This document shows, in pieces, positions 1 through 64,000 of a stretch of 64,000 nucleotides of DNA. Source of the DNA: Streptomyces sp. P9-A2 (GTDB lineage Bacteria > Actinomycetota > Actinomycetes > Streptomycetales > Streptomycetaceae); assembly GCF_036634175.1 (NCBI RefSeq), contig NZ_JAZIFX010000001.1:4898001-4962000 (forward strand), given 5' to 3'. Position 1 is the first letter of the stretch, and each line of letters opens with the position of its first letter. The notes beneath the pieces were generated by a model. That model made no database searches. It was not told where the DNA came from and saw only the letters and a list, made by a program, of their open reading frames with translations. Both the position numbers and the translations under genes were made by a program.

Positions 1-2
1 GC

Positions 3-476
3 GCCGCCACCGAGGTGGAGCTGAAGGAGAAGAAGCACCGTCTGGAGGACGCCATCTCCGCGACCCGCGCCGCGGTCGAGGAGGGCATCGTCTCCGGTGG
101 TGGCTCCGCGCTCGTCCACGCCGTCAAGGTCCTCGAGGGCAACCTCGGCAAGACCGGCGACGAGGCCACCGGTGTCGCGGTCGTCCGCCGCGCCGCCGTC
201 GAGCCGCTGCGCTGGATCGCCGAGAACGCCGGCCTCGAGGGCTACGTCATCGTCTCCAAGGTCGCCGAGCTCGAGAAGGGCAGCGGCTACAACGCCGCCA
301 CCGGCGAGTACGGCGACCTGGTCAAGGCCGGCGTCATCGACCCGGTCAAGGTCACCCGCTCCGCCCTGGAGAACGCCGCCTCCATCGCTTCCCTCCTCCT
401 GACGACCGAGACCCTGGTCGTCGAGAAGAAGGAAGAGGAGGAGCCGGCCGCCGGCGGCCACGGCCACTCCCACTGA
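3..476 (+). CDS. groEL: Chaperonin GroEL, C-terminal part (5' end outside window)
   Basis: This is the last 157 residues of a 60-kDa chaperonin, which folds cytosolic proteins in an ATP-driven double ring with GroES. The reading frame is already open at base 3 ([13 protein letters not shown]), matching the conserved GroEL segment, and continues through the equatorial domain ([18 protein letters not shown], then [19 protein letters not shown]). The protein ends in a Gly/His-rich tail (GGHGHSH) rather than the usual GGM tail. In actinobacteria such a His-rich tail is typical of the groES-linked copy (GroEL1), so this is probably that paralogue; the upstream groES is not visible. A strong hairpin follows about 50 bases after the stop. 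Confidence 0.97.
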
Positions 477-524
477 GCGACTCGCTCATAGCGGCGGGCG
501 TCGGTGACCGACGTCCGTAGCGGA

Positions 525-568
525 CACGAAGGCCCGGTACCGCCGACCAGCGGTGCCGGGCCTTCGTG
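525..568 (+). terminator. Hairpin terminator after groEL
   Basis: A near-perfect 17-bp inverted repeat (525-541 with 552-568, one G:T-type mismatch near the loop) with a 10-base loop lies about 50 bases behind the groEL stop. There is no long T run, as is common for Streptomyces terminators. It closes the chaperonin operon, and the accessory island begins just beyond. Confidence 0.8.
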
Positions 569-719
569 CTGCGCCCGTACTCGCACTCGGTATCGATGCC
601 GGTACGCGGTGCGGCGGGATCGGGATGGAAAGGAGCGGCGGGTGGGGCGCGAGTGGCCGGTGGGGCCGTGCGGGTCACGGACCGGTGTGCGGCTGCCCGG
701 AGCCGTCCGGTATCGGTCG

Positions 720-926
720 CCCTGAGGCTACGAAGAACGCTGGGGCGGGACACCGGCGAGTGCGGCGGACAGGTCCGCCACGAACGCTCGCCGGGGACCG
801 CAGCCAGCTCAGGTCCGGTGCGCTCACCGTCACCGGGACCCGTAGATCGGCCGCGATTCCCTCCACGTGACTCACCAGCCCCTGGTCGCTGGTGCCCTCG
901 CTCAGGAACAGGACGCGCACGGTCAT
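720..926 (-). pseudogene. TOPRIM/DUF4276-like nuclease partner, 5' fragment
   Basis: An ATG at 926 overlaps the stop of the upstream ATPase remnant (ATGA), the usual sign of translational coupling. The first about 33 residues (TVRVLFLSEGTSDQGLV, then SAPDLSWL) look like the start of a TOPRIM-type or DUF4276-type protein: a hydrophobic strand followed by an EGTSD acidic motif. After SWL the frame degenerates. A plausible continuation (FVADLSAALAGVP) sits in another frame and stops soon after. I read this as a frameshifted, truncated partner gene of an OLD/AAA-plus-TOPRIM defence pair. The family assignment is by motif only. Confidence 0.45.
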
Positions 927-1714
927 GCCGCACGTCCGTCCAGGTCGAGGGCGAGCTGGGCGTCCGGCGGTGCTTCCAGGTAGGGCAGGATGTCGAGTTT
1001 GGTGACGAACTCCCCGGTTCCGTCGGACGCACGCCAGGTCCCGGCCAGCGGGCGCAGCCGCAGCCGCCGGGTCACCTGGCCTTTCTCGGACCGGTAGGCG
1101 GAGGTGTCGGCGAAGAGGAGGTCCTGGGGGTCCACGAGCTGGACGAATCCGGGGGAGTGAGTGTTGATGAGCACCTGGCGGAACGGGTTGTCGTCGCCCG
1201 GGATCTCCTGGGGATCCACCGCCAGATCCCGCACGAGGTCCACCATCGCCGAGAGGTTGGCCGGGTGGATGCCGTTCTCCGGTTCCTCCATGCACACCAG
1301 CCCGCGGATCTCGGGGTCCTCCAGCAGCACGCACAAAGCGAGGAACCGCAGCGTCCCCTCGGACAGGCTCCGGGCGGGCAGCACCATGCCGCTGATCTCG
1401 TGCAGCCGGATGGTGAGCAGTTCCCGCACGTCGTCCTCCTGCACGTCGAGCGTGCGTACCTGGAGGCCGGACAGGTCCGAGAGCCGGCCGGCCACCCGTG
1501 AGTAGACCTGGTCGGGATCGTCCGGTGAGCCGTGCAGCGCGATGCGGAACAGCGTGCCCGGCAGGTGCAGTCCGTTGGGGCCCATCGACCGGGGATCGGT
1601 GTAGCCGTCGGAGCTTCGCAGCGCCGACGGTTCCAGGGCGAGCCGCCGCCACGACTGCATCTCCCGGCGTACCGCCAGGATGGTCGGGGCGTCACTGGTG
1701 TTGACCGTCGACAC
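923..1714 (-). pseudogene. AAA_21/OLD-like ATPase lacking its Walker A region
   Basis: The 263-residue frame carries the C-terminal half of an ABC/SMC-like ATPase: a signature-like LSEGTLRFLALCVLL, a Walker B acidic pair (CMEEPENGIHP) and a switch histidine (LINTHSPGF). Intact relatives are about 380-400 residues and begin with a GxxGxGKS P-loop. Nothing like that is present here or in the other frames up to about 1850. The 5' part therefore appears deleted, leaving a fragment that probably cannot bind ATP. It overlaps the TOPRIM-like remnant by ATGA. Such pairs serve in anti-phage or plasmid defence. A start at 1714 is only the first in-frame codon. Confidence 0.6.
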
Positions 1715-2075
1715 GACGGTGGCCCGGGCCCGGGACGCCGCCGCGGGCCGCGGCTGGCCGCGGCTGGCCGCGGCTGCCTCCCCTGTGTCCCCTCAACCGT
1801 CACCGTCACAGCCGCACCTCACATCCCGCTAGCAGGCCCCGCGATCGTCGCGGATGCACAGATTCCCCAGCGCCCCCCAAGGCCCGCCGCCCCATCCTGC
1901 CAGCCCGGCCGCACCGGGCTCAGGGGGATCGATGCACATTGAACTGTTCACATGGTGCGATCCGGCATTTACGCTGCTCAGACGGTTGATCGTGCACCAG
2001 CCGTCCGGCTCGCGGTGTCCTGCGGGGTGGTGGCCCGGGCCGGATCGTCGGGCCGGGCCACCACGACGGTGGTCG
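1715..2075. other. Gene-free gap with 10-bp tandem repeat and one copy of a two-copy repeat
   Basis: No convincing gene. It holds three head-to-tail copies of a CCGCGGCTGG-type decamer at about 1748-1777, which may mark the deletion junction of the neighbouring ATPase. From 1965 it holds about 70 bases that recur at 5060 (see the repeat entries). Confidence 0.5.
1965..2035 (+). repeat. Dispersed repeat, copy 1 (partner at 5060-5130)
   Basis: The stretch beginning GCATTTACGCTG is nearly identical to 5060 onward for about 25 bases, then similar with small gaps through a shared GCGGTGT block. Both copies lie in the same orientation in the accessory island. Function unknown; it could be a mobile leader or promoter module. 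Confidence 0.5.
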
Positions 2076-2552
2076 TCAGGAACGCGGCGGGTCGGTCGCA
2101 GAGGTTTCCTTGCCCGGCTCGCCGGGCTGATCGGTGAAGACCGTCAGGTGCCAGGTGCCGTTCTCCCGCGTGACGGTGAAGGTGTCCTGGAGGGGCTTGC
2201 CCGCCTTGTCCTCGGCCAGGAGGCGGGCCGAGCCGACGTCCGGGCCCATGTCGTGCTGGATCCGCACGTCCTTGATCTTCCATCCCCGTCCGCCCCGATC
2301 GGCGAGGATCCGCTCGGCCTCCTGCCGGGACCACTCCTCGTCCTTGACGCCCCCGACCGACATCAGCCCGGCGGCGCTACGGGAGTTGAGGGCCCGCACA
2401 TAGGCTTCGACGGCCGCGCGGGCTCCGTCGGAGGATGCCGAGGCCGAGGACGAGGGTGCCGAAACACCGGGCGGCGCTTCATCCTCCTGGGACGAGCAGC
2501 CGGATGCGACGACCAGGGCGGCCGCCACGGCCAAGAGGCGTCGACGTTGCAC
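2076..2552 (-). CDS. Secreted lipoprotein, function unknown
   Basis: A 158-residue protein starting at GTG 2552, with AGGAGT six bases upstream. It opens with a basic n-region (QRRR), a hydrophobic stretch and the lipobox VVASGC, so it should be exported, cleaved before the Cys and lipid-anchored. A Ser/Ala-rich linker follows. The remaining about 110 residues (AVEAYVRALNSR..., VTRENGTWHLTVF) look like a small cystatin/NTF2-like or DUF4878-like fold, in which a helix followed by a curved sheet ends in a W-L-V strand. No ligand is evident. It stands alone among gene remnants. Confidence 0.75.
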   Translation of the reverse strand: MQRRRLLAVAAALVVASGCSSQEDEAPPGVSAPSSSASASSDGARAAVEAYVRALNSRSAAGLMSVGGVKDEEWSRQEAERILADRGGRGWKIKDVRIQHDMGPDVGSARLLAEDKAGKPLQDTFTVTRENGTWHLTVFTDQPGEPGKETSATDPPRS

Positions 2553-2689
2553 AGCACACTCCTGTTTTCCGGTGAGGGAACGGGCAACCTGTCAGGTGCG
2601 GTGCGCATGAATCCCCCTGCATGAGCTGACCGGTCGGCCTCAGCCTGTATGTCAGGAGATCGAATACGAACACGTCGTTCCCGTATGGC

Positions 2690-2826
2690 AGGTTCCAGAT
2701 CCAGGAATGGCCGGTTCCTGTTCGAGATATTTTCGACGTGAACCAGATCTGGTTCCGCTGGAGCATGTCAGCACGGGCCTTGCGGCCCACCGGGCTCACG
2801 TCGTGCCTGCCGAGGAGCGCGGCAAC
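2690..2826 (-). pseudogene. Decayed copy of the RloA-type ATPase C-terminal region
   Basis: Read on the minus strand, this stretch gives GRHDVSPVGRKARAD followed by MLQRNQIWFTSK. It aligns without gaps to the SHDVSLLGRRAGED and ILKRDQIWFVTK region of the intact ATPase at 16086-17426. The match extends to DNA level: about 80 bases from 2740 resemble those from 16296. Nothing else of the gene survives, and the flanks are unrelated. It is a relic of a second RloA homologue. Confidence 0.65.
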
Positions 2827-2899
2827 ACGCGAGAAGCTGCTCGGGGAGGACGATCCGGCAGGAGCGCCGCCGCTCGAGTCGCCCCGATGTGTGGTGACG

Positions 2900-3109
2900 T
2901 CATCCCGTGCCGTCCACATGCGGGCGGGCCAGGCGGCGCAGCGGGGACGTCCTGTCCCACACGTGCCGGCGCGCACCGCACACCGGGTCCGTCGCGTACG
3001 TCACCTCGGCCGGGAAGCCGTCGGCCCTGACCCGCTCGGCCGACGGCTCGGCGAGACGCCTGCCGCAGCGGGGACAGTGGTCCGGGGTGCGCATGGGATA
3101 CATGCCCAT
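2900..3109 (-). CDS. Small zinc-ribbon-like protein
   Basis: A 69-residue protein. The ATG at 3109 has GGGAGAAG seven bases before it; a longer in-frame upstream start has no ribosome site. Near the N-terminus is CPRCGRRL, and a second Cys occurs in DPVCGARRHVW, giving a possible CxxC...C...H metal site. It starts 14 bases after the stop of the DUF3293 gene, so the two probably form one operon. Role unknown; it may act as a nucleic-acid-binding or chaperone-like accessory. Confidence 0.6.
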   Translation of the reverse strand: MGMYPMRTPDHCPRCGRRLAEPSAERVRADGFPAEVTYATDPVCGARRHVWDRTSPLRRLARPHVDGTG

Positions 3110-3123
3110 GGTTCTTCTCCCGC

Positions 3124-3606
3124 TTACGCCGGCGCCGACTGCGCGGACGCCGTCCACCCGCTCACCGCCACGGCGGCGGTGTCACACGCCAGGACCCGCC
3201 AGGCGCCGGGAGTCCAGGCGAAGACCGCGTCCTGCCTGAAGCGGCGTCCCAGGTCACGCGCCGCGGCATCGCTCAGGCCGACGACGGCGACGCTCTCCTC
3301 GCGATGCGTGCCGCACGCGTCGCCTCCCTCAGCGGGCCACCAGGTGAGACCACGGTGACGGACCTCGTCGAGCAGCAGGCGTTGAGCGTGGGCGTTGGCG
3401 TCGTCCGACGCGGTACGGCCACGGGGGTTCCAGGCGGTGATCACATGGACGGTGGCGCTGTCGGCCGGTACGGGGAAGAAACCCTCGGCCGTGCCCCGAG
3501 GGCGCGGCTCGACTCGAACGGCCCGGTCCTCGAACCGGATGTCGACGACTGCCGCCCGATAGAGATCCCAGTTGAGGGGTGTACCGGCTGCGTCGGGAGC
3601 GTGCAC
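3124..3606 (-). CDS. DUF3293 family protein
   Basis: A 160-residue protein from GTG 3606, chosen because a perfect GGAGG sits five bases upstream; the open frame runs further but without a start signal. Hallmarks of DUF3293 are visible: the early LYRAAVVDIRFED strand, VHVITAWNPRG (the TAWNP signature), a following ANAHAQRLLLDEV helix, an EESVAVVGLS segment and FRQDAVFAW near the end. The family has no established function. It is followed by the small zinc-ribbon gene with 14 bases between them. Confidence 0.75.
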   Translation of the reverse strand: MHAPDAAGTPLNWDLYRAAVVDIRFEDRAVRVEPRPRGTAEGFFPVPADSATVHVITAWNPRGRTASDDANAHAQRLLLDEVRHRGLTWWPAEGGDACGTHREESVAVVGLSDAAARDLGRRFRQDAVFAWTPGAWRVLACDTAAVAVSGWTASAQSAPA

Positions 3607-3945
3607 GAGGGCCTCCTGTGGAACGAAGACCCCCTTACACCTCGTGCAGGGAGATCGGTGCTCACCCCCACGGGAACATGGGGGCATAGGCCGCAACATT
3701 TCATGATCCGGGTCCTGAAGCAAGAGGGTTGTGAAGATATTGCGGAAGATCGGCGCGGGTGTTAGCTTCCCGTCCGGCCGTGTGATCCTGTGCCAAGCCC
3801 TGGTTTGCTGGGCGGCACCACTTCCGGCGCGAGACGCCCCGGGCGAGGTGACGGCCGATCCGCGTGAGGTGCGCGGGGAAAGCACAGATCACCGGGGTGC
3901 GGCAGCGCGCTACCGGGGTCCTTCGACTCCGGGAGGCTGCCCGAC
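3607..3945. other. Intergenic region between divergent genes
   Basis: Separates the minus-strand DUF3293 gene from the plus-strand acidic protein gene and should hold both promoters. I see no convincing gene, repeat or terminator here. Confidence 0.5.
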
Positions 3946-5022
3946 ATGCCCGTACCCTCCGAGACAGAGCCAGGCCGCGCGGGCCTGCCGCTCATCGACC
4001 TCGCCGCCGCGCGGGAACTGTTCCGTACGGCCGAGTCGAGCGGCCTCGGCCGACCGGGGACCGACGAGGTCTTCGACCAATGGCTCAACGACTCCTACGA
4101 CATCGCCTTCTACCGCAACGCGGACCGACCTCTGCAGGCGCGTGCGGTCGACACACGCGACGAGGTGTCCGAGTGGCTGAGCAACAGCCGTGTCGGACAT
4201 GCACGGCTGGAGGCGGTCTGCCTCAACCCGTACCGGCCCGTCCCTCCTCCGCGTGAGGAGCCGGCCTGCGCGTCCGCGGAGGCCGAGGCGGTCGAGGAGA
4301 CCGTGGAGGCCGAGGAGGCGCACGCCTGCACATGGAAGGGCATGCCCGGTCTCTGCTCGGACTGCGAGGGCGGCAATGAGCGCTACGCGACGGTGAGTGG
4401 ACGTCGGGCCCATGCGGACGTCGATGACGACGGATTCGGCCTGGAAGACGGCGGCGGTGACGTCCCGGAAGAAGACAACGGTTACGTCCTGGAACTCATG
4501 GACGCCTGCGCCGGAGGGATGGGAGAGGGCCTGGCCCACGACCTGAGCGGCGGACTCCGGCAGGGCTTTCGCGCATCGTCGCTCCAGGGCCTCAACGTCC
4601 TCACCGAAGTCGCCCAGATGAAGCTGGACATGGAGAGGTGGGACACGGCCGGGCCATGGCGCCTCTCGTGGTCTTTCTGCGAAGGCGACATCACCGACCC
4701 CCTGGACGACACCGAGGACATTGATTCCTCCGGTGACGACCTGGACGGAGGATCAGGCGATGTCCATTACAGCGTCTCGGTCGAGAACGACGGCGACGCC
4801 CACATCGTTCAGGTCGTGGGGACGCGTTGGGGGGATCAGCACGTGTTCTACCGCGAGCCCGTGCCGGAACCCGACGGCGAGTCACAGGACACCGAAACCC
4901 TTGAAGGGCTCCGCAGCCTCCTGGAACGGGCGACCCGCCAGGTACATGACGAGGCCGGTTACGAGGTCAACGGCGAATGGACCGTGAACTGGTCGCGTTG
5001 CCACGTTCTTCTGGCTGAATGA
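3946..5022 (+). CDS. Acidic protein of unknown function
   Basis: A 358-residue protein, ATG at 3946 with GGGAGG nine bases upstream. It is strongly acidic, with runs of Glu around residues 105-125 and Asp around 250-275. Residues 85-145 contain several Cys, including CTWKGMPGLCSDC (C-x8-C-x2-C). The C-terminal part (SVENDGDAHIVQVVGTRWGD..., LLERATRQVHDEAGYEV) has a regular strand/helix pattern that looks folded. No signal peptide or membrane segment. I do not recognise the family. Codon usage is normal for Streptomyces. Confidence 0.7.
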   Translation: MPVPSETEPGRAGLPLIDLAAARELFRTAESSGLGRPGTDEVFDQWLNDSYDIAFYRNADRPLQARAVDTRDEVSEWLSNSRVGHARLEAVCLNPYRPVPPPREEPACASAEAEAVEETVEAEEAHACTWKGMPGLCSDCEGGNERYATVSGRRAHADVDDDGFGLEDGGGDVPEEDNGYVLELMDACAGGMGEGLAHDLSGGLRQGFRASSLQGLNVLTEVAQMKLDMERWDTAGPWRLSWSFCEGDITDPLDDTEDIDSSGDDLDGGSGDVHYSVSVENDGDAHIVQVVGTRWGDQHVFYREPVPEPDGESQDTETLEGLRSLLERATRQVHDEAGYEVNGEWTVNWSRCHVLLAE

Positions 5023-5059
5023 CACGGCAGCCGTAAAGCCCTTCACCAGGCGACAGCCA

Positions 5060-5130
5060 GCATTTACGCTGGTCAGAAGGTTGCTCTCGCATCACCCGTC
5101 CCGGTGGTGCGGTGTGACCGCAGGGAGGTG
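5060..5130 (+). repeat. Dispersed repeat, copy 2 (partner at 1965-2035)
   Basis: Second copy of the element beginning GCATTTACGCTG. It lies 38 bases behind the acidic protein gene and about 70-140 bases before the basic repeat ORF, a position consistent with a leader or promoter module. Confidence 0.5.
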
Positions 5131-5200
5131 GCGGCCCCGGGGAGGGCTGCAGCGGACGGCAGGTCGTCGTCCGCGCGGATCGGTGACATGTGGGGGTGTG

Positions 5201-5719
5201 GTGGGCAACTCCGGGAACGGCCGGGTCGGCAAGCCGCCGGTGAAGATCGAGAACAAGCGAAGCAAGGCCGCGAAGCGGCTCTCCCCGCAGCAAGAGGAAC
5301 TGCGGCGCCTGCGCGCACTGCGGGACCTGGAACGCGTCCGCGAGGCCGAACGGCGGCGCAACGGACTGGACGCCGCTCCGGTCAGAGCCGAGGAGCCGTC
5401 GGGCCCGTCCGCGCCCGGGTACGGGAAACCGCCCAGGCAGCGCACGAAGAAGACCTCGGCCGCCGCTCCGGTCAAGGCCTGGAAGTCGTCGGTCACTCCG
5501 GTCAAGGCCGAGAAGCCGTCGAACCCGGACGACGTCCGCACCGCCGGGACCGTCGGCGAAGACCTCCCCGTTCCGACTCGACAGGGCGGCTCCCCGCGCA
5601 GACCCGCAAGGACACGCCCTGCCGTTACTCGCCACTCCGTTTGTTCGCCCGTTCCAGGATCTGTTCCAGACGGGCTTGCAGCGCGTCGGCCGGCACGGCG
5701 TGCAACCCGCCGCGGGTGA
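5201..5719 (+). CDS. Possible small basic protein with internal repeats
   Basis: A 172-residue frame from GTG 5201 (GGGGG five bases upstream). It has a Lys/Arg-rich N-terminus (KIENKRSKAAKRL), a probable helix (QQEELRRLRALRDLERV) and three imperfect ten-residue repeats of the type APVKAEKPS. The 3' end overlaps the convergent PIN-like gene by about 95 bases, which suggests that the true C-terminus is shorter or that a frameshift extended it. The N-terminal 110 residues look protein-like. Function unknown. Confidence 0.4.
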   Translation: MGNSGNGRVGKPPVKIENKRSKAAKRLSPQQEELRRLRALRDLERVREAERRRNGLDAAPVRAEEPSGPSAPGYGKPPRQRTKKTSAAAPVKAWKSSVTPVKAEKPSNPDDVRTAGTVGEDLPVPTRQGGSPRRPARTRPAVTRHSVCSPVPGSVPDGLAARRPARRATRRG

Positions 5720-6089
5720 GCTTGTAGGCCCAGGGGCCGGGGATGTCGGCGAGAGGCAGGATGTGCTCGTACAGCTCGCGGAAATGTGCGATGCGCCGAC
5801 GCGTGGGGGTGTTGTTGTCGGTGAACACCAGATAGCGGGCAGAGTGCTCGAGGATGGCCCGGAGTTCGAGCGGGTTGCTCAGAATGGCCTTGTCGGCTCC
5901 TACACAGATGCGGCCGTCCGCAGTGGCATCGGCGATCCACTGCTGGTCCTGCACGGCTTCGGCGGGCGTGACGCCGTACAGGTCGCCGATGGTGAGAACG
6001 TCCGGGCACAGCTCTCGGGCCGCCTGAGCGAAGCTCTTGGCGTTCGTGCTCCGGTCCAGGAACAGGCGCAGCCCCCCGGCTTCGGTCAT
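5625..6089 (-). CDS. PIN-like domain toxin of a DUF433-linked toxin-antitoxin pair
   Basis: A 154-residue protein beginning with ATG at 6089 that overlaps the antitoxin stop by four bases (ATGA). The N-terminus GGLRLFLDRSTNAKSFAQA, with an early Asp, the mid DQQWIADATADGRICVGAD and the later LVFTDNN fit a PIN-like nuclease of the VapC45/Mut7-C sort, in which spaced acidic residues hold Mg2+ for RNA cleavage. The C-terminal helices end in a basic tail. Paired downstream of a DUF433 protein, it is most simply the toxin. The exact target RNA cannot be inferred. Confidence 0.75.
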   Translation of the reverse strand: MTEAGGLRLFLDRSTNAKSFAQAARELCPDVLTIGDLYGVTPAEAVQDQQWIADATADGRICVGADKAILSNPLELRAILEHSARYLVFTDNNTPTRRRIAHFRELYEHILPLADIPGPWAYKLTRGGLHAVPADALQARLEQILERANKRSGE

Positions 6090-6826
6090 GCCACCTCGCG
6101 ATCGATCCGTTCCTGTACCTCGGTGACCTGGTCCACCGGCAAGCCATAGTCGTCCGCGACGTCCGCCACCGGTTCCCCGGCACGAAGATCGCCGGCCACG
6201 ACATACAGAGGCGTTCCGGTTGCGGTGAAGAACGGCCGTCCGAAGTTCACGCCCGGAAGCACGGACAGCTCGGCGACCTCGTACCCGGGGAGGTCGATCC
6301 TTCGGGCGTAACCGTCTCCCGGGCTTTCGCCTGGCTCGTCGTACTCGATCCGGGTGAGGAACCGGTCGATGACCTCGCGGAACACGTACTGCCCGTTCTT
6401 CAGGACGATCAGCTTGCGTGTCTCCCGCTTGTCCTCGCCACCGAGGTCGTCGCCGATCTCGTACAGGAGGTCCGCGCCCGCCACGTACAACCGACGGGAG
6501 GCCAGAGCGTGCTCGACTCCGATCCGCTCGCGGACCATCTCGAGCGCCGGCCGGATCTTCTGCAACGGCACCTCCGCGCGACGCAGCGCGGACAGGAACA
6601 TGCCCTCGGCCAGTCCGATGAACGGGATGGACGGGCGAGGCGAGTGGGGCGAGCCCAGGTAGGTGATGAGGGGGGAACCGACCACCTGCGGACGGTCCCG
6701 GAAGGTGTTGCGATAGCCCCGCGCCCAGTTCCGGAAGGTGGAAGGTGCCATGTCCAGGTACCCGGCGGCTTCCGCCTGGGTGTACAGCGGCACGCTGAAG
6801 CGGACATCGTCCATCCGGTCGGTCAC
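6086..6826 (-). CDS. DUF433 domain antitoxin with N-terminal HTH-like region
   Basis: A 246-residue protein, start taken as GTG 6826 because GGAGG lies eight bases upstream; two earlier GTG codons lie too close. The N-terminus (YTQAEAAGYLDMAPSTFRNW) resembles a MerR/HTH_17-type DNA-binding helix pair. The C-terminus (GRPFFTATGTPLYVVAGD..., ADVADDYGLPVDQVTEV) is a DUF433 winged-helix motif. Long DUF433 proteins of this plan occur immediately upstream of PIN-like toxins, as here. Expected roles are toxin neutralisation and autorepression of the pair from a promoter beyond 6830. Confidence 0.78.
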   Translation of the reverse strand: MTDRMDDVRFSVPLYTQAEAAGYLDMAPSTFRNWARGYRNTFRDRPQVVGSPLITYLGSPHSPRPSIPFIGLAEGMFLSALRRAEVPLQKIRPALEMVRERIGVEHALASRRLYVAGADLLYEIGDDLGGEDKRETRKLIVLKNGQYVFREVIDRFLTRIEYDEPGESPGDGYARRIDLPGYEVAELSVLPGVNFGRPFFTATGTPLYVVAGDLRAGEPVADVADDYGLPVDQVTEVQERIDREVA

Positions 6827-6835
6827 CGCCACCAC

Positions 6836-7181
6836 CTCCGCCCCCAGTCTTTCAGCCGCGGGTGTCGGACGATATACGGACCTGACGCCGACTGTGCACG
6901 CTATCCACTATCGAGTGAGTTCCGGCTGTGGAGCTCCGGGCCCGCGGCGCCCTGGGTGCGTCGCCACGGATGCGGCACCCGAGAACGCCGACCCCCCGTC
7001 CGGCGTCCCGTCCCCGTCCGCACCGGTACAGCCAGGGCAGCCCGCACTCTGACTCTCGTCCACGGGTGTCGTCGGGGGTGGGGATCTCGCCAACTCCCTT
7101 GCTGTGGTGGCAGTTGACTCCCTAACATCACGTTCACCATCGCGAATCAAATAGTTGTTCGGGCGCGGCGGGGGGCCTGGT
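6836..7181. other. Gap between divergent antitoxin and PrsW-toxin genes
   Basis: No gene called. One plus-strand frame ending at 7052 (APENADPPSGVPSPSAP...) reads like the Pro-rich tail of a lost protein but has no start. AT-richer sequence at 7120-7165, including CGAATCAAATAG, may include the promoter of the downstream toxin gene. Confidence 0.4.
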
Positions 7182-9314
7182 GTGACGTTGATGATGACGG
7201 TGGCGGCCGTCTGGGGTGTGCTGCAACTGTTCGCCGTTTCCTGGCCGACGCGTTCGGTGCGCCTGTCGACCGTGCTGCTGGCGCTCGTGGTGGGGGTGTA
7301 CGGGTGCGGTGTGGCGACCGCGCTGGTGCAGCTCGCCTACACCCGCATCCACGCGGACCGGTCGGGGCAGTCGCTGGTCACGGTGGTGAACACCACCGGC
7401 TACACGGTGGCTCCCTGGGTGGAGGAGCTGATCAAGATCACCCCGCTGCTGCTGGCGGGGTGGAGCCTGAGGATTCGCCGCCAGTGGGGCCTGACCGACT
7501 TCGTCGTGCTGGGTGGGGCGCTGGGAGCCGGATTCGGGCTGCTGGAGGCGGTGCTCCGGTTCGGCCTGGACGCGGACCGGGCGCTTGTCCGCGGCGAGGG
7601 CTGGATCATCCCCGACAGCCTGTCCCCGCCCTATGTGCCGGGCGCGGGGCAGGTGTTCACGGCCTGGCTGCCCGCACCGTTCAGCCAACTGGACATGGCC
7701 GGACCTCCGGTCACGGAGACCTTCACGCACCTGGTGTGGACGGCCACGGCCGGATTCGGGGTGGGGCTGCTGTGGCGCACACGCGGGTGGGCGCGCCTGC
7801 TGTCGGTGCCGCCCATCGCGGCCGCCGCCGTCCACCACACGGTGAACAACTACGCGGGGCGGAAACCGGGCAGCCAGGCCACGCAGTGGCTCGAGTTCCT
7901 GGACGGGAAGGCATGGGCGGCGCCCCTCCTGTGTCTGGCCGTCGCCATGGCCGTCGACCTGCACCGACTCCACCGGGGCAAGCGCACCGTGCCGAGCGTA
8001 CTGCTCGCTTCCGAACGCGCCGACGGCGACAGTCTGGCAGCCCTGCTGCGCTACGCGGCCTGGCGTCCGCCATGGAGCCTGCTGATCGTGCTGCGCTACG
8101 TCGGACTGCGGCGATCCCTGCTGTACGCCGCCGCGTCGGCGCCGCCCGACGACACCGAAGAACTCCGCCGCGTGGTCGCCGGGATCACCGCGCGGATGGA
8201 CGCGTCGGACAACCAGCACGCCTGGCGGACGGTCGACATCCGTGCCTGGCGGAAGGCGGCCCGAAAGGCCCGCCGTGCCCGGGATCGGTGGCTCCTGCTC
8301 ATCCCGTGCGTCCTCATGCTGCCGTCGCTGCTGTTCCTGGGCGTGGGCTCGTTCCCTTCCACGGCCGGCCTCCAGGAGTCCTTCACCACCGGTGCGGGGC
8401 CGAAGATCCTGATGGGCTTCGGCATCGCCGCCCTCGCCTGGATCGCCTATCAACTCACCATCCTGCTGCGGACCTGGCGGCCCGTGTCCGCCCAGCCCGT
8501 GGGGGAACTCCTGGCCGTCCACCGCTTCCGCCTCGGAACCGCACTGGGAGCGGCCACCACGGGGACGCTCCTGCTGTGGCGCGGGTTCGGGGAAGCGGGT
8601 CCCGACGGCAGGGCGATCCGAACACTGCATCTGCTCGACGCCCTGAACACCTTCCTGGTCTACCTCGGCTTCGCCCTCCTCCTGCTCTCCCTGCTCGCCC
8701 TGTTCCCTCCCGGAGGGCTCGCGCTCGCGGGAGGCGGAGTGGCCGGCGCCCTCACCGCCGAAGCCGCCCTCAGCGCCGGCGTCCTCGGTACGGCCGGAAT
8801 CGTCCTCATGGGGCTGGGCTCCTCTCCTGGCTCTGCCTCCGGCGGGGACTACAACGCGTGGCCCAGGAGCAAACGCAAAGGGCGCACCAGACCCGAGCAT
8901 CGTGCGGATGTCCGCGGTGACGAGGGCAAGAGCCTTGGAGGCAAGAGCAAGGCCCATACCATCGACAAGCATGTCGACAAGACCATTGACGGCATGCGCA
9001 GGCGTCTGCGTGAGGACCCAGGACTTGCCGCGGACTCACGCTACGTCGACGTCGATGCGGCACAACGCTTCACCGACAGGACTCTCGCCCTCGAAAAGAA
9101 CCAGCGGAAGATATCGACCTGGCTCTCCAAGGGCGCGAAGGGGCCACTGCGCCTGGAGGCAAGGTTCGACGAAAACACGGGACTCCACCTCACCCGCTAC
9201 GACTTCACTCATGGACAGCCGACGCAATGGGTGAGAGGGGCTCGTGTCATTCTCAAGGCCGATCCGTCGGCGCCGTCCGGATACCGCGTCCTCACCTCGT
9301 TCCCGCAGCCCTGA
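7182..9314 (+). CDS. PrsW-like membrane protease fused to C-terminal RNase A-like (CdiA-CT) toxin
   Basis: A 710-residue protein; GTG 7182 has GGGGGG about seven bases upstream (TTG 7155 is an alternative). Residues 1-270 are multi-pass membrane with PrsW-type intramembrane metalloprotease motifs: EELIK at 81-85, GAGFGLLEAV with a conserved Glu, a His in ETFTHLVW, and VHHTVNN. A cytosolic basic stretch and further membrane helices follow (about 395-550), with a Gly/Ala-rich run. From about residue 580 the sequence becomes soluble: GGKSKAHTIDKHVDKT with His592 and His597, a helix ending in AQRFTDRTLALEKNQRKI, and a final YRVLTSFPQP. This is the pattern of the bacterial RNase A-like CdiA-CT toxin family. 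An immunity gene starts ten bases after the stop. Inferred role: a membrane-tethered polymorphic toxin, possibly released by proteolysis. Confidence 0.82.
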   Translation: MTLMMTVAAVWGVLQLFAVSWPTRSVRLSTVLLALVVGVYGCGVATALVQLAYTRIHADRSGQSLVTVVNTTGYTVAPWVEELIKITPLLLAGWSLRIRRQWGLTDFVVLGGALGAGFGLLEAVLRFGLDADRALVRGEGWIIPDSLSPPYVPGAGQVFTAWLPAPFSQLDMAGPPVTETFTHLVWTATAGFGVGLLWRTRGWARLLSVPPIAAAAVHHTVNNYAGRKPGSQATQWLEFLDGKAWAAPLLCLAVAMAVDLHRLHRGKRTVPSVLLASERADGDSLAALLRYAAWRPPWSLLIVLRYVGLRRSLLYAAASAPPDDTEELRRVVAGITARMDASDNQHAWRTVDIRAWRKAARKARRARDRWLLLIPCVLMLPSLLFLGVGSFPSTAGLQESFTTGAGPKILMGFGIAALAWIAYQLTILLRTWRPVSAQPVGELLAVHRFRLGTALGAATTGTLLLWRGFGEAGPDGRAIRTLHLLDALNTFLVYLGFALLLLSLLALFPPGGLALAGGGVAGALTAEAALSAGVLGTAGIVLMGLGSSPGSASGGDYNAWPRSKRKGRTRPEHRADVRGDEGKSLGGKSKAHTIDKHVDKTIDGMRRRLREDPGLAADSRYVDVDAAQRFTDRTLALEKNQRKISTWLSKGAKGPLRLEARFDENTGLHLTRYDFTHGQPTQWVRGARVILKADPSAPSGYRVLTSFPQP

Positions 9315-9323
9315 CACGCACGC

Positions 9324-9992
9324 TTGGAGCACCTCATGAGTCAGGCACTTCCGCCAGGGCACCGATTCCATGAACTCGGCAACCTGCTCGCGGCCTACAC
9401 GTACACCGGCTTCACGTTCTCCGACACCACGGAAGCCCCGGGCCCCGGCCTGGCCTCCTACCTCAGGATCGCCGCAGGGGACCCTGAGCGTGCCGCAGTT
9501 GCGATCCAGCAAATCGACGACCTGCTCTCCGTCGGACTCTTCTCCGAAGAGATCGCGGATGAGGTGGAATGCCTCCCTCACATCCGCCCTCCGATGGGGG
9601 CAAGCGTGGAGGACTGCCTGCGCATCGCAAGGGGCCACCTTCACCGGTTCCTGGAGGACCCGTCCCGAGTTCCCCCGGCGAACCCGCAGACCCCTTGGGA
9701 GTGGAACGAGCGATTCCCGGCCCTGAGTCAGTTGCTCGGCGCCTACTTCCACCGGGATTTCTCCTACCTCTACGATTCTCGCGACGAGGCTCTCGACGAG
9801 TACGCCAGCGAAACCGAACCGGAGGACCGTGCGCAAGCAGTGCAGGAGATCGGTGAACTCCTGACCACGGTGTCCTCGGATCAGGAACTCCACACCGCGG
9901 CTACAGCACTGGGACTCGACCTTCTGCCGCCGCAAGGGATGTCACTCCGGCAATGGCTGGAGTCGATCCGCCGAAGGATCGCTGCGGCATAG
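9324..9992 (+). CDS. CdiI-like immunity protein with two tandem immunity domains
   Basis: A 222-residue acidic protein; the first start is at 9324, with ATG 9336 also possible. The C-terminal half (FPALSQLLGAYFHRDFSYLY, then AVQEIGELLTTVSSDQEL) fits the CdiI_2-type immunity domain. The N-terminal half repeats the same plan in diverged form (FHELGNLLAAYTYTGFTFSD, then AIQQIDDLLSVGLFSEEI). It lies ten bases behind the toxin gene on the same strand, so it should be co-translated and neutralise the RNase domain. The second domain may protect against a variant toxin or stiffen binding. No membrane segment, as expected for a cytosolic immunity protein. Confidence 0.8.
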   Translation: MEHLMSQALPPGHRFHELGNLLAAYTYTGFTFSDTTEAPGPGLASYLRIAAGDPERAAVAIQQIDDLLSVGLFSEEIADEVECLPHIRPPMGASVEDCLRIARGHLHRFLEDPSRVPPANPQTPWEWNERFPALSQLLGAYFHRDFSYLYDSRDEALDEYASETEPEDRAQAVQEIGELLTTVSSDQELHTAATALGLDLLPPQGMSLRQWLESIRRRIAAA

Positions 9993-10039
9993 CGACGGGC
10001 GTACACCGGAGTGCCACCGAAGGGTACGGACCGCATCAG

Positions 10040-10379
10040 GTTCCAGGGTCTTGAGGACCGCGGAGTCCTCCCCGGACGCGGGAGCGCGGTCCAGTTCGTC
10101 GGTGATGCGCCGGTGGAGTTCGGTGAGCCGGGCCGTCGCCCGGTGGTGGTTGCTCAGCAGGTTCCGTGCGGTGACGAACAGCCAGCCGGTGCTCACCTCC
10201 TCGCCGCCGAGAGTGCGTTCCCACGCGATCCGGAAGACCTCGGCCGTCAGTTCCTCCGCCGTGCCGCGGTCACCGACGCGCCGGTGCACAAAGGCGGACA
10301 CGCGCGGATGGTCACGGGCGTAGAAGGCCGTGAACCGTGCGGCGCGCTCCCGGTCGGTAGCAGTCTGGATGTCGTCCAC
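10040..10379 (-). pseudogene. ECF sigma factor fragment (region 2 only)
   Basis: The frame from 10379 encodes ERAARFTAFYARDHPRVSAF followed by GTAEELTAEVFRIAWERT and GWLFVTARNLLSNHHR, a good match to sigma-70 region 2 of ECF factors (core binding and -10 recognition). After SAVLKTL the homology ends: the expected region 4 (RLPE...REVL...HTH) is missing and the frame continues into unrelated sequence overlapping the immunity gene. The product cannot recognise a -35 element, so I regard it as a 3'-truncated remnant. No anti-sigma gene is adjacent. Confidence 0.65.
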
Positions 10380-10500
10380 ACCCCGTACATGTCATGAGCC
10401 CGGCACTTCCTTACACCACACCCTCCGGTGCCGGCTGCCGCGTGCCGGCCGTTGTCGCTACGGTGGGGCGGCAGTCGGAGCGCGACGGGAAGCGGTGGGG

Positions 10501-11133
10501 ATGAGAACGGACCTGGCTGAGCGGCGGCGGCAGGCCCGGCGGGAGCGCCGTGCGCGGGTCGAGAGGCTCGCCGGGACGATGTCGGCGCCGGAGGCGCCGC
10601 TGGTGTGGGGTGCCGGGTGGGGCGCAAGGGGGACGGCGGCGGTCTGGTGCGTCATGTTCGTGGCAGTGGCCGATCACCCGGCCGAGGCGGCCCTGGCGCA
10701 TCCGCAGCCGGTTGCCTCGATCTTTGCGCTGTGGTGTTCGCTGGTCGTCGGCTGGATATGCAGCTGGCTGGCGCTGTGGCGGATCACCGCTGACCGGGAC
10801 GGCGTGCACATACGCCGCCTGTGGTCCACGCGGTTCCTGTCGTGGTCGACGATCAGCCGTGTGGAGATGCGGCACGACGGGCAGCTGGAGTTCTTCGGCC
10901 CGGAGAAGGAGCCCATGGCCGGGCTGTTCTCGCCGCCCTGGCTGAGCCGCGTCCTCCGTCGTTCCGGCGGGAGAGGTCAGACGGCGGCCGACATGCTGTC
11001 CGCCATGGTCCGGCACAGCCGGCTGCGCCCCACCGCGCAGGCCGAACGTGCGCTGATCGGTTCAGGACTCGTCCGATGGGCGGTCGCCCTGGCCGTCGGG
11101 CTGTACGGCGCGGCCGCATTCCTGCACCGCTGA
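10501..11133 (+). CDS. Membrane-anchored PH-like domain protein
   Basis: A 210-residue protein; ATG 10501 or GTG 10495, with GGGAAG upstream. An Arg-rich cytosolic N-terminus is followed by two hydrophobic segments (about residues 40-58 and 75-95), then the bPH_6-like pattern ITADRDGVHIRRLWSTRFL with SWSTISRVEM, found in many small actinobacterial membrane proteins. A last membrane segment (VRWAVALAVGLYGAAAFL) closes the protein. Such proteins are uncharacterised. It is flanked by a sigma-factor remnant and a transposase scrap, so it may have arrived with mobile DNA. Confidence 0.68.
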   Translation: MRTDLAERRRQARRERRARVERLAGTMSAPEAPLVWGAGWGARGTAAVWCVMFVAVADHPAEAALAHPQPVASIFALWCSLVVGWICSWLALWRITADRDGVHIRRLWSTRFLSWSTISRVEMRHDGQLEFFGPEKEPMAGLFSPPWLSRVLRRSGGRGQTAADMLSAMVRHSRLRPTAQAERALIGSGLVRWAVALAVGLYGAAAFLHR

Positions 11134-11189
11134 CACCACCTGCCCGTGTCCACCTCTCCAGCACCCTCTCAGCAGTGAGGAATGCGAAG

Positions 11190-11386
11190 GCGAGCACGGC
11201 GATGCAGTGCGCGTCTTTCTCCTGGACCAGGAACTTCGCGTGGTCGGTCTGGGTCGGCAGCGCGTCGAAGGTCACCACCGCGCCGGTCAGGTCAAGCGGG
11301 TCCAGCAATGGCCGGAACGCGGTGATCTCGTTGCTCTTGGCATCGACCTCGCGCTGGGCCGGGGCGAACTCCGCCTGATGTGGCAC
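11190..11386 (-). pseudogene. ISAs1-type transposase fragment
   Basis: About 60 residues (EFAPAQREVDAKSNEITAF, then GAVVTFDALPTQTDHAKF, LVQEKDAHC) match the internal segment of ISAs1/H-repeat DDE transposases around the second catalytic Asp (normally VVTADALHTQ). Homology stops at about 11195, where the frame runs into unrelated sequence, and no terminal repeats are visible. The fragment abuts the stop codon of the next minus-strand gene, so the deletion junction lies at about 11387. Confidence 0.7.
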
Positions 11387-11389
11387 CAG

Positions 11390-12301
11390 TCAGTACAGCG
11401 GCGTCTGCGGTATGTGGTGCTCCGGCCAGAAGGGGTCGTGCGGAGGCTGGGGCGGGTTGGCCCGGGCCTCCGCGGCGGCCTTCGCGAGGCGGCTCGGCCA
11501 TTCCGCCGCCCACATCAGGGCGACCGTCCCGACGAGGGGCCAGAAGCCGTCGACGTGCAGCAGACCGGTGAGCCAGACGATGAGCCAGAGCACCAGCGCG
11601 TTGACCGACACGAGGATCAGCGACGCCACACCAGGCACGGGCAGCGTCAGGGTCAGCGAGAACCGCAGATGGAACAGGGCGGCGACGACGGCGAGCGTCA
11701 GCCACTGCGTGCCCGTCGCTTCCACGCCGTCCAGCCACACCACCGCGAGCGCCAGGCCCGCCAAGCACAAGAGGCAGTTGATCAGCGAACGCAGGGCCCC
11801 GGGGCGGCGGCGCTTCACCGGCACGGCGAGCACGAGCAGCAGCACCGTCTCCACGGCGGCGACGGCGAGTCCGGCGGTGACGAGGGCCTTGAGCCCACCG
11901 CCGAACTCAACGTCCAACCCCAGCCCGGCACCCAACTCCACCCCGGCCCACAACCCCGCAGGCCCCACCACTGTCAGGACGACGGCCGACAACACCATGC
12001 CCAGCCCGACAAGGACCGCATGCCTGCGCAGCGGCGCGAAGAACTCCCAGTCGGAGCCGCCCCAATCGGGCTCCTCCCCCATGCGCCGCTGATTCCGCAC
12101 CACGGCCCGCCCGAGCATCCGCATCAGGGGCATGGGCACGAGCGTGACGACGGCGGTGAACACGGCAGCGAGGGCGACCACGGACCCCACCCGCTCGCCC
12201 ACGGTGCCGCCAACCCGTAACTGGCCCACGACCTCGGAGGCCACCCACACCCCGACGGCCGCGCACCCCCACTTTCCGATGACCCGCCCCGTTGTCTTCA
12301 T
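11390..12301 (-). CDS. Multi-pass membrane protein, function unknown
   Basis: A 303-residue protein starting at ATG 12301; the open frame extends upstream only as antisense-like Arg-rich sequence. At least seven hydrophobic segments can be drawn, among them VVALAAVFTAVVTLVPM, HAVLVGLGMVLSAVVLTVV, VETVLLLVLAV and ASLILVSVNALVLWLIVWL. Short basic loops (NQRRMGEEPDW, PVKRRRPG) separate them. The tail is Pro-rich and cytosolic (NPPQPPHDPFWPEHH). No transporter or enzyme motif is apparent. The weak ribosome site and strong GTG/GCC codon bias still support coding. Confidence 0.65.
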   Translation of the reverse strand: MKTTGRVIGKWGCAAVGVWVASEVVGQLRVGGTVGERVGSVVALAAVFTAVVTLVPMPLMRMLGRAVVRNQRRMGEEPDWGGSDWEFFAPLRRHAVLVGLGMVLSAVVLTVVGPAGLWAGVELGAGLGLDVEFGGGLKALVTAGLAVAAVETVLLLVLAVPVKRRRPGALRSLINCLLCLAGLALAVVWLDGVEATGTQWLTLAVVAALFHLRFSLTLTLPVPGVASLILVSVNALVLWLIVWLTGLLHVDGFWPLVGTVALMWAAEWPSRLAKAAAEARANPPQPPHDPFWPEHHIPQTPLY

Positions 12302-12558
12302 GGAGCCAGAATCCCGCCCGGAACGCCGCGGCGAAACCCCACCGGCACGGAGTCGCCGGTTCACCCGGCCGTGACCTCGACGACAGCTGCTACCGCTGGT
12401 GCCCGCTCCGCCGGCCCTCACGGCAGGCATGGCCACCGCAGCCGGCGCGCTCACTCGTTGCGCCGTCTGTACCGGCCGTTCCGGCGCCCGGTCCGGACAC
12501 GGCCGACGGCTCCCGCCCTGCGAACAAGGGGGAGCCGTCCACAAGCGCCGTCGGGGGG

Positions 12559-12837
12559 TCAGGCGTGACGGTGGGAATGCCGGTTGCCGGCGATGAGGCG
12601 GTACAGGGCGAGCAGGATGAGGGAGCCGACGATCGCGGCGATCCAGGTGGAGAGCTCGAAGAACCCGTCGATGGAGTCGACGCCGAAGATCACCTTGCCG
12701 AGCCAGCCGCCGAGCAGCCCGCCGGCGATGCCGATCAGCATGGTGATGATGATGCCACCGGGGTCCTTGCCCGGCATGATGAACTTGGCGATGGCGCCGG
12801 CGAGCAGGCCGATGACGATCCACGCGATGATGCCCAT
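12559..12837 (-). CDS. GlsB/YeaQ/YmgE family stress-response membrane protein
   Basis: A 92-residue protein, ATG 12837 with GGAGA upstream. It has the full family pattern: IIAWIVIGLLAGAIAKFIMP, GKDPGGIIITMLIGIAGGLL, GGWLGKVIF, and a third helix (TWIAAIVGSLILLALYRLI). These transglycosylase-associated-type proteins are small three-helix membrane proteins induced by envelope or acid stress; their biochemical role is unclear. The His-rich tail NRHSHRHA is typical of actinobacterial members. Confidence 0.9.
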   Translation of the reverse strand: MGIIAWIVIGLLAGAIAKFIMPGKDPGGIIITMLIGIAGGLLGGWLGKVIFGVDSIDGFFELSTWIAAIVGSLILLALYRLIAGNRHSHRHA

Positions 12838-13020
12838 TGCTGTCTCCGTCCCGTCGTAAAGACCGTGTCAGTTCCTCGTCTGTACCGTCCGCGCCCGAAC
12901 AAACCTGTTCTTCGTCCCGCAACCCCGACCGCCCTTGAGCCGAGTGAAGTGGCGCGGCGTCGAATCGGGCCCCCACCGCGCTGCGGGCCGGCGGTGAACG
13001 TCCCCCACGCAAGGAGCAGC

Positions 13021-13227
13021 ATGACCAAGCGGCACATTGGCACCGCCCTGGCAGCCGCAGGAGCACCACTGTCCCTGACCGGGGCCGTGCTGTACGTCCT
13101 GCCCGGACCCGGCCTCCCCGTCCTCGTCACCGGTTTGGCCACGCTCATCGCCGGCCTCTTCACACTCGCCCTGACCCGCCGTGACCGACCACGCCCACGA
13201 CCCCGACAGGAACCCCACGACCGATGA
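13021..13227 (+). CDS. Small membrane protein, first of three
   Basis: 68 residues; ATG 13021 preceded by AAGGAG at six bases. Two hydrophobic helices (LSLTGAVLYVLPGPGLPVL and GLATLIAGLFTLAL) and a highly basic tail. Its stop overlaps the next start (ATGA). No recognised family. The cluster arrangement of tiny overlapping membrane genes resembles the spread-type genes of actinobacterial conjugative elements, which is an inference from layout only. Confidence 0.6.
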   Translation: MTKRHIGTALAAAGAPLSLTGAVLYVLPGPGLPVLVTGLATLIAGLFTLALTRRDRPRPRPRQEPHDR

Positions 13228-13520
13228 CCTGGCAGTGGATCGGCCTCGCCGTCTCCTCCCTCACCCTGCTGCCGGCGGGCGTCGCCCTGCTCACCGGCCA
13301 CGTGCCCCAGCGGCTGCGCCCCCGCCTTGCCCCGATGCGCCTCCGCGGCCTTTGCCTCCTCGCCTTTTACACCGTCGCGCCGCTCAACGCCGTTCCCCGC
13401 CTAGCCGGCGCCTCACCTTCGATCACCCTGGCCGCCACCGGCCTGGGAATGCTGGTGGCGCTCGCGGTATGCATCACGATGACCGTCACCGCTCAGCGGA
13501 CCGGGGAGACGGCCCGATGA
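13224..13520 (+). CDS. Small membrane protein, second of three
   Basis: 98 residues, translationally coupled to the genes on both sides by ATGA overlaps (13224 and 13517). Three hydrophobic stretches: WIGLAVSSLTLLPAGVALL, LCLLAFYTVAPLNAVPRL and LAATGLGMLVALAVCITMTV. An Arg/Pro-rich loop joins the first two. Function unknown. Confidence 0.62.
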   Translation: MTWQWIGLAVSSLTLLPAGVALLTGHVPQRLRPRLAPMRLRGLCLLAFYTVAPLNAVPRLAGASPSITLAATGLGMLVALAVCITMTVTAQRTGETAR

Positions 13521-13768
13521 CCGGCCGCACACGCCGGCGGCGGCACGCCTGGTCGCTCACAGCCTGGTGGCTGCTGCTCACCCTGACGCTGTGGATCCTC
13601 GGGCAGGCCGTCGACCAGGTCGCCTCTCCTGCGGCCTGCGCCGCCTCCGCGGCGTTGCTGGCCGGCATCGGGGAGACCGGCGATTGGGTGCGTCGACGCT
13701 GGACGACACACCGTGGACAGGCAGGGGCGGCTTCGAAGAGGCCCCGTTCCCCGCACATGCGGGGGTGA
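13517..13768 (+). CDS. Small membrane protein, third of three; tail encoded by a CRISPR-like repeat
   Basis: 83 residues, coupled to the previous gene by ATGA. A basic N-terminus (TGRTRRRRH) is followed by two hydrophobic segments (SLTAWWLLLTLTLWILGQ and AACAASAALLAGIG). The last residues, SPHMRG, and the stop codon are encoded by the CRISPR-like repeat at 13744-13771, so the natural C-terminus may have been altered when that sequence arrived. Confidence 0.55.
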   Translation: MTGRTRRRRHAWSLTAWWLLLTLTLWILGQAVDQVASPAACAASAALLAGIGETGDWVRRRWTTHRGQAGAASKRPRSPHMRG

Positions 13769-13771
13769 GCC
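13744..13771 (+). repeat. Single type I-E CRISPR-like repeat unit
   Basis: The 28 bases have the I-E repeat plan: TCCCCGC, a short ATG-containing loop, GCGGGGG, then TGAGCCG. This closely matches repeats of Streptomyces type I-E arrays. No second copy occurs at the 61-base spacing on either side and no cas gene is in the window, so this is a solitary unit or a chance look-alike. Confidence 0.4.
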
Positions 13772-13901
13772 GCGCGCTCTCGTCGGTGGGAGGCCTCGCT
13801 CAGTGCGGTGTGTGTGCCTGCCGGGATTTCCGGCGCGTCACACCGGACGTCGTGCGGGCGCGGTCGCCACACGGCGGTGCCGTCCGCGCCCGCAGTCGGT
13901 T

Positions 13902-14306
13902 TCAGGATCCCTTGATCAGTTTCGTGACCTCGGGCGGCAGGTCTTCGGAGAAGTCGACGGCGACGAGGAGAACGTCGTCGGGCGCGTCGTCCACCGCGAG
14001 GGCGATGCGGGGATCCACTCCCTCGATCGCGTAGGCGACCGTCGAGTCCGGTGACGCCTGGTCGCTCCCGTCATCCGACGAGTCGTCGCAGGGCACGAAG
14101 ACAGCCGGCCCCAGCTTCTTGCCGAGAGTGAATTCGGCGTTGGCCACGTCCGAGTACATACGCTCGTCGTACTCGACTCGGAACTCGCACGACGCTTCCG
14201 ACCCGCCGTCGCTCGACGACGTGCAGGCGGCGGACAGCACGAGGGCGGCACCCGCCACCAGTGCCCTCACGAGGGCCTTCCGCCCGACCGGCAGTACGGC
14301 TTTCAC
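13902..14306 (-). CDS. Lipoprotein, DUF6281-like
   Basis: 134 residues. The start is GTG 14306, preceded by GGAGGAGGT at six bases; the frame is open further but upstream sequence belongs to a protease remnant. Signal peptide with lipobox LSAACT (Cys 29 or so), then SSSDGGSEASCEFRVEYDER, a second Cys in VFVPCDD, and a C-terminal VDFSEDLPPEVTKLI strand-helix. I believe it belongs to a Streptomyces-restricted lipoprotein family (DUF6281). The two mature Cys may form a disulfide. Function unknown. Confidence 0.7.
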   Translation of the reverse strand: MKAVLPVGRKALVRALVAGAALVLSAACTSSSDGGSEASCEFRVEYDERMYSDVANAEFTLGKKLGPAVFVPCDDSSDDGSDQASPDSTVAYAIEGVDPRIALAVDDAPDDVLLVAVDFSEDLPPEVTKLIKGS

Positions 14307-14340
14307 CTGGATTACCTCCTCCCGGAGCGTTCGCCCCGGA

Positions 14341-14520
14341 TCAGTGGACGCCGCGGAGGCCGAGGACATCGCCCTTGCCCGGGTCCTCGCCCTTGCCGAA
14401 CACTCGATCGAGCTGCCGTGCCTCGTGAGGTTGCTGTGCGAACCACGGATGTCCTTCAGTCCGAAGACGTGTCCGGCCTCATGAACTCCGACGGAGCGGA
14501 CGTCATATTCGTTCGAGGTC
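14341..14520 (-). pseudogene. Snapalysin/matrixin-like metalloprotease remnant (frameshifted)
   Basis: Read on the minus strand from 14520: NEYDVRSVGVHEAGHVFGLKD, then GSHSNLTRHGSSIE. The HEAGHVFGLKD segment is a HExxHxxGxxD zinc site as in snapalysin-type metzincins. The rest of the family C-terminus (FGKGEDPGKGDVLGLRGVH, stop at 14341) continues in a different frame, so at least one frameshift is present. The N-terminal half is missing, cut exactly at the stop codon of the following lipoprotein gene. It probably once preceded the DUF6281 gene in one operon. Confidence 0.65.
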
Positions 14521-14973
14521 TCAGGACTGGTGGTTTCCGGAAATCACCGCGATCTTCCAGACGGAAGTATCGCCGACCACCTGGATCTTGAGGTGCTGGG
14601 CCTTCTTGTCCGCATGGATGACGCCCACGGTGGGGACCCCGCCACAAGCGACCGGATGGGCGTTGCTGCTGTTTCGGTTCAGGATCGACACCTTGCCCTT
14701 GCCCTCACACGCTGCGTAGACGGTGTAGGCACCTTCCTCCGAGGTGAATTCGGGCAGTTCCTGGTCCTTGTTGCCAGTGGTCTCGGCTACCAGGACCTGC
14801 GCGTTCCCGGGCAGGTCCAGGCCGGGTGACTGTGTGGCAGGTGTCCGTGTGGGCTGGTCCGAGGAAGCTGTCGGACCGGCAGAGACCGGACGCTTCGCCT
14901 CGGGCTCGTCGGAGCAGCCTCCAGCGAGGAACAACGTGGCCACGACGGCAACGGTCAGGGTAGAGCGACGCAA
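14521..14973 (-). CDS. Lipoprotein, function unknown
   Basis: 150 residues. Start taken at TTG 14973 because GGGAG lies about seven bases upstream and it places a proper signal peptide (LRRSTLTVAVVATLFLAGGC, lipobox LAGGC) at the N-terminus. A Ser/Thr/Pro linker is followed by a compact domain (VYAACEGKGKVSILN, HPVACGGVPTVGVIHADKK, LKIQVVGDTSVWKIAV) with one Cys pair. This resembles small secreted beta-sandwich proteins. The open frame continues upstream to 15219 with an unrelated Cys-containing segment (see next entry). Confidence 0.7.
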   Translation of the reverse strand: MRRSTLTVAVVATLFLAGGCSDEPEAKRPVSAGPTASSDQPTRTPATQSPGLDLPGNAQVLVAETTGNKDQELPEFTSEEGAYTVYAACEGKGKVSILNRNSSNAHPVACGGVPTVGVIHADKKAQHLKIQVVGDTSVWKIAVISGNHQS

Positions 14974-15219
14974 TGGGGTCTCCCGAGAGTGAGGGCGGGG
15001 CGCCCGGCCCTGTGTCAGGGCCGGGCGCGGGGGCCAGCTGACACGCCAGCCTTCGCGGTAGGGGGCCCAAACGGTCATGTTCTGCTTGTTGGCCTTCTGA
15101 CAGGCGCTGCCACGGTAGTACTTGCAACGCCCACAACTCGTCGTCCACGATCCCCGGTCGAGTACCCACACCATCACGAACGGCCGAATCGGCACACCGG
15201 TCACGCCCGGCCAGCACAC
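14974..15219 (-). other. Open frame upstream of the lipoprotein with a Cys-rich segment
   Basis: The lipoprotein frame is open to 15219 and encodes RPFVMVWVLDRGSWTTSCGR, CKYYRGSACQ and NMTVWAPYREGWRVSW. This is well-formed, protein-like sequence with three Cys but no visible ribosome site or own stop. It could be the truncated end of another gene fused by deletion to the lipoprotein leader, or a genuine N-terminal extension. I cannot assign it. Confidence 0.3.
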
Positions 15220-15220
15220 T

Positions 15221-15415
15221 TCAGCAAGATCGCGTTACGAGCTCGTTGCACAGGAGAGAGACACCGAAGACGGCGACAAGACGTGCGGTCTTTTCCAAGG
15301 TGCACCGCGAGCAGATGAAGGGAACACCCGACTCAAACCGGACGAGCTGCATGCTGCCACGAGGCGGGTGGGTCTTGATGCCCCTCTTGCCGAGAAACTC
15401 TTCACCGACGTTCAT
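15221..15415 (-). CDS. Small protein with CxxC motif, possibly truncated
   Basis: 64 residues from ATG 15415. The second half, PFICSRCTLEKTARLVAVFG with a later LLCNEL, has a CxxC plus a third Cys, suggesting a small zinc knuckle of a type seen at the ends of longer actinobacterial proteins. Upstream GGGGA is about 12 bases away, so the start is weak. It may be a fragment, given the eroded surroundings. Confidence 0.4.
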   Translation of the reverse strand: MNVGEEFLGKRGIKTHPPRGSMQLVRFESGVPFICSRCTLEKTARLVAVFGVSLLCNELVTRSC

Positions 15416-15499
15416 GTCCGCCCATCCCCTGGAGGCCCTGCCGTCCCGATTCTCCCTCAGCCTCCCTCAGTCACGGCAGGGGCCGAAGACGAGTACGGC

Positions 15500-16132
15500 T
15501 CAGGTCTGCGGATACGCCGGCACGATGTGCTCGACCAAGCGCCACATTGCGGTTGACGGGTTCCTCTTGTGCTCCTCACCCGGCTTCGCCAGCGCCCGCG
15601 CCCGTTCCACTGCCTGTGGCCAGGCCTCCCGGTAAAGGTCGAAGGCGAACCTGTCCGCGGCCTTGCTGTACCCGCGGTGGTGGGGGACGAGGTGCCGCTC
15701 GGCCTGCCGGAAGCCGTCGACCGGGGCGCGGTGGTCGCGGAAGTGGAGCAGCAGCCACAGCTCGAAGCACGGGTTCGACAGGGCGACGTCGATGCCCTCA
15801 CTGTGGGCCAGCCGCAGCGCCTCGTCGAGATGCGCGAAGTCATCCACGTCCAGGACGCACCAGGCGTGGGAATAGTGGTCGCCCGCGCGCCTGCGCTCGC
15901 CCGCCGCGTGCCGGACCACGGATACCGGATCCTGCGGACAGACCTTGACCCGGACATCCACGGCACGATTGTCGACCGCTCTCAAAAGGCCTCTGAGGTA
16001 AGCCGGTTCGGTATTCCTCGCCCCGCACACCACCAGGATCGTCGGTAACGAATCCCGGTACGCCGGCCTGCGGCGCAGCGTGGACTCACGCCTCGGAGCC
16101 CTCCGGCCGTCCCGCTTCGGATCCCTCGCCAC
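15500..16132 (-). CDS. RloB-like protein (AbiL-type defence partner)
   Basis: 210 residues from GTG 16132 (GGGGGGAA at five bases), overlapping the upstream ATPase gene by 47 bases. It fits the RloB family: an early hydrophobic strand ILVVCGARNTEPAYLRGLL with an acidic residue, HAWCVLDVDDFAHLDEALRL with an Asp cluster, ALSNPCFELWLLLHF, and the basic tail HKRNPSTAMWRLVEHI. The fold is TOPRIM/nuclease-like. Together with the ATPase it makes a complete RloAB pair, equivalent to AbiLi/AbiLii, proposed to give phage abortive infection. Both key acidic sites look intact. Confidence 0.8.
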   Translation of the reverse strand: MARDPKRDGRRAPRRESTLRRRPAYRDSLPTILVVCGARNTEPAYLRGLLRAVDNRAVDVRVKVCPQDPVSVVRHAAGERRRAGDHYSHAWCVLDVDDFAHLDEALRLAHSEGIDVALSNPCFELWLLLHFRDHRAPVDGFRQAERHLVPHHRGYSKAADRFAFDLYREAWPQAVERARALAKPGEEHKRNPSTAMWRLVEHIVPAYPQT

Positions 16133-17426
16133 CCGTTTCCCCCCGCCCGGCGATCGCCAGCGTGAACGTGTCGTCGATCATGGGCACCGCGCCGTAGCTC
16201 CCACTCAGATAGCGCCGTTCCCGGTTCTCTTCCTGGCGCGGCCGGAAGTCGGACAGCGGATACAGCGAGCTCTCTCCGAACTCGTTCTTCGTCACGAACC
16301 AGATCTGGTCCCGCTTCAGAATGTCCTCCCCGGCCCTACGGCCCAGCAGGCTCACGTCATGACTGGTGAACAGCAATTGAGCGCCCCTCGGGTTGCGCTC
16401 CGGGTCCTGGAAGAGACCGACCAGAAACGAGCTGAGCCGCGGGTGCAGGCTGCTGCCCAGCTCGTCCACCACCAGGGTGCCACCGCGACGGGCCACCCCC
16501 TCCAGCGTGAACGCGTACTCCACCAGCGCCTGCGTACCGGCGGACTCCGCGTCCAGCGGCACCTCGAACGGACCGTTCCTACCGGTGTGCCTCAACAGCA
16601 GCTCGTGGCGTGTCCGTCGGTGGGGCCTCGGCATGTCGAAGAGCGTGTCCTTTTCGGCACCCCGGGGGACGGACCGCGACGAGTACAGCTCCTCCTCGAC
16701 CGTCTCCACGCGGAAATCCTCGATACCGAGGTCCGCGACGCGCAGCAGATCCCGTAGATGGGCGGGCTCTCCCTGTCGGTCCAGCCGACGTGCGAGGTTC
16801 CTGAGCATCAGCGCGCGGTGCATCGGCCCATTCGTCAAGGAGCCGCCAAACACCAGGTCGCTCCGGAACCACCTGTACACCGGGTAGACGACGTCCGTGA
16901 CCCTCTTCGATCGGGCGGCCACCGAAAGGAACAGCGCATTGGGAGCCGTCACGTCGGCGACCGTGTGCAGTTCCTTGTGCCGGTCCTGCGAACTGCCGAC
17001 ACGGAAGTCGTCCCCGGTCCGCTCGAACACCACCCGCCTGCGTCCCTCCGGGTAGGTGTACAACCACTCGCCGACGACACACTCGTCGTCCACCTCGAAG
17101 CCGTACACGTACCTGATCCCGCGCACCAGGAGGTCGGCGACGTACCAGGACGAGTCCGTCTCCCGGACGTCTGAAAGGAACGGCTGTCTGCTCACGCCCT
17201 CGCCGTCCTCCGCCAGGAGATGCGAGCGGTTCACCATCTCCGCCATGTAGCGCAGCGCGTCGACGATGTTCGATTTACCGGCCGCGTTCGAACCGAAGAT
17301 GCCCGCGACCGGTACCGCCTCCCATGCGGTGCCCGGCGGCCGGTCCCCCTCGTACACCGGTTGAAGCTGCCACTCCAGCTCCTCGCGGATCGAGCGGTGA
17401 TTGGCCACCCTGAAGTTCAGAAGCAT
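16086..17426 (-). CDS. RloA-like AAA ATPase (AbiL-type defence)
   Basis: 446 residues; ATG 17426 chosen because GGGAGGGGG is correctly spaced (GTG 17432 is too close). N-terminal LNFRVANHRSIREELEWQL is typical of AAA_15/RloA. The Walker A is GSNAAGKS (residues 45-52). The middle carries the coiled arm region, and the Walker B is LVVDELGSSLHP (Asp321-Glu322) with the switch LLFTSHDVSLL. All catalytic motifs are present, so the protein should be active. The partner RloB gene follows with a 47-base overlap. A degraded relative lies at 2690-2826. Expected role: nucleotide-dependent sensor/activator for the RloB effector. Confidence 0.85.
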   Translation of the reverse strand: MLLNFRVANHRSIREELEWQLQPVYEGDRPPGTAWEAVPVAGIFGSNAAGKSNIVDALRYMAEMVNRSHLLAEDGEGVSRQPFLSDVRETDSSWYVADLLVRGIRYVYGFEVDDECVVGEWLYTYPEGRRRVVFERTGDDFRVGSSQDRHKELHTVADVTAPNALFLSVAARSKRVTDVVYPVYRWFRSDLVFGGSLTNGPMHRALMLRNLARRLDRQGEPAHLRDLLRVADLGIEDFRVETVEEELYSSRSVPRGAEKDTLFDMPRPHRRTRHELLLRHTGRNGPFEVPLDAESAGTQALVEYAFTLEGVARRGGTLVVDELGSSLHPRLSSFLVGLFQDPERNPRGAQLLFTSHDVSLLGRRAGEDILKRDQIWFVTKNEFGESSLYPLSDFRPRQEENRERRYLSGSYGAVPMIDDTFTLAIAGRGETGGEGSEAGRPEGSEA

Positions 17427-17546
17427 GAGCACCCCCTCCCGCAGCTAGTTTCACCGGGCTTTGTGCAAGTGAATCGCCGGTGGAGGGGGTTGGCAAGAAA
17501 AATCGCGCAATCAGGTACCGGAACAAGCCGTACGGGTGTCGTTCCG

Positions 17547-18251
17547 TCAGGGCACCGGTGGTGCGGACCGGAGGTCCTTGACGAAGAGGCTGTCCAGCAC
17601 CTCCCACTCGCTGGCCCGGTCCACCACCTCCACGGTGCGACCGTCCAGCACGGGTGTGGCACGCGGGTCCTCCGCCGGCAGCAGCAGCCACAGGCCGTGC
17701 GGGACGTCGGCCGGCCGTCTGGCCGCCTGCTGGAGAGCGGCCAGGAGTTCGCGGCCGCCGGCCTCCCAGTAGCGGGCGATCAGACCGGCCTCGTGGGCGA
17801 GCAGGACCGTGCGCGGACCCGAGCGTTCCGCGAGGTCCACCACCCGCCGCCGGACCCGTTCGGCCGCCGACCGCGTGTACGAGGCGAGCGCCGCGCCCAG
17901 CAGACCGGTCACCGTGAACTTGGCGTCCGCCTTCAACAGGGCCTGCCGGCGCACGGACTGCTCCTCGGCCAGCTCCTTCAGCGCGTCCAGGAACAGGGTG
18001 TTCAGCGGGACACCGGTCACCTCGAACCGCTCCGCCAACGCCCGCGCGGTCCCCGGCAGCTCGGCACCCTTCAAGGTCAGGGCCACGAAACCGCCCCGGC
18101 GGCGGGCCTCACCCAGCCGCGCGGACAGCACCTCCCGCGGATCCCTGCCCTCGGCGATACGGCCCTGCGCGGCGGCGTAGAGCGAACCGGTACTCGGCAG
18201 GACCGAGGAGGACAACCCCAGCCGACTGCCCGGCGGCTCTGCCGACTCCAC
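17547..18251 (-). pseudogene. C-terminal fragment of a large Pgl/BREX-type protein (tentative)
   Basis: 234 residues of good coding sequence (LPSTGSLYAAAQGRIAEGRD, GGFVALTLKGAELPGTARAL, RTVLLAHEAGLIARYWEAGG, HGLWLLLPAEDPRATPVLDG). No ribosome site or plausible N-terminus is present; just upstream is low-complexity repeat next to the SDR gene. The sequence reads like the extreme C-terminus of long Streptomyces proteins linked, as far as I recall, with Pgl/BREX phage-resistance loci. That link is from memory and uncertain. Position beside RloAB supports a defence-island remnant. Confidence 0.5.
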
Positions 18252-18382
18252 CCTCAGCCCTGGACGGTGCCGGTGCCGGTGCCGCTGCAACTGCCACCCG
18301 CCCAGGCCGTGGCAGCCTGGGCGGTCATGGCGGTCATGGCGGTCCGGCCGGTCGGAGTGGTCCGACCGGTCATGGTGGTCCG

Positions 18383-19156
18383 CTACTGAGGTCCGTACTT
18401 GCGGCCCGTCCGTGAGGAGAAGCCGCCCAGGAGACCGCGCGGCACCAGCTTCGCCGCTCCCATCAGGGTCTTGTAGCGCACGTCCGGGATCGACACCGAC
18501 TTGCCGCGGGCCAGGTCCGCGAGAGCAGCCTCGGCCACCTTGTCCGCGTCCAGCCACATCCAGTTCGGGATGTTGTCCGTCCCCATCCCCGCCCGCTCAT
18601 GGAACTCGGTGCGTACGAAGCCGGGGCACAGCGCCATCAGCCGTACGCCGCTGCCCGCCAGGTCCTGTGCCGCACCCTGGGTGAACTGCACGACCCACGC
18701 CTTGGACGCCCCGTAAGTGCCGCGCGGTACGAACGCCGCGGTCGAGGCGACGTTCACGACGCCTCCGCGCCCGCGCTCCCGCATCGCCTCCACCGCCGCC
18801 GTCGTCAGCCGGAGCACCGCCTCGCAGTGCACCTTGAGCATCCTCAGCTCGTCCGCCATGGGGACCTCGAGGTACCGGCCCTTGTTGCCGAAGCCCGCGT
18901 TGTTGATCAGCAGGTCGACGGGGTTCTTACGATCACCCAGCCGCTCGGTCACCGTCTCGATGCCCTTGTCCTCGGACAGGTCGGCCGTCAGCACCTCCGC
19001 CTCGATGCCATGGCGGTCGTGGAGCTCGGTCGCCTGCTCCCGGAGTCTGCCGATGTCGCGGGCCACCAGCACCAGGTCATGCCCGTCGGCCGCCAGCCGC
19101 CGCGCGAACGCGGCACCGATCCCGGCCGTCGATCCCGTAATCAGAGCGGTTGTCAT
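18383..19156 (-). CDS. Short-chain dehydrogenase/reductase
   Basis: 257 residues with the classical SDR signature: nucleotide site TGSTAGIGAAFARRLA (TGxxxGIG), a NNAGFG motif, a catalytic Ser in VNVASTAAF, and YGASK (YxxxK). The TADLSED segment contacts the adenine ring. Arg residues after the Gly-rich loop and VLVARD suggest NADP(H) preference. The substrate is unknown; the C-terminus (SVSIPDVRYKTLMGAAKLVP) is typical of the YqjQ/DltE-like subgroup. It starts the conserved core region on this side of the island and is followed on its 3' side by a tandem-repeat run (18296-18380). Confidence 0.92.
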   Translation of the reverse strand: MTTALITGSTAGIGAAFARRLAADGHDLVLVARDIGRLREQATELHDRHGIEAEVLTADLSEDKGIETVTERLGDRKNPVDLLINNAGFGNKGRYLEVPMADELRMLKVHCEAVLRLTTAAVEAMRERGRGGVVNVASTAAFVPRGTYGASKAWVVQFTQGAAQDLAGSGVRLMALCPGFVRTEFHERAGMGTDNIPNWMWLDADKVAEAALADLARGKSVSIPDVRYKTLMGAAKLVPRGLLGGFSSRTGRKYGPQ

Positions 19157-19447
19157 GGCGCAAGACTAGTTACCCGGAGTCGGGGCGTCCGGTCGGGATC
19201 ACCGTCCCGGCCGGTGCACTGAAGCCCGGCCGGATCAGTCGCTCCCGCGCCCGCCCCTCAACCCGCCCCACCCTTCCACCCGTTTCCGTCTCCGTTTCCG
19301 TCTCCGTCTCCGTTTCCGTCCCATGCCCGGCATGGCCCGGCGGGGTACCGGCCGGACTGACGGACTGTCGGACTGCCGGTCAAGAGCAGGTGCTCGGTGC
19401 TCACGGGACGGCCCTGCAGGCCGTGGCCGGTGAGCGGCGACCGGCCG

Positions 19448-20152
19448 TCAGGGGCCCTGGACTGCCCCGGACTTCTCCCCGAGGCTTTCCTCGTACTTCT
19501 CCTTGTACTTCCGTGCCCTCGCCAGTGCCTCCGGGTGGAGAGCGTCGCCCGCCGCGAGCAGCAGCGGCAGCAGCGTCTGCTCGGTCGTCACCGCCCGGAA
19601 CTGCAGAGCGACCGTCACCTCGTGATCCGGTCGGTGCACGATCCGTATCGCGTCGCCCGCCCGGATCTCACCGGGCCGGACCACCCGCAGATACGCGCCC
19701 GGCGCGCCCCGCCGCGTGAACCGCTTCACCCAGCCCTTCTCACCCAGATGGCCCTGGAAGGTGCGGCAGGGAATGCGACCGGAGGTGACCTCCAGCACCA
19801 CCTCGGACCCGATGGCCCATCGTTCACCGATCCGGGCGCCGGACAGGTCGATCCCCTCGGTGGTGAGGTTCTCCCCGAACGAGCCGTTCGGCAGTGTGCG
19901 CCCCAGCACGCCTTCCCACTCGTCGAGGTCCTCGCGGGCCATCGCGTACACCGCCTGGTCGTCGCCCCCGTGGTGCCGCGTGTCGCACACCGCGTCCCCG
20001 GCCAGTCCGCTCGCGCCGAACCCCTCCGACCCCGGCGCCGCCACCCGCACCGGTCCGTCCACCGGCCGCTTGCCGATGCCGGTCAGGCCCTCGGGCTGGT
20101 CCGTGTACGGAACGGCCTCGGGGCGACCCAGGTTCACAGACAGAAGTTTCAT
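19448..20152 (-). CDS. MOSC domain protein (YiiM-like)
   Basis: 234 residues from ATG 20152. It begins MKLLSVNLGRPE and shows the MOSC core: HHGGDDQAVYAMAREDLDEW, PNGSFGENLTTEG and SGRIPCRTFQGHLGEKGW with the conserved Cys in IPC. MOSC domains bind molybdenum cofactor sulfur or act in Moco-dependent reduction of N-hydroxylated substrates (YiiM type). A C-terminal 3-alpha-type helical extension (LLPLLLAAGDAL..., LARARKYKEKYEE) is present. It diverges from the LysR gene with about 80 bases between, so the regulator may control it. Confidence 0.9.
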   Translation of the reverse strand: MKLLSVNLGRPEAVPYTDQPEGLTGIGKRPVDGPVRVAAPGSEGFGASGLAGDAVCDTRHHGGDDQAVYAMAREDLDEWEGVLGRTLPNGSFGENLTTEGIDLSGARIGERWAIGSEVVLEVTSGRIPCRTFQGHLGEKGWVKRFTRRGAPGAYLRVVRPGEIRAGDAIRIVHRPDHEVTVALQFRAVTTEQTLLPLLLAAGDALHPEALARARKYKEKYEESLGEKSGAVQGP

Positions 20153-20233
20153 GGGGCGCACCGTAAGCGATGCGTATTCAAAGCGTCGAAGCGATATTCG
20201 GTGCCGCGTCAAAGGGCGGCTTATTCTTGGGGC

Positions 20234-21130
20234 GTGATCGAGGCCCGTCATCTCCGAGTACTGCGCGCCGTGGCCACCGCCGGTTCGTTCTCCGCGGCGG
20301 CCAGGGAACTGGGCTGCACCCAGCCCGCCGTCAGTCAGCAGATGAAGGCGCTGGAGGCGTCCGTCGGCACGCCCCTGCTCGTCCGCACCGGACGGGAGAT
20401 GCGCATGACGCAGGCCGGGGACGCGCTGGTGCGCCATGCCGCAGGCATCCTCGCCGGGCTGACGGCCGCCGAGGAGGAGGTCGCCGCGATCGCCGGGCTG
20501 CGGGCGGGGCGGGTGCGGCTCGTGTCCTTTCCCAGCGGCAGCTCGACGCTCGTCCCGACAGCCCTCGCCGCGCTCCGCGAAGCCCACCCGGGCACCCGCG
20601 TCTCCCTGGAGGAGGCCGAACCGCCCCGGTCCGTCGAGATGCTGCGGGAGGGCGACTGCGACGTGGCCCTCGCCTTCCGCTACGAAGGGGCGGCGGGCGC
20701 GGAGGAGTGGGACGACCTCGTCGTGCGGCCGCTCCTCACGGACCGGCTCGTGGGGCTCCTGCCCGAGCGGCACCCGCTGGCGCACATGGACTCCCTGGCC
20801 ATAGGGGAACTCGCCGAAGAACCGTGGATCGCCGGCTGTCCGCGCTGCCGGGGGCAGCTGATAGAGGTGTGCGAGACGGCCGGTTTCACCCCCCGCATCG
20901 ACTTCGCGACCGACGACTACCCCGCTGTGGCCGGCCTGGTCGGCGCGGGGCTCGGGGTGGCCGTTCTGCCTCAGCTGGCCATCGAGTCCGTACGGCCCAG
21001 GGGTGTGCGCACTGTCGCGCTGGAGCCCGCGGTGCGGCGGGAGATCGTCGCCCTGACCCTCCCCGACCTCGCCCAGGTGCCCGCGGTCGGCGCGACCCTC
21101 GACCAGCTGGCGCGCGCGGGCGGCCGTTAG
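20234..21130 (+). CDS. LysR family transcriptional regulator
   Basis: 298 residues from GTG 20234. The N-terminal winged HTH is clear: HLRVLRAVATAGSFSAAARE, then LGCTQPAVSQQMKALEASVG. The C-terminal effector domain runs from VRLVSFPSGSSTLVPTALA to VLPQLAIESVRP; Cys residues in the WIAGCPRCRGQ segment are notable and could sense redox. The start lies very near a possible -10, so the mRNA may have a short leader. Divergence from the MOSC gene suggests mutual regulation through the 20153-20233 interval. Confidence 0.92.
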   Translation: MIEARHLRVLRAVATAGSFSAAARELGCTQPAVSQQMKALEASVGTPLLVRTGREMRMTQAGDALVRHAAGILAGLTAAEEEVAAIAGLRAGRVRLVSFPSGSSTLVPTALAALREAHPGTRVSLEEAEPPRSVEMLREGDCDVALAFRYEGAAGAEEWDDLVVRPLLTDRLVGLLPERHPLAHMDSLAIGELAEEPWIAGCPRCRGQLIEVCETAGFTPRIDFATDDYPAVAGLVGAGLGVAVLPQLAIESVRPRGVRTVALEPAVRREIVALTLPDLAQVPAVGATLDQLARAGGR

Positions 21131-21299
21131 CCGGGACCCGGCACTCAAGGGAGCCGGTCTCTCCCGTCCCGCCCCTTCTCGGATCCGGGGTTCGGTCGCC
21201 GTCTTCTCTCCTCCGTCGCCCTGTGGGGACAGAACGCCGGGTACCCCCGCGAAAAGCCAAAAGGGCACACGTGTGCGCCCGATGTGAAGAAACGTTCCT

Positions 21300-21695
21300 T
21301 CAGTTGTTCGAAGCGGCGTGCTCGCCGACCGACGCGACCGATGAAGCAACCGACGACACCGCCGACGCCGTCGGCGAACCCGGTGCCGATGTCGCTGCCG
21401 GTGCCGACACCAGCCGGTGGCGCGCCCGACCCATCAGTTCTTCGCGCTCGTCCTCGGTCAGTCCGCCCCACACGCCGTACGGCTCGCGCACGGCCAAGGC
21501 GTGGGCGGCGCACTCGGCGCGTACCGGGCACCTCATGCAGACCTCTTTGGCCGAGTTCTCGCGAGCACTTCGTGCCGCACCGCGCTCACCCTCGGGGTGG
21601 AAGAAGAGCGAGCTGTCCACCCCGCGGCACGCGGCCAGGAGCTGCCAGTCCCACAGGTCCGCGTTCGGTCCTGGAAGGCGGGAGAAATCTGCCAT
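21300..21695 (-). CDS. whiD: WhiB-like iron-sulfur regulator WhiD
   Basis: 131 residues, ATG 21695. Four Cys at 23, 53, 56 and 62 (C-x29-C-x2-C-x5-C) bind a 4Fe-4S cluster; the G[VI]WGG turn (YGVWGGLTEDERE) and a basic motif follow. The N-terminus MADFSRLPGPNADLWDWQLL and the position next to bldM identify it as WhiD, needed for late sporulation in Streptomyces. WhiB-like proteins act by binding region 4 of the principal sigma factor. The Ala/Ser-rich tail (about residues 100-131) is longer than in the S. coelicolor protein as I remember it (about 112 residues). Confidence 0.95.
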   Translation of the reverse strand: MADFSRLPGPNADLWDWQLLAACRGVDSSLFFHPEGERGAARSARENSAKEVCMRCPVRAECAAHALAVREPYGVWGGLTEDEREELMGRARHRLVSAPAATSAPGSPTASAVSSVASSVASVGEHAASNN

Positions 21696-22074
21696 TGCGT
21701 GACCCCTAGTAGCCGTTCTGGGCGGATCCGGTGTCCACGACCGTACAACTACGATCCAAGTAGATGAAAATATGACTCATTGCGAATCTAGCCTCAGACA
21801 CCAGTAAATGGGAAGAAAAGGGGCCGAACGGGGCACGGGTTGTGATGAAAGTTCGAGGGTCTCCGCGCGTGTCTGCGCCGTATTCGTCCCCTCACGTAGA
21901 GTGCCGAAGACGGCAGACGGCCCCGTAACTCTTTTGAGTGACCGTCGTTGAGAGTGCGAGGCGGTTGAAGGAACAAGCGCTCGGGCAGGTGTCCGAAGCG
22001 GTCGACCGCACGGGTGACGATTTCGTACCAGCCTGGAGGCTCAAGGTGACGCGCATCAGCTGCGGAGGGCGGTC
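21696..22074. promoter_or_regulatory. whiD-bldM divergent regulatory region
   Basis: A 379-base interval that must carry the promoters of both developmental genes. The part next to whiD is AT-richer than its surroundings (about 21740-21850). The bldM side contains an exact SigBldN-type promoter (separate entry). No other gene is visible. Confidence 0.6.
21924..21951 (+). promoter_or_regulatory. SigBldN-type promoter of bldM
   Basis: CGTAAC (21924-21929), 16 bases, CGTTGA (21946-21951). This is the consensus of the ECF sigma factor BldN, and bldM p1 is its known target in S. coelicolor. It predicts a start near 21958 and a leader of about 115 bases for bldM. Confidence 0.88.
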
Positions 22075-22686
22075 ATGACTTCCGTCCTCGTCTGCGACGA
22101 CTCCCCGCTTGCCCGAGAAGCGCTTCGCCGCGCGGTTGCGACCGTGCCCGGCGTCGAGCGCGTGACGACGGCTGCCAACGGCGAGGAAGTTCTCCGCCGC
22201 TGGGGGGCCGACCGCTCGGATCTGATTCTGATGGACGTGCGCATGCCCGGCCTGGGGGGTGTCGAGACCGTCCGGCGACTGCTGTCCGCCGACCCCGGCG
22301 CGCGGATCATCATGCTCACCGTCGCCGAGGACCTCGACGGCGTGGCGCTCGCGGTGGCCGCCGGCGCCCGTGGCTATCTGCACAAGGACGCCTCCCGCGC
22401 GGAGCTGCGTGCGACGGTCACGCAGGCCCTCGCCGACCCGACCTGGCGGCTCGCCCCGCGGCGGCTGCGCTCGGCGGAGATGGGCGCCGCGCCCACGCTC
22501 ACCGCGCGTGAGATCCAGGTCCTCGAAGGCATGAGTCACGGCCGCTCCAACGCCGAGATCGGCCGCGAACTGTTCCTCTCCGAGGACACCGTCAAGACGC
22601 ACGCCCGGCGGCTCTTCAAGAAGCTCGGGGCGTCGGACCGGGCCCACGCCGTGGCACTCGGGTTCCGGTGGGGCCTGGTGCGCTAG
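22075..22686 (+). CDS. bldM: Orphan response regulator BldM
   Basis: 203 residues. Receiver domain with acidic pocket VLVCDDSP and phospho-acceptor position Asp54 (DLILMDVRMPG), LTV and K in YLHKDASRAEL. The output domain is LuxR-type HTH: LTAREIQVLEGMSHGRSNAE, then DTVKTHARRLFKKLGA. BldM acts without phosphorylation, as a homodimer early in development and as a heterodimer with WhiI later, to switch on aerial-hypha and sporulation genes. It sits divergently from whiD and behind a SigBldN promoter, as in other streptomycetes. Confidence 0.96.
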   Translation: MTSVLVCDDSPLAREALRRAVATVPGVERVTTAANGEEVLRRWGADRSDLILMDVRMPGLGGVETVRRLLSADPGARIIMLTVAEDLDGVALAVAAGARGYLHKDASRAELRATVTQALADPTWRLAPRRLRSAEMGAAPTLTAREIQVLEGMSHGRSNAEIGRELFLSEDTVKTHARRLFKKLGASDRAHAVALGFRWGLVR

Positions 22687-22929
22687 GGCGTGTTTCGAAC
22701 GTAGCGCCGGCCGTCCGGAGGGCGGGCCCCGCGGCGTCATGGGGGTCCCCCTGCTCGAGCGGAGCCGAGAGCTTGGGGGAGCGTGCGATCGCACGGCGGA
22801 GGGTCGCCCGCATACTGGGCGCGTACGTGGGCGATCCCGACAACGCGGCTGGGGGTCCCCCCTGCTCGAAGAGCTTGGGGGAGTACGCGCCGGACGCCGC
22901 GGGGCAGGCGGGACTCTCGAAAACGCCCC
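22686..22929. repeat. Long palindromic intergenic element
   Basis: The 244-base stretch just after bldM is an imperfect inverted repeat. The outer arms are GGCGTGTTTCGA (22687-22698) and TCGAAAACGCCCC (22917-22929), and further inside CCCGCGGCGTC pairs with GACGCCGCGGGG. It also contains two copies of a GGGGGTCCCCC...GAGCTTGGGGGAG hairpin unit (22741-22780 and 22851-22883). Elements of this look are scattered between Streptomyces genes. They may act as terminators or be non-autonomous mobile palindromes. Confidence 0.6.
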
Positions 22930-23398
22930 AGGGCCTGCCCTTCGGATCGGCCCGGTTCCGGTGCACGGCACCGAGAGGTGGCCGGTGGGCGGGGGCGCGC
23001 GGATGAACCCGCCCGGACCGGATTCGTCCGGACCGCGTCTGCCGAGCCTGTGTCTGCCGGGCCTGCGTCCTTGTGGGACCGTGTCGGAGGCGGGCAATGT
23101 TCTCCGACACGGGCTGCCGTTGCCCGTCCGGACGTGGTCAATGGTCCGTGGTCAATGATCCGTGATCCGTGGGCCGGCAGGGTGCCTACCCCGCCGGACG
23201 GCTTCGGGCCGATCCGGACGTCAGGTCCCGCGGTCGTCCGCGCGCACCTCGTCGGCAGGGACGTGAAATGCCCGGTCCGGCAGGGCGCCGAAGGCGGTGA
23301 CCGGGTGCCCTGTGCCTGTTTCGCCGCGGATGACGCATCCTTGAGGTGTGGAGTTCCTCGGGGACAAGTCGGTCGAGCGGAAGAGGAGGGCGCAGGGG
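22930..23398. other. Gene-poor stretch before shbA
   Basis: No convincing gene. It contains a hairpin (23080-23111) and a short direct repeat run (GGTCAATGGTCCGT-type units, about 23138-23172). The shbA promoter is presumably between about 23200 and 23390. Confidence 0.5.
23080..23111 (+). terminator. 10-bp stem hairpin
   Basis: A perfect inverted repeat CGTGTCGGAG / CTCCGACACG with a 12-base loop, with no T run. It may terminate bldM transcription or act as a protein-binding palindrome. Confidence 0.45.
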
Positions 23399-24076
23399 AT
23401 GAGTTCCGCCGCACCTGCTCATAACGCTTCGGTGCACAACAACGGACGGGGTGCCGCAGAGCCGACGCCCGCAAGGCACCATGGACCGATGCGCGACGAC
23501 GAGGCGGGCACTGCCCAAGGGGCGATCGGTGCGCTCGTCCACCGAGCCGTCGACGGGGACGAGCAGGCCACGCACGATCTGCTCGCCCATGTCCACCCCC
23601 TGGCACTGCGGTACTGCCGCACCCGGCTGTCCCGGCTGCCGGGCGACGCCCGGCACTTCGTCGAGGACCTCGCCCAGGAGGTCTGCGTAGCGGTGCTCCT
23701 CGCACTGCCCCGCTACAAGGACACCGGCCGCCCCTTCGAGGCGTTCGTCTTCGCCATCGCCGCACACAAGGTCGCCGACCTGCAGCGCGCCGCGATGCGT
23801 CACCCCGGTCTGACAGCGGTGCCCTCCGACGAGATGCCCGAGCGTCCCGACGACTCCCTCGGGCCGGAGGAGCGCGCCCTGCTCAGCAGCGACGCCGAAT
23901 GGGCCAAGAAGCTGATGGCCAACCTGCCCGAGAACCAGCGCGAACTGCTTCTGCTGCGGATCGCCGTGGGCCTCACGGCGGAGGAGACCGGCCAGATGTT
24001 GGGAATGTCACCCGGTGCCGTCCGGGTCGCCCAGCACCGCGCCCTGAGCCGGCTGCGCGCCCTGGCGGAGCAGTAA
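23399..24076 (+). CDS. shbA: ECF sigma factor, ShbA type
   Basis: 225 residues from ATG 23399 (GGAGG at nine bases; GTG 23348 is an alternative). The disordered N-terminus is followed by region 2 ([50 protein letters not shown]) and region 4 ([40 protein letters not shown]). The gene lies between bldM and guaB, the position of shbA, whose product drives transcription of the principal sigma factor gene hrdB in Streptomyces. The assignment rests on this synteny plus the ECF features. Confidence 0.88.
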
Positions 24077-24189
24077 CCGCCGTTGCGGAAACCATCCGCC
24101 GCCCGGCCGCCCCGTGGGTGATGAACGGGCGCCCGGCCGATTCCGTACGAACATACGAACTTAAGAACACCGGAGCCCTGTGGAACCGT

Positions 24190-25768
<1,579 letters not shown>

Positions 25769-26003
25769 CAGCCCCGCGCCCGCGCCCGAACCCGTGTCGG
25801 ACGGCCGTCCGGCAGCGACGGCCCCTACGCGCCTCGCGCATACGCGCGCGCAGGCCGTACGACGGGGCGCACGGTGTGTGACAGTCGTCCGAGGGCGGTC
25901 CGGGAGAGCTCCGGGCCGCCCTCCCCGTTCGTCCGGGGCGATGCGGGGCGGGACTGTCGGGGATACTGGAAAGCGCTGCAACGCATAGGGAAAGGCCACA
26001 AAC

Positions 26004-27128
26004 GTGACTGAGATCGAGATCGGGCGCGGCAAGCGCGGCCGCAGGGCGTACGCCTTCGACGACATCGCCGTCGTCCCCAGCCGCCGTACGCGGGACCCGA
26101 AGGAGGTCTCGATCGCCTGGCAGATCGACGCCTACCGTTTTGAGCTGCCCTTCCTGGCCGCCCCCATGGACTCGGTCGTCTCACCGGCCACGGCGATCCG
26201 CATCGGTGAGCTCGGCGGCCTCGGCGTGCTGAACCTCGAAGGACTGTGGACGCGGTACGAGGACCCGCAGCCGCTGCTCGACGAGATCGCCGGGCTGGAC
26301 GCGGAGACGGCCACGCGCCGCTTCCAGGAGATCTACGCCGCTCCCATCAAGGAGGAGCTGATCGGGCAGCGCATCAAGGAGGTGCGCGACTCGGGTGTGG
26401 TCACCGCGGCCGCGCTCTCCCCGCAGCGCACCGCGCAGTTCTCCAAGGCCGTCGTCGACGCCGGCGTGGACATCTTCGTGATCCGCGGTACGACCGTCTC
26501 CGCGGAGCACGTCTCCGGCTCGCACGAGCCGCTCAACCTGAAGCAGTTCATCTACGAACTCGACGTCCCGGTGATCGTCGGCGGCTGCGCCACCTACACC
26601 GCGGCCCTGCACCTGATGCGTACCGGTGCGGCCGGTGTCCTGGTGGGCTTCGGCGGCGGCGCCGCGCACACCACCCGCAACGTGCTCGGCATCCAGGTCC
26701 CCATGGCCACCGCGGTCGCGGACGTGGCCGCCGCACGCCGTGACTACATGGACGAGTCCGGCGGCCGGTACGTGCACGTGATCGCTGACGGCGGTGTGGG
26801 CTGGTCGGGCGACCTGGCCAAGGCGATCGCCTGTGGCGCCGACGCGGTGATGATGGGCTCCCCGCTCGCGCGTGCCACCGACGGTCCGGGCAAGGGCAAC
26901 CACTGGGGCATGGAGGCGGTGAACGAGGAGCTGCCGCGCGGCAGGAAGGTCGACCTCGGCACCGTCGGCACCATAGAGGAGATCCTCACCGGCCCGTCGC
27001 ACACGCCCGACGGCTCGATGAACCTCTTCGGCGCCCTGCGCCGCGCCATGGCCACCACCGGTTACAGCGAGCTGAAGGAGTTCCAGCGCGTCGAGGTGAC
27101 GGTGGCGGACTCGCAGCACCGGCGATGA
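26004..27128 (+). CDS. guaB3: GuaB3 family IMP dehydrogenase-related protein
   Basis: 374 residues, shorter than GuaB because the CBS pair is absent. It begins IEIGRGKRGRRAYAFDDIAV, typical of the actinobacterial GuaB3 group. The barrel motifs (FLAAPMDSVVSPATA, EHVSGSHEPLNLKQF, VIADGGVGWSGDLAKAIACG) are present. In the loop where IMPDH has its Cys it reads GFGGGAAHTTRNVLG, so the catalytic Cys is missing. Related proteins have been reported as GMP reductase-like or regulatory. It should act in purine interconversion beside guaB. A strong terminator follows. Confidence 0.93.
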   Translation: MTEIEIGRGKRGRRAYAFDDIAVVPSRRTRDPKEVSIAWQIDAYRFELPFLAAPMDSVVSPATAIRIGELGGLGVLNLEGLWTRYEDPQPLLDEIAGLDAETATRRFQEIYAAPIKEELIGQRIKEVRDSGVVTAAALSPQRTAQFSKAVVDAGVDIFVIRGTTVSAEHVSGSHEPLNLKQFIYELDVPVIVGGCATYTAALHLMRTGAAGVLVGFGGGAAHTTRNVLGIQVPMATAVADVAAARRDYMDESGGRYVHVIADGGVGWSGDLAKAIACGADAVMMGSPLARATDGPGKGNHWGMEAVNEELPRGRKVDLGTVGTIEEILTGPSHTPDGSMNLFGALRRAMATTGYSELKEFQRVEVTVADSQHRR

Positions 27129-27169
27129 CGTGACGCCGCGCTCGCCCGGAGCGCGGCGCCCTTGAGACG

Positions 27170-27215
27170 ACGACTGGGCCCGGCCGTCCCTGTGGGGACG
27201 GCCGGGCCCAGTCGT
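27170..27215 (+). terminator. Strong hairpin terminator after guaB3
   Basis: A perfect 21-bp inverted repeat (27170-27190 with 27195-27215) with a four-base loop, 42 bases after the guaB3 stop. It is followed by a few T/G bases only, as is usual in Streptomyces. Confidence 0.9.
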
Positions 27216-27480
27216 GTGTCCGTGAGGTCCGTGAGGTCTGTGAGGACGGTGCCGTGACGGTGGGGGCGCGTGGGGCGGCAGGGGGCGCGCGGTTGCCTTC
27301 GGCGTGAATACCGGGAGATGGGCTGATTCGGGGCGGTAGCGTCCGTGTCCGGCGGCTCGCTTCTCCGGGTCGCCCCCTTCCAAGGAACACGTTCCGGACC
27401 CCGCCCTTCAGGGCCCGGCCCGATTTCGAACGGACCGCCCTACCGGGCTGACGGGCGGCCTCGTGGAAGGGGGCGTGCCC

Positions 27481-27576
27481 ATGGGTCGTCACCGCAAGCC
27501 CACCCACTGGGACCGGATCCGTCTGTGGACGGTGAAGTGCCGGAGGAGGTGGATTCTGCGGATTTTCGGATGGTGA
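27481..27576 (+). CDS. Possible 31-residue basic peptide
   Basis: ATG 27481 is preceded by GGAAGGGGG at seven bases, a good ribosome site. The product starts MGRHRKPTHWDRIRLWTVK and is Arg/Trp-rich (net charge strongly positive). It ends just before the duplicated hairpin element. It may be a real small protein or a leader peptide; there is no comparative evidence here. Confidence 0.35.
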   Translation: MGRHRKPTHWDRIRLWTVKCRRRWILRIFGW

Positions 27577-27580
27577 GCGA

Positions 27581-27658
27581 CCACCCCTATGAGAAGTAGG
27601 GGTGGGCACTTTGTGAACCATCCTGGAGCCTGCCGCAGTGTCCGCTGCGGTGGGCTCC
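27581..27658 (+). repeat. Double-hairpin element, copy A
   Basis: Structure: stem 1 CCACCCCTA / TAGGGGTGG with a seven-base loop; a 19-base linker (GCACTTTGTGAACCATCCT); then a nested stem GGAGCC...CCGCAG / CTGCGG...GGCTCC with a six-base loop. It is followed by ACCTTTTTT, so this copy ends like an intrinsic terminator. Confidence 0.75.
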
Positions 27659-27672
27659 ACCTTTTTTGGCGG

Positions 27673-27750
27673 CCACCCCTACGAGAACTAGGGGTGGGCA
27701 CTTTGTGAACCATCCTGGAGCCTGCCGCAGTAGCCTCTGCGGTGGGCTCC
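27673..27750 (+). repeat. Double-hairpin element, copy B
   Basis: The same 78 bases as copy A, 92 bases downstream. It differs at only five positions, all of them inside the two hairpin loops. Stems and linker are identical. No T run follows this copy. Confidence 0.75.
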
Positions 27751-27828
27751 GCCTGTCTCCCAAGGTACCCGCGCGGGACGCCGCCCACCACCAAGCCCTG
27801 GAGCGCGGTGCGCCGTGGGCGCCCTCTC

Positions 27829-29037
27829 TCACAACCGGTGCGCCGCCCCCGTCGGGGTGGCCCCGCGCGTGTCCAGCAGCAGCTGGGCCTTCACGGACAG
27901 GCCCTGGAGGTCGTACGTGCGGTGCTGCTGGAGCAGGATCGTCAGGTCGGCTTCGGCGGCGGCCTCGTACAGGGAGTCCGCGCGGGGGAGGGGGCGGTCG
28001 AGCACGCTCCAGGACGGGACGTGCGGGTCGTGGTAACTGACGGAGGCGCCCAGCTCCATCAGCCGCATCGCGATCTCCCGCGCCGGACTGCCCTGCTGGT
28101 CGGCGAGGTCGGCCTTGTAGGTGACGCCGAGGAGCAGCACGCGTGCGCCGCGGGCCGACTTGCCGTGCTCGTTGAGGAGCGCGGCGGCGCGCTGCACGAC
28201 GTAGTGGGGCATCCGGCCGTTGACCTGCTGGGCGAGTTCCGCCATCCGCAGGGTGCGGCCCGTGTGGGCGGTCAGGTCCTGGGTGACGGCGTGGCCGCCG
28301 ACGCCGGGGCCGGGGCGGAAGGAGTGGAAGCCGAAGGGCTTGGTCTCCGCGCAGCGGATGACGTCCCACAGATCGACCCCCAGGTCGTGGCAGAGCACGG
28401 CCATCTCGTTGACGAGGGCGGTGTTGACGTGCCGGAAATTGGTCTCCAGCAACTGCACGGTCTCCGCTTCCCGCGGGCCGCGCGCGCGGACGACCTTGTC
28501 GCTGAGCCTCCCGTAGAACGCGGCGGCCGACTCGGTGCAGGCCGGTGTGAGCCCGCCGATGACCTTCGGCGTGTTGGCGGGGGTGAAGTCACGGTTGCCG
28601 GGGTCGACGCGGCTGGGGGAGTAGGCGAGGTGGAAGTCACGGCCCGCGCGGAGGCCGGATCCGGATTCGAGGAGGGGGCGGAGGAACTCCTCGGTCGTCC
28701 CGGGGGGCACCGGGGACTCGAGGATCACCGTGGTGTGCGGTCGCAGCCGCGCGGCCAGGGTGCGGGCTGCCGCTTCCACCTGGCCGAGATCCAGTCCGCC
28801 GTCCGCGCCGCGCGGGGTCGGCGCGCAGATGACCGCGGTACGTACCCGGCCGAGCTCGGCGGGGCCGGTGATCGCGCGGAATCCCTGCGCGACCATGCGG
28901 CGCAGCTCGGCGGGGCTGAGGGAGGCGGCCTCCGGGCCGGTCCGGTAGCCGATGGTGGGGATGCCGGCGGCGACGGCGGCCTGGGCCAGGGGCAGGCCGT
29001 ACGGGCCGAGTCCGATGACGGCGAGATCTGCGGGCAT
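27829..29037 (-). CDS. UDP-glucose/UDP-ManNAc dehydrogenase family protein lacking the catalytic Cys
   Basis: 402 residues with the three-domain plan of nucleotide-sugar 4/6-electron dehydrogenases: N-terminal Rossmann VIGLGPYGLPLAQAA, central VQLLETNFRHVNTALVNEMA with DVIRCAETKPFGFHSFRPG, and C-terminal VLLLGVTYKADLADQQGSPA. The catalytic loop, normally GGHCIxxDP, reads PGPGVGGHAVTQD, with Ala250 in place of the nucleophilic Cys. The normal two-step oxidation to a uronate would therefore fail. It may catalyse only one step, bind a sugar nucleotide as a regulator, or use another residue. It is convergent with guaB3 and divergent from glpD. Confidence 0.85.
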   Translation of the reverse strand: MPADLAVIGLGPYGLPLAQAAVAAGIPTIGYRTGPEAASLSPAELRRMVAQGFRAITGPAELGRVRTAVICAPTPRGADGGLDLGQVEAAARTLAARLRPHTTVILESPVPPGTTEEFLRPLLESGSGLRAGRDFHLAYSPSRVDPGNRDFTPANTPKVIGGLTPACTESAAAFYGRLSDKVVRARGPREAETVQLLETNFRHVNTALVNEMAVLCHDLGVDLWDVIRCAETKPFGFHSFRPGPGVGGHAVTQDLTAHTGRTLRMAELAQQVNGRMPHYVVQRAAALLNEHGKSARGARVLLLGVTYKADLADQQGSPAREIAMRLMELGASVSYHDPHVPSWSVLDRPLPRADSLYEAAAEADLTILLQQHRTYDLQGLSVKAQLLLDTRGATPTGAAHRL

Positions 29038-29308
29038 GGCGTGGGCCGTCCTTCCCAGTAACCGAAGCGGGACAGGCGCGCAAGTCCTGTGGACAGAACG
29101 AGCGAGCGCAATGTCAGACTAGGAGTAAATATGACCGATTTGCTGTATTGATCGCCCGAGTTTCGCCGAGTCGGGGCGAGAGTTATCCACAGGTTGGGGC
29201 GTGTGGTGGCTGAAGTCGGACAACCCGGCGAGAATTTGGGCATGAGGGAGGGGGGCCGGGCTTCGCCCGACGGGTGCGGCCGATGCGACCGACGAGCGGG
29301 AGGCAGCG
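29038..29308. promoter_or_regulatory. Divergent promoter region between dehydrogenase and glpD
   Basis: 271 bases with an AT-richer segment (about 29110-29180) that should contain both promoters. No gene or clear operator seen. Confidence 0.45.
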
Positions 29309-31015
29309 GTGAGGACAGCGACACTGGGACCGGCGGAGCGTGCCGAGTCACTCGCATCCATGGCGGAGCGTGAACTGGACGTGCTGGTGGTGGGCGGCGG
29401 CGTGGTCGGTGCGGGCACCGCGCTGGACGCCGTGACACGCGGCCTGTCCACAGGACTGGTCGAGGCACGCGACTGGGCGTCGGGCACGTCCAGCCGATCC
29501 AGCAAACTGATCCATGGAGGCCTGCGCTACCTGGAGATGCTCGATTTCGCCCTCGTGCGGGAGGCGTTGAAGGAACGCGGTCTGCTGCTGGAGAGGCTCG
29601 CCCCGCACCTGGTGAAACCGGTGCCGTTCCTCTACCCGCTGCAGCACAAGGGCTGGGAGCGGCTGTACGCGGGGGCGGGCGTCGCCCTCTACGACGCCAT
29701 GTCGATGGCCCCCGGACACGGACGGGGACTCCCCGCGCACCGGCACCTGAGCCGTCGTCACGCGCTGCGCGTGGCACCCTGTCTGAAGAAGGACGCCCTG
29801 GTCGGGGCCCTCCAGTACTACGACGCCCAGATGGACGACGCCCGGTTCGTGGCGTCCCTGGTGCGCACCGCGGCGGCGTACGGCGCGAGGGTCGCCAACC
29901 GCGCGCGGGTGACCGGATTCCTGCGCGAGGGCGAACGGGTCGTCGGCGCGCGGGTGCAGGACGTCGAGGGCGGCGGGGAGTACGAAGTCCGCGCCAAACA
30001 GGTCGTCAACGCCACCGGGGTGTGGACCGACGACACCCAGGCGATGGTGGGCGAGCGGGGCCAGTTCCACGTACGGGCCTCCAAGGGCATCCACCTGGTC
30101 GTCCCCAAGGACCGCATCCACTCCACCACCGGGCTCATCCTGCGCACGGAGAAGTCCGTCCTGTTCGTCATCCCGTGGGGGCGGCACTGGATCGTCGGAA
30201 CCACGGACACCGGCTGGGACCTCGACAAGGCACACCCGGCCGCGTCCAGCGCGGACATCGACTACCTGCTCGAACACGTGAACTCGGTGCTCGCGGTCCC
30301 GCTCACGAGGGACGACGTCCAGGGCGTGTACGCCGGTCTGCGGCCGCTGCTCGCCGGTGAGTCCGACGCGACCAGCAAGCTGTCGCGGGAGCACACCGTG
30401 GCGCATCCCGTACCCGGACTCGTGGTGGTCGCGGGCGGCAAGTACACGACGTACCGCGTGATGGCCGAGGACGCGGTGGACGAGGCCGTGCACGGGCTCG
30501 ATGCGCGGGTCGCCGCCTGCGTCACCGAGGACACACCGCTGGTCGGGGCCGAGGGGTACCGGGCGCTGTGGAACGCGAGGGCCCGGATCGCCGCACGCAC
30601 CGGACTGCACGTGGTGCGGGTCGAGCACCTGCTGAACCGGTACGGGGCGCTGACCGAAGAGGTCCTGGAACTCATCGCCGAAGACCCCTCGCTGGGCCAA
30701 CCGCTGCAGGCGGCCGACGACTACCTGCGCGCCGAGATCACCTATGCCGCCTCGCACGAGGGGGCGCGGCACCTGGACGACGTGCTGACCCGGCGCACCC
30801 GTATTTCGATCGAGACGTTCGACCGGGGGACGCGCAGTGCCCGGGAGGCCGCCGAGCTGATGGCGCCGGTGCTGGGCTGGGACAAGGACCGGATAGAGCG
30901 CGAGGTGCGGCACTACGAGAAGCGGGTGGAGGCCGAACGGGAGTCGCAGCGGCAGCCGGACGACCTGACGGCGGACGCGGCCCGGCTGGGGGCCCCGGAC
31001 ATCATGCCGCTGTAG
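29309..31015 (+). CDS. glpD: Aerobic glycerol-3-phosphate dehydrogenase
   Basis: 568 residues from GTG 29309 (GGGAGG five bases upstream). An FAD-dependent membrane-associated enzyme that oxidises glycerol-3-phosphate to DHAP and feeds electrons to quinone. FAD site: LDVLVVGGGVVGAGTALDAV. The family signatures GTSSRSSKLIHGGLRYLE and VVVAGGKYTTYRVMAEDAV are intact, as is the C-terminal DAO_C domain (RTGLHVVRVEHLLNRYG to VRHYEKRVEAE). No glycerol kinase or facilitator is adjacent. Confidence 0.96.
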   Translation: MRTATLGPAERAESLASMAERELDVLVVGGGVVGAGTALDAVTRGLSTGLVEARDWASGTSSRSSKLIHGGLRYLEMLDFALVREALKERGLLLERLAPHLVKPVPFLYPLQHKGWERLYAGAGVALYDAMSMAPGHGRGLPAHRHLSRRHALRVAPCLKKDALVGALQYYDAQMDDARFVASLVRTAAAYGARVANRARVTGFLREGERVVGARVQDVEGGGEYEVRAKQVVNATGVWTDDTQAMVGERGQFHVRASKGIHLVVPKDRIHSTTGLILRTEKSVLFVIPWGRHWIVGTTDTGWDLDKAHPAASSADIDYLLEHVNSVLAVPLTRDDVQGVYAGLRPLLAGESDATSKLSREHTVAHPVPGLVVVAGGKYTTYRVMAEDAVDEAVHGLDARVAACVTEDTPLVGAEGYRALWNARARIAARTGLHVVRVEHLLNRYGALTEEVLELIAEDPSLGQPLQAADDYLRAEITYAASHEGARHLDDVLTRRTRISIETFDRGTRSAREAAELMAPVLGWDKDRIEREVRHYEKRVEAERESQRQPDDLTADAARLGAPDIMPL

Positions 31016-31469
31016 GACGGTGCCGTCGGTACGCCGGTACGCCGGTACGCGGCCGTCGCAGCCCTCTCCTCCCTCTCCTCGCACGAGTTTCGGCAGATGT
31101 TTTTTCCACGGTGCCGGGCAGCGACAGGAGGTGTTCATCCGTCAGTCGCAGCCCGGGCGCCGCGATGAACGTCTTCGTGACGCGGCCGGCGCGGAAGAGG
31201 TCGGCCCGGCTCGAGCCCTTGCGGCGGGGGCACGGCACGGGCCGGATTCCTCCACGGCCGCCAGGGCCTCCGCCGAGGCTCCACCCTGTGTGACCAGCAA
31301 CGGGAGGAGTGCGTCCGGGGAAGGAGGGAGACGCAGCCGAGGAAGCCGGCGGTGCCAGGGAGAGCAAGGCCACGGACACAGCGATGGTCAAGAGCCTCCT
31401 GGGGTGGCGGTATCCGGTTCCCCTCGTGCCGGAGGGACATCGTGCGGGGCCGCGGAGCACGCCCTTCAC
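31002..31469 (-). pseudogene. Serine beta-lactamase-like hydrolase remnant
   Basis: From GTG 31469 the frame encodes a signal peptide (RRLLTIAVSVALLSLAPPAS-SA) and then directly FRAGRVTKTFIAAPGLRLTD with LSLPGTVEK. This is the SxxK region of D-Ala-D-Ala carboxypeptidase/class C-like hydrolases (normally FRAGSVTKTF). The nucleophilic Ser is replaced by Arg, most of the domain is missing, and the frame ends overlapping glpD. It is a decayed gene lying between glpD and the kinase array. Confidence 0.6.
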
Positions 31470-31583
31470 ACGGGCCCCGGGCGCGCCGGGCGCGGGGTAC
31501 GGCCAGGGGCACCCTGGGCGCTGAGCACTTGTCGGGTGAGGGACAATGAAGGCTCTGTCAGGCCGGGTTGCATGAGGGGACGC

Positions 31584-33692
31584 ATGTCGGAGCCGGAGCG
31601 GGCGGGGACAACCCGTCAGGACGAGAGCGCACGTCTGCTCGCCGGGCGGTACCGGCTGGGGGATGTGCTCGGCCGCGGCGGCATGGGGACGGTGTGGCGC
31701 GCCGAGGACGAAACCCTGGGACGGACCGTCGCCGTCAAGGAGCTTCGGTTCCCGTCGAGCATCGACGAGGAGGAGAAACGGCGGCTGATCACACGGACGC
31801 TGCGCGAGGCCAAGGCGATCGCGCGGATCCGTAACAACAACGCCGTGACGGTCTTCGACGTGGTCCAGGAGGACGACCGGCCCTGGATCGTGATGGAACT
31901 CGTCGAGGGCAAGTCGCTCGCCGAGGCCATCCGGGAGGACGGTCTGCTGAAGCCCCGGCGGGCCGCCGAGGTCGGGCTCGCGGTGCTCGACGTGCTGCGT
32001 TCCGCGCACCGCGAGGGCATCCTGCACCGTGATGTGAAACCGTCGAACGTACTGATCGCCGAGGACGGCCGGGTCGTACTCACCGACTTCGGTATCGCCC
32101 AGGTCGAGGGCGACCCGTCCATCACCTCGACCGGCATGCTGGTCGGTGCCCCCTCGTACATCTCTCCGGAGCGGGCCCGCGGGCACAAGCCGGGGCCGGC
32201 GGCCGACCTGTGGTCGCTCGGCGGGCTGCTGTACGCCGCGGTGGAGGGCACGCCGCCGTACGACAAGGGGTCCGCGATCGCGACGCTCACGGCGGTGATG
32301 ACCGAGCCGCTCGAGGAGCCCAGGAACGCGGGACCGCTCAGGGACGTCATCTACGGGCTGCTCGCCAAGGACCCGGCCCAGCGGCTCGACGACGCCGCTT
32401 CGCGGGCCATGCTGAACGCGGTGATCAACGCGCCCGGGACCAAGGGGGGCGAGTCGGAACCGGCGGACGCGACGAAGGTCGTGCCGCTGCCCGAGCAGCC
32501 CGACGGACGGGGCAGGGGCAGGCGGGGCGGCGAGGAGGCCGGGGAGAAGCTGCGCGGCGCGATGCGTTCCGTGCGGAAGGCCGCGGGGGCGGCCGGGGCG
32601 GCCGGTTCCGCGGCTGCGACGCGCGCCAAGTCCGGCAGCGGTGCCGCCGGTTCGACGGCCGGCAGGGCCGCCTCGGTGACACCGGCGAATCCGGCGGCCT
32701 CGGCCACCGCGCCGACGACGACGGCTCGAGCTGGAACAGGGGCCGGGAGCGGGGTGCGCCCGGGTGGCCCGGCCGCGGCCCGCGGGTCCGGTCCGGTGCC
32801 CGGCGTGGCTTCCGGATCGGCGTCGAACTCGGCAGCGGGCGCCCGGGATTCGGGATGGCCCGTGATGACGCCGCCGGACCTGCCGGCGCGTCCCGTGCCG
32901 AAGGCGTCGCTCACCGATGTGGTGCCGCGGCGGACGTTGGTCGTCATCGCGGTGGTCGTGGTGCTCGCCGTGCTCGGTACCGTGCTCGCCCTCACGCTCG
33001 ACGGCGATGACGACGAGGGCGGCGCGGGGGCGAAGGGCGGTACGGAGCAGGTCGCCTCCGGCCAGGCGCCCAGCGCCGACACCAAGAAGGACGACGGCTC
33101 CGAGGCCGGTGAGGACGACGGCACCCGCACCGACGGTGAGACGGCCGAACCGAAGGACGACGGCACGGGAGCGGGATCCGGCGACACCGGCACCGGGGCG
33201 GGCGACAGCGACGAGGGCGACAGCGGTTCGAGCGACTCGGCCGGGGACGCGGGGGACGCCCCGGTGGCGAAGACGCACGAAGGAAGCCAGGGTTACACGA
33301 TCGGGCTGCCCGAGGGCTGGAAGTACGCGTCGACGGGGACGGCCGGCGACCGGTTCACCGGGCCCGACGGGCAGAAGCTGCTCGTCGCCTGGACCTCCAC
33401 GCCGGCGGGCGATCCGGTGGCCGACTGGAAGAACCAGGAACGCTACATGGTGCGTTCGCAGTACGAGAGGGTCCGAATAGAGGCGGTGGACTACCGGGGG
33501 TGGAACACCGCCGACTGGGAGTTCACCTACGTGGACGGCGGTACGAAGTACCGGACCATCGACCGGGGGTTCGTCGTGGACGGCCGGGTCGGGTATGCGC
33601 TGATGTACACGGCGAAGGCCGATGGGTGGGGCGACGAGCAGCGCAAGGAGACCTGGCAGGCGCTGACGCGGTCCTTTGAACCCACGTCCTGA
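31584..33692 (+). CDS. Membrane Ser/Thr protein kinase 1 with extracellular sensor domain
   Basis: 702 residues; ATG 31584 preferred over ATG 31572 because AGGGGA precedes it. The kinase domain (about 18-285) is complete: GRGGMGTVWRAEDE, Lys52 in VAVKEL, HRDVKPSN with Asp150, and DFGIAQ with Asp168. A Lys/Ala/Gly/Pro-rich linker follows, then a membrane helix at about 450-472 and a Glu/Asp/Ser-rich extracellular stalk. The C-terminal domain of about 130 residues (YTIGLPEGWKYASTG..., GWNTADWEFTYVDGG) is shared with other kinases of the array. It is the first of five co-directional kinase genes; in S. coelicolor a syntenic cluster has been linked to spore-wall synthesis (from memory). Confidence 0.93.
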   Translation: MSEPERAGTTRQDESARLLAGRYRLGDVLGRGGMGTVWRAEDETLGRTVAVKELRFPSSIDEEEKRRLITRTLREAKAIARIRNNNAVTVFDVVQEDDRPWIVMELVEGKSLAEAIREDGLLKPRRAAEVGLAVLDVLRSAHREGILHRDVKPSNVLIAEDGRVVLTDFGIAQVEGDPSITSTGMLVGAPSYISPERARGHKPGPAADLWSLGGLLYAAVEGTPPYDKGSAIATLTAVMTEPLEEPRNAGPLRDVIYGLLAKDPAQRLDDAASRAMLNAVINAPGTKGGESEPADATKVVPLPEQPDGRGRGRRGGEEAGEKLRGAMRSVRKAAGAAGAAGSAAATRAKSGSGAAGSTAGRAASVTPANPAASATAPTTTARAGTGAGSGVRPGGPAAARGSGPVPGVASGSASNSAAGARDSGWPVMTPPDLPARPVPKASLTDVVPRRTLVVIAVVVVLAVLGTVLALTLDGDDDEGGAGAKGGTEQVASGQAPSADTKKDDGSEAGEDDGTRTDGETAEPKDDGTGAGSGDTGTGAGDSDEGDSGSSDSAGDAGDAPVAKTHEGSQGYTIGLPEGWKYASTGTAGDRFTGPDGQKLLVAWTSTPAGDPVADWKNQERYMVRSQYERVRIEAVDYRGWNTADWEFTYVDGGTKYRTIDRGFVVDGRVGYALMYTAKADGWGDEQRKETWQALTRSFEPTS

Positions 33693-33845
33693 GCATGAGT
33701 GGCCGTCCGATGGGGAAATGAGATGTGGCATCCCCTCTCTTCGGGTTGCCTCCGGCACGTATCGTGAGTGTTTGCGGACCGTACGCAGCCGGAACAGGCC
33801 GCCGGGCGAGCGGACCTGACCGACCATCATGCCGGGGGAGGCGCA

Positions 33846-36701
33846 GTGGACGAATACGCGGGGCGGGTCCTCGCCGACCGCTACCGCCTGCCGTTGCCGC
33901 CCTCGGACGAGTACGAACTGACCGAGACCCGCGCCTTCGACACCTACAGCGGGCAGGAAGTCCTCGTCAGGCAGGTCCCGTTGCCGGAGGTCGTCGAGGC
34001 CGAGGTGCTCGACGCGGAAGGACTGCCCGACGGTTTCACGGCGCGTGACGGAAGCGCCCGCCGGGCCGGCGGGCGTACGGCCGACCGCGCGGGCGCGCGG
34101 AGGCCCGCCGACCCCGTGGTGCGGCGAGCGGTCGAGGCCGCGCAGGCCGCGGCGGCCATCCCCGACCATCCGCGGCTGGACCAGGTCTTCGACGTGTTCG
34201 CGGAGGGCGGTTCCCTCTGGATCGTCAGTGAACTGGTGTCCGCCCGTCCGCTGGCGGCGCTGCTGGCCGAACGGCCGCTGACCCCGTACCGGGCGGCCGA
34301 GATCGCCGCCGACGTTCTGATGGCCGTACGGGTCCTGCACGGCCACGGCTGGGTGCACCGGAACATCACCACGCGCACGGTGCTGGTCTGCGACGACGGC
34401 CGTGTGATGCTGACCGGTCTCGCGGTCGGCGCGGCGGAAGAGGCACTGTGCGGGTACGACCCGGTCCCTGCTCCTGACACGTTCCTTCCGGAAACCGCCT
34501 CTCCGGGCAGGGCTCTTCCGGGTACGGCTGTCCCGAACCCGGCGGTACCGGGCGCGGGATCGGGCTCGGGCTCGGCAGCCGAGGCCTTGGGACCCGTGGC
34601 ACCCACGGGAACCGGTATTCCGGCACAGGCGCCGGGGCGCACTCCGTCGTGGCCGCCCGGCTTCACCGCCGACCCCGCGCCCGGTTCTGGTCCCGCACAC
34701 CGTTTCGGTACCGGTCCCGCCCAGGGGCCGGGCTCCGAACCGAATCCTGATGCCGTGCGGAGGGCCGCCATCGAGGCGCGGGCCGGTCGGCTGCCCGGGG
34801 GCGGGGCGACGGACCCGGGCAGTGGGGCCTCCGCCGCGGCGGAACCGCGGGCCGTGGACGGCGCCGGAGACGTGAGGGCCGCCCGCGCGGGGGCGATCGC
34901 CGCGTACCGTGCGGGAGCCCGTGCCGCCGCCCGGGTGCAGGAGGCACAGCGGTTGGACCGGACCGCCCTGCCCGGTGCCGCTCCCGCCACCGAGGGCGGC
35001 GGCCCGGCCGCCCTCGCACCGCACACCAATGGTTCGTCGGGCACCCCGGGCGGTAGTGGGACCGGTGCGCTCCCGCCGGGGCTGATCGCCGACCCGTACG
35101 GGGTGGAGGCCACCGGCCGGTACGGTGCCACGTCCCGCCGTGCTCCCGCCGTCGAACCGGGCACCGACAGCCCACCGTTGCCCAGTGGCAGTGGCAGTGG
35201 CAGTGGCAGTGGCAGTGGGAACGGGAACGTGGGTGGTGGCGTTCCCGGCGGGGGCGACGGGTACGGGCGTACGGCCCTGCCGCCCGGCGGATTCGCACCG
35301 GCACCCGCGCTCGGCCCCGCGGCCGGAGCGACAGACCCGGCCGGGGCCGCACTGCCCGACGGAGCCGTCCCGGCCGCCCGCTGGGACGAGCCGGCGGCCC
35401 ACGTACCCGCGCGCCGGGGCCCCACCACAGCGTTGGCCGCCGAGCGGGCACGACAGACGCGGATGGCCGTCGTCGGTCCCGTGACGGAGCGGTGGGCGCC
35501 GGAGCAGGCCGGGCCCGTGCACGAGAACTGGCGACTGGCCGCGCCCATCGGCCCCGCGACCGACCTGTGGGCGCTGGGCGCGCTTCTGTTCCGGGCCGTA
35601 CAGGGGCACGCGCCCTATCCGGAGGAGTCGACGGCCGAGCTGGTGCAGATGGTGTGCGCCGAGCCCGCCGCGTTCGCCGAGGAGTGCGGGCCGCTCAGGC
35701 CGGTCGTGGAGTCGCTCCTGCGCCAGGATCCCACCGAGCGGCTCGACTTCGAGGAGCTGCGCGGCTGGCTGCGTTCGCTGGTGCGGTCGGCGCCCGAGCC
35801 GGAAGCCGGCATGCACGTCATAGCGGCACCCCCGGTCGACACCAGCCGGCTGCCGATCGTGCGCCGTCGGGGCGAGCTGGTGCGCAGGCGCCGCGCCGGG
35901 CTGCCCGCGCACCACGGACGGCACAAGCGGGCCAAGCAGGATTCGGGGTCCCCACGACGGCTGGGCCGTACCCTGCTCCTGCTGGTGCTGCTCGCCATGG
36001 CCGCCGCGATCACGTACGCCGTGATGTTCATGCCGAAGGCCGGCGAGGAGACCTCGGGCACGGGGGCGGCCGACCGTACCGGCGCGGCCGGTGCGACCGG
36101 CGAGGCGACTCCGTCGCAGGAGGCGGGCGGCGCGCCGGGAGCCGGTGACTCATCGGCGGAGCCGCAGGATCCGAAGAACCCGGAGGGCGGCACCGGGGAG
36201 TCCGGCGCGGCCGACGAGACGCAGACCACCGGCCCCGACGATTCCGGTGTCCCCGAGGGCTTCACCCTGCGCGAGGACCCGGAGGGCTTCCGCGTCGCCG
36301 TGGCGAAGGGCTGGCAGCGCACCGGGAAGAACGGCAGCGGTCAGGTCCTCTACTCCAGCGGCACATTCGAGTTGATCGTCGTACCCGGCCGGGACAGCGC
36401 CGCGCAGTACGGAGACGACCCGATGGCCTATCAGCGGGACGACGAACGCGAGCTCCAGCCGTACCGCGACTCCAGCTGGGCCACCTCCACCGGTCTGAAG
36501 ACCATCAAGGTGGGCGGACGGGCCATGGCGGAGGGCCAGTTCACCTGGACCGGCGACAGCGGCGAGCTGTACATCCGCAACCTCGCGGTGCTGATCGACG
36601 GCCGGTACCACGTGCTGCAGGTGCGCGGCCCGGAGGGCGAACGGGACGAGGTCACCCGGCTGTTCGAACAGGCCTCGGTGACCTACCGGTTCACCGGCTG
36701 A
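33846..36701 (+). CDS. Membrane pseudokinase with large disordered insertion
   Basis: 951 residues; GTG 33846 with GGGGGAGG at four bases. The fold is kinase-like (YELTETRAFDTYSGQEVLVR, AEIAADVLMAVRVLHGHGW, then ATDLWALGALLFRAVQG), but key residues are lost. The ATP-binding Lys position reads VLVRQV (Arg42), the catalytic HRD is HRN (Asn173) and DFG is TGL (Thr190). An Ala/Pro/Gly-rich insertion of about 350 residues, including a Gly-Ser tandem run, occupies the activation-segment region (about 205-555). A membrane helix lies at about 709-730, followed by the family's extracellular C-terminal domain (GFTLREDPEGFRVAVAKGW). It is likely a non-catalytic receptor or scaffold for the neighbouring kinases. 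Confidence 0.88.
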   Translation: MDEYAGRVLADRYRLPLPPSDEYELTETRAFDTYSGQEVLVRQVPLPEVVEAEVLDAEGLPDGFTARDGSARRAGGRTADRAGARRPADPVVRRAVEAAQAAAAIPDHPRLDQVFDVFAEGGSLWIVSELVSARPLAALLAERPLTPYRAAEIAADVLMAVRVLHGHGWVHRNITTRTVLVCDDGRVMLTGLAVGAAEEALCGYDPVPAPDTFLPETASPGRALPGTAVPNPAVPGAGSGSGSAAEALGPVAPTGTGIPAQAPGRTPSWPPGFTADPAPGSGPAHRFGTGPAQGPGSEPNPDAVRRAAIEARAGRLPGGGATDPGSGASAAAEPRAVDGAGDVRAARAGAIAAYRAGARAAARVQEAQRLDRTALPGAAPATEGGGPAALAPHTNGSSGTPGGSGTGALPPGLIADPYGVEATGRYGATSRRAPAVEPGTDSPPLPSGSGSGSGSGSGNGNVGGGVPGGGDGYGRTALPPGGFAPAPALGPAAGATDPAGAALPDGAVPAARWDEPAAHVPARRGPTTALAAERARQTRMAVVGPVTERWAPEQAGPVHENWRLAAPIGPATDLWALGALLFRAVQGHAPYPEESTAELVQMVCAEPAAFAEECGPLRPVVESLLRQDPTERLDFEELRGWLRSLVRSAPEPEAGMHVIAAPPVDTSRLPIVRRRGELVRRRRAGLPAHHGRHKRAKQDSGSPRRLGRTLLLLVLLAMAAAITYAVMFMPKAGEETSGTGAADRTGAAGATGEATPSQEAGGAPGAGDSSAEPQDPKNPEGGTGESGAADETQTTGPDDSGVPEGFTLREDPEGFRVAVAKGWQRTGKNGSGQVLYSSGTFELIVVPGRDSAAQYGDDPMAYQRDDERELQPYRDSSWATSTGLKTIKVGGRAMAEGQFTWTGDSGELYIRNLAVLIDGRYHVLQVRGPEGERDEVTRLFEQASVTYRFTG

Positions 36702-36869
36702 CCCGGCTCCGTACGCCTCCGCGGTCGCCGCCGTCGCATCTGCCACCGCCCGTTTCCCGCAGTGGGAACCATCACAGTGCGGTTTCCATGGCCCGCCCGG
36801 TGTTCCCAGGCCGGACCCCGGAAACCTAACCTGACCCTGTCAAGACCATTGCGGGGCAAGGTGAATCAG

Positions 36870-38783
<1,914 letters not shown>

Positions 38784-38858
38784 CCCCGCTGGGACAGGCC
38801 ACGACCCCCGGGGGAATCCGACGGTCCGGATCCGCGACGGGTTCGCGACGGCCATGGC

Positions 38859-38900
38859 GACGGTTCCGTGACGACGGTTCCGTGACGACGGTTCCGTGAC
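38859..38900 (+). repeat. Three tandem 14-bp repeats
   Basis: Three head-to-tail copies of GACGGTTCCGTGAC just upstream of kinase gene 4. Each unit is itself nearly palindromic (ACGG-TTCCGT). Could be an operator array or simple slippage. Confidence 0.6.
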
Positions 38901-38943
38901 GACGGGGCTTGGCCGGATAGGCCTACCGGAGGGATGACATCCG

Positions 38944-40335
38944 GTGGGGCATGATGGCCCCATGGTGACCGAGGGGGAGCCCGGAAGCGGGCCCGCACGG
39001 CACAACACCCGTGTCATCGCGGGCCGTTATCGCCTGGAGGCGAGGCTCGGACGCGGCGGCATGAGCGTGGTGTGGCGGGCGACCGACCAACTGCTCGGGC
39101 GTGGCGTAGCCGTCAAGGAACTCCCCCTGGACGAGACGCTCTCCGCGGCGGAGGCGCGGCGGCAGCGGGACCGCACCCTGCGGGAGGCACGGGCGCTCGC
39201 CCAGTTGAGCCATCCGCACATCATCGTCGTCCACGACGTCGTCGAGGACGACGACCGTCCGTACATCGTCCTGGAGCTGATCGACGGCGGTTCGCTCGCC
39301 GACCGTATCGCCGTACAGGGCCCGGTCGACGCGGTGGAGGCCGCGCGCATCGGCATCGACCTGCTCGGCGCACTGCGCGCCGCCCACGCGGCGGGCGTCC
39401 TGCACCGCGATCTCAAACCAGCGAACGTGCTGCTCGAGTGCGGCACCGGCCGGGTCGTCCTCACCGATTTCGGCATCGCCCGGGTCGCGGGCGCCACCAC
39501 GCTCACCGAGTCCGGCTCCTTCGTCGGCTCGCCCGAGTACACCGCCCCCGAGCGGATGTCCGGGGCCAGGACCGGACCCGAGTCCGATCTGTGGTCGCTG
39601 GGCGCGCTGCTGTGCACGGCGCTCAGCGGCGAGTCGCCGTTCCGCCGGGACTCGATCGGCGGGATCGTGCACGCGGTCGTGGCCGACGAGATACGGCCAC
39701 CCTCGCAGGCCGGCCCGATCCTGCCCGTCGTACGCGGCCTGCTGGAGCGGGACCCCGACCGGCGGCTGGACGCGGACCGCGCGGAGGGGATGCTGCGGCT
39801 CTTCCTCGAGACCGGCCGCACACCGGAGTCTCCGCCGCTCGGGTACCTGCCGTCCGGACATCTGCCGTCCGGACATCTGCCGTCCGGGTACCTGCCGTCC
39901 GGATATCCGGCGCGCGGGCGGGGCCGAACTCGTCGGCCGCCCCCGGAGCGGCGAGCAGCGGCCGGGTGGGGACGCACCCCCGACGACCTCGCCGTCACCG
40001 TCGTGCGCTCGCCGGGGCGGCCCACGAGGAGCGTGCTCGTGGCCGCGCTGGCCGCCGCCGCGCTGATGGGCGCCGGGGTGTCCGCCGCGGTCCTGCTCCT
40101 GGACCGCGAGGGTGACGGGAGCGGTGGCGGGGGCGGCGGAGGTGGTACGCCGTCGAGCACCGGGTCGCTGACACCCGCGAGCCGGCCCCCGGAGCCCCGC
40201 CCGTCCCGTACGGCCGGCCCGTCCCGTACGGCCGGCCCCTCCGCTTCTCCCGCTTCTTCGGTTTCTCCGGTTTCTTTCACAGGGATGCCGCTTTCGGGAT
40301 ATGTGGCGTCCGGCACGGCGTCGTCCGACGTGTAG
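38944..40335 (+). CDS. Membrane Ser/Thr protein kinase 4, without C-terminal sensor
   Basis: 463 residues from GTG 38944 (GGAGGG at ten bases; ATG 38962 possible). Complete kinase: GRGGMSVVWRATDQ, Lys58 in VAVKEL, HRDLKPAN with Asp156, and DFGIARVAG with Asp175. The linker contains four LPSG[HY] repeats (39841-39905). A single membrane helix (about 363-387) is followed only by a short Gly/Pro/Ser-rich tail of about 70 residues. It therefore lacks the extracellular domain present in the other members of the array. Confidence 0.92.
   Translation: MGHDGPMVTEGEPGSGPARHNTRVIAGRYRLEARLGRGGMSVVWRATDQLLGRGVAVKELPLDETLSAAEARRQRDRTLREARALAQLSHPHIIVVHDVVEDDDRPYIVLELIDGGSLADRIAVQGPVDAVEAARIGIDLLGALRAAHAAGVLHRDLKPANVLLECGTGRVVLTDFGIARVAGATTLTESGSFVGSPEYTAPERMSGARTGPESDLWSLGALLCTALSGESPFRRDSIGGIVHAVVADEIRPPSQAGPILPVVRGLLERDPDRRLDADRAEGMLRLFLETGRTPESPPLGYLPSGHLPSGHLPSGYLPSGYPARGRGRTRRPPPERRAAAGWGRTPDDLAVTVVRSPGRPTRSVLVAALAAAALMGAGVSAAVLLLDREGDGSGGGGGGGGTPSSTGSLTPASRPPEPRPSRTAGPSRTAGPSASPASSVSPVSFTGMPLSGYVASGTASSDV
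39841..39905 (+). repeat. 15-bp in-frame tandem repeats
   Basis: Four to five copies of a CTGCCGTCCGGACAT/GGGTAC-type unit encoding LPSGH/LPSGY in the juxtamembrane linker of kinase 4. In-frame, length-variable repeats of this kind are prone to strain variation. Confidence 0.75.
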
Positions 40336-40433
40336 TCGCATAAAGGTAGATAAGCCACGGACGGGGTCACGGGTCTGTGACCGGACGGCACCCGCTGTGG
40401 CTCCGCGACGGTCTGGCGCGATATGGATGGAGC

Positions 40434-42293
40434 ATGAGCAGCAACGGGGGAGCCCGCCACGGCGCGGCCGACGAGCCAACGAGTTTTGGTCTGCAACCGC
40501 CGAAACCGAGCCCGAACCCGCCCGCGTCCGTGCCGCATCCGGGCAACCCGTACGCGGCGCCCACGCAGGTGGTTCCGCAGCAGTCCCGGCAGCAACCGCA
40601 GCAACCGCAGCAACCGAACCGGCAGGCGCCGGCCGGGCCGCCGGTGCCGCCATCGGCCCCGTCGCTGCCGGCGCGTCATGAGCCGCCCGGCCACGACTCG
40701 TCCCGTCATGAGCCGTCGCACCCTCGGCCGCCGCAGGACGAGCCCGGTGTCGGTCGGCTCATCGCCGGTCGTTACCGGCTGCTTTCCAAGCTCGGGCACG
40801 GCGGTATGGGCACGGTGTGGCGGGCGGCGGACGAGACGGTGGACCGCGAGGTCGCCGTCAAGGAGCCCCGCGTCCCGGACCACCTTCCCGAACGCGAACG
40901 CGCCAACGCGTTCGAGCGCATGCGTCGCGAGGCCCGTGCGGCCGCCCGGCTGGATCACCCCGCAGTGGTCAACGTCCATGACGTAGCGGTCGTGGACGGG
41001 CAGCCGTGGATCGTGATGGAGCTGGTCCAGGGCCGTTCCATGGGCGCCGTACTGCAGGAGGAGGGCACCCTCTCGGCACGCGAGGCGGCCAGGGTCGGTC
41101 TGGAGGTGCTCGGCGCGCTGGAGGCCGCGCACGCGGCCGGCATCCTGCACCGGGATGTGAAACCGGACAACGTCCTGCTCGGCCGGCACGACCGGGTCGT
41201 CCTCACCGACTTCGGTATCGCCCAGATCGAGGGTGAGACCAGTCTGACCGACACCGGCGGCTTCGTGGGCTCACCCGAGTACATCGCGCCCGAGCGGGTG
41301 CTGGGCCAGCGTCCCGGACCCGCCTCCGACCTGTGGTCCCTCGGGGTCGTGCTGTACGCGGCGACGGAGGGAGTCTCGCCGTTCCGGCGCAGCAACACGC
41401 CCGCGACACTCCAGTCCGTCCTCAACGCCGTGCCCGCGTCGCCCGCCGCCGCGCAGGGTCCGCTGGCCGAGGTCATCACGGGCCTGCTGCAGAAGGACCC
41501 GGCACACCGCCCGAACGCCGCCCGGGTGCGCGCGCTGCTGGACGCCGTCGCGAACCCGCCGGCACCCCAGCCCACGCAGATCGTTCACGCCCCGGCCCTC
41601 GGCGACGGCACCGGGCCCGGTACCGGTACCGGTGCCGGCAGTGGATCCGGAGGCAAGGGCATCCGGATCGGCTACAAGACGCTGAGCGGACTGGTCGCGG
41701 CGGTCGTCGCCGGAGCGGTGGCCGCGTATCTGGTGATCGCGGATCCGTTCGCGGGACCGCTGCCGGACGACTGGAAGACCCACAAGGAGAAGGACGTCGC
41801 GGCGTCCGTGTCGGTGCCGAAGGACTACCAGCGCACCGTGCCCGACCCGGAGAAGTCCCTGGGCGGCGACAAGGAGCACTGGGTCAGGTACACGGACCAC
41901 AGCGGCAGCATCTGGATCGGTCTGACGCTGGACCGGAAGGCCGAGGACACCCGCAACAGCATCGAAGCCTCCGCCGATGCCGAGATGTACGACGACAACA
42001 AGAGCTTCAAGGAGAGCGGCAATTACGCCCTTGACATGCCGCAGGGCTCGGAGACGAAGCCGAAGCCGGACCTCACGTACAAGGGGAAGAAGGCCGCGGA
42101 GAACACCGTCGTCTACCAGACGAACGACAGCCAGAACCCCCGCCCCCGCGAAATGCGGATCTTCTACTACATGACGTCCGGCGAGGACATGTACAAGCTC
42201 ACCGTCAGCTACCCGGGCAAGGGTGACTTCACGGAGCGCGGGCGCGAAGTGGCGGAGACCGTGATCGCCAACCTGGACGTCGACGAGCTCTGA
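40434..42293 (+). CDS. Membrane Ser/Thr protein kinase 5
   Basis: 619 residues from ATG 40434. An N-terminal Pro/Gln-rich cytosolic region of about 105 residues (SRQQPQQPQQPNRQ, RHEPPGHDSSRHEP) precedes the kinase, unlike the others. Kinase: GHGGMGTVWRAADE, Lys143 in VAVKEP, HRDVKPDN with Asp241, and DFGIAQIEG with Asp259. Gly-Thr linker, membrane helix at about 419-437, then an extracellular domain (DVAASVSVPKDYQRTVPDPE, WIGLTLDRKAEDTRNS, MRIFYYMTSGEDMYKLTVSY) of the same type as in kinases 1-3. Confidence 0.93.
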   Translation: MSSNGGARHGAADEPTSFGLQPPKPSPNPPASVPHPGNPYAAPTQVVPQQSRQQPQQPQQPNRQAPAGPPVPPSAPSLPARHEPPGHDSSRHEPSHPRPPQDEPGVGRLIAGRYRLLSKLGHGGMGTVWRAADETVDREVAVKEPRVPDHLPERERANAFERMRREARAAARLDHPAVVNVHDVAVVDGQPWIVMELVQGRSMGAVLQEEGTLSAREAARVGLEVLGALEAAHAAGILHRDVKPDNVLLGRHDRVVLTDFGIAQIEGETSLTDTGGFVGSPEYIAPERVLGQRPGPASDLWSLGVVLYAATEGVSPFRRSNTPATLQSVLNAVPASPAAAQGPLAEVITGLLQKDPAHRPNAARVRALLDAVANPPAPQPTQIVHAPALGDGTGPGTGTGAGSGSGGKGIRIGYKTLSGLVAAVVAGAVAAYLVIADPFAGPLPDDWKTHKEKDVAASVSVPKDYQRTVPDPEKSLGGDKEHWVRYTDHSGSIWIGLTLDRKAEDTRNSIEASADAEMYDDNKSFKESGNYALDMPQGSETKPKPDLTYKGKKAAENTVVYQTNDSQNPRPREMRIFYYMTSGEDMYKLTVSYPGKGDFTERGREVAETVIANLDVDEL

Positions 42294-42683
42294 GCCGGTC
42301 CGGTCCGGGCAGGGCTGTGCCGCGCCCGGCACGGGCAGGGGCACGGGCAGGGGTACGGGTACGGGCGCGAAGCAGTCCTCGCCGACACGGCGTAGGGCCC
42401 GGACGAGCTGCGTATCCGGGTCGTGCGGCTGATGCTCCTAGCCGACGAGGACCGCATGTACGTAAGAGGTCCGTGTCGACATGCCCGAGGGCGCGCCCGG
42501 GGAAAGGGAGGGGGCGACGGTGTCCGAGGGAGCTCGCGACCTGCTCGAGATCGAGGTGGGCCGGTCGTCAACGCCCTGATCAGCGGGTTTGTTGCCAGCA
42601 TTCACTGGCGGGGTGTGTGAGTAGTCCGTGAATCTGTTACTGCCGGGTACACAAAGTGTTCGCGCGGGCATACCCTGCGGCTC
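42294..42683. other. Intergenic region before gabD
   Basis: No supportable gene. A Gly/Arg simple-repeat run (GGCACGGGCAGGGG-type, 42329-42362) opens it. Short open stretches such as DELRIRVVRLMLLADEDRMY could be debris of a lost gene. The gabD promoter is presumably in the AT-richer part at 42585-42665. Confidence 0.4.
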
Positions 42684-44297
42684 ATGACGGACGCGCAGAC
42701 CCGGGACAAGACCGGTACCAATCCTCTCGCCCCCGCCCCGGCGGGCGCCCGGACCGCGGTCGACGTGGTCACGCCCGAACTGGTCGCCCAGCTCACCAAG
42801 GGCGTCGTCGGGTCCGGGCGGACCGCCGGCCACACGCCGTTCACCGGCGAGAAGCTGGCCGACCTGCCCGAGTCGACCCCCGAGGACGTGCAGCGGGCCT
42901 TCGAGACGGCCCGCGCCGCCCAGGCCGTGTGGGAGCGGACCCCGGTACGTCAGCGGGCCGCCGTGCTGCTCCGCTTCCACGACCTGCTCCTGGAACGCCA
43001 GGCCGAGGTGCTCGACCTGATCCAGCTGGAGACCGGCAAGGCCCGCCTGCACGCCCACGAGGAGATCCAGGGGGTCTCCGTCGCCGCCCGTCACTACGGC
43101 CGCCGGGCCGTCGCGTATCTGCGGCCCAAGCGGCACGCGGGTGCCATGCCGGTCCTCACGAAGGTGACCGAGCGGCGTCACCCGCGTGGTGTCGTCGGCC
43201 AGATCGCCCCTTGGAACTACCCGCTCGAACTGTCCGTCGGTGACGCGCTCCCGGCGTTCGTCGCGGGCAACGCGGTCGTGATGAAGCCCGACACGGAGAC
43301 CTGCCTCACCGCCCTGTGGGCCCGTGACCTGCTGATCGAGGCCGGACTGCCCGCCGACCTCTTCCAGGTCGTGCTCGGTGAGGGACCCGTCGTCGGCCCG
43401 GAGGTCGTCAAGCGCGCCGACTACGTCTCCTTCACCGGCTCCACCCGCACCGGCCGCGAGGTGGCACAGATCGCCGCCTCCCGGCTCGTCGGCGTGTCCC
43501 TGGAACTCGGCGGCAAGAACGCCATGCTGGTCCTGGAGGACGCCGACCTGGACAGGGCCGCCGCGGGGGCCGTCCGCGCCTGTTTCTCCTCCGCGGGCCA
43601 GCTCTGCATCTCCGTCGAGCGGCTGTACGTCAACGAGTCGGTCGCCGACGCCTTCCTGGAGCGCTTCGCCGCCCGGACCCGCGCGATCCGCCTCGGCACC
43701 TCCCTGGCCTACGGCGCCGACATGGGCTCCCTGGTCGGCGAACGCCAGCTGGACGCGGTCACCCGGCATGTGGACGACGCCGTCGCCAAGGGCGCCAAGG
43801 TGATCGCGGGCGGCACGGCACGCCCGGACGTCGGCCCTTATTTCTACGAGCCGACCATCCTCGACGGCGTCGACGAGACCATGAGCGTCTGCGCGGAGGA
43901 GACCTTCGGCCCGGTCGTCTCCCTCTACCGCTTCGGGTCCGACGACGAGGCCGTCGAACGCGCCAACGCCACCCCGTACGGCCTGAACTCCTCGGTCTGG
44001 ACGAAGGACGCCCGGCGCGGCGGCGAGGTGGCCGCCCGGCTGCGCACCGGCACGGTCAACATCAACGAGGGATACGCGCCCGCCTACGGCAGCGTCCAGT
44101 CGCCGATGGGAGGCATGAAGGACTCCGGCCTCGGCCGCCGGCACGGCTCCGAGGGCATCCTCAAGTACACGGAGGCCCAGACCGTCGCCCACCAGCGGCT
44201 GCTGCCCATGGCCCCCGCCCTGGGCATGGACGACGAGCAGTACGCGGCGTTCATGAGCCGGAGCCTGCGCCTGATGAAGGCCTTCCGCTTCCGCTAG
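42684..44297 (+). CDS. gabD: Succinate-semialdehyde dehydrogenase (NAD(P)+)
   Basis: 537 residues. Aldehyde dehydrogenase superfamily: GQIAPWNYPLELSVGDALPA (substrate/NAD entry), NAVVMKPDTETCLTALWA, FTGSTRTGREVAQIAA (cofactor), Glu274 in SLELGGKNAM (general base), Cys308 in SSAGQLCISVERL (nucleophile) and the C-terminal SPMGGMKDSGLGRRHG. It oxidises succinic semialdehyde to succinate in the GABA shunt. It is about 50-60 residues longer than E. coli GabD, with an extra N-terminus typical of the actinobacterial subgroup. The GMC oxidoreductase gene follows 130 bases downstream. Confidence 0.93.
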   Translation: MTDAQTRDKTGTNPLAPAPAGARTAVDVVTPELVAQLTKGVVGSGRTAGHTPFTGEKLADLPESTPEDVQRAFETARAAQAVWERTPVRQRAAVLLRFHDLLLERQAEVLDLIQLETGKARLHAHEEIQGVSVAARHYGRRAVAYLRPKRHAGAMPVLTKVTERRHPRGVVGQIAPWNYPLELSVGDALPAFVAGNAVVMKPDTETCLTALWARDLLIEAGLPADLFQVVLGEGPVVGPEVVKRADYVSFTGSTRTGREVAQIAASRLVGVSLELGGKNAMLVLEDADLDRAAAGAVRACFSSAGQLCISVERLYVNESVADAFLERFAARTRAIRLGTSLAYGADMGSLVGERQLDAVTRHVDDAVAKGAKVIAGGTARPDVGPYFYEPTILDGVDETMSVCAEETFGPVVSLYRFGSDDEAVERANATPYGLNSSVWTKDARRGGEVAARLRTGTVNINEGYAPAYGSVQSPMGGMKDSGLGRRHGSEGILKYTEAQTVAHQRLLPMAPALGMDDEQYAAFMSRSLRLMKAFRFR

Positions 44298-44427
44298 CCG
44301 GCTCGGTGCGGCGGACAGCCGCCGGACAGTCACACACAGCCGCGGACAGCCGCACACAGCCGGCAGCAGGCGACAGAGTCCCGTCCGGCGGGCAGCCCCG
44401 CACCGCAGCTTTCGACGAGGAGAGCAC

Positions 44428-46452
44428 GTGTCACAGGAGAGCTCCGTCCCGGAACAGGACGACGACGGTCACGGCGGTGAGCCCGCCCCCGGCCACGACG
44501 CCGTGCCGGGCATGGACCACGACGCTGTGCCCGCCCCCGGCCACGACGCCGTGCCCGCCCCCGGCCACGACGCCGTGCCCGACACCGGTGCCGGTGCCGA
44601 CCCCGCGCACCACTACGACTACGACGTCCTCGTCGTCGGCTCGGGCTTCGGCGGCTCGGTCACGGCCCTGCGCCTGACCGAGAAGGGGTACCGCGTCGGC
44701 GTCCTGGAAGCGGGTCGCCGCTTCACCAGCGAGACCCTCCCGAAGACCTCCTGGGACCTGAAGAACTACCTGTGGGCCCCCCGGCTCGGCATGTACGGCC
44801 TCCAGCGGATCCACCTCCTCGGCAACGTCATGGTCCTGGCCGGCGCGGGCGTCGGCGGCGGCTCCCTCAACTACGCCAACACCCTCTACGTACCGCCCAA
44901 ACCCTTCTTCGACGACCCGCAGTGGCGCGACATCACCGACTGGCAGGAGGAGCTGAAGCCGTACTACGCACAGGCGCAGCGCATGCTGGGCGTACGGCTC
45001 AACCCGACGACGACCACGACCGATGTGCATCTGAAGGCGGCGGCCGAACGGATGGGCGTGGGCGACACCTTCCACATGGCCCCGGTCGGCGTCTTCTTCG
45101 GCGACGGCGAGGACGCCGACGGGAAGGCGAAGGCGAAGCCGGGACAGGAGGTGTCCGACCCTTACTTCGGCGGGGCGGGGCCGTCGCGCAGGGCGTGCGC
45201 GGAGTGCGGCGAATGCATGACGGGCTGCCGGCACGGCGCGAAGAACACCCTCAACGAGAACTACCTGTACCTTGCCGAGAAGGCCGGTGCGGTCGTCCAC
45301 CCCATGACGACGGCCGTGGCGGTGACGGAGGACGCGCAGGGCGGGTTCGCCGTCGTCGCACTCCCCACCGACAACCGCCGCAAGAGCAAGAGCAAGGGCA
45401 AGAGCAAGAGCAAGGGCAAGGGCAAGGGGGAGGGGGAGGGCAAGGACAAGAGCAGGGTCCGGACCTTCCGGGCCGGCCGGGTCGTGCTGGCCGCCGGCAC
45501 GTACGGCACCCAGACGCTGCTGCACCGCATGAAGGCGAACGGACGGCTGCCGCGCCTCTCGGACAGGCTGGGCGAGCTGACCCGCACCAACTCCGAGGCG
45601 CTCGTCGGCGCCCAGACCGATGACCGCCACTACCGCAAGGCGACGGGGGCGCCCAAGGTCGACTTCACCCGCGGTGTGGCCATCACCTCGTCGATCCACC
45701 CCGACGAGCACACCCACATCGAGCCGGTCCGTTACGGCCGCGGATCCAACTCGATGGGCAGCCTCTCGATCCTCCAGATCCCTTACACGGGCACCGATTC
45801 GGGCCCGGCGAGGGTCCTGGGCTGGCTCGGGCACGCGGCGAAACACCCATGGCTGATGGTGCGGTCGCTCTCCAAGCGGCGCTGGTCGGAACGGACCATC
45901 ATCGCGCTGGTGATGCAGTCGTTGGACAACTCCCTGACGACGTATCTGAAACCGTCCGGCCCGGGGCGCGGGCTGCTCACGGCCCGGCAGGGCCACGGCG
46001 CCGCCAACCCCAAGCAGATCAAGGCGGCCACGGAGGGCGCGTCCGCCCTGGCCGCGGAGATCAACGGGTTCGCCGGCTCCAACATCGGCGAGTTGACGGG
46101 CATGCCGCCGACGGCCCATTTCCTGGGCGGCTGCACCATCGGCGCCACCCCGGAGACCGGCGTGATCGACCCGTACCACCGGCTCTACGGTCACCCCGGC
46201 ATCTCGGTCGTGGACGGAGCGGCGGTCTCGGCGAACCTGGGAGTGAACCCGTCCCTGACGATCACGGCCCAGGCCGAGCGGGCGATGTCGTACTGGCCCA
46301 ACAAGGGCGAGCCCGACCGGCGGCCGGAACAGGGCGCGGCCTACGAGCGGCTCCAGCCGGTCGAGCCGAAGTCCCCGGCGGTCCCGGAGAACGCCTTCGG
46401 CGCACTGAGGCTGCCGTTCCTGGGGATGCCGGCGATGCCCCCGAAGAACTAG
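44428..46452 (+). CDS. GMC family FAD-dependent oxidoreductase (cholesterol oxidase-like)
   Basis: 674 residues from GTG 44428. The N-terminus contains tandem GHDAVP-AP repeats before the FAD site YDVLVVGSGFGGSVTALRLT. GMC features: GVGGGSLNYANTLYVPPKPF, a CAECGECMTGCRHGAKNTLN segment with four closely spaced Cys, GRVVLAAGTYGTQTLLHRMK, and the C-terminal DGAAVSANLGVNPSLTITAQ. Between two beta strands (about residues 312-345) is a Lys/Ser/Gly run (KSKGKSKSKGKGKGEGEGK), apparently a repeat expansion. It probably oxidises a sterol or other hydrophobic alcohol; no secretion signal is seen. Confidence 0.9.
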   Translation: MSQESSVPEQDDDGHGGEPAPGHDAVPGMDHDAVPAPGHDAVPAPGHDAVPDTGAGADPAHHYDYDVLVVGSGFGGSVTALRLTEKGYRVGVLEAGRRFTSETLPKTSWDLKNYLWAPRLGMYGLQRIHLLGNVMVLAGAGVGGGSLNYANTLYVPPKPFFDDPQWRDITDWQEELKPYYAQAQRMLGVRLNPTTTTTDVHLKAAAERMGVGDTFHMAPVGVFFGDGEDADGKAKAKPGQEVSDPYFGGAGPSRRACAECGECMTGCRHGAKNTLNENYLYLAEKAGAVVHPMTTAVAVTEDAQGGFAVVALPTDNRRKSKSKGKSKSKGKGKGEGEGKDKSRVRTFRAGRVVLAAGTYGTQTLLHRMKANGRLPRLSDRLGELTRTNSEALVGAQTDDRHYRKATGAPKVDFTRGVAITSSIHPDEHTHIEPVRYGRGSNSMGSLSILQIPYTGTDSGPARVLGWLGHAAKHPWLMVRSLSKRRWSERTIIALVMQSLDNSLTTYLKPSGPGRGLLTARQGHGAANPKQIKAATEGASALAAEINGFAGSNIGELTGMPPTAHFLGGCTIGATPETGVIDPYHRLYGHPGISVVDGAAVSANLGVNPSLTITAQAERAMSYWPNKGEPDRRPEQGAAYERLQPVEPKSPAVPENAFGALRLPFLGMPAMPPKN

Positions 46453-46480
46453 CCGCGGCAGCCGGACGAGCCGGGAAAGG

Positions 46481-46520
46481 AAAGAGGACCTGCGCCCCCC
46501 TCCGAGCGCAGGTCCTCTTT
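46481..46520. terminator. Bidirectional terminator between GMC oxidoreductase and surface protein genes
   Basis: A perfect 15-bp inverted repeat (46481-46495 with 46506-46520) with a ten-base loop. It has AAAG on the left and CTTTTCTT on the right, so it can act for both converging genes. Confidence 0.9.
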
Positions 46521-46557
46521 TCTTGTCCGGTCAGGCGTCAACCGCCGTACGGCGTGC

Positions 46558-47619
46558 TTACGCCACCGCACCGGCCTTGCGGCGGCGCACCACGAACACC
46601 GCACCCGCACCGGCCACGACGGCGGCACCGCCGAGGAGCCCGATCATCGGAAGCGCGGAGCCGGCACCGGTCTCGGCGAGGCTGCCGGTGACCTTGGGGG
46701 TGTTGCTGCGGACCGGCTTCTTGTCGGTGACGGGCGCCTTGCCGCCCACCTGCGGCTTGGTGCCGTCCGTGTCCGTACCGGCGGCCACGATCTGGAACTT
46801 GTACGACACGGAGCCGTAGCCGAGGCACTCGCCGTCGCTGTCGCCGTAGACGGTCATGCCGATGGTGAAGCCGGCGCCGACCGGGGCCGAGGCCTTCACG
46901 TTGAGGCGCATCGGGATGTTGACCTGGTAGCCGGCCTCGAGCTCGGTGCTGTAGCCGATGTAACCGGCCGCGTAGCCGTCCTCGTCGAGGATTTCCCAGG
47001 TCTTGTTGTCCGGGTTCTGGACCTGCAGCTCGACCTGCTTGCTCTTGAACAGGTCATAGCCGTCCCCGTCGGCGGAGGCGGCTCCGGCGAGGTAGTCGAG
47101 GTCCTCGAGCGTGGAGTCGGAGTTGTTCACCACGTCCAGCGAGAACTCGCGCCAGCCGCTGCCCGCAGTGATCTTGCCGGGCAGCCCGGAGATGTCGACG
47201 TCGACCTTGCTGTCCTCACATATGGAGAACTCGGGGTCCGGGGACTCCGACTCCTCCGACTCGGACGGGCTCGGGGCAGGCTCCGCCTCGTCCTCCGGGT
47301 CGTCGGGCGTGGGCTCCTCGTCCTGCGGGTCGTCGGGCGTGGGCTCCTCGTCGTTCCCGGACTCGTCGTTTCCGGGGTCCTCTGTCTCGGTGTCCTCGGC
47401 CTCGCCGGGGGTGCCCGCGTCGTCGGTGGGCTCCGTCGTGGTCGGCGGGGTGTCCGTCCCCTCCTCGCCCTCCTCGCCCGTCCCGGGCGTGCCGGTCGAC
47501 GTGGCGGTCGGTGACGGGCTCGTCGGATCGGTGGCGTAGGCGGCCGGAGCCGCGAGGAGCGCAGCCGGGGCTATCACTGCTGTTGCGGCGGCGACGGCCA
47601 TGGCACGGCGGAGCTTCAT
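46558..47619 (-). CDS. Sortase-anchored (LAxTG) surface protein
   Basis: 353 residues. Signal peptide (LRRAMAVAAATAVIAPAALLA, ending AYA), then a Thr/Pro/Glu/Asp-rich stalk with tandem EEPTPDDP repeats (residues about 85-115), and a beta-rich domain (CEDSKVDVDISGLPGKITAG, WREFSLDVVNNSDSTLEDL, YQVNIPMRLNVKASAPVG). The C-terminal sorting signal is LAETG followed by a hydrophobic helix and RRRKAG. The LAxTG motif is that used by class E sortases in Streptomyces, so the protein should be covalently attached to the wall. Two Cys may pair in the folded domain. Ligand unknown. Confidence 0.9.
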   Translation of the reverse strand: MKLRRAMAVAAATAVIAPAALLAAPAAYATDPTSPSPTATSTGTPGTGEEGEEGTDTPPTTTEPTDDAGTPGEAEDTETEDPGNDESGNDEEPTPDDPQDEEPTPDDPEDEAEPAPSPSESEESESPDPEFSICEDSKVDVDISGLPGKITAGSGWREFSLDVVNNSDSTLEDLDYLAGAASADGDGYDLFKSKQVELQVQNPDNKTWEILDEDGYAAGYIGYSTELEAGYQVNIPMRLNVKASAPVGAGFTIGMTVYGDSDGECLGYGSVSYKFQIVAAGTDTDGTKPQVGGKAPVTDKKPVRSNTPKVTGSLAETGAGSALPMIGLLGGAAVVAGAGAVFVVRRRKAGAVA

Positions 47620-47897
47620 GAAGACCTCGGGAAGTCTCGGGGGTACCGCGTGTCGCGATACGCGTCAGTAGAGGCCTCCGCGGTGGGGCGCGGGAGTGGC
47701 CCGTGGTTCCGGTGGTTTGATCACCGAACCCTGTGAATGGTTGTCCCCGACCTGACAGAAATTTTATGTGAAGTAGATCACTGATATGAACTGATCGACA
47801 TCGACGTACGCTCGCTCTTCGATCCGCCCGATCCGCCCGATCCGCCCGATCCGCATGGACGGAATCCGACATCGCCTGACAGGAAGCGCGCCACCCG
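47620..47897. promoter_or_regulatory. Divergent promoter region with 9-bp tandem repeats
   Basis: Separates the surface protein and membrane protein genes. AT-richer sequence (47710-47790) should hold promoters. Four head-to-tail GATCCGCCC units lie at about 47820-47854. Confidence 0.5.
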
Positions 47898-49139
47898 GTG
47901 CCCGAGCAGCAGCCGCCCGAAGAACCCGCAAGACCGGACTCCTCTCCCCTGTCGGACGACGTGTGGGGAAAATTCGTCGAGGACAGCGAGCGCGACATCC
48001 GCGGCTCCGCTCCCAAGGAACCGTCCGCGCGGGCGCGGATGGTGATCGAACGACTGCGTGCCATGGACGAGGCCCAGGCCAGGTCCAACGGCGGCGGCAG
48101 GAAACGGGGCTGGGGCCGGAACAAGCCTGCCGCCCCGCCCGCCCAGCCCGAAGGGTGGCGCACCGGACCCGCCTGGCAGGAGATGGACGGTCGGGCCACG
48201 CGCCGGCGCAGGGGCTGGAGCGTCGTCGGCGTGCTGGTGGCCGCTGCCGTGGCCGTGGTCGCCGTCAACCCGTCCGGCGCACTCTCCTGGCTCCCCGGCG
48301 GCCTCGGTGACGGGTGGGGCACGTCGGGCGGGGCGAACGGTGCTTCCGCCGTGCCGCTGGTCCCCGAAACCGCCCGCCCCAGCAGTGCCCCGTCCGCGGA
48401 GCTCGCCGATGTGCCGACCCGTGAGCGGCCGTTCGCCGGGTCTCCGGCCGTGCGGTGGGAGTCGGGGGCGGAGGCGATCCGGTTGCCGGAGGGGAAGGCG
48501 AAGGCCGTCAACGGCGTCTCGGCCGCCGCTGTCGAGGCGGCTCTGGAGGGAGCGAGGGGCTTCCTGATCGCCTCGAACCTCGACCGTGAGGTGATCATGG
48601 GTGCCGAGCCGAAGAAGGCGCTGGCCCTCCTGGACCCGTTGATGGTGGATTACCTCGCCGACGTGCGCGCAGGACTGCGCAAGCCCACGGTGGAGAACGA
48701 CCCGGTGTGGATGTTCACCCGGTTCGACCCCGATGAGGTCGAACCGGTGGATGACGTGAGGGTGCGTGGCCGTCTGGCGGTCGAGCCCGTGCGCGGAACC
48801 GCCAAGAAGGCCGTGGTCAAGGGTGACTACACCTTCGTGTACGCGCTCCACCGCCCCGGTGGTGGCGAGGTGGCCCGCGTGATCGTGCGTCGGGTGATCG
48901 AGGTGGAGGCGGTGGATCCCGTCAGGTTCCAGGCGACCGACGGGCGCATCTGGCTCGCAGAGATCAACAGTGAGATCAGCAACGACGAATGCCGCGACGG
49001 TGACGGAGTGATCCGTCCGTACTTCCTCGCCGACCTGGAGGCCGGCCCCACGGAGCAGGGGGAGGCGCGGGATCCGTACGACCGGAGCCAGGGACTGGAC
49101 GGGGCCGCCGAGGAATGCGGCGTCGCGTCCCGGACCTGA
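47898..49139 (+). CDS. Membrane-anchored protein of unknown function
   Basis: 413 residues from GTG 47898 (GGAAG at about 11 bases). A cytosolic acidic/basic N-terminus of about 105 residues, one membrane helix (RGWSVVGVLVAAAVAVVAVN), then an extracytoplasmic domain (AVEAALEGARGFLIASNLD, DPVWMFTRFDPDEVEPVDDV, KGDYTFVYALHRPGGGEVAR). This has the strand/helix rhythm of an NTF2-like fold. Two Cys near the C-terminus (DECRDGDG, EECGVAS) could form a disulfide. It is conserved-looking, but I do not recognise a named family. Confidence 0.78.
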   Translation: MPEQQPPEEPARPDSSPLSDDVWGKFVEDSERDIRGSAPKEPSARARMVIERLRAMDEAQARSNGGGRKRGWGRNKPAAPPAQPEGWRTGPAWQEMDGRATRRRRGWSVVGVLVAAAVAVVAVNPSGALSWLPGGLGDGWGTSGGANGASAVPLVPETARPSSAPSAELADVPTRERPFAGSPAVRWESGAEAIRLPEGKAKAVNGVSAAAVEAALEGARGFLIASNLDREVIMGAEPKKALALLDPLMVDYLADVRAGLRKPTVENDPVWMFTRFDPDEVEPVDDVRVRGRLAVEPVRGTAKKAVVKGDYTFVYALHRPGGGEVARVIVRRVIEVEAVDPVRFQATDGRIWLAEINSEISNDECRDGDGVIRPYFLADLEAGPTEQGEARDPYDRSQGLDGAAEECGVASRT

Positions 49140-49763
49140 CGCCACGTCCCGGACCTGATGCTGTGGCCCCTGCCTGACACCACCTCCCGCACGGGAGGCG
49201 GTGCCAGGGGAAGGGGGCTCCGCGAGGCGGGGTCGTGGAGCCCCCTTCCCCTGCGCGAGCACCGACGCCGGGGCGGCACCGGTGCCGGGAAAGCGGCGCA
49301 GAGGTGGGCGCCGCTGGTCTCGTCCGTCGTCCGCGAGGACGCTGTCTGCGGAGGGCTCTGCCCATGGAGGACGCTGCCCATGGAAACCCTGGGCCCACGG
49401 TTCCGGCCGGACCGGGACTTGTCCCGCCGGTCGGCCCCGGGCGTCCCCGGAGCCGGCCGTTCTCTCGGGTGACCGGGCTGCTGTCCCCTGCCGTCCGGTC
49501 ACCCGTCCGGAACGAGGTCCCACGACGCACGCAGATCCGTACGTCTCATCGCTCCGGCGAGCCACGCGTGGTTCTTTCGGGCCCGCCCCTGGCTGACACG
49601 GACACCCGTACCAACGGCGCGACCGCGGTTCCGGTCACGTGCCGTGCGGGTGAGGGCAAATACGTACGTCTGTGCCTGGAGGACGGATTCAGTGGGCGGC
49701 GGCCGGTTCCGGTGCTCAGGTCCGGTGCTCGGGCCCGGTGCTCGGGTCCGGTGCTCGGCGGGT
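49140..49763. other. Gene-free region between terminator and chorismate mutase
   Basis: No supportable gene on either strand. It starts with the terminator at 49205-49253. The remainder is GC-rich and contains only Arg/Pro-rich antisense-like frames and a short GGTGCTCGGGTCC-type tandem run at 49718-49760. Confidence 0.5.
49205..49253 (+). terminator. 17-bp stem terminator
   Basis: A perfect inverted repeat (49205-49221 with 49237-49253) around a 15-base loop, 65 bases behind the membrane protein stop. Confidence 0.85.
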
Positions 49764-50063
49764 TCAGATCTTGCCGCGGCACAGCTCCAGCAGGGTCATC
49801 GCGAGCGCGGTGCCCGGCTTGCCCAGGGCGTCCCTGTAGTGGCCGAGGATCTCCATCTCGCGGGAGAGGTTCACGCGCCGGCCACCGGAGGTGATCCGTT
49901 CCCGCTGGATGACGGCCGACACGGCCATCCGTTCCTGGACCAGGCCGATGATCCGATCGTCGAGCGCGTCGATCCGCTCGCGCGCACCGGTGATCACGTC
50001 GGCTGCTTCGGCGGTGCGGGCGCCGGTCTTCTCGGTGTTCATGGCTTCGATGGCGGTGCTCAT
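49764..50063 (-). CDS. Chorismate mutase (AroQ type)
   Basis: 99 residues. It converts chorismate to prephenate, the branch point to Phe and Tyr. The all-helical AroQ pattern is visible: ARERIDALDDRIIGLVQERM (Arg and Asp of the first active-site helix), AVSAVIQRERITSGGRRVNL, SREMEILGHYRDALG and a final LAMTLLELCRG. The length equals the monofunctional actinobacterial type. It is preceded on its own strand by a leader peptide and terminator (50117-50249), so expression should respond to aromatic amino-acid supply. Confidence 0.92.
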   Translation of the reverse strand: MSTAIEAMNTEKTGARTAEAADVITGARERIDALDDRIIGLVQERMAVSAVIQRERITSGGRRVNLSREMEILGHYRDALGKPGTALAMTLLELCRGKI

Positions 50064-50116
50064 GTCAGGGGTTCCTTGTCGGACGGTGCGGAACGCCCCG
50101 GGGTGCCATGGTCCGA

Positions 50117-50158
50117 AAACGCCAGGCGCCCCGGACCTTGTCGGCCCGGGGCGCCTGG
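50117..50158 (-). terminator. Attenuator terminator in the chorismate mutase leader
   Basis: A 13-bp perfect stem (50146-50158 with 50122-50134, minus strand) followed by GCGTTTT. It lies between the leader peptide stop and the chorismate mutase start, the position of an attenuator. Confidence 0.82.
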
Positions 50159-50177
50159 AAAGTTGCTTGTCAGTGGC

Positions 50178-50249
50178 TCAAGCAGCACGACCATGGCAGC
50201 CGGTGGGCCGGTTGCCATAGGTAAAGAGGAAGGTCGGGTGCGTGAGCAT
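50178..50249 (-). CDS. Leader peptide of the chorismate mutase attenuator
   Basis: A 23-residue ORF starting at ATG 50249 and ending 20 bases before the attenuator stem. Its sequence MLTHPTFLFTYGNRPTG carries Phe-Leu-Phe-Thr-Tyr, that is, two Phe and one Tyr within five codons. Ribosome stalling at these codons when Phe/Tyr-tRNA is scarce would favour an antiterminator. The GC-rich stretch around 50190-50215 (GGCAACCGGCC...GGCTGCC) can pair within itself. Confidence 0.72.
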   Translation of the reverse strand: MLTHPTFLFTYGNRPTGCHGRAA

Positions 50250-50374
50250 GGGACCCAGTATGCCGCGCGGTTTCCGGACATCCAACCAGGGCCGCATGGT
50301 GAGACGAACCTCGCTGCGTGATGCGGTCGCGGCGCTGTGGCGTGAGCTTCGGAAGTGAGGGGGAGAGCGGGCAC

Positions 50375-50401
50375 GTGCCTCCCGGTAGAATCGGGAGGCA
50401 C
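50375..50401 (+). promoter_or_regulatory. guaA promoter with palindrome around the -10
   Basis: GTGCCTCCCG and CGGGAGGCAC (10-bp perfect dyad) flank GTAGAAT; TAGAAT (50386-50391) is a good -10 hexamer. The dyad ends 31 bases before the guaA start, so it could be an operator or form a hairpin at the transcript 5' end. Confidence 0.5.
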
Positions 50402-50432
50402 CAGATCCCGCCCCACCGCCGGAAGGCACCTC

Positions 50433-52013
50433 GTGTCCTCAGCGACTTCCGCTGCCCACGCGCCCGACACCGTCCTGGTCGTCGATTTCGGCGCGCAGTA
50501 CGCCCAGCTCATCGCCCGTCGCGTCCGCGAGGCCCGGGTCTACAGCGAGATCGTGCCGAGCACCATGCCGGTCGCGGAGATCCTCGCCAAGAACCCGGCG
50601 GCGATCATCCTCTCCGGCGGCCCCTCGTCCGTGTACGCCGAGGGCGCTCCCACCGTCGACCGCGCACTTTTCGAGGCCGGCGTCCCGGTCTTCGGCATGT
50701 GCTACGGCTTCCAGCTCATGGCGCAGAGCCTCGGCGGCCAGGTGGACAACACCGGCTCCCGTGAGTACGGCCGTACCGGACTGCACGTCTCCAAGCCGGC
50801 CTCCACCCTCTTCGAGGGCACCCCGGAGGAGCAGGAGGTGTGGATGTCGCACGGCGACGCCTGCTCCGCCGCCCCCGAGGGCTTCGCCGTCACGGCGTCC
50901 ACGGACATCGTCCCGGTCGCCGCCTTCGAGAACGACGCCAAGAAGCTCTACGGCGTCCAGTACCACCCCGAGGTCATGCACTCCACGCACGGCCAGCAGG
51001 TGCTGGAGCACTTCCTGTACCGGGGCGCCGGCCTGAGCCCGGACTGGACCACGGGCAACGTCATCGAGGAGCAGGTCGCCGCCATCCGCGAGCAGGTCGG
51101 CGACCGGCGCGCCATCTGCGGCCTCTCCGGCGGGGTGGACTCCGCCGTCGCCGCGGCCCTCGTCCAGAAGGCCATCGGATCCCAGCTGACCTGCGTGTAC
51201 GTCGACCACGGTCTGATGCGCAAGGGCGAGACCGAACAGGTCGAGAAGGACTTCGTGGCCGCGACCGGCGTCCAGCTGAAGGTCGTCGACGCGTCGGAGC
51301 GGTTCCTGGCCGCACTCAAGGGCGTCTCGGACCCCGAGGAGAAGCGGAAGATCATCGGCCGCGAGTTCATCCGGGTCTTCGAACAGGCCCAGGCCGAGAT
51401 CATCGCGGACGCGGGCCCGGCCGTGGAGTTCCTGGTCCAGGGCACCCTCTACCCGGACGTCGTCGAGTCCGGCGGCGGCACCGGCACCGCCAACATCAAG
51501 TCGCACCACAACGTCGGCGGACTCCCCGAGGACCTCGAGTTCCAGCTGATCGAGCCGCTGCGCCAGCTGTTCAAGGACGAGGTACGGCGGGTCGGCCAGG
51601 AACTCGGCCTGCCCGACGAGATCGTCCAGCGCCAGCCGTTTCCCGGCCCCGGGCTCGGCATCCGTATCGTCGGCGAGGTGACCAAGGAGCGGCTCGACCT
51701 GCTGCGCGAGGCCGACGCCATCGCCCGCAAGGAACTGACCGAGGCCGGTCTCGACCGGGACATCTGGCAGTGCCCGGTGGTCCTGCTCGCGGACGTGCGG
51801 TCCGTCGGCGTCCAGGGCGACGGCCGGACCTACGGCCACCCGATCGTCCTGCGCCCGGTGTCCTCCGAGGACGCCATGACCGCGGACTGGTCGCGGCTGC
51901 CGTACGACGTCCTCGCGAAGATCTCGACCCGCATCACCAACGAGGTACGGGACGTCAACCGCGTCGTCCTCGACGTGACGTCCAAGCCGCCGGGGACCAT
52001 CGAGTGGGAGTAG
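50433..52013 (+). CDS. guaA: GMP synthase (glutamine-hydrolysing)
   Basis: 526 residues from GTG 50433, chosen because GGAAGG is six bases upstream. It aminates XMP to GMP using Gln and ATP. Class I glutamine amidotransferase domain: [31 protein letters not shown] with Cys90, and YHPEVMHS with the His/Glu dyad. ATP pyrophosphatase domain: [17 protein letters not shown] (PP loop). The C-terminal dimerisation domain contains [20 protein letters not shown] and ends KPPGTIEWE. Full length and intact. Confidence 0.97.
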
Positions 52014-52101
52014 TACCCGGCGGGTCCTGACGGGCCCCGCCGTGACGGGCCGGCAGGACCCCGGCAGCCCTTGTCGGTCCTGCCCGTCCTGCCCGTCCTC
52101 G

Positions 52102-52575
52102 TCAGGCCCGCTTGAGCGTGCGTACCGGCTCACCGGGCTTCCAGACCTGGAGGACGAGATACGTCTCGTCCTCCACGTAGGTGCGTACGACCTCCGTCAG
52201 CTCGGTACGGAAGAGGTGGAACGGCTCCGGCGGTTCCACCTCTTCCATGTACCTGTGCCGGATGCCCTCGTCCTCGACCTCGATCGCCCGTCCGCTGATC
52301 CGGACGTCCCCGCCGCCCATGCCCGTGCCCGGACCGGGGTTCGCCTGGAGCGCGAAGCGCGGGTCGCGGCGCAGGTCGAGCGCCTTGAGCGAGTCCGGCA
52401 TCATGCCGAGCCACAGCTCGCCGTTCAGGAAACGCGCCTCCAGGCCGGTGGTACGCGGCGCCCCGTCCTTGCGGAGGGTGGCGAGGACATGGTGCGTATA
52501 CGTGGCGAAGCGCTCCTCCACGGTTTTCGCGAGTTCGGGTTCGGCGGTGGTGAAGGCCCCCCAGTTCATGTTCAT
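52102..52575 (-). CDS. Pyridoxamine 5'-phosphate oxidase-like flavoprotein
   Basis: 157 residues from ATG 52575 (ATG 52569 also possible). The PNPOx-like split barrel is evident: TVEERFATYTHHVLATLRKD, GAPRTTGLEARFLNGELWLG, SLKALDLRRDPRFALQANPG and GGGDVRISGRAIEVEDEG. The C-terminal FHLFRTELTEVVRTYVEDE is typical of F420/FMN-binding actinobacterial members. The substrate is unknown. It is convergent with guaA; the 88-base gap has TCCTGCCCG tandem repeats that may serve as a shared terminator. Confidence 0.88.
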   Translation of the reverse strand: MNMNWGAFTTAEPELAKTVEERFATYTHHVLATLRKDGAPRTTGLEARFLNGELWLGMMPDSLKALDLRRDPRFALQANPGPGTGMGGGDVRISGRAIEVEDEGIRHRYMEEVEPPEPFHLFRTELTEVVRTYVEDETYLVLQVWKPGEPVRTLKRA

Positions 52576-52891
52576 GTGCCGAGTGTGGCGCGCATACCGG
52601 ACGTCTTGTGTCGGGTATCCACCGACTCCACCGGACGGGGGTCCTCCGGACGGCGGCTTCCGGAAAGTGACCTCGAGGGCCTCGGGAAGGCGGCCTCCGG
52701 CCGGCACGACGGGCACCGTACGGAGCAGCGGTGTCGCGTTTTCACGTCGCACCGGATCTTTACGAAACCGAACTGTCGCCCATGGCTGCACGACGGTAAC
52801 TTCCGCACCATGCGACCCCCCTTGCAGGAGGACTTATGCACGGGCAGACTCCGCCCCCGCTTCTGCCGGTGCCGACCGGCTGCGGTTCGCC

Positions 52892-53632
52892 ATGCCGCCC
52901 ATGCACGAGTCGGTCGAGGACGAGCGCCGGCATCGCAAGGAGAGGCTCGCGGGCGCCCTGCGGCTCTTCGGGCGGCTCGGCTTCGAGGACGGGGTCTCCG
53001 GCCACATCACCGCACGCGATCCCGAATTCTCGGACTGTTTCTGGGTCAACCCGTTCGGAATTCCCTTCCGGCACGTCACCGTGAGCGATCTGGTGCTGGT
53101 CAACCGGGAGGGGCGGGTCGTCCAGGGCGGCCACCACGTCAACCAGGCGGCGTTCACCGTGCGCGCGCAGGTGCACACGGCGCGGCCCGACGTCGTCGCG
53201 GTCGCCCACTGCCACTCGGTCTACGGCCGCGCGCTCGCCGCCCTCGGAGACCTGCTCGACCCGATCACCCAGGAGAGCTGCGCGTTCTACGAGGACCACG
53301 CCCTCTACAACACCTACAGCGGTGTCACCGTCGACGCGGACGAGGGCAGGCGCATCGCCGCCGCGCTCGGCCCCCACAAGGCGTTGGTGCTGCGCAATCA
53401 CGGGCTGCTCACCGTGGGCGACTCGGTGGACGCGGCGGCCTGGTGGTTCGTGTCCATGGAACGCTCCTGCCAGGTGCAGCTCAGCGCGAAGGCGGCGGGC
53501 CGGCCCGTCCTGATCGACCACCGGCAGGCGGCGGCGACACGGGAGCAACTGGGCGGGGACCTGGTGGCGTGGATCAACTATCAGCCGATGTGGCAGGACA
53601 TCAGCCGGAGCGAGCCCGACCTGCTGAGCTGA
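52892..53632 (+). CDS. Class II aldolase/adducin family protein (start region probably frameshifted)
   Basis: 246 residues in the conserved frame from ATG 52892. Family motifs: LAGALRLFGRLGFEDGVSGH, HITARDPEFSDCFWVNPFG, DVVAVAHCHSVYGRALAALG (metal His pair) and ALVLRNHGLLTVGDSVDAA (third His). These zinc enzymes cleave or decarboxylate sugar phosphates or related compounds. No ribosome site precedes 52892. Instead a perfect GGAGG-ACTT-ATG at 52836 starts a different frame (MHGQTPPPLLPVPTG) that reads like the missing N-terminus, so a frameshift near 52875 is likely. Confidence 0.85.
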   Translation: MPPMHESVEDERRHRKERLAGALRLFGRLGFEDGVSGHITARDPEFSDCFWVNPFGIPFRHVTVSDLVLVNREGRVVQGGHHVNQAAFTVRAQVHTARPDVVAVAHCHSVYGRALAALGDLLDPITQESCAFYEDHALYNTYSGVTVDADEGRRIAAALGPHKALVLRNHGLLTVGDSVDAAAWWFVSMERSCQVQLSAKAAGRPVLIDHRQAAATREQLGGDLVAWINYQPMWQDISRSEPDLLS

Positions 53633-53880
53633 CCGGAGCGAGCAGTGCCTGGAAAACCCACCCCGGCGGACAATGTCGGCCATAAGGTAATTCTTGCTTC
53701 CGGGTCAACACGGTGTCCCGGGCATCACTCCCGCCGGCCGGGCCTGCCGGGTGGAGAGGGCCGAATGTAGGGCACAATTCGCTGTCATTGCAGGGTAGTT
53801 GCGTGCACCGGCGCAGGTGGCCGGGAACGTGACCGGGATCGTGATCGTGAATGTGGATGCGAGGAAGGCGGGCTTCGGGC

Positions 53881-55161
53881 GTGGCGGTGCAGGAGGCTAG
53901 GCAGGGCGGCGCGGACGCGGGCGCCCACGAGGGCGGCTGCGCCTGCGGGGACTGTCCGCACGGAGTGCGTGAGGGGCATCGGCGCGCGGTCGCCGCGTTC
54001 CTGCTGAAACGCGAGGAGTTCGCGGCCGGGCACGGGCTGCCCGCGGCGGTGGCCCACTCGGCCTCCGCCTCCCGCCAGTGGGTCTCGGAGGAACTGGCAC
54101 AGGCCGCCGAACTCGTCGCCCGGCGCGGCCGGGCCGAGGGCGCGGCCTGGCTGGCACGCTTGTGGCGCCGGACGGCCGCGGTGGTGTGGTCGGCGGTCGT
54201 CCTGCTGCTCCTGGGGCAGGCGCTCACGGCGATCGGCCCGGGGTGGAGTGCCGCCCGCACGGCCGGACTGCTGGCCGCGCTGGTGGTCGCCGGTGCGCTG
54301 ACCGCGGCCTCGTGGTTCCACCGGACGCGCGGCGGGATCCTGGCCCCGGTGATCGGAGAGGACAACCGCCTCTCCACGTCCCGCGCGGTGGCGGCCGCCT
54401 GGGTGCTCTTCCTGGCATACGCGGTCCTGGTCCTGGCCGGACAACTGGCCGTCGCCTCCGATCACCGGGAGCGGGACGCGCTGATCGCGGGGCTGGAACT
54501 CGCCCGCGGTGCGGGTGTGGTGACCGTCCTCGCCGTGGTGTGCGGGATCGCCGTGGTGGTGCGGCGGGTGGTCGGGCTCCGGGTGCAGGGGCAGCGGCTG
54601 CAGAAGGTCCGTGCGGACCGGCCCCGGGCAGCCGATCTGCTGACCGACGACGCGGGCCGGGGCGGCTTCGCCGACATCCAGTACGTCGTGATCAGCGGCG
54701 TCGCGCTGGCGTTCGCGGCGGTGCGGCTGGCGCGGCGGCCGGACCAACTGCCGGACCTGCCCTGGGGACTCGCCGTGGTGGTGCTGGTGTCGGCGGCGAC
54801 CTATCTTGCCGGGAAGTACGCGGAGGGCGGCCGGCCGGTGATCCTTTCGGTGGTGCGGGCACGGGAGGCGGGTGACCTGGACGCGCCGATCCGGACCGGC
54901 GACGACATCGAGATCCGCGGGGCAGGCTTCGTTCCGCTGGGCGCACAGGGAGCCGACCGGCTGGCCCGGATGGTCGTCCGGGTGGGGGCCGTACACGTTC
55001 ATGTGCCGCTGGTGCCGGTGGCCGGCGGCTTCGACAACCCGACGGACGCCCTGCTGACGGTCCCGGTCCCGGTGGACGTGGAACCGGGGCGGATCGAGGT
55101 GCAGGTCGTCACGGCAGCCGGGGTGGAAACGAACCGGTACGCGATCGACGTGACGGACTAG
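53881..55161 (+). CDS. Membrane protein with Cys-rich N-terminus and extracytoplasmic IPT-like tail
   Basis: 426 residues from GTG 53881; ATG 53851/53857 would add up to ten residues. The N-terminus has a CACGDC motif (EGGCACGDCPHGV) that could bind metal, followed by soluble helices (REGHRRAVAAFLLKREEF). Five to six membrane helices follow (VVWSAVVLLLLGQALTAI, AAALVVAGAL region, AAWVLFLAYAVLVLAGQL, VVTVLAVVCGIAVVV, LAVVVLVSAATYLAG). The C-terminal about 100 residues (DDIEIRGAGFVPLGAQGA, VHVHVPLVPVAGGFDNPTD, PGRIEVQVVTAAGV) resemble an IPT/TIG beta-sandwich. Function unknown. Confidence 0.75.
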   Translation: MAVQEARQGGADAGAHEGGCACGDCPHGVREGHRRAVAAFLLKREEFAAGHGLPAAVAHSASASRQWVSEELAQAAELVARRGRAEGAAWLARLWRRTAAVVWSAVVLLLLGQALTAIGPGWSAARTAGLLAALVVAGALTAASWFHRTRGGILAPVIGEDNRLSTSRAVAAAWVLFLAYAVLVLAGQLAVASDHRERDALIAGLELARGAGVVTVLAVVCGIAVVVRRVVGLRVQGQRLQKVRADRPRAADLLTDDAGRGGFADIQYVVISGVALAFAAVRLARRPDQLPDLPWGLAVVVLVSAATYLAGKYAEGGRPVILSVVRAREAGDLDAPIRTGDDIEIRGAGFVPLGAQGADRLARMVVRVGAVHVHVPLVPVAGGFDNPTDALLTVPVPVDVEPGRIEVQVVTAAGVETNRYAIDVTD

Positions 55162-55294
55162 AAGCCTCCTTTCCGTCGCCGTTCGGTGAACGTCCGAAAA
55201 AAACCGAGCGGTCTTGGATTGATCCGGTGTTGATTGTCGTACGTATGGTCTGTTGAGGGGGTCTCGGTACGGCGGCGAGAGGCGGCAGACGGCG

Positions 55295-55825
55295 ATGACT
55301 CACGGTATGCGAGCGGATGCGCACAGACCTCACCTCGATGGCGACAGGGACTGGCGGGACACCGCCACTCGGTACGCCCTCCTTCCTCTGCGGATCTTTC
55401 TGGGCGTCACCTTCATCTACGCGGGAATCGACAAACTCACCGACAGCGCGTTCATGAAGGACGCCGGGGCCGGGTCGATCGGCGACATGATGCGGGCCGT
55501 CCGTGATTCCTCGGCCATTCCCGCACTGGTCGACATGTCCCTGGAAAGTCCGGTTGCCTTCGGGTACGCCATCGCCTTCGGCGAGTTGGCCGTCGGGATC
55601 GGAATCCTGATCGGTCTGTTCACCCGACTGGCCGCCCTCGGCGGTGCGCTGATCTCCCTCAGCCTGTGGCTGACCGTGAGCTGGGCCGCCGAGCCCTACT
55701 ACTACGGCAATGATCTCCCTTACCTCGTGGCCTGGACTCCTCTGCTGCTCGCGGGTGCTCCCCTCCTCTCCGTGGACGCCGCCCTACGATCGCGACGAAG
55801 GCGGCGGGTGGGGGACTACCGGTAG
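55295..55825 (+). CDS. DoxX family membrane protein
   Basis: 176 residues from ATG 55295. The DoxX four-helix pattern is clear: LLPLRIFLGVTFIYAGIDKL, FGYAIAFGELAVGIGILIGL, FTRLAALGGALISLSLWLTV and YLVAWTPLLLAGAPLLSVDA. The inserted loop FMKDAGAGSIGDMMRAVRDS after helix 1 is usual for actinobacterial members. DoxX proteins are poorly characterised quinone-related or redox-stress membrane proteins. An insertion sequence sits 140 bases downstream. Confidence 0.9.
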   Translation: MTHGMRADAHRPHLDGDRDWRDTATRYALLPLRIFLGVTFIYAGIDKLTDSAFMKDAGAGSIGDMMRAVRDSSAIPALVDMSLESPVAFGYAIAFGELAVGIGILIGLFTRLAALGGALISLSLWLTVSWAAEPYYYGNDLPYLVAWTPLLLAGAPLLSVDAALRSRRRRRVGDYR

Positions 55826-55965
55826 TACCCGGTAGAGCCCGCTCCTCGAACGGGCGGCTCCACCCTCTTCACCCCGCCAGGCCCGCCGGGCCCCGCCCGG
55901 GCGGGGCAGGCCGCCCGTCCGCTCCGGCGCGGTAGGCCACCCGCATCGAGCTCGGCCCGCCTTAG

Positions 55966-57550
55966 CTTGGCGTTTATGCTGCCTGCCGCTTTGGGGCGGA
56001 CTTCGCAGTGTCCGTTTTGCTTTGTTTTCCGACGGGGTGCTCGCGGGCTCGGTGCCTGTTCTTCGAGCCCGCCGGCCGACCGGGGCCTGCCGTGCCGGAT
56101 TTCGGCGCGCCGGCCGGCTGAGGCGTCTTCTCGTGGAGGCGGCGAAATCCTCGGCGGACGCGGGCAGGGGTGAGGCGGCCGGGCCGGGCGGATCGTTCCC
56201 AGGGCCGACGGAGGTCCTCGGCCAGGGGCCGGGCGAGGCGGAGCTGGGTGTGGGCGGAGATGATCAGCCAGGTCCAGCGGTCCGCCGCCTCGGGGGTGCG
56301 GAGCTTCGGGCGGGTCCAGCCGAGCGTCTGCTTGATCATCCTGAAGGTGTGTTCAAGATCGAATCTTCGCAGGAACGACCGCCAGAGCCGGTCCACATCC
56401 GCGGCCGTGGCGTCGACGCCCGACCACCACAGCCACACCGGTTTGGGGGCGCGGTCCCCGGGCAAGCGATCGACCCGCAGGCGGACCACCGTGCCTGATA
56501 TGACCGGGAGTTCACCCTTGGGGTAGTCGGCCCATGCCGAGCGTCGGCTCAGCAGCGGATGCAGCCGGTCCCAGGCGGTGGCGACGGCCTGACCGTAGCG
56601 GCTGGTCGCGCTCGTGGTGGTACGGGCCGGTGCGGGCCAGGTGGCCTCATCCTCGAACTTGAACTCCGCCCCGCGCTTGGGCTTGCGCCCGACCTTGCCC
56701 GGCGGTTGCGGCGGGGGCGGGAAGTACAGGACGCGGTCCGAGCGCATCCGCCCCAGCAGCTCCACCGGCAGGTCGGCCAGCAGGAAGGCGAGGCGGGTGA
56801 CGTCGTAGCCGGCGTCGAAGACGATGAGGACCGGCAGGTCGCCGTCCTGGACGTGCCCGGCCGTGCGCAGGCGCTCGATCACCTCGCGCAGCTGCGCGGC
56901 GGTCACGGCGGTCTCGTCGTCGCCCGGCCCGAGCCGGACCGCGTCCAGCAGCGCGGTCCAGGAGGTGCGGCCCGGCTCCAGGGCGGCGACGATCGAGTAC
57001 GGCCACCCCGGGATCATCTGCGCCGAGCCCCTGCCCCGGCCGTAGGTGTGGCAGAACAGCCGCTCCGCGCTGGTGGCCGCATCCGGCCGCAGCCAGTTGC
57101 TGACATCGCAGGCCAGCACGATCCGCCCGTCGGCCGCGCGTGGCAGCGGCAGGCCGCTCAGTGTCCGGCGCAGCCGCGCCACCTCCAGCCGCCCATGGTT
57201 CAAGGCTCCGTACAGTGCGCCGTGCCCGCGCCGGTGCTCGGGCGCCAGCGACAGCTCGACCAGCGTCTTGACCGGTCCGTCCGTGCACAGCAGCGCGTCG
57301 GTCAGCTCGAACAGCGCATCGGCGCGGGCGGGCAGACAAGCGTAGAAGTCGGTCCGGAACCGGGACAAGGCGGTCAGGGACTCGACGTGGGCAGCATCGT
57401 CCAGCAGACTCACCCTCACGGCCTTTGTTGTGATCAACGTCGACTTCAGCGAGAAGACATGATCACGCAAAGGCCGCCCTGCTGTCTGTAGAACGACGAG
57501 GCCCGTGGTCAGCTCAACGAGCTGACCACGGGCGGAGCTTAAACGCCAAG
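55966..57550. mobile_element. Complete insertion sequence with terminal repeats and CTTAG target duplication
   Basis: A 1585-base element. The left end CTTGGCGTTTATGCT (55966) and the right end AGCTTAAACGCCAAG (ending 57550) are inverted copies over at least 11 bases (CTTGGCGTTTA). The same five bases, CTTAG, flank both sides (55961-55965 and 57551-57555), as expected for a target-site duplication. TTAG within it fits the YTAR preference described for IS701-like elements. One transposase gene fills the element. The intact ends, direct flank duplication and full-length gene point to a recent insertion. Confidence 0.88.
55974..57419 (-). CDS. IS701-like transposase
   Basis: 481 residues if GTG 57419 (RVSLLDDAAHVESLTALSRF) is the start; TTG 57470 would add 17. 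DDE-type features: IVLACDVSNWLRPDAA (first Asp), GDLPVLIVFDAGYDVTRLAF (second Asp) and RRFDLEHTFRMIKQTLGWTR (Glu in the C-terminal signature). A Lys/Arg-rich tail ends eight bases inside the left terminus. Length and sequence are typical of the large Streptomyces group of IS701-type transposases. No frameshift seen, so it is probably active. Confidence 0.92.
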   Translation of the reverse strand: MRVSLLDDAAHVESLTALSRFRTDFYACLPARADALFELTDALLCTDGPVKTLVELSLAPEHRRGHGALYGALNHGRLEVARLRRTLSGLPLPRAADGRIVLACDVSNWLRPDAATSAERLFCHTYGRGRGSAQMIPGWPYSIVAALEPGRTSWTALLDAVRLGPGDDETAVTAAQLREVIERLRTAGHVQDGDLPVLIVFDAGYDVTRLAFLLADLPVELLGRMRSDRVLYFPPPPQPPGKVGRKPKRGAEFKFEDEATWPAPARTTTSATSRYGQAVATAWDRLHPLLSRRSAWADYPKGELPVISGTVVRLRVDRLPGDRAPKPVWLWWSGVDATAADVDRLWRSFLRRFDLEHTFRMIKQTLGWTRPKLRTPEAADRWTWLIISAHTQLRLARPLAEDLRRPWERSARPGRLTPARVRRGFRRLHEKTPQPAGAPKSGTAGPGRPAGSKNRHRAREHPVGKQSKTDTAKSAPKRQAA

Positions 57551-57894
57551 CTTAGGGCTCGCAGAGAAACAACTTGTGGGTTTCCGGACTTGATGCCGCA
57601 GGTCAGCGCGCCGCCCACCCGCATGTTGTTCTCCGGCAGACCCTTACGACCTCACCCGCGATAGTGAGCGGGCTCCCGACGCCCTGCGGCTTCGCCTCCG
57701 GCGTTGTCGTCGGTCGCGATGGCTCCGCCATCACTCCCTCCTCCGCCTTGGAGGCGAAGCCGCATGACGCCGCTCGCTGATCCACTCCCCATCGCGGGTG
57801 AGGTCGTTACCGCCCGCTCCATCGGCCGGGTCGCCTCGCCGGCCTCGCCAGGTCGCCCCATCAAGTCGCCCCGCCAAGCCGGTTTGTCGGGTTC
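57551..57894. other. Intergenic stretch with a large imperfect palindrome
   Basis: No gene. It contains two nested inverted repeat pairs spanning 57646-57807 (separate entry). Confidence 0.5.
57646..57807. repeat. 160-bp imperfect palindrome (MITE-like)
   Basis: Outer arms: CGACCTCACCCGCGAT (57647-57662) pairs with ATCGCGGGTGAGGTCG (57791-57806). Inner arms: TGCGGCTTCGCCTCC (about 57684-57698) pairs with GGAGGCGAAGCCGCA (about 57749-57763). A small GATGGCTCCGCCATC hairpin lies near the centre. No ORF inside. Such a layout suits a miniature non-autonomous element or a large cruciform terminator. Confidence 0.65.
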
Positions 57895-58128
57895 TCAAGT
57901 GGGGGACTTGGCGCGGGGACTCCGAGTGTCGGAGCGTTTGTGCCGCCGTATCAGTCCTGTCACCGCGGACACCGATCCGGCCAGACACAGACCGCCCGCG
58001 ACGACGGGGATCACGACGAACCACGGCGTCTCCCAGGCACCGCCCGCGTCGCCTGCGTAGAGCACGGCGGCGAGGGTCAGGAAGAGGCCGGCGATCAGCC
58101 TGCCGGGCTGGAACTCATGACGTAGCAC
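57895..58128 (-). CDS. Small two-helix membrane protein
   Basis: 77 residues from GTG 58128, with GGAGGT six bases upstream; it overlaps the end of the PspC-domain gene by 14 bases and is probably co-translated with it. Two hydrophobic helices (RLIAGLFLTLAAVLYAGD and FVVIPVVAGGLCLAGSVSAV) and a basic tail. Function presumably linked to the PspC protein. Confidence 0.78.
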   Translation of the reverse strand: MLRHEFQPGRLIAGLFLTLAAVLYAGDAGGAWETPWFVVIPVVAGGLCLAGSVSAVTGLIRRHKRSDTRSPRAKSPT

Positions 58129-59560
58129 GGCTCACCTCCGCCTGTCCCGCACCGACCTGGAGGTCCAGGTCGAGGGTTCCCGTCTTCTTGACACCCGCGG
58201 GAGGAAGCAGGGTCGTCTCCTTGTGCTTGCCCGGTGCCACGTCCACGTCCTTCTGCTTGTCGCCGGGCAGTTGGATGTCGCCCACTCCCACGTCGATGCT
58301 GAGCTTCACGGTCATGCCCTCGGGCACGATCACATGGATGCGGCCCACGCCGACGTTCGCCCGCGTCGACACGGTCTCTCCCTCGGGTATCCGTGCCTCG
58401 GACAGATCCAGGGTGCCGGTGCCGGTGCCCAAGTCGTAGACCGGGCGTATCTGGGCGGCCGAGGCGGGCTCCCAGGTGGTGCGCATCCACTCGGTGCCGA
58501 TGTCCTTGGGCACGGCCGACGAGGCGGCGAGCAGCCCCGCGGTGATGACCGCCAGGAGGATCGACCCTGCTCCGGTGCGGCCCAGGAAAGCACTGACCGC
58601 CAGGCCGATGCCGAAGATGGCGAGCGCACACGCGAGACCGGTCTGCAGGCTGGTGCCGAGTGGCTGCGTCTCCCAGGTCAGTCCTGCGCCCAGGCCGGCC
58701 GCGAGCAGGGCGAGCAGGAAGATCCAGCCGCCGATCCAGCGGGGGCCGCGCGGCTTCGCCGCCAGGTGCCGGGTGGACGAGTCGTGGCGGGCGGAGGAGT
58801 GGGGGTCGAGTCTGACGTTGATCGCGGAAGCGATGTCCGGGGCCCGGGAGCCCTGGGGTCCCCACAGATAGCCCGTGCCGCCGATGTGCGTACCGTCCTT
58901 GACGATGGGGTCGCGCCACCACGAGGAGAAGGCGGCGGGAACCGGCGGTGCCTGGGGCTCCGGCGGGGCGTCGGCGGCGGCCTGGGCGGCGAGGGGGTCA
59001 GGGCTGGGGGTACCGCGCTGCCGCGACCAGTACCCGGCACCGGCGAGCAGCAGGGAGAGCATCACGGCGAAGCTCAGCACCCCGCCGTTGTTCAGCATGG
59101 TGAGGAAGACACCGCAGCCGACCAGCGCGAAGAGTATGGCTGCCAGCGTGTGGCCGTCGACCCGGCCGGTCAGCAGCCTGCGGATCTCATTCTCCTCTTC
59201 GCCCTCGTACGGGACGAGGAGCCAGGCGAAGCCGTAGAAGATGAGGCCGACGCCACCGGTGGCGGAGAGCACCGCCAGCGTGATGCGGAAGATCACCGGG
59301 TCCATGTCGCACTGCCGACCGAGCCCGGAGCACACTCCGCCGAGCATCTGGTGCCGGCGGTCGCGCCGGAAACGGTGCGGCGGCTCGGGCACGGGCGCCT
59401 CACCGGGAGGGCGCGGAGCTCCGGCGGAGGCGGTCTCCCCGGCAGACGTACCGCCTGTCGCGCCCGAGGCGGACGCGCCCTCCCGCGGCCCGGCGCCCTC
59501 GGAAGGGCGCGGGCCGGAGCCGGGCCCCGGACCCGTCGCGGCGTGCTGGTGATCTGTCAT
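58115..59560 (-). CDS. PspC-domain membrane protein with C-terminal adhesin-like domain
   Basis: 481 residues. A disordered Gly/Ala/Pro N-terminus is followed by the PspC domain (RDRRHQMLGGVCSGLGRQCD, IFRITLAVLSATGGVGLIFY, GFAWLLVPYEGEEEN). Further membrane helices follow (LAAILFALVGCGVFLTML, VMLSLLLAGAGYW, WIFLLALLAAGLGAGL, GSILLAVITAGLLAA). The C-terminus is a DUF2154/LiaF-like repeat beta-domain (LDLSEARIPEGETVSTRANV, HVIVPEGMTVKLSIDVGVGD). PspC/LiaF-like pieces together suggest envelope-stress sensing. The gene is divergent from a PspC-containing histidine kinase, with which it probably functions. Confidence 0.88.
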   Translation of the reverse strand: MTDHQHAATGPGPGSGPRPSEGAGPREGASASGATGGTSAGETASAGAPRPPGEAPVPEPPHRFRRDRRHQMLGGVCSGLGRQCDMDPVIFRITLAVLSATGGVGLIFYGFAWLLVPYEGEEENEIRRLLTGRVDGHTLAAILFALVGCGVFLTMLNNGGVLSFAVMLSLLLAGAGYWSRQRGTPSPDPLAAQAAADAPPEPQAPPVPAAFSSWWRDPIVKDGTHIGGTGYLWGPQGSRAPDIASAINVRLDPHSSARHDSSTRHLAAKPRGPRWIGGWIFLLALLAAGLGAGLTWETQPLGTSLQTGLACALAIFGIGLAVSAFLGRTGAGSILLAVITAGLLAASSAVPKDIGTEWMRTTWEPASAAQIRPVYDLGTGTGTLDLSEARIPEGETVSTRANVGVGRIHVIVPEGMTVKLSIDVGVGDIQLPGDKQKDVDVAPGKHKETTLLPPAGVKKTGTLDLDLQVGAGQAEVSRATS

Positions 59561-59616
59561 GAGTCCATGGTGACGGGCGAGCCGCCGGGACGGCAGTCGG
59601 GACGACCCTGGCCGGA

Positions 59617-59704
59617 CCCTGATATCGGCCCTGAGAGGCGGCCGGGGAGCGTTCGAGGGGCCGGACCCCCGGAGATCAGGGGAGTCTCCGGGACCGACCC
59701 TGAT
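59617..59704. promoter_or_regulatory. Putative operator repeats between PspC and kinase genes
   Basis: CCCTGAT occurs at 59617-59623 and 59698-59704, and its inverse ATCAGGG at 59675-59681, within the 164-base divergent region. Repeats of one motif in both orientations fit binding sites for the LuxR-type response regulator encoded next door. Confidence 0.4.
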
Positions 59705-59724
59705 GCCTCGGAACCAGGGGCCGT

Positions 59725-61032
59725 GTGACCATCATTGGCATGTCGGAAGCCGCAGCAGCGCCACTCGCAGAGCCGCGGCCGCCGCGCAAGCTCTACCGCA
59801 GCAGTGACGGACGCTGGCTCGGTGGTGTGGCGCGGGGGCTCGCCGGACACCTCGGGCTGCCCGTGATCTGGGTACGGCTCGTCTTCGTCGGCCTGTTCAT
59901 GGCCGACGGCCTGGGCACACTGCTGTACGCCGCCTTCTGGTTCTTCGTACCGCTCGGGGTCGGCGGAGTGGACGCACAGAAGCCGCCCACGCCGGTCGCG
60001 ACCGAGAGCTCGCCGGACGGCCGGCGCAGACTCGTCACCCGCAGACCGGACAAGGGCCAGATCGTCGCCCTGCTCCTCATGGTCGTCGTGGCCATGGTCT
60101 TCGTCGGCAATGTGAACCTGTCCAACGGTGCCAGGGCCTACCTCTGGCCGACCGTGCTCGTCGGCGCGGGCGTCGCCCTGGTCTGGCGGCAGGCGGACAA
60201 CGCGCGCCGGGCCCGCTGGGTCGAGGTCGGCAGCCGCCGCCGCACGATCACCCTGCTGCGGGCCGGCGCCGGCGTACTGCTGGTGACGGCCGGTGTGTCG
60301 GGCATTTTCGTCCTGCGGGGCTCCGGCGCCCACCTCGCGTCGGTGCTCCAGGCGGCCCTCGCGGTCCTCGTCGGGATCACGCTCCTCGCCGGTCCCTACC
60401 TCGTGCGCATGACCCAGGACCTCTCCGAGGAACGGCTGATGCGCATCCGTGCCCAGGAGCGTGCCGAGGTCGCCGCCCACGTCCACGACTCGGTGCTGCA
60501 CACTCTCACCCTGATCCAGCGCAACGCCGACAGTCCGGGCGAGGTGCGCCGGCTCGCCCGCGCCCAGGAGCGCGACCTGCGCACCTGGCTCTACAAGCCC
60601 GAGGGCACCGGCAAGGACGAGGCCGACGAGCCCACCACCCTCGCCGACGCCATACGGCGCAATGCCGCGGAGGTGGAGGACAAGCACGGTGTCCCCATCG
60701 AGGTCGTCGTCGTCGGCGACTGCCCGCTCGACGAGAAGACCGGCCCGCAGATGCAGGCCGCGCGCGAGGCGATGGTGAACGCGGCCAAGTACGGTGGCGA
60801 GGGGGGTGCTGTACAGGTCTACGCCGAAGTCGAGGGAAGGACGGTCTTCGTGTCCGTCCGGGACCGCGGCCCCGGTTTCGACCTCGACTCGATACCCGCC
60901 GACCGCATGGGTGTCAGAGAATCGATCATCGGCCGCATGGAGCGCAACGGCGGCACGGCGCGGCTGCGCGCGGTGCCGGACGGCGGCACGGAGGTCGAGC
61001 TGGAGATGGAAAGGGCGGAGAACACGTCATGA
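59725..61032 (+). CDS. Histidine kinase with N-terminal PspC domain
   Basis: 435 residues from GTG 59725 (AGGGG upstream; ATG 59740 possible). PspC domain first (RKLYRSSDGRWLGGVARGLA, YAAFWFFVPLGVGG), then three or four membrane helices, then a HisKA_3-type kinase. The H-box is AHVHDSVLHTLTLIQ (His254); the ATPase has AREAMVNAAKYGGEG (N box) and VSVRDRGPGFDLDSIPADRM (G boxes). It phosphorylates the downstream regulator, with which it overlaps by ATGA. The PspC domain probably senses membrane stress together with the divergent PspC protein. Confidence 0.92.
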   Translation: MTIIGMSEAAAAPLAEPRPPRKLYRSSDGRWLGGVARGLAGHLGLPVIWVRLVFVGLFMADGLGTLLYAAFWFFVPLGVGGVDAQKPPTPVATESSPDGRRRLVTRRPDKGQIVALLLMVVVAMVFVGNVNLSNGARAYLWPTVLVGAGVALVWRQADNARRARWVEVGSRRRTITLLRAGAGVLLVTAGVSGIFVLRGSGAHLASVLQAALAVLVGITLLAGPYLVRMTQDLSEERLMRIRAQERAEVAAHVHDSVLHTLTLIQRNADSPGEVRRLARAQERDLRTWLYKPEGTGKDEADEPTTLADAIRRNAAEVEDKHGVPIEVVVVGDCPLDEKTGPQMQAAREAMVNAAKYGGEGGAVQVYAEVEGRTVFVSVRDRGPGFDLDSIPADRMGVRESIIGRMERNGGTARLRAVPDGGTEVELEMERAENTS

Positions 61033-61781
61033 GCGAGCCGAACGAGCCGACCGAGCCGAACGGAACGGCGGGACCGGCCGGCCAGGCCGCCGAGTCCGCG
61101 CAGTCCACCGGGGGCGCCGGACGCCATGTGCGGGTCGTCCTCGTCGACGACCACCGCATGTTCCGCACGGGCGTCCAGGCCGAGATCGGACAGACCGAAC
61201 AGACCGGCGTCGAGGTGGTCGGCGAGGCCGCGGACGTCGACCAGGCGGTCACGGTCATCACCGCGACCCGGCCCGAAGTCGTCCTCCTCGACGTGCACCT
61301 GCCCGGTGGCGGCGGCGTGGAAGTACTCAGGCGCTGCGCCCCGTTGATGGGCGACACCGAGCGGCCGGTCCGTTTCCTCGCACTGTCCGTCTCGGACGCG
61401 GCGGAGGACGTGATCGGCGTGATCAGGGGCGGCGCCCGCGGATACGTGACCAAGACGATCACCGGGATCGACCTGGTCGACTCGGTCTTCCGGGTCCAGG
61501 AGGGCGACGCCGTCTTCTCCCCCCGCCTGGCCGGCTTCGTTCTCGACGCCTTCGCCTCGACCGACGCCCCGCCGCTCGACGAGGACCTCGACCGCCTCAC
61601 CCAGCGCGAGCGCGAGGTGCTGCGGCTCATCGCCCGGGGATACGCGTACAAGGAGATCGCCAAGCAGCTCTTCATCTCGGTGAAGACGGTCGAGTCCCAT
61701 GTCTCGGCGGTGCTGCGCAAGCTCCAGCTTTCCAACCGCCACGAACTGACCCGCTGGGCAACGGCCCGCCGTCTGGTGTGA
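61029..61781 (+). CDS. LuxR/NarL-type response regulator
   Basis: 250 residues, translationally coupled to the kinase gene (ATGA). A disordered N-terminus of about 35 residues precedes the receiver (HVRVVLVDDHRMFRTGVQAE) with phospho-acceptor Asp88 in VVLLDVHLPGGG and Lys in YVTKTITGIDLVD. HTH output domain: LTQREREVLRLIARGYAYKE, then LFISVKTVESHVSAVLRKLQ. It likely controls the divergent PspC gene and its own operon. Confidence 0.94.
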   Translation: MSEPNEPTEPNGTAGPAGQAAESAQSTGGAGRHVRVVLVDDHRMFRTGVQAEIGQTEQTGVEVVGEAADVDQAVTVITATRPEVVLLDVHLPGGGGVEVLRRCAPLMGDTERPVRFLALSVSDAAEDVIGVIRGGARGYVTKTITGIDLVDSVFRVQEGDAVFSPRLAGFVLDAFASTDAPPLDEDLDRLTQREREVLRLIARGYAYKEIAKQLFISVKTVESHVSAVLRKLQLSNRHELTRWATARRLV

Positions 61782-61843
61782 CCAGCTGCTGGGCGAGTAG
61801 GCGCTCATTTCATCAGGGCGGACCCGCCGGGAGGAGGGGCTGC

Positions 61844-62071
61844 ATGCTGCTGCGTTTCCGTACGGTGAACGTACGGTCACTGCGCGACGAGCAGGAGCTG
61901 TCCTTCGTCGTATCGCCGGACGAGGAGTCCGACGCGGCGCGGACCGTCCAACTGTCCGACGGCAAGCGGATGGGGATCTACCCGGTCGTCGGGCTCTTCG
62001 GGCCCGACGCCTCGGGGAAGTCCGATGTCATCACCGCGTTGTTGCTCGCAGGGGCTGTGAGTTACGGATGA
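61844..62071 (+). pseudogene. N-terminal fragment of an AAA_15-type ATPase
   Basis: 75 residues from ATG 61844, with a perfect GGAGG at about seven bases. It starts LLRFRTVNVRSLRDEQELSF and contains a Walker A GPDASGKSDV, then ends abruptly (LLLAGAVSYG, stop). Intact relatives are about 400 residues with Walker B and switch motifs, all missing here. The 3' end abuts the stop of the convergent HATPase fragment, marking a deletion junction at about 62060. A relative of the defence ATPases at 923 and 16086. Confidence 0.72.
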
Positions 62072-62334
62072 GCGGAGACGGTGAGTTCGAACCACACCGT
62101 CTTGCCGATTCCGCACTCCCTTCTCGCCGCACCCCAGTCGTCCGACAGCTTCGCCACCAGTTCCAGGCCCCGGCCGGATTCGTCGTCCAGGGCTGCCCTT
62201 GTCGGTGTCGGCAGTGTGCTGTTCGCGTCGGTCACCGTGATGCGGAGGCGGTTGTCCGTGAGTTCGCAGCGGGCCCGGATCTCACGGCCGACCGGAGCCT
62301 TCGCGTGACGGTAGGCGTTGGTCATCAGTTCACC
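62062..62334 (-). pseudogene. HATPase_c_2 anti-sigma-like kinase, C-terminal fragment
   Basis: About 90 residues: GELMTNAYRHAKAPVGREIR (N box), RLRITVTDANSTLPTPTR, GRGLELVAKLSDDWGAARRE and GKTVWFELTV. These are the usual features of small Streptomyces ATP-binding SpoIIAB/RsbW-like regulators. The normal N-terminal 40-50 residues are missing: the homology starts at GEL (62334) and runs into the DUF397 gene on the other strand. It is probably non-functional. Confidence 0.72.
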
Positions 62335-62505
62335 TGGTACAAGTCCAGTTATAGCGACAGTCAGGGAGGTGCCTGCGTCGAAGTCGCCCCCTGCCCCCAC
62401 ACCGTCCACGTCCGGGACTCGAAGCTCGGGTCCCGGAGTCCTCGGTTCGCCGTCGCAGGAGGTGCCTGGACCGTGTTCGTCGCGTATGCCCGTACCGAAG
62501 CTTGA
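62305..62505 (+). CDS. DUF397 domain protein
   Basis: 66 residues; GTG 62305 has GGAG seven bases upstream. Core motif WYKSSYSDSQGGACVEVAP, then TVHVRDSKLGSRSPRFAVAG and WTVFVAYARTEA, typical of DUF397 proteins. These are small partners of WhiJ/AbaA-type HTH regulators in Streptomyces developmental paralogue clusters, often with an HATPase gene. Here the cognate HTH gene is absent. Its first ten codons are antisense to the truncated HATPase, so the start was probably assembled by the rearrangement. Confidence 0.68.
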   Translation: MTVGVGHQFTWYKSSYSDSQGGACVEVAPCPHTVHVRDSKLGSRSPRFAVAGGAWTVFVAYARTEA

Positions 62506-62735
62506 GCTTCGAGGGGCGAGCCTCGGGATCCGAGCAGCGGCGGCACCCGGAGGAACGTCGTACGGGAGGCTCCGTCGGTCACTCTGCCTCGCGCCGCCGC
62601 CCTCGTCCGCGAAGCCGTCCTCGCTGCCCGCGACCGTCGGCAACCGGCCACATCCTGTCCGGAGCCGGTGCCGCACCCGTAAGGAACCGGCCTTCGAGCT
62701 GCCTGAAAGTGGCTCCCGGTCCCAGACCGCCCTCA

Positions 62736-63794
62736 GGCCACCCGGGCGGCTCCCGCGAAGGGCATTTCGGTGAGCGGGGCGATGCGGACCGAGGAGCCGG
62801 AGTTCGGGGCGTGGATCATCTGCCCGTTGCCGATGTAGAGGCCGACGTGGGTGATGCCGGAGTAGAAGAAGACCAGGTCGCCGGGGCGGAGTTCGGACCG
62901 TTCGACGCGGCGGCCGGCGTTGATCTGGGCGTAGGTCGTGCGGGGCAGGGACACGCCCGCCGAGCGGTACGCGGCCTGGACGAGGCCCGAGCAGTCGAAG
63001 GTGTTCGGGCCGGTGGCGCCCCAGACGTAGGGGCTGCCGAGCTTCTGGTAGGCGTAGGAGACGGCGTCGGCGGATCGAGGGCCGGGTGCCTGGGCGGTGA
63101 CGGAACCGGGCGCGGAACCGGGCGCGGAGGTGGGGGTGGCGGGGCCGGTGCGGTCCGTTCCGCCGTCGGTGAGTTCCGTGCGCTGCTCGGGTGTCAGCCG
63201 GGACAGCAGACGGCGTGCGGCGTCCAGCTTGCCGGTGACTGTCTTCTTGTGCCGTTTCAGCTCTGCCTGGCGGGAGGACAGTGAGGTGAGTTCGAGGCGG
63301 GCGGCACCGCGTAGTTGCTCGATCTCGCGGAGTTGCCCGCGTACGCGTCCCACCGCCGCGTTCTGGCGGCTGCCCGCCCGTTCGGCGAACGCGGCGCCGT
63401 CCAGGTAGCCGTCGGGGTCGTCGGAGAGGACGAGCTGCAGGGCGGGGTCGAGGCCGCCACTGCGGTACTGGGCCGCCGCGACCGTTCCCAGCGCCGTCCG
63501 TGCGGAGTTGAGCCGGTCCTCCTCGCGGGCGGCCTCGTCCTGCAGGTCGTGCAGCCGCTGCCGGGCCGACTCCGCCTTCTCCTTCGCACCGTTGTACTTC
63601 TCGGTGGCGGCCTCCGCCTCCTGGAACAGCTTGTCGGCCTCGGCCTTGACCTGTCCCGGTGCCGGCTGGGGCTCGGCGTGCCCCGTCCCGTCGAATCCGG
63701 TCGCGGTGGCCGCGCCGGCCAGGGCGAGAGTGACGGCCCTGCGGGTCCTGCCGCCGCCCAGCAGGAACTGTCTGGGCTTGCGGTGTGCTGCCAC
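62736..63794 (-). CDS. NlpC/P60 (C40) peptidoglycan hydrolase with coiled-coil
   Basis: 352 residues from GTG 63794 (GGAG at six bases; GTG 63839 would add 15). Signal peptide (RRAVTLALAGAATATGF...AEP) and a long coiled coil (about 40-200: QVKAEADKLFQEAEAATEKY, ARQRLHDLQDEAAREEDRL, RGQLREIEQLRGAARLEL) are followed by a Pro/Ser linker. The NlpC/P60 domain has WGATGPNTFDCSGLVQAAYR (Cys nucleophile), RPGDLVFFYSGITHVGLYIG (His) and MIHAPNSG (third residue). It should cleave D-Glu/Dap stem-peptide bonds during growth or sporulation. The listed end may shift by three bases. Confidence 0.93.
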
Positions 63795-64000
63795 GTGGAC
63801 TCCACGTCCTTTCCCGACGACCGCCCGGTCCGTGTGCACGGCCGGCCGGAGGCTCGGCCGCCGCGCCTTCCGGGCGATGGTGTCCGGCTGCCGCCCCTGG
63901 TCCGGGCAGCGGTGGGGAGCCGGTCACCTGGTGGAGGACGCTATTCCGGGTCCGGACGACCCGGTGACGGGTTGATCGGAAATGACAGGAGCGGATCGTT
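63795..64000 (-). promoter_or_regulatory. Long GC-rich leader of the NlpC/P60 gene
   Basis: Minus-strand leader with several possible stems (for example GGCAGC...GCTGCC between about 63884 and 63912). In Streptomyces, cell-wall hydrolase genes often carry c-di-AMP (ydaO-type) riboswitches here. I cannot identify the conserved core by eye, and the region is cut by the window end. Confidence 0.3.

Follow-up and report, generated by a model that had tools for sequence, protein, structure and literature searches.

What a membrane protease might be doing with a nuclease-like C-terminus, directly ahead of a gene for a presumptive immunity protein, is the question raised by a locus in a Streptomyces chromosome, analyzed here within a window of 64,000 nucleotides that spans contig positions 4898001-4962000. 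An initial annotation had read one ORF as a PrsW-like carrier of an RNase A-like CdiA-CT toxin, followed by its immunity gene, and had offered an interpretation of the pair. These three identifications hold, whereas the interpretation as a whole is only partly supported. The reading frame is open from 7155 or 7182 to 9314 on the + strand, and the Pfam domains above curated cut-offs in this ORF and the adjacent gene confirm both. The fusion is placed at 7182..9314 (+), a protein of 710 amino acids with a GTG start; 7182 is the likely start because the GTG or ATG of relatives aligns with this GTG in the 23 leaders compared. The EELIK motif at residues 81-85 and the C-terminal LTSFPQP are present as described. 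The leader, 7091..7181 (+), is conserved with the gene, the homology of most close relatives beginning at 7084-7091. It contains TTGCTG-N18-TAACAT, which we read as promoter-like, and in most close relatives a TCGCG..CGCGA dyad at window 7115-7150, imperfect in the window itself, that is a possible operator. A consensus scan of 6850-10450 detected neither a sigma-70-type promoter nor a terminator, and Rfam gave no match within 4000-14000.

The PrsW-type membrane domain was recovered by Pfam as PF13367 (PrsW-protease; residues 30-131, 42.1 bits against a cut-off of 23.5, E 9e-11). The protease core spans residues 1-263 (7182..7970, +) with about 7 membrane helices, and an extension reaching residue 509 (7974..8708, +) adds a basic loop, residues 265-374, and helices 8-11. 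A search with residues 1-570 found 282 homologues, 120 of which, the window's protein included, were analyzed as the matches listed. The 117 of these proteins exceeding 600 amino acids were aligned with 16 hand-picked locus proteins, and in all 133 carriers E81, E82, K85, E122, H183, H219 and N223, which we take to make up the PrsW motif, are invariant. Pfam finds no PF13367 in P0029 or P0054, even at E 1, or in the RHS-type protein of locus L047 at E 0.01, so that the PrsW membership of these three rests on alignment. Hydropathy and loop charges averaged over the carrier rows suggest, in our reading, that the N-terminus lies outside and the basic loops inside, with about 7 helices in the core and the motif residues near the outer ends of these helices. 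AlphaFold helices agree with hydropathy and include an extra, low-confidence helix at 526-547; mean pLDDT of the five models ranges from 57 to 73, and fold searches with the whole of this long model listed no structure that could convincingly be taken as kin to the carrier. We set aside the idea that the gene is merely the usual housekeeping PrsW; the genome's other PrsW match is a separate open frame of 526 amino acids.

The toxin domain occupies residues 591-710 (8952..9311, +); the annotated C-terminal domain is present, with a length nearer 120 than 130 residues. Its RNase A-like CdiA-CT identity is borne out by the RNAse_A_bac profile (PF18431, residues 591-708, 85.1 against 27 bits, E 8e-24) and by a fold match to 5E3E, and toxin and immunity protein match the two partners of that single solved complex. 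Aligned to CdiA-CT Ykris, with numbering deduced from spacing, H597, R608 and T705 are the equivalents of H175, R186 and T276, and the Y278 position is F707. According to the review PMC9086364, Tyr278 is reported to be necessary for full activity of the crystal homologue. Catalytic residues were matched by pattern in the 57 RNase A-family proteins, window included, among the matches listed: every matched row (56 of 56) retains the site H and R (P0090, 1 of the 57, falls outside the N-terminal pattern), T is present in 57, the matching pattern itself requiring it, and the Tyr278 position is F in 41 and Y in 16. Because this position varies within the Pfam family, membership by profile and fold stands and the claim of full activity is lowered. 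The prevalence of Phe would suit a toxin inactivated or weakened by the change from Tyr278, in a module kept chiefly for immunity. We regard this as improbable, given the retention of H, R and T, the full length of the domain, and the wide distribution of the Phe within the clade, which resembles a trait of the lineage and not decay. The toxin is very probably RNA-cutting, with RNA as its presumed target.

The cognate immunity gene, 9336..9992 (+), encodes 218 amino acids with tandem CdiI_2-like domains at about 8-107 and 124-216. Its claimed kinship to CdiI_2 is confirmed by PF18593 at residues 126-215 (88.1 against 26.7 bits, E 7e-25) and by the match of its CdiI fold to 5E3E. The two CdiI_2-like halves are 27% identical (E 8e-7), the N-terminal half being an extra, diverged copy that had been overlooked. 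The spacing of ten bases given earlier holds only if TTG 9324 is the start; the better and most likely start, ATG 9336, sits behind GGAG, 21 nt past the toxin stop.

A survey of C-termini among PrsW ORFs, proposed with the original reading, found anything but an invariant end. The 115 classifiable proteins among the matches listed (120 of 282) fall into 10 tail groups, of 57 (RNase A-like), 35, 6, 6, 4, 2, 2, 1, 1 and 1 members; for P0078, P0087, P0104, P0113 and P0121 (5 of the 120) no cut between carrier and tail was possible, and the groups do not include them. Two singletons with short odd tails, P0091 and P0119, are possibly broken genes, and Pfam assigns CdiA_C to two groups that were kept apart, P0097/P0100 and P0103, which leaves about 7 distinct intact toxin families among these matches. 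The carriers of P0029 and P0054, two proteins that their source labels S. chartreusis, agree at 542 of 543 residues, yet the tails have nothing in common, the first protein ending in RNAse_A_bac and the second being without any Pfam match. A FastTree tree of the carriers requires a minimum of 36 changes of toxin label, versus 44-55 in 100 shuffles. All relatives bearing names are Streptomyces. Toxin class 1, the tail of 35 of the 115 carriers among the matches listed, has no Pfam match, and its best match to solved structures (E 0.29) is not meaningful. Four class 1 proteins carry the name "RNase A-like" in the source; scans of one of them, P0054, did not support it.

Immunity genes were traced by search (tblastn, E 1e-8) for two toxin classes, in 49 loci (47 without two duplicate contigs) from 50 sequences, L060 having no match. 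Behind the RNase A toxin comes its CdiI_2 gene in 16 of 16 loci, in which count L008/L061 and L010/L062 are the same contigs, each entered twice. Toxin 1 likewise has an immunity gene of its own behind it in 6 of 6 (L005, L006, L009, L065, L066 and L068); the product of the latter gene begins MIWTYCEQW and has no Pfam match, and the two are possibly an undescribed toxin-immunity pair. In 2 of the 33 other loci, L065 and L068, a CdiI_2 gene occurs without its toxin, both times directly behind toxin 1 and immunity 1, and L063 presents the reverse case, a 57-residue immunity 1 remnant behind an RNase A pair. Loci L067 (G106) and L068 (G148) are 95% identical in DNA across 9.1 kb of flank and carrier, lack any similarity over 504 versus 1,033 bases, and then resume at 94% identity across 4.7 kb; in L068 the RNase A toxin survives as a degenerate 3' end ahead of the orphan immunity gene. 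L064 and L065 repeat this swap pattern at 83-92%. A common small gene lies directly behind the carrier in all four loci (L069, L071, L074 and L081) with a CdiA_C tail (PF18451, one of the four scanned), and the two are likely a third toxin-immunity pair. At the level of sequence, then, the carrier is constant and its PrsW signature intact, the toxin is swappable, its cognate immunity gene moves along with it, and orphan immunity genes are kept.

The exchange point coincides with a constant hydrophobic segment at residues 512-547 (8715..8822, +), in which Gly and Ala make up 50-60%, against 12-39% in helices 1-11, and which includes the low-confidence possible helix 12 at 526-547. It is conserved whichever toxin comes next (G539 at 1.00 and G536 at 0.99 of 117 rows among the matches listed), and conservation drops past residue 547. 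Similarity blocks between loci stop at carrier residues ~532 to ~552; toxin exchange thus falls in or just after the segment, the exchanged part beginning near residue 547. The basic linker, residues 548-590 (8823..8951, +), is swapped together with the toxin. Since linkers look unrelated across toxin classes, a fixed processing site would have to sit in the constant part, and we propose the Gly/Ala-rich helix at the junction as the obvious candidate. Tentatively, the PrsW glutamic protease might cut its own last helix (526-547) and so free any recombined toxin without a dedicated secretion machine; a universal site in the helix, not the linker, would account for exchange in or just after it. 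Cleavage by PrsW, taken as a step by itself, has roughly even chances. The toxin might otherwise be released by lysis, vesicles or other proteases while PrsW serves stress signalling or assembly, an idea compatible with use of the toxin between cells. No cleavage site or product is known and the linkers differ fully between toxin classes, as such release would allow, but the seven motif residues are invariant in all 133 toxin carriers (matches listed plus locus proteins) and the fusion is retained with every toxin type seen, so that we hold PrsW-independent release to be possible but rather doubtful.

The side of the membrane on which the toxin lies follows from the number of helices, outside if 12 and inside if 11. 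Loop charges of helices 1-11 place the chain after helix 11 in the cytoplasm, and RNase A-class toxins have a strongly basic linker, both of which count against a toxin outside. Putative helix 12 has a pLDDT of ~30 and a roughly estimated insertion energy of median 0.28 kcal/mol over 117 rows (matches listed), on a scale that is itself rough; its crossing of the membrane is possible on these models.

In same-toxin relatives, similarity to the window begins at 7084/7091 and extends to about 9992-10013, with fewer shared bases in L004, L008/L061, L072, L080 and the interrupted L057. L015 additionally shares window 1-479 and 18385-20000, parts of 15496-18558 recur in L010/L062, and 17568-18232 recurs in L013, which indicates that in these loci the module occupies one chromosomal neighbourhood but has differing immediate flanks; the other same-toxin relatives have no further shared stretch within the bases compared. 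From this shared extent and the differing flanks, leader, fusion and immunity gene appear as a unit with sharp edges in a variable region. Simple movement of the unit from site to site was abandoned as an explanation, because L015, L013 and L010/L062 share window stretches beyond it. A plasmid-borne unit was likewise rejected (among 72,556 plasmid records, 0 reach 80% coverage of the fusion, and 10 match the toxin end only), as was a phage gene, the toxin domain having no match in 50,697 phage records (E 1e-3) and the carrier no PHROG match. The toxin domain does match phrog_25038 (E 1.4e-10) and the immunity protein phrog_16822 (1.9e-4), so that such domains do occur in phage families.

Beside the module, window 5628-6835 (-) holds a PIN_10 gene and an HTH_66/DUF433 gene, likely a toxin-antitoxin pair from their domains; HTH/DUF433 DNA occurs in 6 of 392 Streptomyces genomes, our own included. 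On the other side, a frame at 9945-10379 (-) that ends within the immunity gene has Sigma-70 region 2 only and no region 4. Genome G028 has a related open frame of 292 amino acids, and nearby DNA there matches window 3-428 inverted; from this arrangement the stretch between 3-428 and the sigma frame looks inserted or rearranged.

At E 1e-20, 36 of 392 Streptomyces genomes have the carrier (own genome counted, some matches partial). It also occurs in 10 of 297 genomes sampled across the family (1 of 17 genera) and, at E 1e-10, in 3 of 394 sampled across the class (1 of 137 genera). Ten of the 392 Streptomyces genomes have a carrier-bearing frame of 1,739-1,784 amino acids; two such long frames were scanned with Pfam, and both have RHS repeats and DUF6531, while PrsW passes in one. 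Genome G165 (L078, 10039-13252) has a carrier in an RHS-sized frame of 1,753 amino acids back to back with a short-type carrier, and in G204 (L073, 7248-16361) a pair of short-type carriers point the same way, with a frameshift in the second. In G193 (L057, 1945-14841) the carrier gene is split by ~10 kb of extra DNA, with full-length toxin and immunity parts. A stretch of Streptomyces clavuligerus with no gene listed (NZ_CP027859.1, 605326-605682) matches the toxin domain at 35.5% identity, and a toxin-like stretch occurs in two more S. clavuligerus records.

We consider it probable that the locus is a two-gene polymorphic toxin-immunity module for intercellular conflict between related Streptomyces. 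The carrier would sit in the membrane with its PrsW site near the outer face. PrsW would cut the toxin off the carrier, most simply inside the constant Gly/Ala-rich helix 526-547; the freed RNase would get into neighbouring hyphae and degrade RNA, and cells with the matching double CdiI_2 protein would survive. Swapped toxins, their pairing with immunity genes and the orphans among these genes all speak for the suggested kin discrimination; the lack of an export or entry partner within the two-gene unit counts against use between cells. Phage-triggered suicide, also suggested at the outset, is unsupported here, the 3 proteins having 0 matches in PADLOC-DB. More generally, the toxin could be cytoplasmic, held by its immunity protein until PrsW, or membrane damage from phage or envelope stress, frees it inside the cell that made it. 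Such intracellular suicide keeps some weight because the loop charges leave the toxin inside unless the uncertain helix 12 crosses, and an adjacent immunity gene would suit an antitoxin role too. It is nevertheless unlikely: besides the PADLOC result, RHS-fused versions, near-identical carriers with swapped toxins and orphan immunity genes are the usual marks of intercellular conflict, and the charge pattern faces the PrsW site outward, away from a cytoplasmic linker.

If intercellular conflict is indeed the role of the module, Gram-positive soil bacteria would display or release swappable toxins without a secretion machine. The locus is a compact test case, with a solved homologous complex, a precise guess at the cut site, and natural allele pairs, G106/G148 and P0029/P0054 (labelled S. 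chartreusis), that differ mainly in the toxin-immunity cassette.

The initial annotation had judged the idea not wholly new and the two-gene form little studied. The class has indeed been known since PrsW-linked polymorphic toxins were predicted in 2012 (Zhang et al., PMC3482391), and among the openly licensed papers listed by our searches, where it is the one we recognised as dealing with such toxins, none showed an experiment on them. As described in that paper, most members have eight helices and carry toxins via a short linker, and RHS forms also occur. The present fusion shares with them an N-terminal PrsW joined to a C-terminal toxin; a Streptomyces protein is among those described, and auto-processing was proposed there. 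It is unlike them in having 11-12 carrier helices, a toxin of RNase A-like type and an immunity protein with tandem CdiI_2 domains, and in the swap pairs that occur naturally at one locus. The paper has RNase A-like Ntox groups of its own, and "kristensenii" has 0 occurrences in the first 300,000 of the 357,715 characters of its main text. The PF18431, RNAse_A_bac or NCBI product name also leads to one Klebsiella T6SS paper. To CdiA-CT/CdiI of Yersinia kristensenii (5E3E; PMC9086364) the locus is alike in toxin fold, in the site H175/R186/T276 and in immunity fold, and unlike in having PrsW in place of CdiA, F in place of Y278 and a doubled immunity protein; the two-partner hallmark of CDI is absent, Pfam at E 1 giving PrsW and toxin only and no haemagglutinin-repeat CdiA carrier. 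MafB2-CT of Neisseria meningitidis, as described in PMC9970974, is likewise a polymorphic toxin domain of RNase A-like type that has an immunity partner, and by that description is set apart by another carrier and another immunity fold. The umbrella toxins, too, are polymorphic toxin domains used between Streptomyces; they are secreted complexes, with no PrsW carrier mentioned in the portion of PMC11062931 consulted, whereas the module described here has one. Relative to these systems, what appears new is the RNase A-type member, the natural swap pairs, the doubled CdiI_2 and the constant Gly/Ala-rich helix that PrsW might cut.
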